From an uncultured Clostridia bacterium (GTDB lineage Bacteria; Bacillota; Clostridia; TANB77; CAG-508): DNA of 34,962 bases. The notes beneath the pieces are model-generated. The model worked only from the letters and a program-made list of their open reading frames with translations, was not told the origin of the DNA and searched no databases. Below, piece after piece: positions 1 through 34,962 of the stretch. The first letter of the stretch is position 1, and every line of letters starts with the position of its first letter. The stretch is taken from assembly GCA_947626235.1 (NCBI GenBank), contig CANQRI010000004.1:1-34962 (forward strand). The letters run 5' to 3'. Both the position numbers and the translations under genes were made by a program.

Positions 1-18
1 AAGCACATCAAATTGCAT
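1..18 (-). CDS. trmD: TrmD, tRNA (guanine-37-N1)-methyltransferase, first 6 codons only
   Basis: Only the start is in the window. On the minus strand ATG at 18-16 opens the peptide MQFDVL, which matches the usual TrmD beginning (M-x-F-D-x-L). An AGAGGAT ribosome binding site lies at 24-30, overlapping nothing, and the gene follows rimM after a gap of 16 bases. Position directly after rimM is the standard Firmicute order. The family methylates G37 of tRNAs. The identification rests on six residues plus gene order, so it is likely but not proven. Confidence 0.75.
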
Positions 19-34
19 CTTTTATCCTCTTTCT

Positions 35-544
35 TTAATCTATTAAACCTTCAAGTAAGTGAACTACAATTTTTTCTTTTTCTAAATCAATTTTCTTTAT
101 AACATCAGGTATTCCGGGAAGTAATAATTGTTTTCCTAATTCATCTTTAACAACATATACATCTCTGCTTCCAGCTGGAAATATATCATCTACTTTTCCT
201 AAATATTTTTCATCATCAGAGTAGACATCTAGTCCAATTAAATCTGCAATAAAATAAGTTCCTTCTGGTAATTTTTTAGCATCTTTTCTATCTATTTTCA
301 AATATAATCCTTTATATTTCTCTGCCTCTGTTAAATCTTCAATGCCTTTTATTTTTAAAAGCACCATATCTTTATGATATTTTACTTCTTCTATTTGAAC
401 TTCCTTCATTTCAGCTTTTTTGCATATATATACTGTTTTTAATTCTTCAAATCTTTTTACATCATCTGTAAATGGCTTTACTTTTACAAAACCTTTTACT
501 CCAAATGTATTTACAATTTGACCAACCTCTAAATACTTCTGCAT
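35..544 (-). CDS. rimM: RimM, 16S rRNA processing / 30S maturation factor
   Basis: A 169-residue protein of normal RimM length. The N-terminal half opens with the RimM barrel signature (VGQIVNTFGVKGFVKVKPFTDD, shown here as residues 7-28 with G-x-x-G-x-x-G spacing), and the C-terminal half carries a PRC-barrel (around residues 95-165, including F-I-A-D-L-I-G-L). RimM binds ribosomal protein S19 and helps mature the 3' domain of 16S rRNA. The gene sits between khpA and trmD, 9 bases after khpA, in the ylxM-ffh-rpsP-khpA-rimM-trmD order. Nothing is unusual in it. Confidence 0.96.
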   Translation of the reverse strand: MQKYLEVGQIVNTFGVKGFVKVKPFTDDVKRFEELKTVYICKKAEMKEVQIEEVKYHKDMVLLKIKGIEDLTEAEKYKGLYLKIDRKDAKKLPEGTYFIADLIGLDVYSDDEKYLGKVDDIFPAGSRDVYVVKDELGKQLLLPGIPDVIKKIDLEKEKIVVHLLEGLID

Positions 545-553
545 AAATACCTC

Positions 554-787
554 TTAATTATCTAAAAATTCAACAACAACTTTTTTGTGTTCTTTTACTG
601 ATATTGACTTTATTAAAGTTCTAATTGATTTTGCAATTCTTCCTTGTCTTCCAATTACTTTTCCCATATCTTTATCAGATACTTTTACTTCTAAAACTGT
701 AGTTCCATTTTCTTCTTTTTCTGTTATAGATACTGAATTTTCATCTTCTACAAGATTTTTTACTATTATTTCTAAAATTTCCTTCAT
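554..787 (-). CDS. khpA: KhpA, KH-domain RNA-binding protein
   Basis: This 77-residue protein is a single KH domain. It shows the KH loop as G-R-Q-G in the context VIGRQGRIAKSIRTLI (residues 44-59), after a beta segment LEVKVS. KhpA (YlqC) binds small RNAs and mRNAs, usually with KhpB, and in other Firmicutes affects cell size and translation. The start ATG at 787 follows an AGGAGGA site. Its place between rpsP and rimM is the conserved one. Confidence 0.94.
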   Translation of the reverse strand: MKEILEIIVKNLVEDENSVSITEKEENGTTVLEVKVSDKDMGKVIGRQGRIAKSIRTLIKSISVKEHKKVVVEFLDN

Positions 788-865
788 TAGGATTCCTCCT
801 ACTTAAAGTTTTAAATTACTTGCAATAATTTTTATAACTATTTACTTTTCATAACTTAAAACAAT

Positions 866-1108
866 TTATTTAGCTTTATCTATTAAAGCTTTTACTGTAT
901 CAGTTGGTTTTGCACCATTTTTTATCCATGTTGCAACTTTTTCTTGATCTAAAACTATTTTAGATGGATTTGTCATTGGATCGTATGTTCCAACTTGTTC
1001 AATTATTTTTCCATCTCTAGCAACTCTAGAATCTGCAACTACTATATGGTAAAATGGAGCTTTTTTAGCACCAACTCTTTGTAATCTGATTTTTACCATT
1101 ACTTTCAC
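866..1108 (-). CDS. rpsP: 30S ribosomal protein S16
   Basis: 80 residues, the normal S16 length. The N-terminus [20 protein letters not shown] and the segment [21 protein letters not shown] are S16 signatures. The ORF as given opens MKVMVKIRL; a second in-frame ATG gives MVKIRL, which is the usual S16 start. CGGAGGTG lies 7 bases before the first ATG, so the longer start is kept, with a 3-residue doubt. S16 is needed for assembly of the 30S body. It lies 78 bases upstream of khpA and 136 bases after ffh. Confidence 0.96.
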
Positions 1109-1244
1109 CTCCGAATAAAATATATATTTTAAAATAAAAAACTAAATTTATATATAATTTCACTCACTCTATGAATTACTTTAAAAAGAAATTACTTGCT
1201 ATAACCACTAAATTATTCAATTATGTGAGTTAAATCTAATATAA

Positions 1245-2597
1245 CTACTTCATATACTGTTTAATGTCATTTGGGTTAAAATTCTTCATCATATTTTTTA
1301 GCCCACCTTTTCCATTTTGTACTTTTTTCATCATTTTTTGTGTAACTTCAAAAGATTTCATAAATTGATTTATTTGTTGTACAGTTGTTCCACTTCCTTT
1401 TGCAATTCTTATTCTTCTACTAGCATTTAATAGCCTTGGATTTCTTCTTTCCTCTTTAGTCATAGAACAAATCATGGCTTCAATTCGAACAAATTCTTTA
1501 TCATCTACTTTTAAATCATTTATATTTGCCATTCCAGGTATCATTTTTAAAAGTGATGAAAATGAACCCATTTTCTTTACTTGCCTTAATTGTGTTAAGT
1601 AATCATCTAAATCAAATTCTTTTTTCTTTAAGCTTTCTTCTATTTTTTTAGCTTCTTCTTCATCAAATGCTTCTTCGGCCTTTTCTATAATTGAAAGTAC
1701 ATCACCCATTCCTAAAATTCTTGATGCCATTCTTTCTGGGCTAAAAACTTCAATATCGCTTAATTTTTCACCTACTGCTGCAAACTTTATAGGTCTTCCG
1801 GTAACTTTTTTTACAGATAAAGCGGCTCCACCACGAGTGTCACCATCTAATTTTGTTAAAACAACTCCATCTATTCCTATACTTTCATTAAATGAAGTTG
1901 CTACATTTACTGCATCTTGACCAGTCATAGAATCTACAACTAATAATATTTCGTGTGGTCTAACATTTGCTTTTATATTTTTAAGCTCTTGCATTAATTC
2001 TTCGTCTATATGAAGCCTACCTGCTGTATCTAGTATTACAACATCATTTAGCTTACTAATTGCAACACTTACTGCTTGTTTTGCTATATGTACAACATCT
2101 TTTGAATTCTCGTTTGCATATACTGGTATTGAAAGCTGACTGCCAACAACTTGTAATTGCTTTATAGCAGCTGGCCTATACACATCACATGCAACTAACA
2201 ATGGCTTTTTCCCCTGTTTTCTCAATATGTTTGCAAGTTTACCTGCAGTTGTTGTTTTACCTGACCCTTGCAAACCCACCAACATTATAATTGTTGGAGG
2301 ATTAGGTGTAAAGTTAATTTTACTTTCCTGTCCACCTAAAAGTTCTATTAGTTCATCTTTTACTATTTTTATTACTTGTTGACCTGGAGTTAAAGATTTT
2401 AGCACATCTTGACCTAAAGCCTTCTCTTGTATTACTGCTATAAAATCTTTTACTATTTTATAGTTAACATCAGCCTCTAATAATGCTAATTTTACCTCTC
2501 TTAGCATATCTTTTAAATCTGATTCTGTAATTCTTGCTTTACCTCTTAATTTTCTCGTTATATCTTGAAGTTTTGAAGATAATCCCTCAAATGCCAT
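1245..2597 (-). CDS. ffh: Ffh (SRP54), signal recognition particle GTPase
   Basis: A 450-residue GTPase of the SRP. Order of parts: N-domain helices (1-80), G domain with P-loop GLQGSGKTTTAGKLA (about 107-121), G3 motif LDTAGR (about 193-198) and G4 motif TKLDGD (about 250-255), then the methionine-rich M domain (about 300-450; GSFSSLLKMIPGM and MMKKVQNGKGG). It pairs with SRP RNA and FtsY to target nascent membrane proteins. The longest ORF begins 5 codons earlier, but GGGAGGA lies just before the ATG at 2597, giving MAFEGLSSKL, the usual Ffh start. It follows ylxM closely (45 bases). Confidence 0.97.
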   Translation of the reverse strand: MAFEGLSSKLQDITRKLRGKARITESDLKDMLREVKLALLEADVNYKIVKDFIAVIQEKALGQDVLKSLTPGQQVIKIVKDELIELLGGQESKINFTPNPPTIIMLVGLQGSGKTTTAGKLANILRKQGKKPLLVACDVYRPAAIKQLQVVGSQLSIPVYANENSKDVVHIAKQAVSVAISKLNDVVILDTAGRLHIDEELMQELKNIKANVRPHEILLVVDSMTGQDAVNVATSFNESIGIDGVVLTKLDGDTRGGAALSVKKVTGRPIKFAAVGEKLSDIEVFSPERMASRILGMGDVLSIIEKAEEAFDEEEAKKIEESLKKKEFDLDDYLTQLRQVKKMGSFSSLLKMIPGMANINDLKVDDKEFVRIEAMICSMTKEERRNPRLLNASRRIRIAKGSGTTVQQINQFMKSFEVTQKMMKKVQNGKGGLKNMMKNFNPNDIKQYMK

Positions 2598-2642
2598 CTT
2601 TAATCCTCCCATCTTATGTGTTATTTAGAAGTTTTTAAGATA

Positions 2643-2990
2643 TTAAACTAAACAACTTAATTCTTTTCTTACATGATTTAAAATCTTTTCGATTTTCTTG
2701 TCTGAAGATGTGTCTTCTATTTTACTTAGTTCATTTAAAACTTCTTGTAATTTTTGTTCTTGTTCCATCATCTTTTTCATAAACAAAAGCTTTTCTTCTA
2801 GTTCGAAAAGTTTATTCTCCCCTTTCTTTATAATGTCTCTAACAGCTTGCCTTGTTATTTTATTGTTTTCAGCAATTTCAGAAAGTGATAGGTCATTATT
2901 ATAATAGTCTGTTAAGACTTCAAGCTGTTTTTTAGTTAAAAGTTTGCCATATATTTCACATAGCATACTTACTTTAACGTTCTTCTCCAT
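2643..2990 (-). CDS. ylxM: YlxM, helix-turn-helix protein of the SRP operon (UPF0122)
   Basis: 115 residues with a sigma-70 region-4-like helix-turn-helix: LTKKQLEVLTDYYNNDLSLSEIAE followed by NKITRQAVRDIIKKGENKL (spanning about residues 17-60), then a coiled-coil tail rich in Lys and Glu. YlxM family members stand next to ffh and are thought to modulate SRP assembly. The gene heads the ylxM-ffh-rpsP-khpA-rimM-trmD run, so the promoter upstream of it probably serves the whole run. Function beyond the family assignment is not visible from sequence. Confidence 0.93.
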   Translation of the reverse strand: MEKNVKVSMLCEIYGKLLTKKQLEVLTDYYNNDLSLSEIAENNKITRQAVRDIIKKGENKLFELEEKLLFMKKMMEQEQKLQEVLNELSKIEDTSSDKKIEKILNHVRKELSCLV

Positions 2991-3066
2991 TTCCTACCAT
3001 CCTTCCATAAGGCACAAAAAAATAATTCCTTAATTATTTTATTTACCTCTGCTTTTTTGTAATGCT

Positions 3067-3100
3067 ATTATACTTTACACTATTTTTTCAATTTTGTCAA
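3067..3100 (-). promoter_or_regulatory. Probable sigma-A promoter of the ylxM-ffh operon
   Basis: On the minus strand TTGACA (3100-3095) is a perfect -35. The -10 is ambiguous: TAAAGT at 3077-3072 has a 17-base spacer, while TATAAT at 3072-3067 is a perfect hexamer but 22 bases away. The site lies about 80-110 bases upstream of ylxM. Confidence 0.5.
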
Positions 3101-3131
3101 GTACTTTTGCATTACTTTTCGCTACACAAAA

Positions 3132-3162
3132 GGAACTTGCTAACAAATTTGCTAGCAAGTCC
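3132..3162 (-). terminator. Hairpin terminator after thyX
   Basis: On the minus strand ACTTGCTAGC pairs with GTTAGCAAGT (one G-T pair) around a six-base AAATTT loop, followed by TCCTTTTGTG. It starts 12 bases after the thyX stop codon. The U-run is short, so efficiency is uncertain. Confidence 0.55.
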
Positions 3163-3173
3163 ACATTTTTTAA

Positions 3174-4325
3174 TTACACTAACCTTTCAAATGCACCTTT
3201 AGCTCCCCAGATACAAGGCTTATTACAAGTATAATCCGGGAACGTACATCTTGCGCCAGTTGAATACTGTAAAAGGTAGTTGTATACTCTTTCATCTGTT
3301 TCTTTTGTATTTCTTAAATATTCTTCTAATGTTCTCTTTGTCTGAAGTGCAGTTTCAAGCTGTGCACACCCGCATAAGCGTTCCTTGCATTTTTGCACAA
3401 AATCTTCTACCGAACCTCTTTCGTTAACAAGAACCAACTTTCCCTGTGGGAAATTTTTAGAAAGACTTCTAATATCGTCTAACCACTTTTCCTCTAGCTC
3501 TGTTCCTCTAATGCAATAAGGCACATAAAACTGATTGGAATACAGAGAATACTCATAAATCTCACACTTGGTTGTCCTATGGCGCATTGTCTGCGCATCT
3601 TGAGAAAACGTTGCTAAATAGTTACAGCAATAATTTTCTCCCCATTCTTCTTTTCTCCGCACCTTGGAAAATAAGGAAAGTTTTCTGTTTTTGGAATCTG
3701 CGTTAATTCCTTCCACTTTAAATCTAGCATGGATATCCACAAATTCCTGTAAATACGGTTTGAGCAACTTATTAAACTCTGTATCTTCCTCTTTTTGAAT
3801 GTAATCCTCCATAAAATGAAGAAGATAGCTGAACTGCTGGAAGGTAACCGAATAGCCCATAACCGTTGCCGGCGTAAATACACTAATTAAATAACGTGCA
3901 TTCTCCTGGGCAAGCCTCCCTAATTGCCTTTCTTTGATATCAGGATACAACTCATGTATACGAATTTTAAAAATTTCAATCCACTTCTCATATAGCTCTT
4001 TTTCGTCTTTTGAAGGTTTCATTTTAGTAAACCTTGCCGACTTTTCGGAAGTGTCGTATACCTTCTCGTTATTAAGAAACATAGCTAATATTTTCGGAAT
4101 ATCCTCAAATACAAAGTTATACCTAACATGTCCAAACACACTGTGATGGTTAGACGCCATGTTTCCCATAGCCCTTTTCATCGTTTTTTCTCTCGGCTCG
4201 TTAAAAATCTCGTCCACCGTATCAGGCATATAGCAAATACCCGCTTCTTTGCCTGAAAACTCGATTGCTTCCTCGATAGGAAGTTCATACCCTACCTTTG
4301 TTGATGCTATCACTCTTGACCGCAT
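3174..4325 (-). CDS. thyX: ThyX-like FAD-dependent thymidylate synthase, long double-domain form
   Basis: 383 residues, well over the usual 210-260 of ThyX. Two ThyX-like halves are visible. The first (about 45-190) has NHHSVFGH, EKSARF and ARYLISVFTPATVMGYS but no RHR. The second (about 230-383) has RHR at about 248-250 and CGCAQLE near residue 330. The classical RHR-x7-S spacing is not exact (RHRTTKCEIYEYS). ThyX makes dTMP from dUMP with FAD, NADPH and methylenetetrahydrofolate. The start at 4325 follows AAAGGAGGG; the longer ORF would begin 7 codons earlier, upstream of that site. Base use is visibly richer in G+C than in its neighbours, suggesting transfer. It could be a distant relative with another role. 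Confidence 0.75.
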   Translation of the reverse strand: MRSRVIASTKVGYELPIEEAIEFSGKEAGICYMPDTVDEIFNEPREKTMKRAMGNMASNHHSVFGHVRYNFVFEDIPKILAMFLNNEKVYDTSEKSARFTKMKPSKDEKELYEKWIEIFKIRIHELYPDIKERQLGRLAQENARYLISVFTPATVMGYSVTFQQFSYLLHFMEDYIQKEEDTEFNKLLKPYLQEFVDIHARFKVEGINADSKNRKLSLFSKVRRKEEWGENYCCNYLATFSQDAQTMRHRTTKCEIYEYSLYSNQFYVPYCIRGTELEEKWLDDIRSLSKNFPQGKLVLVNERGSVEDFVQKCKERLCGCAQLETALQTKRTLEEYLRNTKETDERVYNYLLQYSTGARCTFPDYTCNKPCIWGAKGAFERLV

Positions 4326-4383
4326 GCATTTCCCTCCTTTTAACATAATAATGTTATAAAAGTTACTAAAAATTTACATGGTA

Positions 4384-4412
4384 AGTCTATCATAATCATT
4401 TTACTTTTACAA
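4384..4412 (-). promoter_or_regulatory. Possible promoter of the thyX-like gene
   Basis: Minus strand TTGTAA (4412-4407), 17-base spacer, TAGACT (4389-4384). The start codon is about 60 bases downstream. Matches are partial (4 of 6 in each hexamer). Confidence 0.35.
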
Positions 4413-4440
4413 GCAAAATTTGACATTTTCCTTCATTTTT

Positions 4441-5344
4441 TTACATATTTGAGCTTTCCCAGTTTGGTACATATTCTTCCTCATGTTCTCCCAATTCTTG
4501 CATATATCCATTTTTGAAGTTTAGCAAATAAAAATATTCCTGAACTTCATTATATTCTCTTTTCGTTAACTTTCTATTAATCAGTTCATCTTCCTTTGCC
4601 TTATATGTTGGAAAATATTGTGCCATAACATTAACATACACATTTTCATCAATATTATCTTTTATCCATTTCAAAATGTGCTTTGTGTTTAAAATGTGGT
4701 TTGGAAGTACTAAATGTCTTATCATAACGCCTTTTTGTATAATTCCATTTTTATCAAATTTAGGTGCTCCTACCTGATTAATCATTTCTTGTATTGCCTT
4801 TGTTGCAATTTCAAAATAATTATTTACATTAGAATATTTTTTTGACATTTCATTTGAAAAATATTTTAAATCTGGTAAATATACATCTATATAACCGTTT
4901 CAAGTCTCTTAATGTTTCCACTGTTTCATATCCATTCGAATTGTATATAATAGGTATTTTTAAACCTTTTTCTTTTGCAATTTTTATTGCTTCTATAATT
5001 TGATAGGCATATGTTGTAGGTGTTACTAAATTTATATTATTTACCCCTTTACTTTGTAAATTTATAAAAATATCAGCTAAATCTTCTATTTCAATTTCAT
5101 ATCCTTTTGACTGTTGACTTATTTCATAATTCTGACAAAATTTACAATTCATATTGCAGTTAGAAAAAAATACTGTTCCAGAGCCATTTTTACCACTAAT
5201 GCATGGTTCTTCATACATGTGTACTGATGCAAGTGCTATTTTTATTTTATCATTACACTTACATCTTCCTATTTTCCCTTCTAATCTATTTACTTTACAT
5301 TTATGCGGACATATTTCGCATTTAATATATTGTTCTAAACTCAT
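4441..5344 (-). pseudogene. PflX-type radical SAM protein, broken by a one-base frameshift
   Basis: Two adjacent reading frames (5344-4850 and the next frame ending at 4441) together encode one protein of about 300 residues. The first part has an N-terminal Cys cluster (CEICPHKC, CKC) and the radical SAM motif CNMNCKFC (C-x3-C-x2-C) near residue 65. The family, COG1313/PflX, resembles pyruvate formate-lyase activating enzymes; its substrate is not established. At 4898-4900 the coding strand reads TTG AAA CGG; removing one A gives DLNGYIDVYLPDLKYFS, joining directly to the second frame's SNEMSKKYSN. The second frame has no ribosome binding site of its own. A sequencing error, a recent mutation, or rarely a programmed shift would explain it. 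Start chosen from AAAGGA before ATG at 5344. Confidence 0.85.
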
Positions 5345-5459
5345 ACTTTCATTTCCTTTAACTGTTATATTTCGCTTTATTTTATCATATTTTTAAAATT
5401 TAGTCTATTATTAAGTTTATTTTTGTGATATTATAATTAATTATAAGAGGTGATTTAAA

Positions 5460-6182
5460 TTGGCAATAATTGAACATAAATTTACAATTGGTTTAAAGGA
5501 GATAGATAAGAATCGTAAGATATCAAATGAATCTATTTTAGGCTTTTTTGAAGATATTGCAGGTTTTCATTCAGACAAGGCTGGATATGGAATTAATAAT
5601 ATAGATGAAACTCATTTAAGTTGGGTTTTATTGCATTGGAAATTACACGTAATTGATAGACCTAATTATGGTGAAACCGTAACTATAAAAACTTGGTCAA
5701 GAAATCCATTCAAATTTTATTCTTATCGTGATTTTGAAATGTATGATGAAAAGGGCAACCTTAAAGCAATAGCCTCTTCTCAATGGTCCTTAATTAATAT
5801 CAATAAAGGTCTTTCTAAATTAGATGATGACATTATTTCAAAATATGAATCTGAAAATAAAAGTGTTTTTAATGAAATAGAACTTCCAAAACTTACAGAG
5901 CCTTCTGAAATTTTAAGTACTTTTAACTATACTGTGCCAAGGCAGGTAATTGATATTAACGAACACATGCATAATTTATATTATTTAGATTTAGCCTATG
6001 AAGCTCTACCTTATGATGTTTACAAAAATTGTACTTTTGATAATGTTGAAATAATGTATAAAAAAAGTGCAAAATTAGGAGATACATTAAAATGCACTTA
6101 CTCTAAAATAAATGATGAACATTTTATTACTGTAAAAAGTATTGATGAAAAAAAGCTACATGCTATTATAAAATTAAGCTAA
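5460..6182 (+). CDS. Acyl-ACP thioesterase (FatA/FatB-type double hotdog)
   Basis: 240 residues, the normal bacterial size. The N-terminal hotdog (about 1-130) has the family segments ISNESILGFFEDIAGFHSD, LSWVLLHWKLHV and TIKTWSRNPFKFYSYRDFE; the C-terminal hotdog contains DINEHMHNLYYLDLAYEALP (near 160-180), matching the D-x-N-x-H-x-N catalytic segment. The enzyme hydrolyses fatty acyl-ACP to release free fatty acids in the cytoplasm. It begins with TTG at 5460, 5-6 bases after AGAGGTG; no ATG is better placed. It is divergent from the radical SAM gene and ends at a strong hairpin. Confidence 0.9.
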   Translation: MAIIEHKFTIGLKEIDKNRKISNESILGFFEDIAGFHSDKAGYGINNIDETHLSWVLLHWKLHVIDRPNYGETVTIKTWSRNPFKFYSYRDFEMYDEKGNLKAIASSQWSLININKGLSKLDDDIISKYESENKSVFNEIELPKLTEPSEILSTFNYTVPRQVIDINEHMHNLYYLDLAYEALPYDVYKNCTFDNVEIMYKKSAKLGDTLKCTYSKINDEHFITVKSIDEKKLHAIIKLS

Positions 6183-6187
6183 TACGC

Positions 6188-6219
6188 AAACAGAGAATAT
6201 TTTTTAATATTCTCTGTTT
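6188..6219. terminator. Bidirectional hairpin terminator
   Basis: A 14-bp perfect stem, AAACAGAGAATATT with AATATTCTCTGTTT, around a 4-base loop, and T-rich on both strands. It lies between the convergent thioesterase gene (ends 6182) and the RelA-like gene (ends 6223). Confidence 0.85.
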
Positions 6220-6222
6220 TTT

Positions 6223-7521
6223 CTATACCATTAATTTTTGTTTATTATCTTCATATTCGTTTATAATACTTTCAACTGCTTCAAACTCTTTGGTATTTGG
6301 CATTAATTGATTTTGGAAAAACATAACTGTATTTTCTAATAAAGAACATTTTCTTGCCACATACCCATCTTCCTTTTTATTTAATATAGTATATTTAGGT
6401 AACATATATTGTAGTTCTTTTATAAAATTTATTCCTACGCCTATAACAGGCAAATTTCTTTCTTTGCCAGGCCTTTTTGCATGTGATGCACTACCATTTC
6501 CACTTGCAATTTCTTCCACATATGTAGATTTAACTTGTAATTCAAAGCAATGCGTTTTATTGTTCTTAAATTGAAATTTTATATGGTCTGCAATATAACC
6601 ATTGGTTTTATTTTTGTGTTTTCTTGAATCTTTTATAACTTCCACATTCATTTTATCTAATAACTCTTGATTAGCTGAGAGTCTATCTACAAATTCTCTA
6701 CTTAATTCTATTAAACTAGCATTACTATATTGCTTTTTTCTTTCCGGATTAGTTTCATTATCTCTTTTTTGCAATAAGCTATTTAGAATTGCATTTTCTG
6801 TTTTAAAACCTTTAGGTATATTACTAATTACTATTTTCATTCCTCTTAAATCTTTTGCCCTTAAATAATCTTGTTCATCATATAAATTATCTCTTTTCTC
6901 ATTATCTTTAAGCAACATATCTATAGTTTCATATCTTAATAAATCATCTTCTATTCTACCCGTTTTCTGTGCTTTTGTCATTCCATATTCGTTTTCTAAA
7001 TGCTTTAATATTTGTTCTTTATTTTCTAAATTGCTTTCTTCTACTTTATGTTTTAATATTCTAAGCAATGCCGTTTTTGTACTTCTACTTAATTTTGTTT
7101 CAATTACTGTATCAAAAAATTCATCTAAATTCATCTCATCTACATTTGAGTATATTAGTTGTTTTATAAATTCTATTACCTCCTGTCCCAATTCTTTATG
7201 TTCGTATACTCTTTCTATTAATAAATTTAAAAGTTCTTCTTTTTCAGAATCTTTTACTTCTCCTACTACAAATAATTTTGATATTCTTTCTATTTGTAAA
7301 TTTTTAATTTTCCCAAATAAACTTTTGGGTGATTTTTCTCTAGCTTTTGGCAATTCTATTGTTACATCTGGATATAATTCTTTAAAATAATTTGCTATCA
7401 TAACAAATGCTTTATTTGCATTATCCTCATATTCTTTATTTAATTTTAACATTAATTGTCTCTCATAAGATTCTTGTATAGAACTTTTTTGTACTTTATA
7501 TTCTTCTCTTATATTAGACAT
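6223..7521 (-). CDS. Uncharacterised protein with divergent RelA/SpoT-like nucleotidyltransferase motifs
   Basis: 432 residues, no signal peptide or membrane segment. The order of short motifs resembles the (p)ppGpp synthetase fold: KSPKSLFGKIKN (about 63-74, like the K-S-P-x-S-x-x-x-K segment), DLRGMKIV (about 224-231, like D-x-x-G-x-R-I), TNGYIADH (about 306-313, like N-G-Y-x-S-x-H) and FELQVKS (about 326-332, like x-E-[IV]-Q-I-R-T), followed by a HAKRPGK segment. Between the first two motifs lies a helical insert of about 150 residues absent from ordinary synthetases. The start at ATG 7521 follows GGAAGGG; the longer frame uses GTG two codons upstream. This is inference from motifs only; it may be an alarmone enzyme, a toxin-type synthetase, or an unrelated fold. 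Confidence 0.5.
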   Translation of the reverse strand: MSNIREEYKVQKSSIQESYERQLMLKLNKEYEDNANKAFVMIANYFKELYPDVTIELPKAREKSPKSLFGKIKNLQIERISKLFVVGEVKDSEKEELLNLLIERVYEHKELGQEVIEFIKQLIYSNVDEMNLDEFFDTVIETKLSRSTKTALLRILKHKVEESNLENKEQILKHLENEYGMTKAQKTGRIEDDLLRYETIDMLLKDNEKRDNLYDEQDYLRAKDLRGMKIVISNIPKGFKTENAILNSLLQKRDNETNPERKKQYSNASLIELSREFVDRLSANQELLDKMNVEVIKDSRKHKNKTNGYIADHIKFQFKNNKTHCFELQVKSTYVEEIASGNGSASHAKRPGKERNLPVIGVGINFIKELQYMLPKYTILNKKEDGYVARKCSLLENTVMFFQNQLMPNTKEFEAVESIINEYEDNKQKLMV

Positions 7522-7635
7522 CTGCACCCTTCCTTTTTTTAATAGTCTACTCTATATTGTATAACAAATTTTGTAAAAAGTCCAGATGTATTGCCAAAAT
7601 AATTAACATAATTTTCTTGTTATTTCGACATTTTT

Positions 7636-8610
7636 CTATTTATAACAATTTGAAATTTCAGAAACTATAAAATTAAATATAGTATCACGAGAGCCCACTG
7701 CTGTACAACCTGAAGAATACGAATGTCCTCCTCCTTTTATTAACTTTCCTTCTAATACAAGTTTAGAACAAACTGTATTTAAATCAATTTTTTCATCAAA
7801 TGTACGTAAAGAACCTCTATACTCACCCTTATTATTCTCAATTAATAAAATTAATGAAGAATATCCTACTGTTTGCTGAAGTTCTGCGATAATAGCCTTA
7901 TGATTAAGCGTATTTAAGCTTTTTTCTGAATCTAATAAATCCTTTTGCAACAGATATGTACAAAAAATAGAATTATTTGAATCATTAGAAAAGTAACCTC
8001 TATTTTTTGCAAGTTCTGCTAATTCTTTAGTTCTATTGCTTGCTGAAGATATTTTAGTTGAAATATCTTCTATATCTATTCCACATTTTTTCAATTCATT
8101 TATGATATTAATTGCCTCATCTGTTACATTTAATTTCAAATAAGACGTATCTGAAATTAAGCCAGTAGCAATGCAAGTAAGAAATTCAGTGCTTGTACAA
8201 TGTAAAATTTTATAAATAATGCATGTGCAAGATGGAGCAGATGAATCAATAAATTTATGTGTTGTATTTATTAAAGTTTTCTCATGATGATCAAAACAAA
8301 CTGTTATTTTTGCACATTTTAGAACATTTGACTGTTCTATTCTATACATATTAGAACAATCAACAACAATAGCTACATCATAATTTTCTTTAGTTGCAGA
8401 TTTTTTTAAATTTTCTATTCCTGGAAGAAACGAAAAATCGTTAAGAAATTCAGGAATAATTACATCAATATTACTAGATTTTTTTCCTATACTAACTAAA
8501 TACCAAAACATTGAAAGCGAACTAGAAATGGCATCTCCATCTGGTCTATTATGAGTAACAATTACAAATGTTTCTGCATTATTAAATACTTCATTTAAAA
8601 TATCATTCAT
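7636..8610 (-). CDS. DHH-family phosphoesterase, NrnA-like (oligoribonuclease / pAp phosphatase)
   Basis: 324 residues, matching NrnA length. Motif I VTHNRPDGDAISSS (about 18-31), motif II VVDCSN (about 85-90), the DHH motif FDHHE (about 110-114), and near the C-terminus the DHHA1 signature IKGGGHSYSSGC. NrnA enzymes degrade 2-5 nucleotide RNAs and dephosphorylate pAp in the cytoplasm using metal ions bound by the DHH residues. The longest frame begins 24 codons earlier in a non-coding-looking stretch; AAAGGAG at about 8625 supports ATG 8610, although the spacing of about 14 bases is long. Confidence 0.88.
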   Translation of the reverse strand: MNDILNEVFNNAETFVIVTHNRPDGDAISSSLSMFWYLVSIGKKSSNIDVIIPEFLNDFSFLPGIENLKKSATKENYDVAIVVDCSNMYRIEQSNVLKCAKITVCFDHHEKTLINTTHKFIDSSAPSCTCIIYKILHCTSTEFLTCIATGLISDTSYLKLNVTDEAINIINELKKCGIDIEDISTKISSASNRTKELAELAKNRGYFSNDSNNSIFCTYLLQKDLLDSEKSLNTLNHKAIIAELQQTVGYSSLILLIENNKGEYRGSLRTFDEKIDLNTVCSKLVLEGKLIKGGGHSYSSGCTAVGSRDTIFNFIVSEISNCYK

Positions 8611-8716
8611 TTCAATTAATTTTTCTCCTTTATATATTAATTTTCGTTCATAATAGCATACGTTAAATAATATTGTCAACAACTTTACATTTCTATTTTT
8701 ACATTATAAAAGCAAA

Positions 8717-8745
8717 CTAATAGGCCAGTTTTGCTAGCCTATTAG
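8717..8745 (-). terminator. Terminator of the cotJ operon (after the cotJC 3' part)
   Basis: Minus strand CTAATAGGC pairs with GCCTATTAG around an 11-base loop, followed by TTTGCTTTTAT. It lies 15 bases after the stop codon of the cotJC 3' segment, so it would end the rejoined cotJABC transcript as well as that of the recombinase. Confidence 0.8.
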
Positions 8746-8759
8746 CCTTGTAAATATTA

Positions 8760-8990
8760 TTATTGGCAATTACAATTATTATTGTTGTCACACATTTTTT
8801 TAGAGCAATTAGACATATAGAACTTCTTTTCAGCTAATTTATCTTGTACTCCACGAAGTGCCTCTCCAAATCTTTGGAAGTGAACTATTTCTCTTTGACG
8901 TAAGAAACGAAGTGGATCTAATACATCTGGATCATCTCTACATAAATCTATTAATTTTTCATAAGTTGCTCTAGCTTTTTGCTCTGCTGC
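8760..8990 (-). pseudogene. cotJC: cotJC 3' segment, separated from its 5' part by the element
   Basis: The frame running from 9068 down to 8760 encodes, after about 26 residues of element-derived sequence, the C-terminal third of a CotJC protein: AAEQKARATYEKLIDL, DDPDVLDPLRFLRQREIVHF, QRFGEALRGVQ. In the manganese catalase family this part supplies a Glu and a His metal ligand (Glu of AAEQKAR, His of EIVHF; family knowledge, residue match inferred). The tail is Cys/Asn-rich (CSKKMCDNNNNCNCQ), like CotJA and CotJB. It has no start of its own that homologs would use and overlaps the recombinase 3' end out of frame. Joined to 15934-16332 it completes a 209-residue CotJC. Confidence 0.93.
8983..8990 (-). 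repeat. Attachment core, recombinase-side junction
   Basis: TCTGCTGC, identical to 15926-15933 and limited to exactly 8 bases (flanking bases differ on both sides). On the cotJC strand it reads GCAGCAGA, encoding Ala-Ala plus the first two bases of the next codon (Glu GAG here, Asp GAT at the other end). Element-side arm CCTTGAAAGTACAAC lies at 8993-9007. Confidence 0.88.
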
Positions 8991-9009
8991 AACCTTGAAA
9001 GTACAACAA

Positions 9010-10650
9010 TTAAATTTTCCAGTGTATAATAATGGTTTTCTTTTTAGTTTCTGGGTCTTTTTGACCAACCTCTATATAATCAATTAAGTTATCTACCATT
9101 TCTCTGGAAAGTTCTGTTACATTTATATATTTTTCTAATATCTGTCTTTTAGACTTCAATGTTTCTTGTTCATTATTAAGTTCTAACAATTTTTTTTCTT
9201 TTTCTTTTAATAATTTTTCCAAATTTTCCTTTTCTTTTTGGAAACTTTTATTAAACTCTATAAACTGCTCTTGGCTTATGATTTCATTTATTTTGTCTAT
9301 ATAAGAATCTCTTATTGCTTTTGATTTTTTTTGTATATTAGCTTGGTACTGTAATATTTCCTTCTGCAACTTTTCTCTCTCATTTCTAAATTGATTAAAG
9401 ATGATATTTTCTTCTAATTGGTCTATATTCAAATATTTATCTATCAATAAATTTAACTCTTTTAATACTGTTCTTTCTAGTACCTTTTGTGATATAAAAC
9501 TACCTTTACAATTACTTTTATCAACTTGTCTAGTTGGGCATCTTAAATATCTATCGTCGTGAGATTTACTTGTTTTTAACGTATAACCACAGTATCTACA
9601 TTTGCATTTTTTTGCAAATACTCCAACTTTTCCTCCTACAAATGGTTTAAAGTTTTCACTGATTTTACTTTGTACACTATTCCATAAGTCCTTATCAATA
9701 ATGGCTTCGTGTGTTCCTATGACTATATCCCATTGTTCCTTTGGTTTAGGTTTATTCTTATGACTTTTATAGGAAATACTACCATATTTACCTTGTACCA
9801 TATTGCCAATATACATTTCATTTTGTAACATATCTGCTATTGCTGAATATTTCCATAAAATTCCTAATTTATTTTTAGGTGTTTTATATGTTATACTATT
9901 TTGTACTTTGTATTGTGTGGGATTGGGTATGCCTCTATTATTTAACTCTCTAGCTATTGCTGTTTTTCCCATTCCTTGATTATATAATGAAAATACCTCT
10001 CTTACAACTTCTGCTGCAACTGGGTCAATAATTAAATGTCCCTTTTGATTTGGGTCTTTTGTGTAACCATACAAAGGTAATCCACCTGTATAACAGCCTT
10101 TTTCTCTTTGGTTTTTCTTGACTGATTTTATATTTTCTGATAGGTCTTCTAAGTACCATTCATTAACCAAACCATTTATTTGTCTTGATTTCTTATTTCC
10201 TTTTACGTCAGTATCTGCATTATCTACTAAACCAATAAATCTTATGTTCCATTCAATAAATAAACCATTGATGTATTTTTCTACTAATTCTAGCTCCCTT
10301 GTAAATCTGCTTTGGCTCTTGCATAATATAATATCAATTTCTCTTCTTTCTGCTAATTTTAATATCTTATTGAAATTAGGTCTGTTTCTATCTGCTCCTG
10401 CATAGTCATCATCACTATAAACTCCTTCTATTTCCCAACCTTGTCTTATTGCATATTCAGTCAACATCAATTTTTGATTTTGTATACTTCTGCTATCATC
10501 CTCCTCGTTTTCCTTATTTCTATCTTCTTCAGATAGTCTGCAATAAATTGCTACTCTCAATACTTTACTTTCCACACTTGCTCTAACTTCTTCTATTTTC
10601 TCATTAGAAAGGGCAGAATATGGAATTGTTACATTATTTTCTACATTCAT
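9010..10650 (-). CDS. Large serine recombinase of the cotJC element
   Basis: 546 residues. Resolvase-type catalytic domain (about 30-175) with the nucleophile Ser in AIYCRLSEED (about residue 40) and partner residues DDSRSIQNQ and SQSRFTRE; recombinase domain (about 195-300; GGLPLYGYTKDP, GKTAIARELNNRGIPNPTQ); zinc ribbon with CKCRYC (about 349-354) and further Cys near 371 and 381; long coiled coil (about 405-515). This is the layout of phage-type integrases and of SpoIVCA, which excises skin. The enzyme would cut both att cores and join them. ATG at 10650 follows AGGAGGAAA; the longer frame starts 9 codons upstream of that site. The stop codon is 20 bases from the core, touching the attP-like arm. 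No clear sigma-E promoter was found. Confidence 0.96.
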   Translation of the reverse strand: MNVENNVTIPYSALSNEKIEEVRASVESKVLRVAIYCRLSEEDRNKENEEDDSRSIQNQKLMLTEYAIRQGWEIEGVYSDDDYAGADRNRPNFNKILKLAERREIDIILCKSQSRFTRELELVEKYINGLFIEWNIRFIGLVDNADTDVKGNKKSRQINGLVNEWYLEDLSENIKSVKKNQREKGCYTGGLPLYGYTKDPNQKGHLIIDPVAAEVVREVFSLYNQGMGKTAIARELNNRGIPNPTQYKVQNSITYKTPKNKLGILWKYSAIADMLQNEMYIGNMVQGKYGSISYKSHKNKPKPKEQWDIVIGTHEAIIDKDLWNSVQSKISENFKPFVGGKVGVFAKKCKCRYCGYTLKTSKSHDDRYLRCPTRQVDKSNCKGSFISQKVLERTVLKELNLLIDKYLNIDQLEENIIFNQFRNEREKLQKEILQYQANIQKKSKAIRDSYIDKINEIISQEQFIEFNKSFQKEKENLEKLLKEKEKKLLELNNEQETLKSKRQILEKYINVTELSREMVDNLIDYIEVGQKDPETKKKTIIIHWKI

Positions 10651-10686
10651 TTTATATTTCCTCCTATCAGAAAACAATAAAATGAA

Positions 10687-10735
10687 CCAATATTATCTGC
10701 TACATCTTATAACATATAATATTGGCTCTTGTAAA
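10687..10735 (-). promoter_or_regulatory. Recombinase promoter region with a 10-bp inverted repeat
   Basis: Minus strand TTTACA (10735-10730), 18-base spacer, TATAAG (10711-10706). Arms CCAATATTAT and ATAATATTGG (10725-10716 and 10696-10687) form a perfect inverted repeat that brackets the -10. This looks like an operator or a leader hairpin and could control when the recombinase is made. The hexamers are partial matches. Confidence 0.45.
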
Positions 10736-10750
10736 CTGCTCTCCCTAATT

Positions 10751-10861
10751 TTATTTATTTAACATTAACTTTACTACTAATTGCCAAGTGTCGTTAAATG
10801 CTTGACATCTATCTGCTTCACTTGTAGAAACAAACACATTCTCACATACTATTGTATTCAT
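10751..10861 (-). CDS. Small ORF of 36 residues upstream of the recombinase
   Basis: ATG at 10861 follows AAAAGAGGTG with good spacing and opens a 36-residue peptide, MNTIVCENVFVSTSEADRCQ and onward, ending in QLVVKLMLNK. It is collinear with the recombinase, about 100 bases upstream of it. I recognise no family. Its size, placing and ribosome binding site fit a small regulatory protein; a recombination directionality factor is one possibility, with no sequence support. Confidence 0.5.
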   Translation of the reverse strand: MNTIVCENVFVSTSEADRCQAFNDTWQLVVKLMLNK

Positions 10862-11313
10862 CTTCAATACACCTCTTTTAGTAAAATCCTATTCAATAGT
10901 AACGACACTTATGCATCATTGTTTAGATAGCAAATGTGTGTTATTTATCTATTGATAGCTCTGTTGCACTTCGCTAATTGCAAATAATCATTAAACAACT
11001 GCTTGTAGCAGTACATAGGATTTTCACCTGCCTATAATCCATAGACTTGGTTTCAATGTTTGCGATGTTTCATTTATCACAACTAGAAATACTAATTATT
11101 ATAAATCATACACTCGAACTATGACTAACCAAAAGTATCATTATAGTGTGTTTAATGACTTTCTATTCAATTTTCAATGTATGCTATATTCTTAATCAAG
11201 AACATATTTGCATCATCTGCGCTAAATACATGAGCATTATTAAGTTCTCATTATTATCTTATGAAAGTTATTTTTAAGGATTTCAAACTTTGGAACTATA
11301 AGTGCAATGATTA
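10862..11313. other. About 450-base stretch without a sizeable gene
   Basis: The region lies between the recombinase side and the divergent XRE gene. It holds one 23-codon ORF with a ribosome binding site (10945-11016) and, at 11247-11167 on the minus strand, an open stretch reading ELNNAHVFSADDANMFLIKN without an ATG or GTG start. Both look protein-like rather than random and may be decayed small genes. No terminator or clear repeat was seen. Confidence 0.45.
10945..11016 (-). CDS. Possible 23-residue small ORF
   Basis: ATG at 11016 is preceded by GCAGGTGAAAATCCT, a usable ribosome binding site, and encodes MYCYKQLFNDYLQLAKCNRA then INR. FND-x-x-QL recurs in the 36-residue ORF downstream (FNDTWQL), hinting at related peptides. 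With 23 residues this could be chance. Confidence 0.25.
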   Translation of the reverse strand: MYCYKQLFNDYLQLAKCNRAINR

Positions 11314-11342
11314 TTGATATTTAATTTGCATTGTGATAAAAT
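11314..11342 (+). promoter_or_regulatory. Promoter of the XRE regulator
   Basis: TTGATA (11314-11319), 17-base spacer, TAAAAT (11337-11342); five of six bases match the consensus in each hexamer. The start codon is 37 bases further on. Confidence 0.65.
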
Positions 11343-11378
11343 GTGGAATTATAAAAACAAATAGAGGTAGGTAAAAGT

Positions 11379-11933
11379 ATGGAAAATGGATTTGAAATGT
11401 ATTCAAATGAAGACTTTGGGAAGAACTTGCAAACATTGATAGATGATAGTGGATATAGTACAACTGAAATTGAAAAAAAGTTAAAAGACAATTGGAATAT
11501 AGAATTCAGTCATCGACAACTAGATAAATACAAAAGTGGTAAGTCTAATCAAATAATAAGAGCAGATAAATTATATGCACTTGCTTGTTTTTTTAGTGTC
11601 TCAATAGATGCTTTGCTTGGAAGATGTGAACTAGATGGCTTCTACTATATGGAAAATCAACCTAGTATAAATAAGTTTCATTTAGATTCTAAATCTAAGT
11701 GCATTTTAAGTGAAATGAGAAACGAAACACAAATTGATATTATAAATAAGATTATATCTTCTCCAAACATATTAGAAACATTTGCTACACAACTAGAAAA
11801 CGCTTCTAAACAAATTAAGTCAACAGAAGATATAGAGAGCAAAGAAACAATTACTTATGTTGCAAGTTGCATATTACAAAGAGAAATAGATAAGCTATTT
11901 AGAAAATGTCTAAAAGAGTTTTTAAAAAAGTAG
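11379..11933 (+). CDS. XRE-family helix-turn-helix regulator
   Basis: 184 residues. The N-terminal part (about 10-80) is a Cro/CI-like DNA-binding domain: FGKNLQTLIDDSGYSTTEIEKKL, then HRQLDKYKSGKSN and LYALACFFSVSIDALLG, the typical XRE ending. The C-terminal 100 residues have no recognised domain and are Ile/Ser/Glu-rich. It starts at ATG 11379 after AGAGGTAGG. It is divergent from the recombinase and 730 bases away, the usual position of an element's repressor. Its targets are not shown; the inverted repeat before the recombinase is a candidate. Confidence 0.88.
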   Translation: MENGFEMYSNEDFGKNLQTLIDDSGYSTTEIEKKLKDNWNIEFSHRQLDKYKSGKSNQIIRADKLYALACFFSVSIDALLGRCELDGFYYMENQPSINKFHLDSKSKCILSEMRNETQIDIINKIISSPNILETFATQLENASKQIKSTEDIESKETITYVASCILQREIDKLFRKCLKEFLKK

Positions 11934-12066
11934 AGTACCAAAATTGGTCGATTCAGGTACTGTTAAACTATAACTTCCTATGTAATGTTCTTAAATGTTT
12001 ATAAACGCTGTTATCTCAACCATTTCAATATAGCAATGATTCTTTCATAAAAGTTTCAAAAATTAT

Positions 12067-12090
12067 TACCAGAATGATTGACTTCTGGTA
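12067..12090. repeat. Inverted repeat upstream of the resolvase gene
   Basis: TACCAGAA and TTCTGGTA form a perfect 8-bp inverted repeat around 8 bases, 42 bases before the resolvase start. It could be part of a res-type binding site or a weak terminator; there is no T-run after it. Confidence 0.45.
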
Positions 12091-12131
12091 CACAATTGCG
12101 GTACCATGTCTCCAGTAAGGAGGTAGGTATT

Positions 12132-12686
12132 ATGTTGATAGGTTACAAAAGATGTTCAACACAAGAACAAAAATTAGATAGACAAACTGATATATTAAAT
12201 CAATATGGTGTTGATAAAATATTTGAAGAAAAGATAACTGGAACTAAAAGAGATAGACAAGAATTAAATAAAATGCTAGAAATGTTAAGAGAAGGCGATA
12301 TTGTAGTTGTTACAGACTTAACACGATTATCACGCTCTACAAAAGACTTATTTGATATAGTAGAAACTATAAATAATAAGGGGGCAGAAATAAAATCATT
12401 GAAAGAAAGCTGGCTTGATACTACAACACCACAAGGGAAGTTACTTTTTACTATTTTTGCTGGGTTAAGTCAATTTGAAAGAGATTTAATAGCTGATAGA
12501 ACTAAGGAAGGACTTGCTTCTGCAAAGAAAAGAGGAAAGGTTCTTGGTAGACCCAAAAGGTTCCAAGATAAGAAAGAAACCATATTAAATATGTATAACT
12601 CAAATGATTATTCTATAAATGATATTATAAATGCTACTGGAATATCTAAAACTAGTCTTTACAGATTAGTAAATGGGGATTACTAA
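12132..12686 (+). CDS. Small serine recombinase (resolvase/invertase family)
   Basis: 184 residues, the usual resolvase size. N-terminal catalytic domain with nucleophile Ser in YKRCSTQEQKLDRQ (about residue 9), GTKRDRQELNKML, TDLTRLSRSTKDLF and the E-helix region GLSQFERDLIADRTKEGLA; C-terminal helix-turn-helix (about 140-184; YSINDIINATGISKTSLYRLV). Such enzymes resolve multimers or invert short segments. ATG at 12132 follows AAGGAGGT; the longer frame begins 18 codons earlier, before that site. It lacks the large domain needed for typical integration, so the larger recombinase is the likely excision enzyme. Confidence 0.93.
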   Translation: MLIGYKRCSTQEQKLDRQTDILNQYGVDKIFEEKITGTKRDRQELNKMLEMLREGDIVVVTDLTRLSRSTKDLFDIVETINNKGAEIKSLKESWLDTTTPQGKLLFTIFAGLSQFERDLIADRTKEGLASAKKRGKVLGRPKRFQDKKETILNMYNSNDYSINDIINATGISKTSLYRLVNGDY

Positions 12687-12705
12687 ACATAACATATTCA
12701 AAAAT

Positions 12706-12734
12706 TTGACAGTTTACAAAATATATGCTATAAT
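12706..12734 (+). promoter_or_regulatory. Perfect consensus sigma-A promoter
   Basis: TTGACA (12706-12711), exactly 17 bases, TATAAT (12729-12734). No protein gene on this strand follows before the terminator at 13113, so the product is probably an RNA. Confidence 0.85.
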
Positions 12735-12742
12735 AATAGTAG

Positions 12743-12766
12743 TTTGAAACTAATATTAGTTTCAAA
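12743..12766. repeat. 24-bp perfect palindrome at the predicted transcription start
   Basis: TTTGAAACTAAT followed directly by ATTAGTTTCAAA. It starts 9 bases after the -10 hexamer, so it could be an operator covering the transcription start or the first hairpin of the RNA. Confidence 0.75.
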
Positions 12767-12817
12767 GGGGGTAAGTTCTACCATACTTTATTCGAATTTG
12801 TGAATACAAGATGAAAT

Positions 12818-12839
12818 GAAGTATGGGCGCCCATACTTC
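12818..12839. repeat. 22-bp perfect palindrome
   Basis: GAAGTATGGGC followed by its reverse complement GCCCATACTTC. As RNA it gives a 9-bp stem with a GCGC loop and competes with pairing to CCATACTT at 12781-12788. Confidence 0.75.
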
Positions 12840-12863
12840 CTATAACAACAATTATCAATATAC

Positions 12864-13064
12864 TATGACCGCTATAAAGTACCACCTAATTGGGAAATAT
12901 AACATAAGTCCAAGGGCAGAGAGTCCCAAGTAGAGACTGATTAGTTGAGATAGTTATAGAATAAAGTATGTGGCAAAAATACACACTAACTTACAAATTT
13001 ATGACCGTTCTTAGAGTAACAAGTAGAAATAAGAGCATAAGTCCCAAATAAGAGTGACTGATTA
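12864..13064 (+). repeat. Two imperfect tandem modules about 136 bases apart
   Basis: Module 1: TATGACCG at 12864, CATAAGTCC at 12903, GACTGATTA at 12935. Module 2: TATGACCG at 13000, CATAAGTCC at 13036, GACTGATTA at 13056. In both, AGTCCCAA-R-TA precedes GACTGATTA and can form a short AGTC/GACT stem. The intervening sequence differs, as expected of a duplicated RNA domain. Confidence 0.6.
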
Positions 13065-13112
13065 AATTGTAAGATTAGGTAAAGTGTAGCTCCTGTAAAT
13101 GAACTTAAAATA

Positions 13113-13134
13113 AAAAAAGAAAGCGTTCTTTTTT
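13113..13134. terminator. Intrinsic terminator, usable on both strands
   Basis: AAAAAAGAA and TTCTTTTTT form a 9-bp stem around AGCG, with T-runs on either strand. It would end the putative RNA on the plus strand and the 13190-13528 gene on the minus strand. Confidence 0.7.
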
Positions 13135-13189
13135 CTGTAAGTAAAACTCAATAACACAAAACAACAAAAACAGTTTTTCTTCAAAGTAG

Positions 13190-13528
13190 TCACACAATGT
13201 GGCTACTTTCTTTATTTAATTTAGTTGCTATAATATAACCAAACAAGAATAATTGCTGTTCTTCTTCACAAGACATTTGATTTGTAATTTCCCAGTACTG
13301 CTCAAACAGTTTTTGCTGTTCCTCTGTAAATGTAGATTCCATTTTGTCTGATATCCTTAATTGCTTAGTTCTTAACTTTTCATATTCCAAACTTGGAGTA
13401 TACAATTCTTCTTCAAAATAACTAAACAATGTTTTAAGCAATTTCATATTACTAAAATCAATATTCTGCAAAGCATCTGTATCAAATATGCTGTCAAAAT
13501 GCCTTAATATATCTTTTGCATTTTCCAT
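13190..13528 (-). CDS. Small acidic protein resembling DUF6809 family
   Basis: 112 residues. Features: an acidic middle with SFYFEEELYTPSLEYEKL-like composition (residues 36-52 read SYFEEELYTPSLEYEKL), a charged helix pair, then FTEEQQKLFEQYWEITNQMSCEEE and FLFGYIIATKLNKE. The pattern of eY, eeq..F, s.eee..F..G...g..L..E resembles the DUF6809 proteins common in Clostridia and their mobile elements; function unknown. AGGAGGTG stands 5 bases before ATG 13528. It is the last gene of the minus-strand group in the element. Confidence 0.7.
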   Translation of the reverse strand: MENAKDILRHFDSIFDTDALQNIDFSNMKLLKTLFSYFEEELYTPSLEYEKLRTKQLRISDKMESTFTEEQQKLFEQYWEITNQMSCEEEQQLFLFGYIIATKLNKESSHIV

Positions 13529-13611
13529 TATAACACCTCCTCAAACCATTCTAATTGATGGTCTCTAGCTTACCGGAGATGTTCTCATTTGTCAATCTAT
13601 TTTTAAAATAT

Positions 13612-14268
13612 CTATAAACTTTTAAATCCAAACTTGGTGAATAATTTCTCTAACTTATTATAGTCAGATATATCTTTCGCAGTTGAAGTATCTTTTGGAT
13701 AGTAACATTTTCTATCTTCATTATAATTACCACCATTAATGTAATGATGCTTTGATAGTTCTAAAATGCTTTCACTACACCTCTGTCTATGTTCATAACC
13801 TCTGATTTTAAATAAAGCATGATAAGGTTTTAAATTAAAATCAGGTGCTATTACATTCTCAATATCTGTATTTAACCATTGCTCTATTTGATTTCCAATC
13901 TCATCATATGCTTTTACCACATATCCTTTATCCTTAATAACAATCCAAGATGGAGTATAACCAGTTAAAGCATAAGAGGCTAGATTAGCTGAAGGTCTCT
14001 TAGCATAATCATAATACATAACTTGACATCTTTTATTTAAGTCTTTTGATAATTTAATTGCCACATTTGTATCATTTACAATTGCTACCATTTCAGTATC
14101 TTTTATTCTAAATATGTTTAATCTTAATCTATCTGAGATTGTTGCAACATAATCAAATTGATTTGCAGATACATTATCTATAACCGTTATAGAACAACTT
14201 TCTTTTTTCTTTGTATATGCAATTGTTTCTTCTAATGATATGGATTGTAAATCTGTTATCTTTAACAT
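13612..14268 (-). CDS. Uncharacterised element protein, 218 residues
   Basis: I recognise no family. The protein has no signal peptide or membrane segment. It is alternating alpha/beta in character, with SCSITVIDNVSANQFDYVAT (about 25-44), VMYYDYAKRPSANLASYALTGY (from about 84, with the run shortened here to key residues YYDYAKRP and YALTGY) and several His/Tyr-rich stretches near the C-terminus (GYEHRQRC, SKHHYINGGNYNED). Start: ATG 14268 after AAGGGTGA; the longer frame starts 6 codons upstream of that site. Its neighbours are the DUF6809-like gene and, upstream, the 70-residue gene and the Rep-like gene on the same strand. Confidence 0.65.
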   Translation of the reverse strand: MLKITDLQSISLEETIAYTKKKESCSITVIDNVSANQFDYVATISDRLRLNIFRIKDTEMVAIVNDTNVAIKLSKDLNKRCQVMYYDYAKRPSANLASYALTGYTPSWIVIKDKGYVVKAYDEIGNQIEQWLNTDIENVIAPDFNLKPYHALFKIRGYEHRQRCSESILELSKHHYINGGNYNEDRKCYYPKDTSTAKDISDYNKLEKLFTKFGFKSL

Positions 14269-14469
14269 ATTTGATTCACCCTTCAATTTTCTAAATACTA
14301 ATGATTACATTAACACAATTATATCTATTTTGTAAAGTAATATTTATATATAAGTTTTAAATTTCTTCAAGCCTTTTTATTTATCCTTTATATACTTTTA
14401 TATCTTATATACTAAAAGTGCCTTAAAATCGATTGTCACAAGAGTTAGAAATAAATTATATCTATTAGT

Positions 14470-14682
14470 CTAGTTATTATCTACTTCAAATATTGTATAT
14501 GCTTTATACAGTAATGTTTTAGTTTTTGATAATAAAGTTGAAATATATAAATAATCAGTATATGATAGTTCTTCTGTGAAATCTGTATATTCTGTTAGCT
14601 TTCTAATTATTTTATTGATATCATAAATATCTCTTTCAACTGCAGTATCAGTCAATGATTGTCGTACTTCTATTAAATGCAA
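14470..14682 (-). CDS. Small uncharacterised protein, 70 residues
   Basis: The frame begins with TTG at 14682, 9 bases after GGAG of AAAGGAGATG; no ATG fits. The product is mostly helical and acidic (VERDIYDINKIIRKL, ELSYTDYLYISTLL). It follows the Rep-like gene by 67 bases on the same strand. No family recognised. Its size is in the range of excision or copy-control factors, but nothing in the sequence shows this. Confidence 0.55.
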   Translation of the reverse strand: MHLIEVRQSLTDTAVERDIYDINKIIRKLTEYTDFTEELSYTDYLYISTLLSKTKTLLYKAYTIFEVDNN

Positions 14683-14749
14683 TTACAACATCTCCTTTAT
14701 ACTATAATTAGTTTCTCATTAATATTTTACTTGATATTTCCTCAACTTA

Positions 14750-15751
14750 TTATGCCAAAAATCTCTCATATAAGATTTCAAAGGCAAAAATAATAAAGGT
14801 CATAATAATTACAACCTTTATTGTTTTTGATTTGATTTTGCTTTTAGTTTCATTATACTTTAATGTTAAATATGTATTTACTATATTTTCTTTTACTTCT
14901 AATATATTATCTTTACTTTGCTGACTAGTGTTTGTTCTTACTTTCTTAAACAATTGAGTAGTTACTGCATTCATAATCCTATAAGTATTACCATTTCTAA
15001 TAAGATAAGTTTTGTTTGAAATATTTCTATACACATCTGATTCTACCTCTACACATTCTCCATAAAGTAACTTTTCTTTTGGTGGTGATATTATCCCTTT
15101 ACTTTTGTTGTACATCTTTGCACCTTTAGGAAAGTATTTAAATCTTTCTAGTCTTTCATTTCTCTTATCTTTTGAATGTCTTAATGATTTAATAGTATTT
15201 AAGTTTTGCATTACATATACACCATTGTGTTTCCAGATTTTTCTTAATTTCTCTTGTGATATAAATAACCTCTTATTATCTGTTGTCTTTATAAAAGCAT
15301 GTATATGCCAACAACCTTTTTCTGTTTGCTCAAATAAACCAATATGTTCTATATGATTAAACTCTGTTTGTTTCTTTAATTCTTTTATAAAATTACTATA
15401 GTAGTCCTTGATTACTAATATATCTGTTACATTCTCTTTACAAGTCAAAGTAACAAATATTTCTTTTACACTACCTGGAAAATTGTATAAAACTTTCTCC
15501 TCATAATCTCTTAGTTTTCTTCTAACACTACTAATACTTGTGTGATTATCTAAATCATACTTCTTAACCTCACCAGTTCTCTTATCCACATATTCATATT
15601 TATTTAATTTCCTTATATAACTACCAATATTAATCTTATTTCTTACCTTTACAATTTTACTATATCTACCTAAATCTATTTTTACAACTTCATCTGTATC
15701 TTTTATCTTATGTGGAATCTCACTACATTCAACTATAACATTTCTATTCAT
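14750..15751 (-). CDS. Rolling-circle replication initiator-like protein (HUH type), possibly without the usual Tyr motif
   Basis: 333 residues. The N-terminal half has motif 1 EIFVTLTCK (about 97-105) and the His-hydrophobe-His motif WHIHAFIKT (about 148-156), then FPKGAKMYNKSKGIISPP (about 207-224), which matches the segment after the active-site Tyr in Rep proteins of Gram-positive elements. Where homologs usually have a Y-L-x-x-Y-L helix, this protein reads TIKSLRHSKDKRNERL. A membrane helix lies near the C-terminus (about 311-326; VVIIMTFIIFAFEIL), followed by 8 residues. A working Rep would nick DNA and start replication of the excised circle. Start: ATG 15751 after GGGGGA; a start five codons upstream is excluded by that site. 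Confidence 0.75.
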   Translation of the reverse strand: MNRNVIVECSEIPHKIKDTDEVVKIDLGRYSKIVKVRNKINIGSYIRKLNKYEYVDKRTGEVKKYDLDNHTSISSVRRKLRDYEEKVLYNFPGSVKEIFVTLTCKENVTDILVIKDYYSNFIKELKKQTEFNHIEHIGLFEQTEKGCWHIHAFIKTTDNKRLFISQEKLRKIWKHNGVYVMQNLNTIKSLRHSKDKRNERLERFKYFPKGAKMYNKSKGIISPPKEKLLYGECVEVESDVYRNISNKTYLIRNGNTYRIMNAVTTQLFKKVRTNTSQQSKDNILEVKENIVNTYLTLKYNETKSKIKSKTIKVVIIMTFIIFAFEILYERFLA

Positions 15752-15894
15752 AATTATTTCCCCCATATCTATTCTGTAAAGAATGACATTTCTATTGTTA
15801 CATACTAATAAAATTAAAAAGGAACTTACCCATCAAAAAAAGACACATACTAATGTATGGTCTAATCTTAAATATTGGTTCATTCTATTGTATT

Positions 15895-16332
15895 TTACTT
15901 ATGTTGTACTATCAAAGGGACAACATCTGCTGCTAAATCTTCTTGTAAGTTTGCAATTGGATCCCCTTTGCAAGCTATATACGCCGCAGTCCATGGATTT
16001 CCAGCTGCTGATACAGGATATACATCTACACCATGATCTGTATAATAAGCACCTAATCCTGCTTTTTCTATTTCTTCAGGTCCAACACCTTCTGTTAATT
16101 GGTGTACTATTGAACCAACCATTTCCAAGTGAGCTAATTCTTCTGTGCCTATATCGTTCAAAGTTGCTTTTGATCTTTGGTCTGGCATTCCGAATCTTTG
16201 AGATAAATATCTTAAAGAAGCTGAAAGTTCTCCATCTGGGCCACCATATTGAGAAATTATAAATTTTGCAAGTTTTGGATTTGGACATTTTATATTAACT
16301 GGATATTGTAATACTTTGTTATAAGTCCACAT
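15895..16332 (-). CDS. cotJC: cotJC 5' part, manganese-catalase-type spore coat protein, interrupted
   Basis: The frame encodes 145 residues, of which the first 133 are CotJC (MWTYNKVLQYPV, PNPKLAKFIISQYGGPDGELSAS, IGTEELAHLEMVGS, GNPWTAAYI, LQEDLAA) and the last 12 come from the element (DVVPLIVQHK and stop). GELSAS and EELAHLE hold the first metal ligands of the manganese catalase family; the Glu and His of the C-terminal part are missing, so this product alone should not bind the di-manganese site. ATG 16332 after AAGGGGGAA overlaps the cotJB stop (TAATG); the longer frame begins 9 codons earlier inside cotJB. In B. subtilis CotJC is made in the mother cell under sigma-E. Confidence 0.93.
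   Translation of the reverse strand: MWTYNKVLQYPVNIKCPNPKLAKFIISQYGGPDGELSASLRYLSQRFGMPDQRSKATLNDIGTEELAHLEMVGSIVHQLTEGVGPEEIEKAGLGAYYTDHGVDVYPVSAAGNPWTAAYIACKGDPIANLQEDLAADVVPLIVQHK
15926..15933 (-). repeat. Attachment core, far-side junction
   Basis: Second copy of TCTGCTGC. The element-side arm GTTGTACTATCAAAGGG lies at 15903-15919 and mirrors the arm at 8993-9007, as expected for two halves of an attP site. Confidence 0.88.
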
Positions 16333-16706
16333 TAAAAATTCCCCCTTTCCCATGGCCATGGTTCTTCAAGCCATCTCCATTTATTACATGGGAAATAGAT
16401 AGATAGAGGTCCATAAACCTTTTGATATTTTTCTTTTAAATCTTTAAGTTTTTTAGAATAATCTTTGTGAAGATAAATAGCTCTTTCATCATCTGGGTGA
16501 GTATTTAAATATTCAGAAATATCAACTACAGCAAAATCTAAAGCACGAATTTTATCTAGCATTTCATCTCTTTGCATTTGCTTTTCTTCACAAGTATTAT
16601 CATTTTGAATATTAGTAAATTCATAAGAATAAGTTGAAACTGCAGGTGATTGATTATTTGAAGAACAACAGCAGTTACAATTTCTGTTTTCGCAATCTTC
16701 TAACAT
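16332..16706 (-). CDS. cotJB: CotJB, spore coat protein
   Basis: 124 residues. A Cys-rich N-terminus (CENRNCNCCCSSNN) precedes the CotJB domain: MLDKIRALDFAVVDISEYLNTHPDD, then the run AIYLHKDYSKKLKDL and the end YGPLSIYFPCNKWRWLEEPWPWE, all family signatures. Members belong to the inner spore coat and act with CotJA and CotJC. ATG 16706 overlaps the end of cotJA by 7 bases and has GGGAGGGATG upstream. The stop overlaps the cotJC start, so the three genes are translationally linked. Confidence 0.94.
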   Translation of the reverse strand: MLEDCENRNCNCCCSSNNQSPAVSTYSYEFTNIQNDNTCEEKQMQRDEMLDKIRALDFAVVDISEYLNTHPDDERAIYLHKDYSKKLKDLKEKYQKVYGPLSIYFPCNKWRWLEEPWPWERGNF

Positions 16707-17056
16707 TTGTTACATCCCTCCCCAATAGTGTTTGTAGCTTTAATAAAAGCATTCTCTTCTAATGATTGACAAGGTGAATAAGGATTTACAAGTTCAGGGA
16801 AAATAGTTCCCATTTTTAACCCTACAGCAGGAGTAAAAGTTTTATTCATTGTTTGAATTGGAACATAACTTTGACCAAACATAGGATTAGCTGGAAATAC
16901 AGATGGTGCTTCATCAAATCCACAATCACATTCATCATTGTCATTGTTTGCTGTATAATAGTCGGCTGTAACACCGCAATTATTGCAAGCATTTTCTATA
17001 ATATCATTATTATAATTTTGTTGACAACAACATTTTCTATATTTGCAATTATACAT
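16700..17056 (-). CDS. cotJA: CotJA, spore coat-associated protein
   Basis: 118 residues. The CotJA core is APSVFPANPMFGQSYVPIQT and the following MNKTFTPAVGLKMGTIFPELVNPY (about 58-100). The first 50 residues are rich in Cys and Asn (CKYRKCCCQQNYNND, CNNCG, CDCG), unusual against the short B. subtilis protein. AAGGAGGA stands before ATG 17056. It heads the cotJABC operon. AT-rich sequence upstream contains partial matches to a sigma-E promoter (for example CATATTAT) but no convincing pair. Function: needed in other Bacilli for assembly of CotJC into the spore. Confidence 0.93.
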   Translation of the reverse strand: MYNCKYRKCCCQQNYNNDIIENACNNCGVTADYYTANNDNDECDCGFDEAPSVFPANPMFGQSYVPIQTMNKTFTPAVGLKMGTIFPELVNPYSPCQSLEENAFIKATNTIGEGCNKC

Positions 17057-17200
17057 TTTTAATCCTCCTTATTAAGTTGTATAGTATATAATATGTAATA
17101 TAATTAAATAATGTTTACAAAAAACATGAAAAAAGTCGAAATTTCATATGATAAAAAACTTTTTTTATATAAAATAATTGTTTTAAATTTCCATAATTTG

Positions 17201-17209
17201 TGCTATAAT
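17201..17209 (+). promoter_or_regulatory. Extended -10 promoter of the trhA-like gene
   Basis: TGCTATAAT: a perfect TATAAT with the TGn extension, 23 bases before the start codon. No good -35 is visible (nearest TTGTTT at 20 bases). Confidence 0.5.
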
Positions 17210-17231
17210 CCTATTGTAAGGATGTGATTAT

Positions 17232-17894
17232 ATGAAAAAAATAAAAGACCCTGTTAGTGGTATATCTCACTTAATAGGAGCTATATTATCTTTAGCAGGA
17301 CTAGTATTATTAATAGTATATTCATCAATATACGGTGAAGGTGCTTGGGATATAGTATCATTTATAATTTTTGGAACAGGGTTACTACTTTTATATACTT
17401 TTAGTTCTTTGTACCATATGTTAAATTTAAATGAGCGAGCCACTAGAGTTTTCAAAAAGTTCGATCATATAATGATATATATTTTAATTGCTTCTACATA
17501 TACTCCTATATGTTTAGGGCCATTACGTGGACCTTGGGGTTGGACTATTTTTGGCATTGTATGGGGACTTGCTATTTTAGGAACAGTTTTTACTGCTGTA
17601 TGGATTAAAGCTCCTCGTTGGCTTACAACTTCTATATATATAGGTATGGGTTGGTTAGTGGTTATCATGCTTTACCCTTTATTAAAAACTTTTAATGAAT
17701 TAAATGCTCTTCCATCCTTATTGTGGTTATTAGCTGGCGGTATATTTTACACTATAGGAGGAATTATTTACGGATTAAAGAAAGCTCCTTTTACTACTAA
17801 GCATTTTGGATTTCATGAAATTTTTCATATTTTTGTAATGTTAGGAAGCTTTTGTCAATACTGGTTTATATTTAGATATTTATTATATATATAA
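17232..17894 (+). CDS. trhA: Hemolysin III / TrhA-type membrane protein
   Basis: 220 residues with seven predicted membrane helices. The family signatures are PVSGISHLIGAILSLAGL near the start, SSLYHMLN (about 59-66), FDHIMIYILIASTYTPI (about 77-93) and near the end FGFHEIFHIFVMLGSFCQYW. His residues in SxxxH and H-x(3)-H are the metal-binding pattern of PAQR-type proteins. Homologs influence membrane fluidity; haemolysis is only a historical name. AAGGATGTG precedes ATG 17232. The gene stands alone between its own promoter and a strong hairpin. Confidence 0.93.
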   Translation: MKKIKDPVSGISHLIGAILSLAGLVLLIVYSSIYGEGAWDIVSFIIFGTGLLLLYTFSSLYHMLNLNERATRVFKKFDHIMIYILIASTYTPICLGPLRGPWGWTIFGIVWGLAILGTVFTAVWIKAPRWLTTSIYIGMGWLVVIMLYPLLKTFNELNALPSLLWLLAGGIFYTIGGIIYGLKKAPFTTKHFGFHEIFHIFVMLGSFCQYWFIFRYLLYI

Positions 17895-17896
17895 TT

Positions 17897-17946
17897 AAAA
17901 AATAGAGAATATTTTAACCATTTTTATGGTATTATTCTCTATTTTT
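17897..17946. terminator. Terminator after the trhA-like gene
   Basis: A 14-bp outer stem (AAAAATAGAGAATA with TATTCTCTATTTTT) encloses a second small stem ACCAT/ATGGT. It starts 3 bases after the stop codon and is symmetric enough to serve the cdd side too. Confidence 0.85.
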
Positions 17947-18012
17947 ATCGTTCATTAAATATTTTTAATTACTCTTATTTATTACGTTCTGCAGTTTTAT
18001 TAATCTATTTTT

Positions 18013-18405
18013 TTAGTTTAATTCAAAATTATCTGGCAATAATTCTTTTAACGTTTTCTTTACAATTTTTCCATCTTCATAATACATATATATAGTAAAA
18101 TTTTCATCGCAGAATTCTGAAATAAATTGCCTACAATACCCACATGGTGAAGTATATATTAGTTCATTTTTTCCACCTAAAACTAACAAACATTCAAACT
18201 CTTTTTCTCCTTCTGAAATTGCTTTAGTAAATGCTACTCTTTCCGCACAAATAGACATTATACCATCATTTTCTATATTACAGCCAGAAAAAACTTTTCC
18301 ATTTTTAGTTAATAATGCACAGCCTACTTTATAATTTGAATATGGTGCATAAGCTTTATTTCTTGCATTTTGGGCAACTTCTACTAATTTATCTAAATCT
18401 ACCAT
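18013..18405 (-). CDS. cdd: Cytidine deaminase
   Basis: 130 residues, the normal homotetrameric form. Substrate segment APYSNYKVGCALL (about 19-31); active site CAERVAFTKA (about 53-62) with the proton-carrying Glu; zinc Cys pair PCGYCRQFI (about 86-94). It converts cytidine and deoxycytidine to uridine and deoxyuridine in pyrimidine salvage. The start at ATG 18405 follows GGAAGGA with 11-12 bases of spacing. It lies 36 bases downstream of pyk on the same strand, so the two may be co-transcribed. Confidence 0.95.
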   Translation of the reverse strand: MVDLDKLVEVAQNARNKAYAPYSNYKVGCALLTKNGKVFSGCNIENDGIMSICAERVAFTKAISEGEKEFECLLVLGGKNELIYTSPCGYCRQFISEFCDENFTIYMYYEDGKIVKKTLKELLPDNFELN

Positions 18406-18441
18406 ATAAATTACATTCCTTCCATAATTTATTTACTAATT

Positions 18442-19872
18442 CTATATCTTTAGAACACCACCAATAGTTCTATTTATTGCATCATGACGACTTGCAATAA
18501 CAGAAGCACCACCTGCAAGTACAACTATATCGCCTTTTTCTACATAGCCTCTTCTTATTGATTCCTCTATTCCCTCTGCAATAATATCATTTGGTTCTGT
18601 TTTATCTTTTATTAGTATTGGTGTAGTATTCCATGCTAATGCTAATTGTTTATATGTTTTTTCATTTGATGTAAATGCATATATTGGGCAACTTGGTAGT
18701 AAACTTGCTAACATTCTAGGAGTATTACCTGTTTGTGTATATGCAAATATTGCTTTGGCATTCATCTCCATAGCTGTTAATGTGACTGAACGGCATAATT
18801 TAAATTCATAGTCTAAACTTGACATATCCATTTCTCTTCTTTGATATCTTCTCCAATATCTTATATCTTTTTCAACTGCATTTGCAATTCTTACCATTGT
18901 TTTAACACATTCCACAGGGTATTTTCCCATTGCGCTTTCTCCTGAAAGCATTATTGCTCCTGTTACATCAAATATTGCATTTGCAACGTCACTTATTTCA
19001 GCTCTTGTAGGGTTTGGATTAACCGTCATTGTTTCTAACATTTGAGTTGCTGTTATAACAAGCTTACCCGCATCATTACACCTTTGTATAAACTTTTTTT
19101 GCATTACAGGCACTTCTTCAAAAGGTATTTCAACTCCCAAGTCACCACGAGCTACCATAACACCATCAGAAACTTCTAATATTTCATCAAAATTATCTAT
19201 TCCTTCTTGATTTTCTATTTTTGATATTATTTTTATATCTTTTCCACCATTTTCATCTAGTACTTTTCTTATTGCAATAACATCTTCTTTGCATCTTATA
19301 AATGAAGCTGCAACATAATCAAAATCTTCTTTGCAACCATCAATTAAATCTTTTATATCTTTATCTTTTAAAGATGGCAAATTTACATGTGTTCCTGGTA
19401 AATTTATGCTTTTCCTATTTCCTAATTCTCCACCATTTGTTATTTTACATACAACATCTTTATCTTTTATTTCTATTACTTCTAGTTCTATTTTTCCGTC
19501 ATCTATTAAAATAATAGAACCTATTTTTAAATCTTTATATAATTGTTTATAAGTTACACTTACTCTTGCACTATCTCCTATTATATCTTCATTAACTAAA
19601 GTAAATGTATTTCCAGATTCTAACATTACTGGTGCATATTCAAGTTTTCCTGTTCTTATTTCTGGTCCTTGTGTGTCTAATAGCAATGCAACTGGTAAAT
19701 TTACTTCTTCTCTTGCTTGTTTTACAGCATCTATATATTTTCTTTGTTCTTCTATTCCTCCATGTGAAAAATTTATTCTTGCTACATTCATTCCTTGTAA
19801 CATTAGCTCTTTTAAGATTTCCACTCTTTCTGTAGCAGGTCCTATCGTACATACTATTTTCGTTTTTCTCAT
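18442..19872 (-). CDS. pyk: Pyruvate kinase
   Basis: 476 residues. Order: MRKTKIVCTIGPATER start, ARINFSHG (about 35-42), LLDTQGPEIRTG (about 66-77), KIENQEGIDNFDEIL (about 215-229), MVARGDLGVEIP (about 237-248), ITATQMLETM (about 276-285) and SGESAMGKYPVE (about 318-329), the complete active-site set. The C-terminal domain ends the protein; the extra PEP-utiliser domain of Bacillus enzymes is absent. It makes pyruvate and ATP from phosphoenolpyruvate. The longest frame starts at a TTG four codons earlier, too close to AGGAAAGGA; ATG 19872 fits homologs. Confidence 0.96.
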   Translation of the reverse strand: MRKTKIVCTIGPATERVEILKELMLQGMNVARINFSHGGIEEQRKYIDAVKQAREEVNLPVALLLDTQGPEIRTGKLEYAPVMLESGNTFTLVNEDIIGDSARVSVTYKQLYKDLKIGSIILIDDGKIELEVIEIKDKDVVCKITNGGELGNRKSINLPGTHVNLPSLKDKDIKDLIDGCKEDFDYVAASFIRCKEDVIAIRKVLDENGGKDIKIISKIENQEGIDNFDEILEVSDGVMVARGDLGVEIPFEEVPVMQKKFIQRCNDAGKLVITATQMLETMTVNPNPTRAEISDVANAIFDVTGAIMLSGESAMGKYPVECVKTMVRIANAVEKDIRYWRRYQRREMDMSSLDYEFKLCRSVTLTAMEMNAKAIFAYTQTGNTPRMLASLLPSCPIYAFTSNEKTYKQLALAWNTTPILIKDKTEPNDIIAEGIEESIRRGYVEKGDIVVLAGGASVIASRHDAINRTIGGVLKI

Positions 19873-20082
19873 ATTTATTATCAATTCCTTTCCTATGTTT
19901 TAATGCTATTCATTAAAATATATTGTTCATAATGATAATTTATTATACCATTCGAGTTTTAATTCTTCAATACTTTATAATTATAAATATATTTTTGTAT
20001 ATGAATATTATAATTTGCATTCAAAAACACCTTAACATAAAAGAATACTACATTACTTGAATATTTTTCTTACACAATGGAG

Positions 20083-20117
20083 AAAGCAAGGGGATTGCAT
20101 TGCTTTCCCCTTGCTTT
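20083..20117. terminator. Strong hairpin between pyk and the wall hydrolase gene
   Basis: AAAGCAAGGGGA pairs with TCCCCTTGCTTT around 11 bases; the T-run follows on the plus strand, whereas the nearest gene (20146-21138) reads on the minus strand towards it. It probably still ends that transcript, but the orientation is ambiguous. Confidence 0.55.
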
Positions 20118-20145
20118 TTTAGTTTTCTACTACCAGGAATATTTG

Positions 20146-21138
20146 TTAGAACGGCGAATTCTTGTCTAGCCCATAATATTCAGTTCCAATATGGTCATAG
20201 ACAATTCCCTGTTTCGGCCCCTGCCAAATTAAATTACGTGGACCTATTGGACCATATGTATAGAGATCCCTGGCCCAATCCTCAATATAAGCGAAACCTT
20301 CCGAAATATAATACCTACCACCCATACGTCTTCTTGTACGAGAACCATATGCTCCTCGATAAGATATTATTTCCGCCAGAGTATCGCAATTACCCAACGT
20401 TGGATAATTATATCGATTGAGTACTACACTACCAGTGAGTAAGTGTGCCCTCTTTCCTCTAGCATAGCCTTGTTGAGAAATGAGAACACCTGCTTCAGCA
20501 TACATGACGTCAGCAAGATTCTTTATTACTTCTTCACTGACATTGGCTATCCAAGGATTTTCCGGACCATTTCCTCTTGCCTTAAGCATGTTTGCTTCGT
20601 TTTCCGTAATTACTCCCTCTGCCAGAAGGCCATCTGCATAAGCATTACATGCCTTTTGATTAGAGGAAATTTTTTCTACTTCAGCTTCTGTTGGTGCCTC
20701 TGTCGGAGCTTCTGTTGGTGCTTCTGTCGGAGCCTGTGTTGTCTCCGCTTCTGTCTGTTCCTGAATTGTTTCTTCAGGTACAACATCACCTTGTGTTTCT
20801 GCAAGAGGTCCACTTTCAACCACAGTAGCGCCTTCTATGCCTTCCGTTTCTGTTTCAATTACTATTTGAGGTGTAAATGGTAGCACTTCTTCAGTAGTCT
20901 CCTTCAGTTCTACTATGTTTGCTGCCTCTGCCTCCTGACCATTAACTACCATTACTGGCACTGCAACAATCATAATTGCTAACATTACAATATGTATAGA
21001 AAAGCTATACACATTGCAATCCATCCATCTGGCAAATTCTCTCAGCTTTCGTCTGCCGAACCTTTTGGTATGCTTTACCAGATACCTCCGTAAAAACCGT
21101 AAATCCTCCATAGTAGTTCTCCTGTTGCCATTGTTCAT
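20146..21138 (-). CDS. Secreted SleB-like cell wall hydrolase with Thr/Pro repeat linker
   Basis: 330 residues. A basic N-terminal part is followed by one membrane or signal segment (about 46-66; IHIVMLAIMIVAVPVMVV), then a Glu/Thr-rich linker with four TEAP-type repeats (about 130-150). The C-terminal 170 residues resemble the SleB hydrolase fold: ADVMYAEAG (candidate catalytic Glu), GSVVLNRYNYPTL, LAEIISYRGAY, ARDLYTYGPIG, and DHIGTEYYG at the end. SleB enzymes are lytic transglycosylases acting on peptidoglycan. ATG 21138 follows AGAAGGAGAG; the longer frame starts at GTG 9 codons upstream. G+C content and codon use are higher than in neighbours, so it may be acquired. Confidence 0.75.
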   Translation of the reverse strand: MNNGNRRTTMEDLRFLRRYLVKHTKRFGRRKLREFARWMDCNVYSFSIHIVMLAIMIVAVPVMVVNGQEAEAANIVELKETTEEVLPFTPQIVIETETEGIEGATVVESGPLAETQGDVVPEETIQEQTEAETTQAPTEAPTEAPTEAPTEAEVEKISSNQKACNAYADGLLAEGVITENEANMLKARGNGPENPWIANVSEEVIKNLADVMYAEAGVLISQQGYARGKRAHLLTGSVVLNRYNYPTLGNCDTLAEIISYRGAYGSRTRRRMGGRYYISEGFAYIEDWARDLYTYGPIGPRNLIWQGPKQGIVYDHIGTEYYGLDKNSPF

Positions 21139-21246
21139 ATTCTTCTCTCCTTCTCTTTCGCACACTATAACTGTATATGTGTACTTTTTATAGATTACAT
21201 AATAATTATACCATTTTTTTACATATATATCAAGTCTTTTTAACTA

Positions 21247-21479
21247 CTAAACTATTAGGGACGGGGTTAAATAGTTTAGCAAACTTATTTTATACTTCAA
21301 AACAATAATATTATATTTTTCTACGTTGCCCCATTTAAGAAAATGTAATTCGCTTACCGCTCATAACATTTTCTAAAAAGGTCCCCACGAGTCACTTCGA
21401 AAAATATAATATTATTGTTTTGAAAATAGTATATATATTTTTGGGGCTAAACTATTTAACCCCGTCCCTAATAGTTTAG
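21247..21479. repeat. Nested palindromic (MITE/REP-like) element, 233 bp
   Basis: The outer arms, 21247-21280 and 21446-21479, are perfect 34-bp inverted repeats containing CTATTAGGGACGGGG. Inside are a second perfect pair of about 26 bp around AATAATATTATATTTTTC and a third, AGAAAATGT/ACATTTTCT. The outer arm is shared with 30894-30971. The recN stop codon is formed by the end of the element. No transposase is inside. GGGACGG palindromes of this type are spread in Clostridia, often linked to REP-associated transposases (family knowledge). Confidence 0.88.
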
Positions 21480-23104
21480 GCTAATTTTCTTAATTCCATA
21501 GCATGTTCTATTGTAACATCTGTAATATCTCCACTTGCAATTCTTGCTATTTCTTCAATTGTTTCCTTTTCATTTAACTGTTTTACTTGCGTTTTAGTTT
21601 TATTATTTTCTACTTCTTTGCTAATATAATAATTATAATCACCCTTTGCTGCAATGCTTGCTAAATGTGTAACGCATAAAACTTGATGATTTTTAGCAAT
21701 ATTCTTTATTTTTGTTCCAACTGCTTTAGCAGCTTTTCCACTAATTCCTGTATCTATTTCATCAAATATTAAAACTGGTACTTTATCTACATCTGATAAT
21801 ACTGACTTTATACCTAGCATTATTCTTGACATTTCTCCTCCAGAAGCTATTTTTATTAGTGGTTTTTCCTCGTCTCCGACATTTGTAGCAATTAAAAATT
21901 CTACATTATTTAATCCATTTTTGTTAAATTCATTGTTTTCATTAAACTCTACTTTACAATTAAATTTAGCATTTTTCATTTCTAAATCTTGAAGTTCAAC
22001 ATTTATTTTTTCAGATAACTGTTTAGCATATACTTGCCTTATTTTATCCATTTTCATTGATAAATCTGTCATTTTAGTTTGTAATTCTTTTATTTCTTTT
22101 TTTAGCTTATTATTATATTCATCTATGTTCTCTATTTGCTCTATCTCTTTCTCTAATTCATCTTTATATGCTAATATTTCTTCTACACTATTTCCATATT
22201 TTCTTTTTAAAGAAAATATTAAATCTAACCTTGTTTCTATTTCATTTCTTTCTTCTTCATCAAAATATATATCTTCTTTCATAGCATTTATATCTCTTGC
22301 TATTTCTTGTACTTCATAATATGAACTTTTTAATTCTGATAATTTTTCAGCATATTTTTCATCTATTGTTTCTATTTTCTCTAAAGCTCTAATGGCTTCA
22401 TTTATTCCATCTATTGCACCATTACTTAATGCATTATCAGAAATATTTAAATTTTCAGCAATTTTTTCTGAATTTAGCATAATTTTCCTTTGTTCTTCTA
22501 GTTTTTCATCTTCACCTAACTTTAAATTTGCAACTTCTATTTCATTCAATTGATAATGTAATAAATCTAACCTTCTTTGTTTTTCTTTATCATCACCATA
22601 ATTCATTTTTAAGAGATTTTGTACTTCTTGATATCTATTATATAGCTCTCTATAATCAGATTTCAACTTTTTAACTTCCTCGCCAATAAAGCTATCTAAA
22701 TAGGCTATATGTGAATTTTTATCTAGTAAAGTTTGATTATCGTTTTGACCATGTATATCTATTACCTTTTTCATAAACTCTTTTAATTCATTAACAGTTA
22801 CTAACCTTCCATTTATTTTACACATATTTCTTCCATTTGAATATATTTCTCTTGATACTATAATATTTCCATCTATTGCAATTTCATTTTTTGGCATATA
22901 TATGCATGCTTCTATATAAGAATGATTTTCTCCTTTTCTTATCATTTCTTTTGAAAATCTTCCTCCAGATATTATTCCAAGAGAATCAATTATTAATGTT
23001 TTACCTGCTCCTGTTTCACCTGTTAAAACATTAAAACCTTGATTTAAGTCTATACTTAAATTATCTATAATTCCTATATTTTTAATATTTATTGTTGTTA
23101 TCAT
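21476..23104 (-). CDS. recN: RecN, DNA repair ATPase
   Basis: 542 residues, close to the usual 550-560. Walker A GETGAGKT (about 29-36), long coiled-coil arms (about 150-370), signature IASGGEMSRIML (about 426-437), Walker B VPVLIFDEIDTGISG (about 450-464) and the H-loop VLCVTHLASIA. RecN is an SMC-like protein acting early at double-strand breaks. ATG 23104 follows CGGAGGTATGTAT with 7 bases; the frame's first ATG is too close to that site. The last codons run into the palindromic repeat, which supplies the stop. Confidence 0.95.
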   Translation of the reverse strand: MITTINIKNIGIIDNLSIDLNQGFNVLTGETGAGKTLIIDSLGIISGGRFSKEMIRKGENHSYIEACIYMPKNEIAIDGNIIVSREIYSNGRNMCKINGRLVTVNELKEFMKKVIDIHGQNDNQTLLDKNSHIAYLDSFIGEEVKKLKSDYRELYNRYQEVQNLLKMNYGDDKEKQRRLDLLHYQLNEIEVANLKLGEDEKLEEQRKIMLNSEKIAENLNISDNALSNGAIDGINEAIRALEKIETIDEKYAEKLSELKSSYYEVQEIARDINAMKEDIYFDEEERNEIETRLDLIFSLKRKYGNSVEEILAYKDELEKEIEQIENIDEYNNKLKKEIKELQTKMTDLSMKMDKIRQVYAKQLSEKINVELQDLEMKNAKFNCKVEFNENNEFNKNGLNNVEFLIATNVGDEEKPLIKIASGGEMSRIMLGIKSVLSDVDKVPVLIFDEIDTGISGKAAKAVGTKIKNIAKNHQVLCVTHLASIAAKGDYNYYISKEVENNKTKTQVKQLNEKETIEEIARIASGDITDVTIEHAMELRKLA

Positions 23105-23199
23105 ATACATACCTCCGAAAATATTTTCTGCAAATATCTGTTTGCTATGTTAGTATTATATATGCGAATTTTTGTTTTGTCAATACTTATTTTAAAAAT

Positions 23200-23237
23200 A
23201 TTAAAAAAAATAAAAAGCCTCGTTTTTAACTTGGCTT
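23200..23237 (-). terminator. Terminator of the alpha (rplQ) operon
   Basis: Minus strand AAGCC pairs with GGCTT around 13 bases, followed by TTTATTTTTTTTAATA. It starts 20 bases after the rplQ stop codon. Confidence 0.7.
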
Positions 23238-23256
23238 CTTATTAAACTTATATTTA

Positions 23257-23781
23257 TTAAACTAATTGTAATATTACAACTTCTGCAGCGTCACCTCTAC
23301 GTTGACCTTTCTTAATTATACGAGTATATCCTCCAACTCTTCCTTCATATTTTGGAGCTAACTCATTAAATAATTTAGCTGTTAAATCTACTTTATTTCC
23401 TTCTGCATCTTTAACTTTATCCATCATTCTCATCATTTTTCTTCTAGCATTTAATCTTGATGGCATATCTTTTTGTCTTTTTTCAGTAGTAGTTTCTTTT
23501 ACTACTCTTAAATATTCTTTACCGTTTTTGCTTTTTACTATTTCAGTTTCTTTATTACCCTTGCTATCTAACTTTGCTTTTACAACTTTAGTATCAACTG
23601 TTTCAAAATTATCTTTTTCTTTAACAGCTAATGCAATTATACTATCAGCCATAGCTTTAACTTCTTTAGCTCTAGCTTCTGTTGTTTCTATTTTTTCGTG
23701 TAAAATTAAGTCTGTTAATTGAGTTTTTAACATTGCTAAACGTATATCTGTTTTTTTACCTAATTTTCTATTTATAGCCAA
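23257..23781 (-). CDS. rplQ: 50S ribosomal protein L17, with a central insertion
   Basis: 174 residues, against about 112-130 in most bacteria. The N-terminus [18 protein letters not shown] and the end [20 protein letters not shown] with AEVVILQLV are standard L17. Between them about 45 extra Lys/Glu/Thr-rich residues (about 68-115; [20 protein letters not shown]) are inserted. The start is taken as TTG 23781, 6-7 bases after GGAAGGTGA, giving MAINRKLG as in homologs; the longer frame uses a GTG inside the ribosome binding site. L17 lies near the peptide exit tunnel. It is the last gene of the operon. Confidence 0.94.
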
Positions 23782-23804
23782 TTTTTTCACCTTCCTTTTT
23801 GTTT

Positions 23805-24752
23805 TTAGTCTTCTTCACTTGCAAAGTCTAAACCTAATGAATGTAATTTAGCAGTTACCTCATCTAAAGATTTCTTTCCTAAATTTCTAACTTTCATAAT
23901 TTCTGATTGTGTCATTTTAGTAATATCTTCTACTGTTGATATTGATGCTCTTTTTAAGCAATTAAATGATCTTACAGATAACTCTAAATCTTCTATAGTC
24001 ATCTCTAGAACTTTTTCTTTCTTGTCTTCTTCTTTTTCTATCATAACTTGTGTATTCTTTGCTGTTTCTGATAAATCTATGAATAACTCTAGATGTCCTG
24101 TCATAACTTTTGCTGCTAAACTTAAAGCTTCATATGGAGCTAAACTTCCATCTGTCCAAACTTCTATTGTTAATTTATCATAATCTACCATTTGTCCAAC
24201 TCTAGTATTTTCTACTGAATAGTTAACCTTTTTTACTGGTGTATAAATTGAGTCTATTGGTAATACTCCTAAAGGTTGATTATCTTTTTTATTCTTTTCA
24301 GCAGAATTATATCCTCTGCCCATATCAACTGTCATTTCCATTTGAAGATGTGCACCTTCTGAAAGTGTTGCTATATGTAAATCTGGATTTAGTATTTCAA
24401 CTGAAGCATCTGTAATAATATCTCCAGCCTTTACTTCTCCTTCTCCTTTATAGTCTATTCTAATTAATTTTTCTTCATTCTCATGAAGTTTTAATCTTAC
24501 ACTTTTTAAATTAACTATTATTTCAGGTACATCTTCTACTACATTTGGTATTGTAGAGAATTCATGAACTACGCCTTCAATTTTAACGCTTGTTATAGCT
24601 GCACCTGGTAATGAAGATAATAATATTCTTCTTAAAGAATTTCCTATTGTAACTCCATAACCACGCTCTAATGGTTCACAAACAAATTTTGCATAATTGT
24701 TCTCATTATCTATTTCTAAGCATTTTATATTTGGCCTTTCAAATTCTATCAT
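23805..24752 (-). CDS. rpoA: RNA polymerase alpha subunit
   Basis: 315 residues. N-terminal domain: [26 protein letters not shown] (about 28-53, key [11 protein letters not shown]), and a dimer interface up to about 230. After a Lys/Glu-rich linker ([17 protein letters not shown]) the C-terminal domain (about 250-310; [30 protein letters not shown]) carries the UP-element and activator surface. It forms the dimer on which the polymerase is built. AGGAGGTAAAA precedes ATG 24752. Order rpsD-rpoA-rplQ is canonical. Confidence 0.98.
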
Positions 24753-24890
24753 TTTTACCTCCTAATTTAGAAGTTCTAAGTTTGGGTTAGCTCTATGCCC
24801 ATTTTTCCTATTTTTACCCCTATTACTTTACTTCTTAATACATAATATATATTTTTTATAAGTACATATATAATGTTTAAAGTTTTCTCA

Positions 24891-25517
24891 TTATTTAGAG
24901 TAAAGCTCTACTATTAAGTGTTCCTCAACTGGAATATCAACATCTTCTCTTGATGCTAATCTTACAACTTTACCACTTAAATTTTGTGCATCTTTTTCTA
25001 ACCATTCTGGAACAGGTCTTCCTGCATTTTCTTCTACATTTAATTTTATTGCTCCATTATCTTTTCTTACTTCTCTTACAGATATTACATCTCCTGCTTT
25101 TACTAAATATGATGCTATATCTACCTTTCTTCCATTTACTTCAAAAGCTCCGTGTGTTACAAGCATTCTAGCTTGTGCTCTTGAACTTCCGTATCCTAAT
25201 CTATATACTACATTGTCTAATCTGCTTTCTAATAATTGTAATAAAACTTCACCAGTTTTTCCTCTTGATTTAGAAGCCATATCAAAGTATTTTCTGAATT
25301 GTTTTTCACCAACTCCATAAAATGCTTTTGTTTTTTGTTTTTCTCTTAATTGAGTACCATATTCTGAAAGTTTTTTCTTTTTTTGTCCATTTTGTCCAGG
25401 TGCATAATTTCTTCTTGAAATACTGCATTTATCTGTATAACATCTTGAACCTTTTAAGAATAACTTTTGACCTTCTCTACGGCAAATACGGCATTGTTCG
25501 TCTTTATATCTTGCCAT
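24891..25517 (-). CDS. rpsD: 30S ribosomal protein S4, zinc-binding form
   Basis: 208 residues. The N-terminus contains four Cys in [11 protein letters not shown] and CYTDKC (about 9-31), the zinc (C+) version of S4. The S4 RNA-binding domain follows (about 98-160; [40 protein letters not shown]). The protein starts 16S rRNA assembly. AAGGAGGG precedes ATG 25517. It is separated from rpsK by a 209-base AT-rich gap and from rpoA by 138 bases. Confidence 0.97.
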
Positions 25518-25600
25518 TTTATACTTCCCTCCTTAATTATTCCTTTCTAAAGTTTTAATATTTTACTTTTTAATATTTTGTTATATTTTAACTTTTAATT

Positions 25601-25660
25601 TTTTGCTTTCCTAATATTTTGCTTTTAATATTTTACTTTCCTAACATTTTGCTTTTATTT
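25601..25660. repeat. Two tandem 30-bp AT-rich units between rpsK and rpsD
   Basis: Units 25601-25630 and 25631-25660 match at 26 of 30 positions (TTTT-R-CTTTCCTAA-Y-ATTTTGCTTTTA). Similar degenerate TAATATTTT motifs continue on both sides (about 25555-25710). No gene and no hairpin is visible in the gap. Confidence 0.6.
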
Positions 25661-25726
25661 TTATTGTTTTTAATATTTCGCTATATTGACTATTATTTTT
25701 AATATTTTTGTCATTTTTTAGTTTTT

Positions 25727-26125
25727 TTATACTCTTCTTCTTTTTGGTGGTCTACAACCATTGTGTGGTATTGGTGTAACATCTTTTATGCTACTAATTT
25801 CCAAACCAGCTGATTGTAAAGATCTAATTGCTGCTTCTCTTCCTGAACCTGGACCTTTAACAAAAACATCTACTGTTTTTAAGCCATGTTCCATAGCTGC
25901 TTTTGCAGCTGTTTCTGCAGCTTCGCCTGCTGCAAATGGTGTGCTTTTTCTTGAACCTTTAAATCCAAGTTCTCCAGCACTTGCCCAAGAAATTGCGTTT
26001 CCTTGAACATCTGTTATTGTAACTATTGTATTATTGAATGTAGAATGAATATGAGCCATTCCTCTTTCAATGTTTTTTCTATCTCTTCTTCTAGTTGTTG
26101 TTCTTTTTGTTACAGCTTTTGCCAT
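25727..26125 (-). CDS. rpsK: 30S ribosomal protein S11
   Basis: 132 residues, normal length. The middle shows [18 protein letters not shown] (about 22-39), [19 protein letters not shown], and the C-terminus has [20 protein letters not shown], all S11 signatures. It builds the 30S platform. AGGAGGTAAACCTAA precedes ATG 26125. It follows rpsM by 125 bases. Confidence 0.98.
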
Positions 26126-26250
26126 TTAGGTTTACCTCCTCTTTTTTGTACTTTTAATTTTTTATAAACTTATTTTTATGCTTTAACTAAAATTTTTTAA
26201 TAATTCAGCATTACTCAATCTAAAATAAATTTAAGTTTTACTTTTTATAA

Positions 26251-26622
26251 TTAATTTGCTTTTTTGCTTTTGCTTACTAATTTTCTAGGTCCTTTTCTTG
26301 TACGAGCATTAGTTTTTGTTCTTTGACCTCTTACTGGAAGACTTTTTCTATGTCTTATTCCTCTATAGCAACCAATTTCTGTAAGTCTTTTAATGTTTAA
26401 AGCTACTTCTCTTCTTAAGTCACCTTCAACAACTATTCCTTCCATAGCTTTTCTTATTGCTTGCTCTTGATCTCCAGTTAAGTCTTTAACTCTAGTGTCT
26501 GGATTTACTCCAGCATCTTTTAATATTTTTTGAGAAGTTGGTAGACCTATTCCATATATATATGTAAGTCCTATTTCTACTCTTTTTTCTCTAGGTAAAT
26601 CTACTCCTGCTATACGAGCCAT
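26251..26622 (-). CDS. rpsM: 30S ribosomal protein S13
   Basis: 123 residues from [19 protein letters not shown] to the basic tail [20 protein letters not shown]. The long frame begins 24 codons earlier, but homologs start MARIAGVD and GGAGGTG lies 7-8 bases before ATG 26622. S13 contacts the 50S and the P-site tRNA with its tail. Its upstream neighbour rpmJ is 193 bases away, a longer gap than usual. Confidence 0.97.
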
Positions 26623-26815
26623 TTTTTTAGCACCTCCAAATTTATTATTTATTAATTGTTTGTCTCTTTTTGAAATATAAAAGGTGAAATGCATTGGGAG
26701 CTACCCCAATCTTTTAATTTCTCATAGACATGTATATAAACACAAATCTGATTTATAAGTTTTTATAAAACTTACAGCCGCTCAAGACTTGTGCTAATAT
26801 CTAAATTATTTTTAA

Positions 26816-26929
26816 TTACCCTTGTCTTTGTTTGTGTTTAGGGTTTTCGCATATAACTCTGATGACACCTTTTCTTTTAATTACTTTGCATTTTTCGCAC
26901 ATTTTTTTTACTGATGGTCTTACTTTCAT
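26816..26929 (-). CDS. rpmJ: 50S ribosomal protein L36, zinc form
   Basis: 37 residues: [20 protein letters not shown], then [17 protein letters not shown]. The zinc ligands C-x2-C, C and H (CEKC, IC, H) are intact, so this is the zinc-binding L36. It was found by eye because of its length. CAGGAGGTG lies before ATG 26929. Order infA-rpmJ-rpsM is canonical. Confidence 0.97.
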
Positions 26930-27019
26930 TACTATTACACCTCCTGTAATTAATAATACCTAATTTAATTAGCTTTTCAGTAATTTATATAAAACTTATT
27001 GGGTTCTTAAGTATTATAT

Positions 27020-27238
27020 CTATTTAGCTCTCCATGTTATTCTTCCTCTTGTTAAATCATATGGTGAAAGCTCTACTCTTACTTTATCTCCTGGTAATAT
27101 TTTTATGTAGTTCATTCTTAATTTACCAGAAATATGAGCTAATATTTGATGTCCATTTTCAAGTTCTACTTTGAAATTAGTATTAGGTAATGTTTCAACA
27201 ACAGTTCCTTCTACCTCTATAACATCCTCTTTTGACAT
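27020..27238 (-). CDS. infA: Translation initiation factor IF-1
   Basis: 72 residues, normal length: [40 protein letters not shown] and [20 protein letters not shown], an S1/OB-fold protein. IF-1 binds the ribosomal A site during initiation. GAAAGGAATG stands before ATG 27238. It follows map by 146 bases; that gap holds an 8-bp GTGTGTA/TACACAC hairpin at 27327-27359 of unknown role. Confidence 0.97.
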
Positions 27239-27384
27239 TTAAATTTCATTCCTTTCGATTTATTAAAATCGCACAAATAGCTATTTTTCAATAATAACTA
27301 CTTTTCTTTTTTTAATTAAAAGCCTGTGTGTGTACATAATTTTTATAGTTTTACACACAATAGCTAGTATAGTATATAATATTT

Positions 27385-28155
27385 TTATAATATTGTCAAT
27401 ATTTCTGGCTCATTTTCTGTAATTAAAATTGTATTTTCATAATGTGCCGCATTAGTACCATCTTCTGTTATTATTGTCCAACCATCATCTAATTGCAAAA
27501 TACCTTCTCTACCATATATAACCATAGGTTCTATTGCAAGTGTCATGCCAGGTTCCAGCCTTATTCCTCTACCTTCTTTTCCGTAATTTGGAATTCCTGG
27601 ATCCTCATGCATTTGTCTTCCTATGCCATGTCCTTGAAATTCTTTTACAATACTAAATCCGTTTTTCTTTATAAATTCACCTATTGCATGTGATACATCA
27701 CCTAATCTATTACCTTTTTTTGCATATTTTATTCCCTCAAAAAAGGATTGTTTTGTTACATCTATCAATCTTTTAGTTTCATTATCTATTTTTCCTACAG
27801 CATAGGTTCTTGCACAATCCCCGTTAAAACCATTCTTATATGCTACTAAATCTACGCTTACAATATCTCCATCTTTTAAAATAACGTTTTTAGATGGTAT
27901 TCCATGTATTATTTCATCATTAACAGATGCACAAATTGAACCCGGAAATGCAGGTACTCCTTTTACTCCACTTGGATACCCCTTTTCTGCTGGAATAGCT
28001 CCATTTGCTCTCATTGTATTTTCTGCTATCTTATCCAACTCCCATGTTGATATTCCAGGTTTTATAGCTTCTTCTATTGCTTTTTGTGTTAGATATGCTA
28101 CTTTACATGCTTCTCTCATTTTTTCTATTTCTTGTTTTGATTTTATTGTTACCAT
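27385..28155 (-). CDS. map: Methionine aminopeptidase, type I
   Basis: 256 residues. Start MVTIKSKQEIEKMREACKVA is standard; AAGGAAGG stands before ATG 28155, while the longer frame begins 14 codons earlier without support. Metal ligands: DIVSVDLVAYKNGFNGDCART (two Asp), GHGIGRQMHEDPGIPNYG (His and its neighbour), EPMV (Glu) and EDGTNAAHYENT (Glu). No N-terminal zinc extension. The enzyme removes the initiator Met from new proteins in the cytoplasm. It lies 105 bases after adk. Confidence 0.96.
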   Translation of the reverse strand: MVTIKSKQEIEKMREACKVAYLTQKAIEEAIKPGISTWELDKIAENTMRANGAIPAEKGYPSGVKGVPAFPGSICASVNDEIIHGIPSKNVILKDGDIVSVDLVAYKNGFNGDCARTYAVGKIDNETKRLIDVTKQSFFEGIKYAKKGNRLGDVSHAIGEFIKKNGFSIVKEFQGHGIGRQMHEDPGIPNYGKEGRGIRLEPGMTLAIEPMVIYGREGILQLDDGWTIITEDGTNAAHYENTILITENEPEILTIL

Positions 28156-28260
28156 TAATTTTTCCTTCCTTTTCTCTGTAATCTTTATTTTAAACAATTC
28201 TAAATTCTATTTTTTGAATGTACCTCTAAAAAATTTTCTTCGCATTATCAACTCTATTTT

Positions 28261-28926
28261 TTAGAACCGTTCCAAAAAATTTTCCACTTCTTTTGCTACA
28301 TCTTCTGAAGTTTTTCCTGAATGTAAATTTAGTTTTACAGCATACAATAATTGTTGCGATTTGTAATAATCCGTTAATTCTGCTGAAGTTTCATAATAAC
28401 TTTGCAATCTTTTTTTCACAGTTTCTACATCGTCATCTTCTCTTTTTTCTAATTTACTACCGCAAACATCACAAATTCCTTCTTGTTTCGGTGGCTTAAA
28501 TTCTAAATTATATACTTCTCTACAATCTTTATTTGTGCAAACAAGCCTTTTTACTATTCTATCAATTATATCTTTATCTGATAAATCTAATTCTATTGCA
28601 ATATCTACCTTTTTATTTTGTTTTTGCAAAAAGTTATCAAGTTCTATTGCTTGACTTTTCGTTCTTGGGAAACCATCTAATATTACACCTTTTTGGCAAT
28701 CTTGCTCTAATAATCTTTTTTCCACCAACTTTATGGCTAAACTATCTGGAACTAAATTACCTTTTGATATATACTCGTCTATTTCTTTTCCTATATTTCC
28801 AGCTCTTTTCACATAACTTCTAAATAATTCTCCACTAGATACATGGGGTATTTTTAATTTTTTTGATAATAAATTTCCAACTGTACCTTTGCCAGATCCT
28901 GGCTTTCCTAACATCACTATATACAT
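28261..28926 (-). CDS. adk: Adenylate kinase, zinc-lid form
   Basis: 221 residues. P-loop GKPGSGKGT (about 7-15), SSGELFR (about 30-36), LDGFPRT (about 83-89), and a LID with four Cys, C-x4-C and C-x2-C (CTNKDC, CDVCG), that bind zinc. It interconverts AMP, ADP and ATP. GGGAGGA precedes ATG 28926. In most Firmicutes adk follows secY directly; here over 2 kb of opposite-strand sequence separates them, and adk has its own upstream promoter candidate. Confidence 0.97.
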   Translation of the reverse strand: MYIVMLGKPGSGKGTVGNLLSKKLKIPHVSSGELFRSYVKRAGNIGKEIDEYISKGNLVPDSLAIKLVEKRLLEQDCQKGVILDGFPRTKSQAIELDNFLQKQNKKVDIAIELDLSDKDIIDRIVKRLVCTNKDCREVYNLEFKPPKQEGICDVCGSKLEKREDDDVETVKKRLQSYYETSAELTDYYKSQQLLYAVKLNLHSGKTSEDVAKEVENFLERF

Positions 28927-28959
28927 TAATTTATCCTCCCATTTACATTATAATAGTTT

Positions 28960-28988
28960 ATAATATTTTTGCACAAAAAACAAGTAAA
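28960..28988 (-). promoter_or_regulatory. Promoter candidate for adk-map-infA
   Basis: Minus strand TTTACT (28988-28983), 17-base spacer, TATTAT (28965-28960), 34 bases before the adk start. It would be needed because secY read-through is blocked by the inverted genes upstream. Confidence 0.5.
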
Positions 28989-29043
28989 CAGTAATATTTT
29001 TTCCTATATTTAAAAATTTACTCTTTAAAGTACATATTAAAAG

Positions 29044-29072
29044 TTGATTTACTCTACACCTTATGCTATAAT
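29044..29072 (+). promoter_or_regulatory. Promoter of the first WG-type repeat gene
   Basis: TTGATT (29044-29049), 17 bases, TATAAT (29067-29072), with TATGC before the -10. The same pattern recurs before the second gene (29787). Confidence 0.7.
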
Positions 29073-29129
29073 GTTCACAAATTGTAACCTAGTACACTTC
29101 TAATTCAACTGAAAGGAGTAATATAAATA

Positions 29130-29702
29130 ATGGATACTCGGCAAATTTTAAAGTATTTTCCGTCCAAAGACATTCCCGCAAAATTTCTTAATGATGCTAA
29201 TTTGAATTTTGACATGATTTTTCCAGAAGATGAGGGAATTATAGCATACAATGGAAATCTATGTGGATTCTACTTATACGACGGAACTCTCATACTTCCT
29301 ACAGAATTTGACTCTATTCTTTTAGATTTTAAAGGAATTGTAGCGCGTAAAAACAAATTCTATGGCTTTTATTCTTACGATGGGAAAATGACTGTTCCTA
29401 TTGAATTTCAAGCAATAAACCCTGTTTTCGAAGGAATAATTGTGTATAATAACGCACTATGCGGATTTTATTCCTACGATGGAAAGCTTATTGTACCCGT
29501 ACAATTCGATGAAATCAGACTTGATTTAAAAACAATTACAGTTTATAAAAATAATTTGCAAGGCTTATACACATATAACGGTGAATTTATCGTTCCGTGT
29601 GAATTTGCAAACATTGTATATCATAATCCTGAATTCATTCAAGTTCAAGTAGAAAATGGAATATGGAAAGTTTATACTTCCGAAAATGACATTATTAAAT
29701 AA
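29130..29702 (+). CDS. WG-type repeat protein, 190 residues
   Basis: After about 35 residues the protein is four tandem units of about 33 residues following G-F-Y-x-Y-D-G-K-x-I-x-P-x-E-F-D-x-I, then a hydrophobic strand such as GIIVYNN. This matches the general form of WG beta-repeat proteins (G-x-I-D-x-x-G-K-x-V-I-P-x-x-Y-D), which lack a known enzyme activity and probably form beta propellers or solenoids for binding. No signal peptide or membrane segment. GAAAGGAG precedes ATG 29130. Its nearest relative is the next gene, with matching promoter; the pair looks like a duplication. Confidence 0.75.
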   Translation: MDTRQILKYFPSKDIPAKFLNDANLNFDMIFPEDEGIIAYNGNLCGFYLYDGTLILPTEFDSILLDFKGIVARKNKFYGFYSYDGKMTVPIEFQAINPVFEGIIVYNNALCGFYSYDGKLIVPVQFDEIRLDLKTITVYKNNLQGLYTYNGEFIVPCEFANIVYHNPEFIQVQVENGIWKVYTSENDIIK

Positions 29703-29730
29703 AAACAACATTATTAAAAATAACTTCATT

Positions 29731-29763
29731 AAATAGAGAATTCTTATTTAGGATTCTCTATTT
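29731..29763 (+). terminator. Terminator after the first WG-type gene
   Basis: AAATAGAGAAT pairs with ATTCTCTATTT around 11 bases, then T-rich sequence. It is 28 bases after the stop codon. Confidence 0.75.
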
Positions 29764-29786
29764 TATATTAAAGTATTTATATAAAG

Positions 29787-29815
29787 TTGACTGCTTATGT
29801 CAATTATGCTATAAT
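29787..29815 (+). promoter_or_regulatory. Promoter of the second WG-type repeat gene
   Basis: TTGACT (29787-29792), 17 bases, TATAAT (29810-29815), again with TATGC before the -10, 55 bases before the start codon. Near-consensus, and clearly related to the promoter at 29044. Confidence 0.75.
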
Positions 29816-29870
29816 ATTGACAAATTTTATTACATGTTATGATCTATTTCAATTGAAAGGAGACTAAAAA

Positions 29871-30896
29871 ATGGAAAAAAACAATGATGTGCAACTTTCT
29901 GTTGTACCAATGAGTGAATGTCTTGGTACTATTTCATCAGCGGAGTTACAGCTTCCTGGCGAAATTGATGAAGTTCGGTTTTATAAGAAAGGAATGTTAG
30001 TTTGTAAAAGGCTTTCAAAAGACTCTACAAAGAAACATTATGGAGTATACTCCTACTCTGGTAAAGTTATTGTTCCTATTGAATTTGATGGTATTATCTT
30101 ATATGAAACTGCAATTATAGTTTCTAAATACAATGCTATCAAAGTTTACTCCTATGCAGGAGAATGCATTATACTTTCTGCTTTTACTTCTATAATGTTA
30201 TATGAAAATATAATCGTAACTTATGCTACAGATCAAGTAGGTCTTTATTCTTATGATGGGAAATGCATTCTTCCAACTAAATTTAGTAAATTTGACTTCA
30301 GGGAAGAAGGAATTATAGTTTATAAAGATGATTTGTGTGGTTTTTATTCCTATGAAGGCAAACTTATTGTACCAATTGAATTCGATGAAATCACTTTTGA
30401 AGTAAATCATTGGAACAACTTGTCCATTATCATTGTTCATAAAAATGGCTTATGCGGTTCTTATACTTATGATGGCAAGCTCATTATTCCAGTCGAATTT
30501 GATAGTATTTACGTAGATTTTTCCGATTCTGAACTGATTAGCGTTTGCAAAAAGGACTTTTATGGCCTTTATTCCTATGAAGGAAAGCTTATTGTCCCTG
30601 TTGAATTTAAAGAATTTATTTTTGAAGAAAACGCAATCATAGTATTCGGAAAAAATTATTTAAAAGGTTTATATTCCTATGATGGTAGAGTTATCGTTCC
30701 TGCAGAATACGATGATATTGAATTATGTCCGAACGCAGTTATAACAATAAAGAATGATTTATATGGTGCTTATTCATACGATGGTAATATTTTAGTTCCA
30801 TGTAAATACTCTGATCTTTTCTGCACGAATGAAGGAAACATCAAGACTAAAAAAACTCGAACCGGAAGATGGGTAGTTCATTACATTCCACATTAA
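29871..30896 (+). CDS. WG-type repeat protein, 341 residues
   Basis: About eight units like those of the previous gene (GVYSYSGKVIVPIEFD, GLYSYDGKCILPTKF, GFYSYEGKLIVPIEFD, GSYTYDGKLIIPVEFD, GLYSYEGKLIVPVEF, GLYSYDGRVIVPAEYD, GAYSYDGNILVPCKY), preceded by a 45-residue unique N-terminus. Unit two (VYSYAGECIILSAF) is degenerate. No signal peptide. GAAAGGAG precedes ATG 29871. The stop TAA at 30894-30896 is also the first three bases of the palindromic repeat. Function unknown; insertion between secY and adk in the opposite orientation suggests acquisition. Confidence 0.75.
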   Translation: MEKNNDVQLSVVPMSECLGTISSAELQLPGEIDEVRFYKKGMLVCKRLSKDSTKKHYGVYSYSGKVIVPIEFDGIILYETAIIVSKYNAIKVYSYAGECIILSAFTSIMLYENIIVTYATDQVGLYSYDGKCILPTKFSKFDFREEGIIVYKDDLCGFYSYEGKLIVPIEFDEITFEVNHWNNLSIIIVHKNGLCGSYTYDGKLIIPVEFDSIYVDFSDSELISVCKKDFYGLYSYEGKLIVPVEFKEFIFEENAIIVFGKNYLKGLYSYDGRVIVPAEYDDIELCPNAVITIKNDLYGAYSYDGNILVPCKYSDLFCTNEGNIKTKKTRTGRWVVHYIPH

Positions 30897-30971
30897 ACTA
30901 TTAGGGACGGGGCTAAATAGTTTAAGCACAAAAAAAGTGCTAAACTATTTAGCCCCGTCCCTAATAGTTTA
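30894..30971. repeat. REP-like palindrome with the same arms as the 21247 element
   Basis: Perfect 31-bp arms (30894-30924 and 30941-30971) around a short A-rich loop, containing TATTAGGGACGGGG. It differs from the 21247 arm only at GGGG-C-TAAA against GGGG-T-TAAA. It lies between the convergent WG-type gene and secY, where it could also stop transcription on both strands. Confidence 0.88.
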
Positions 30972-31001
30972 GCCTTTTTATAAATTAAAAGTTTAATTTG
31001 C

Positions 31002-32318
31002 TTATTCTAAAAATCCCTTATAATGTCTCATAACAAGTTGAGATTCTAATTGTTGTACTGTTTCTAGTGCAACACCAACTACGATTAATATTGATGTACC
31101 ACCAAATGCTATGTTAAGATTTGTAAATCTTATAAGCATTGGAAGTATAGCAATTACAGCTAGGAATAATCCACCAAATATTGTTAATTTTGATAGTATT
31201 CCTTTTAAGTAATCTGTTGTTGGTTTTCCTGCTCTTATTCCTGGTATAAATCCACCATTTTTCTTAATATTATTAGATACTTCTGCTGGATTAAATGTTG
31301 CATACGTATAGAAGAATGTAAATCCTACTATTAATAACAAGTATACAATAGCGTTAGCTAATGAATATCCCCATCCTACGGATGATGAAGATGTTGCTAT
31401 TGAGAAATTGTAAATTACATTCCAGAAACCTGTTTCGTTTGCAATATTACTATTAATCATTTGAATAATCATTGCTGGGAATGTCATGATTGATGATGCA
31501 AAAATTACTGGCATTACACCTGCCATAGCAAGTTTTAATGGTATATGTGTATTTTGACCACCCATCATTTTTCTTCCTACAACTCTTTTTGAATATTGTA
31601 CTGGTACTCTACGTTCAGCTTCTTGTACAAATACAACCCCTGCAATTAATACTATTGCACCAATTACTACACCTATAGCTATTAATAAACCTGTTGTAGT
31701 AAATGCTCCGCCTTCAAACATTAAATTCCATATTGCATTTACACCCTCTGGCAAGCCTGCTATAATACCTACAAAGATTAACATAGAAATACCATTTCCT
31801 ATACCCTTTGATGTAATTAGCTCACCTAGCCACATAAGTAGGGCTGTTCCTGCCATAAATGAAATTACAACTGTTGCTCCTGTTAAGAAACTTGTATCCA
31901 TAAATATTCCAGAATCTTTATATGATAGATAAATACCTAAACCTTCTATAAAGGCTAAAACTATTGTAAGTATTTTAGTATATTTATTTATCTTTCTTCT
32001 TCCTTCTTCTCCACCCTCTTTAGTTAATCTCTCTAAAGCTGGTATAACCATTGCTAATAATTGAATTACGATTGAAGCTGTGATATATGGACTTATTGAC
32101 ATTGCAAATATTGACAATCTTGAGAATGCACCTCCAGATATCAAATCTATTAAGGCTGCAAATCCTTGTCCTTTAAAAGCTTCTGATATTTGGAATGTAT
32201 TAACTCCGGGTACTGTAATATAACATCCCAATCTAAATATTACTATTAATAATAATGTAAATAATAATCTCTTTCTAACATCTGGTGTTTTTAAAGCATT
32301 TTTTATAGTTTTAAACAT
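31002..32318 (-). CDS. secY: SecY, preprotein translocase channel
   Basis: 438 residues with ten membrane helices. Family segments: KRLLFTLLLIVIFRLGCYITVPGV (start, key R-L-G), the plug region ISGGAFSRLSIFAMSISPYITASI, GNGISMLIF, and the cytoplasmic loop PVQYSKRVVGRKMMGGQ used by SecA and the ribosome. It forms the SecYEG channel. CAGAGGTGATTTAAA precedes ATG 32318, one base after the rplO stop. Downstream in other Firmicutes comes adk; here the REP-like palindrome follows. Confidence 0.98.
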   Translation of the reverse strand: MFKTIKNALKTPDVRKRLLFTLLLIVIFRLGCYITVPGVNTFQISEAFKGQGFAALIDLISGGAFSRLSIFAMSISPYITASIVIQLLAMVIPALERLTKEGGEEGRRKINKYTKILTIVLAFIEGLGIYLSYKDSGIFMDTSFLTGATVVISFMAGTALLMWLGELITSKGIGNGISMLIFVGIIAGLPEGVNAIWNLMFEGGAFTTTGLLIAIGVVIGAIVLIAGVVFVQEAERRVPVQYSKRVVGRKMMGGQNTHIPLKLAMAGVMPVIFASSIMTFPAMIIQMINSNIANETGFWNVIYNFSIATSSSSVGWGYSLANAIVYLLLIVGFTFFYTYATFNPAEVSNNIKKNGGFIPGIRAGKPTTDYLKGILSKLTIFGGLFLAVIAILPMLIRFTNLNIAFGGTSILIVVGVALETVQQLESQLVMRHYKGFLE

Positions 32319-32319
32319 T

Positions 32320-32754
32320 TTAAATCACCTCTGTCTTTCCACCTAAAGCCTCTATTGCATCTTTAGCTCCTTTTGTAAATCTTACAGCTTTTACAGTTAC
32401 TTTTTTATCTAATTTTCCTGTTCCAAGCACTACTATTCCATCGTTTACTTTTGAAATAATTTTATCTTCAACTAATGTTTCAGCAGTTATTTCGTCTTTG
32501 CTTGATTTATTAAGCATTGTTAAAGTTACTTCTGTGTAATTTTTAGCATGAATGTTTGTAAATCCTCTTTTTGGTAACCTTCTATATAATGGAGTTTGAC
32601 CTCCTTCAAATCCACGTCTAACTCCTCCACCTGTTCTTGCTTTTTGTCCTTTATGACCTCTACCAGATGTTTTTCCTAGACCTGAACCTATTCCACGTCC
32701 TACTCTCTTTTTTGTTTCATTTTTTTGTGCTGGTTTTAATTCGTCTAATTTCAT
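32320..32754 (-). CDS. rplO: 50S ribosomal protein L15
   Basis: 144 residues, normal length. [22 protein letters not shown] (about 19-40), [18 protein letters not shown] and the C-terminal domain [21 protein letters not shown] are L15. It joins late in 50S assembly. The upstream rpsE stop is only 23 bases away, leaving no room for rpmD (L30), which normally separates them. A strong AAGGAGGTG lies 13-14 bases before ATG 32754, with AGGAA nearer. Confidence 0.98.
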
Positions 32755-32777
32755 TTCCTAAGTTACACCTCCTTAAA

Positions 32778-33269
32778 TTATAAAATCTCTTCAACTTTCT
32801 TTCCTCTTTTAGCTGCAACTTGCTCAATAGTTTGCATTTGTTTTAAACCTTCTAATGTTGCATAAACAACGTTTCTTGGGTTGTTTGTTCCTATAACTTT
32901 TGTACGGATATCTCTATATCCAGCAAGTTCTATAACTGGTCTAACGCTACCTCCAGCTATAATTCCAGTACCTTCTTCAGCTGGTTTTAACATAACGCTA
33001 GCACTACCAAATTTTCCAATAAATTCATGTGGTATTGTTGTTCCTACTATTGGAACTTCTATTAAATTCTTTTTAGCTTCTTCAATAGCTTTCTTTATTG
33101 CATCTGGAACTTCAGCTGCTTTTCCATTTCCTAAACCAACATGACCTGCTCCATCTCCAACAACAACTACTGCACTAAATCTAAAAGTTCTACCACCTTT
33201 TACAACTTTTGCAACTCTATTAATTGCTACAACTTTTTCTTTTAATTCAGATGTATTCTCTTCTTGCAC
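32778..33269 (-). CDS. rpsE: 30S ribosomal protein S5
   Basis: 163 residues. [24 protein letters not shown] (about 22-45) is the S5 double-stranded RNA-binding signature, followed by [21 protein letters not shown] and the C-terminal [15 protein letters not shown]5 supports decoding accuracy. The start codon is GTG at 33269, 9 bases after GGAGG. It follows rplR by 21 bases. Confidence 0.98.
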
Positions 33270-33290
33270 TTTAAATTTCCTCCTTCCTAA

Positions 33291-33650
33291 TTAAAATTCT
33301 AATCCTGCTTCTCTTGCAGCTTCTGCTAATTCCTTAACAACTCCGTGATATATATATCCACCTCTGTCATATACAACAGTTTTTATGTTCTTTTCTAAAG
33401 CTCTTTTAGCTATTAAAGTTCCAACTTCTTTAGCAGCTTTAACATTAGAATGTTTTTCTTTTACTTCTTTATCTAATGTAGATGCTTGAGCTAATGTATT
33501 TCCTTTAGTGTCGTCAATTACTTGTACATATATATTGTTATTGCTTCTATATACACATAATCTTGGACGCTCTGCAGTTCCACTTAATTTTGTACGAACT
33601 CTTTTATGTCTTCTAACTCTTTCAGCTTTTCTATCTGTTTTGGTAATCAT
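33291..33650 (-). CDS. rplR: 50S ribosomal protein L18
   Basis: 119 residues. Key segments: [25 protein letters not shown] (about 13-37, here two overlapping motifs RRHKRVR and ERPRL-x-V-x-R-S), IYVQVIDD, and the C-terminal [26 protein letters not shown]18 binds 5S rRNA with L5. AGAAAGGAGAAAAC precedes ATG 33650. Order rplF-rplR-rpsE is canonical. Confidence 0.98.
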
Positions 33651-33719
33651 GTTTTCTCCTTTCTTAAATTAGATTTTGCCAATTTAATTTACATATATTT
33701 TAATTTGTTTTATATTTTA

Positions 33720-34259
33720 TTATTTCTTACCTGTCTTTCCTTCTTTACGTCTAATATGTTCATCAACATATTTAATACCTTTTCCATGATAAACTTCTGG
33801 TGGTCTTTTTGTTCTTACAACTGCAGCTGTTTGACCAACTAATTCTTTATCAATTCCTCTAACTATAATTGAGTTAGCATTTGGAACATCAAATGTAATT
33901 CCTTGAGGAGCTTCCATTTCTACTGGATGAGAATATCCTAAACTCATTACTAATTTGTTTCCTTGTTTTTGTGCTCTATATCCAACACCAACTATCTCTA
34001 ATTCTTTTTTATATTCATTTACAACACCTTCAATCATGTTGTTAATTAATGTTCTTGTTAATCCATGTAAACTTTTATTTTCTGCTTCATCATTTGGTCT
34101 TGTAACATTTATTGTATTTCCATCTATTGAAACAGTTATGTTTTTATGAATATCTCTTTCTAATGTTCCTTTAGGTCCTTTTACTGTTAGATGTGTTCCG
34201 TCTAATTTAACTTCTACACCTGCTGGTACAGTAATAGGTTTATTTCCTATTCTTGACAT
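33720..34259 (-). CDS. rplF: 50S ribosomal protein L6
   Basis: 179 residues starting [21 protein letters not shown]. Two L6 domains; the C-terminal signature is [30 protein letters not shown] (around 150-179; key GQ-x-A-A and P-P-E-x-Y-x-G-K-G-I). GGAGGGAAATTCAAA precedes ATG 34259, while the longer frame starts 8 codons earlier, upstream of that site. L6 sits near the sarcin-ricin loop. It follows rpsH by 109 bases. Confidence 0.98.
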
Positions 34260-34368
34260 TTTGAATTTCCCTCCTTCATTCAAGTTTTAAGTTATTGAGC
34301 CTTAAATTTAATTATTTTAATATTTAATTCTATATTCTATTTTATTGATACTTTTACGCAATTAGAAA

Positions 34369-34767
34369 TTACCAAACGTAAGCTAAAACTTCTCCACCTA
34401 AACCTTCATTTCTTGCATCTTTATCTGTTTTTATTCCTTTTGATGTGGAAATTAAAGCTATTCCTAAACCATTTAATACTTTTGGTAATTCGTCTTTAGA
34501 AGCATAAATTCTTAAACCTGGTTTGCTTATTCTCTTTATGCCATCTATTACTCTTACACCTTTTTCACCATATTTTAATGTAATTCTTATAATGCCTTGA
34601 TTTTCATTTTTTATCTCTTCAAATGCTTTTATATATCCTTCTTTAAATAAAATTTCAGCTATTGCTTTCTTCATATTTGAAGCAGGAATATCAACTGTTT
34701 TATGTTTTGAGCTATTTGCATTTCTTATTCTTGTTAGCATATCTGCTATTGGATCAGTTGTATTCAA
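34369..34767 (-). CDS. rpsH: 30S ribosomal protein S8
   Basis: 132 residues. [21 protein letters not shown] at the start, [29 protein letters not shown] in the middle and [31 protein letters not shown] at the end, all S8 signatures. The start codon is TTG at 34767, 7 bases after GGAGG; no ATG fits. S8 binds the central 16S rRNA and in several bacteria controls spc operon translation. It follows rpsZ by about 90 bases. Confidence 0.98.
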
Positions 34768-34856
34768 TTTCCTTCCTCCTTTTCTTTTATTATATAAGTA
34801 ATTTTCTTATTTTTATTACATATTAATTTTTGCTTATGTAATATATTACTTAAGAA

Positions 34857-34962
34857 TTACCAACTTGCTTTCTTTACTCCTGGTATTTCACCTTTATGTG
34901 CTAATTCTCTAAAGCATACACGGCATATACCAAATTTTCTAATATAAGCATGTGGTCTTCCA
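34857..34962 (-). CDS. rpsZ: 30S ribosomal protein S14, type Z, C-terminal part only
   Basis: The window cuts the gene; 34 codons plus stop are present. They encode [20 protein letters not shown] and then [14 protein letters not shown], the C-terminal half of the 61-residue zinc S14. C-x2-C (CRVC) is the second half of its zinc site; the first pair lies outside. Its position before rpsH fits the spc operon. Confidence 0.96.

Follow-up and report, generated by a model that had tools for sequence, protein, structure and literature searches.

Sporulation genes interrupted by intervening elements appear in the literature that we searched as single cases, one per host gene, in sigK, spsM, spoVFB, gerE and yabG. 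As described in the relevant parts of the cited papers, the skin element of C. difficile possesses a directionality factor (PMC5025042, PMC10747680), gin is a 28.6 kb element with three recombinases, a 9-bp overlap and demonstrated excision (PMC5595907), and the two forms of yin coexist in a population (PMC10747680). In the same literature cotJC is not named as a host. Here we analyze a split cotJC gene in a window of 34,962 nucleotides, the whole of the DNA stretch under study, from an uncultured gut Clostridia bacterium. A 6,943-bp element without recognized phage structural genes splits the Glu136 codon, and we consider it probable that excision by its recombinase, likely in the sporulating mother cell, rejoins the gene exactly.

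The split cotJC gene and its intervening element

The features of the locus, in window coordinates, are as follows.

8760..8990, minus strand: 3' part of cotJC
8983..8990, minus strand: 3' junction copy of the core GCAGCAGA
8983..15925, no strand assigned: intervening element, 6,943 bp with one core copy counted
8985..9008, minus strand: putative attP arm on the cotJC 3' side, directly following the recombinase stop codon and holding most of the core copy
9010..10677, minus strand: large serine recombinase, 555 aa, in the same clade as the same-codon cotJC recombinases of five other genomes
10751..10867, minus strand: small ORF upstream of the recombinase, 38 aa as listed, candidate directionality factor
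11379..11933, plus strand: transcriptional-regulator-like protein (phrog_8)
12078..12686, plus strand: small serine resolvase/invertase
13190..13528, minus strand: DUF6809 protein, present in five other site-135 elements
13612..14286, minus strand: 224-aa protein without a recognized family
14470..14682, minus strand: 70-aa protein, shared by five other site-135 elements, the other candidate directionality factor
14750..15766, minus strand: rolling-circle replication initiator-like protein
15902..15925, minus strand: putative attP arm on the cotJC 5' side, 18 of 24 positions pairing with the other arm
15926..15933, minus strand: 5' junction copy of the core GCAGCAGA, with its final GA (the predicted crossover) in the Glu136 codon
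15926..16332, minus strand: 5' part of cotJC, from codon 1 through the GA in codon 136, core copy included
16332..16706, minus strand: cotJB, intact
16700..17056, minus strand: cotJA, intact

Both parts of cotJC lie on one strand with one copy each of the 8-bp core, and a computed join at the core yields a single open frame of 630 nt, 209 codons plus a stop, with the peptide LQEDLAAEQKAR spanning the predicted junction. The Glu136 residue restored by the join corresponds in alignment to Glu148 of 1JKU, a manganese catalase of solved structure, a position that we take to be a metal ligand. The element shares with skin a location within the coding sequence of a sporulation gene, an identical short core at both junctions, a frame restored by joining, and a large serine type site-specific recombinase; this last combines resolvase, recombinase, zinc-ribbon and DUF4368 domains, and its gene stops 19 bp short of the 3' core copy. 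The preliminary description had claimed exact in-frame restoration at the core, recovery of a Glu codon, a large serine recombinase adjoining one end, and intact cotJB and cotJA, and all of this is borne out, cotJB and cotJA lying upstream. Besides the two pieces, neither the 5' part nor full-length CotJC has a further match in the genome of origin (1.47 Mb in 114 contigs, 88% complete).

Scans of seven element proteins against Pfam, PHROGs and NCBIfam identified no phage structural or lysis genes, such as would mark a prophage, and PADLOC identified no defence genes among five element proteins. The 38-aa ORF also occurs in the seven other site-135 elements with a match (L309-L313, L315 and L317); either this ORF, beside the recombinase, or the 70-aa ORF may be a directionality factor. 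The two ends of the element form a 50-bp inverted repeat centered on the GA of the Glu136 codon, a symmetry that resembles serine-integrase attP sites; across 11 junctions tested at sites 65 and 135 the putative attP arms pair at 15-20 of 24 positions, and the attB arms at only 3-9 of 24.

Relatives and recurrence of the insertions

In a sister species (G012) the window's insertion site is uninterrupted, with 427 of 438 bases identical and no gaps, the kind of uninterrupted relative that the preliminary description proposed to look for; G012 lacks the window's element, yet its cotJC is split at site 65 by a different one. Another genus, g24, carries an element at the same cotJC codon as the window. 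The recombinase halves of the two elements are 97% identical over 3.86 kb, the host gene is identical at 143 of 200 and 144 of 170 positions on the two sides, and the half away from the recombinase is not close (78% over 1.05 kb, and lower in the remainder). Because of the natural uninterrupted site, the related same-codon element in g24 and the attP symmetry, we place the split above chance. An 8-bp repeat by itself is weak evidence for insertion into cotJC.

Insertions in cotJC occur across the family and beyond it. Among 171 genomes with a match in the family sample, cotJC is uninterrupted in 78, has an element assembled between collinear pieces in 32, and is in pieces on two contigs in 18; G169 is ambiguous. 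Cases dropped before these counts were eight genomes whose uninterrupted copies are accompanied by extra cotJC pieces (G033, G045, G046, G120, G184 and G196) or by weak paralogues (G031 and G123), together with weak paralogue rows, one short G153 piece, and the joined contig of G025, which is therefore among 29 genomes not placed. Abutting, frame-shifted cotJC pieces were rejected as splits in 11 of 12 such genomes, where they are +1 shifts at CGG; in the twelfth, G200, the pieces end at codon 138. Within the genus, 14 of 26 genomes with a match have only split cotJC, one has both forms, and 11 are uninterrupted.

The recurring cotJC sites are four, at codons ~36, ~65, ~101 and ~135, with one more site in cotJB. 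The preliminary description is right about a skin-like element; what it overlooks is that this insertion site belongs to a set, at least four in cotJC besides the one in cotJB. Recombinases of the cotJC elements mostly cluster by insertion site, in at least four lineages, in a quick tree with long branches that excludes recombinases read in two overlapping frames or shorter than 480 aa; the site-36 group is supported at no more than 83, and both recombinases of the site-135 element in G086 fall outside the site-135 clade. We lean slightly toward a broader reading, in which cotJC is a gene in pieces throughout a large family of gut Clostridia, the four sites, at two of which the crossover dinucleotide falls in metal-ligand Glu codons, are held by site-dedicated recombinase lineages (those of 101 and 135 being sisters), and species with two or three inserts build one Mn-catalase-like coat protein through several mother-cell-specific excisions. 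Several inserts in one genome would mean that several excisions are needed for one protein.

These multiple insertions bear on whether the pieces of CotJC might be translated separately and come together as proteins, with no excision of DNA. Both halves in the window do stand in open frames, of 154 and 102 aa, but the listed 3' frame takes its start from a TTG within the element end, elements at one site differ in the DNA that precedes the break, and genes in three or four pieces would require several proteins; we regard this arrangement as very improbable.

Selection, joined forms and control of excision

Among site-65 split genes, in a set taken from the loci fetched at that stage, 27 distinct 3' pieces have a median dN/dS of 0.066 against the nearest sequence of any kind (25 pairs) and of 0.111 against the nearest intact gene (27 pairs), compared with 0.071 for 85 intact cotJC genes; the highest single values in split cotJC reach 0.305. 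These values point to strong purifying selection on split genes, about as in intact ones, and may partly predate the insertions, since insertion dates are unknown. That split cotJC is a decaying pseudogene is hardly credible: a few pieces elsewhere do contain several stops (G153 and G208), but the joined frame in the window is open throughout, none of the 27 site-65 3' pieces has a stop in its gene part (the two in L123 precede the break), and dN/dS in the split relatives is low rather than relaxed, in keeping with the earlier view that the fragments are not decayed.

Selection also weighs against the proposal that ordinary serine-integrase elements land in cotJC without harm to the host and are excised spontaneously or under stress, with spores formed mostly by joined-gene cells or without CotJC. 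Several observations suit this proposal. In a genus survey in which other split genes are visible only if present in G011, 45 recombinase loci away from cotJ included two split feoB-like genes and one each of GH94, VirB4-like and ParA-like genes; the same cotJC codon is used in contigs that IMG/VR assigns to viruses; and C. difficile mutants in two CotJC homologues are described in part of PMC11222575 as reduced in catalase activity with no significant coat defect. Against it, besides purifying selection on the pieces, are the assembled splits found in one draw of 59 genomes, which affect cotJC in 9 of 54 genomes with a match, SpoIVA in 2 of 58 and pyruvate kinase in 0 of 55. We think the landing-site proposal unlikely. 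Because elements of this genus also split non-sporulation genes, it is by inference that we assign excision to developmental control.

Under the excision model that we prefer, the large serine recombinase would remove the element with a small partner, for which the 38-aa and 70-aa ORFs are candidates, in the mother cell, the compartment of cotJ expression. The forespore would retain the element, which would therefore have a low cost in growth and be inherited through the spore. The cotJC gene would be the chief one in a group of such sites, with differing recombinases at ~36, ~65 and ~101 and in cotJB.

Table 2 of PMC3416734, the part of that paper used here, places cotJB and cotJC within the sigma-E (mother-cell) regulon, and SpoIVA is present in 26 of 27 genomes of the genus. 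The pattern AC-N13-18-CATANNAT, picked after inspection of the very sequences scored, occurs in 54 of 73 distinct cotJA upstream regions (shuffled mean 1.2). Upstream of the recombinase no promoter of mother-cell type is conserved; the conserved CATAAGT that precedes the 38-aa ORF in five of the eight elements shown was not accepted as a sporulation promoter.

In G025 the assembly branches into contigs of joined and of inserted cotJC, which have a common 127-bp end that stops at the codon of insertion (126 of the 127 bp were seen in the inserted form, which was fetched one base short); the two forms may be two strains. The G196 contig was considered as an assembly bubble and rejected, its flanks being only 83% and 78% identical to the intact copy of that genome; it therefore derives from another strain or species, and offers no proof. 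Neither the joined cotJC nor the circle junction of the window's element has an exact match in the viral contigs.

Comparison with known intervening elements

The closest parallel is skin in sigK of B. subtilis and C. difficile, which likewise places an element with a large serine recombinase at one end in a mother-cell sporulation gene and restores that gene exactly, as is predicted here. The skin host is a sigma factor, whereas cotJC is a coat enzyme-like gene, and the cotJC element, unlike skin, is small and lacks phage structural genes; moreover, several recombinase lineages use several sites in cotJC. The gin element in gerE of B. cereus is similarly a non-phage element in a small sporulation gene, with a serine recombinase and a small partner (PMC5595907, in its account of gin), for which there are only candidates in the window; the cotJC element differs in its 6.9 kb length, its one large recombinase and one small resolvase, its rolling-circle Rep, and an excision that is predicted only. 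In yin a serine-recombinase element also splits a clostridial sporulation gene, yabG of C. botulinum, but yin is prophage-like and, in the relevant part of PMC10747680, reported as unique to one strain, whereas those of cotJC turn up in genus after genus. SP-beta in spsM reversibly interrupts a spore envelope gene, as is predicted for cotJC, but is an active prophage for which the relevant part of PMC4191935 names one site, whereas cotJC elements occupy several.

In contrast to these single cases, elements of at least four recombinase lineages break the one coat gene cotJC, at several codons and in many genera. It offers dozens of natural replicates for asking why elements pick mother-cell genes, how one lineage moves between sites, and whether the programmed excision of DNA is commonplace among gut spore-formers, and supplies serine integrases with inferred att sites.

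Anatomy of the split gene and its element

The two parts of cotJC in the window lie on the same strand, and each carries a copy of the 8-bp core.

15926-16332, minus strand: cotJC first part, ends with GCAGCAGA
8760-8990, minus strand: cotJC second part, begins with GCAGCAGA

A single join at the core gives 630 nt, or 209 codons plus a stop, and the anatomy drawn in the preliminary description, a cotJC gene split at a core and restored in frame around a large serine recombinase, is borne out. The 6,943 bp separating the parts (one core copy counted) encode this recombinase (555 aa) together with a small serine resolvase, and also a protein that resembles a regulator, a rolling-circle Rep, a DUF6809 protein and products of unknown function; among the seven element proteins scanned, none was a phage structural protein. 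The assembly, which is 88% complete, yields no cotJC match beyond the two parts. The search for an uninterrupted cotJC in relatives, also proposed there, succeeded in the sister species G012, which shares 96-98% DNA identity with window positions 1-8990: from codon 65 to its end this cotJC lacks the element and matches the joined window gene at 427 of 438 bases, with no gaps.

A related element occupies the same cotJC codon in G077, a genome of another genus. Over 3.86 kb it matches the window element's recombinase half at 97% identity, and it is less close in the other half (78% over 1.05 kb). Identity is 196/200 in the element bases adjoining the 3' core and nearly as high, in the stretch compared, beside the 5' core; the host gene is identical at 143/200 and 144/170 positions on the two sides. 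When the two ends of the window element are abutted they form a 50-bp inverted repeat around a central GA (18/24 pairs), which is the attP shape of large serine integrases. Element ends abutted in the same way score 15-20/24 pairs in the 11 junctions tested, and the host site 3-9/24.

The central GA of the window repeat is bases 1-2 of the Glu136 codon. In an alignment with manganese catalase 1JKU, CotJC Glu35, Glu65 and Glu136 stand opposite its metal ligands Glu35, Glu66 and Glu148. The predicted crossover GA falls within the Glu65 and Glu136 codons and, as read by eye, within the Asp33 codon at site 36, two codons ahead of Glu35.

cotJC as a recurrent target

The preliminary description understated how far the splitting of cotJC reaches beyond the window. 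In the genus sample cotJC was matched in 26 of 27 genomes: 11 uninterrupted, 14 split only (a set in which G005, G009, G012 and G016 have a single piece and G004 has no middle piece found), and G025 with both forms. Among 171 matched genomes of the 195 in the family sample, 78 have a single uninterrupted match, six of these carrying additional pieces elsewhere, and two have only a weak paralogue match. The remaining 91 comprise 32 with an element of 3.3 to 46 kb assembled between collinear pieces, 18 whose pieces are divided between two contigs, 12 with pieces abutting in a shifted frame, and 29, including G025, with one side or no placement. Assembled insertions recur near codons 36 (three genomes), 65 (18), 101 (five) and 135 (11); G086, G170 and G174 carry inserts at both 65 and 135 on one contig, and G160 has pieces for 65, 101 and 135, with the 65 piece on another contig. 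L312 (from G174), L321 (from G138) and G082 have extra or duplicate 3' pieces separated by a few kb, or two copies split in different ways, which suggests tandem insertion or gene duplication. At class level cotJC was matched in 96 of 148 genomes at 1e-8 (own family counted); beyond the family at least seven have pieces far apart on one contig, candidate splits judged from match positions; G234, G246 and G344, three of these, are single-contig genomes.

Another element, with adjoining recombinase ORFs, cuts cotJB near its last codons around position 3639 of L111 (G010) and around 6773 of L130 (G026).

We note separately that genes in these genomes continue in the +1 frame at CGG.

Positions of +1 shifts at CGG
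window, 4895-4897, minus strand
L111, 5288-6869, minus strand
L113, 7778-9359, plus strand
L198, 3415-4876, plus strand
further loci: L250, L252, L253, L258, L265, L268, L287, L298, L299, L303, L304

Among the genes shifted in this way are cotJC (11 genomes), the site-101 recombinase (two genomes), SpoIVA (one genome) and one gene in the window. Of the 128 pairs of long ORFs that overlap in +1 in the reference genome G011, 36 contain an in-frame CGG, a codon used 80 times in 296,012 (0.27 per 1000), with about 0.3 expected in the 1,210 overlap codons. The pattern looks like programmed +1 frameshifting on a wide scale, with CGG as an unassigned codon. A scan of 71/71 G011 pieces found no tRNA-Arg with anticodon CCG or TCG; other tRNAs are also missing there, so its absence is weak evidence. 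CGG reassignments and loss of the CGG tRNA are described near C. difficile in PMC8629427, the available part of which makes no mention of such a frameshift.

Recombinase lineages and insertions in other genes

In a tree combining 30 recombinases of cotJC elements with 44 encoded elsewhere in the genus, a single branch separates each site group from all other sequences: site 65 (n=11), a second site-65 type (n=3), site 101 (n=4), site 135 (n=6) and site 36 (n=3; support 83). Sites 101 and 135 unite, with one further site-135 recombinase, in a clade of 11; both recombinases of the G086 site-135 element are placed elsewhere. This grouping by site indicates that cotJC is the target of at least four lineages. 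Recombinase relatives at 39-67% identity occur on eight IMG/VR contigs, six of which hold a CotJC fragment broken at residues 132-136; the same codon is thus used on contigs classed as viral. Pieces of CotJC with a break at residue 65 or about 133 also occur in human faecal 'Bacteriophage sp.' records and in a Subdoligranulum variabile record, circular and 23.9 kb long.

CotJC pieces in these records
L337, 5317-5505
L338, 1997-2188
L339, 1959-2153

In one draw of 59 genomes, assembled splits were found in cotJC in nine of 54 matched genomes (G000, G030, G035, G050, G052, G062, G077, G079, G082), in SpoIVA in two of 58, and in pyruvate kinase in none of 55; for this last gene G067 gave two partial pieces, each on its own contig, and G037 a single one. 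SpoIVA, likewise a mother-cell gene under sigma-E (PMC3416734), has an interruption of 5-9 kb at about codon 403 in G042 (contig C44) and G080 (contig C1); G048 and G060 have it on two contigs, with the cut in the same position. Insertion into a gene is nevertheless no proof of developmental control, since among the genus's 45 other recombinase loci there are five with parts of a split gene on both flanks (two feoB-like, one each GH94, VirB4-like and ParA-like), with no known sporulation gene among the five. L146 (own genome, contig C9) and L217 (G014) share the codon at which their feoB-like gene is interrupted, with the 14-bp repeat TACCATGTGCATGG, and in L203 (G019) about 7.8 kb splits the gene of a 2,791-aa GH94-family protein.

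Evidence bearing on possible excision, and known elements

A 3' piece that is never joined is expected to decay. Median dN/dS for 27 distinct site-65 3' pieces is 0.066 or 0.111, according to the comparison chosen, against 0.071 for 85 intact genes. In G025, contigs of the uninterrupted and inserted forms have 127 bp in common (126 seen in the inserted form), ending at codon 65, and this assembly fork implies the presence of both forms in the sample; it may reflect excision or a mixture of strains.

Upstream of cotJA a CATA-type promoter pattern occurs in 54 of 73 distinct regions (shuffled mean 1.2); no comparable conserved signal was found upstream of the recombinase. In the seven further site-135 elements with a match, a 38-aa ORF is located upstream of the recombinase, with a conserved GGTGTATT stretch before it; this ORF is a first candidate directionality factor. 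Both cotJB and cotJC are among the sigma-E genes in Table 2 of PMC3416734. We infer developmental excision as the best-supported mechanism.

Intervening elements named in the literature available to us are skin, SP-beta, gin and yin, with vfbin cited in PMC10747680; a search with limited subscription and bioRxiv coverage returned, by title or abstract, no report of cotJC as a host. The terms 'cotJC', 'integration site' and 'prophage' occur together in PMC8878733, and in C. difficile a CotJC homologue adjoins prophage phi027 (PMC11222575), an arrangement that may be related.
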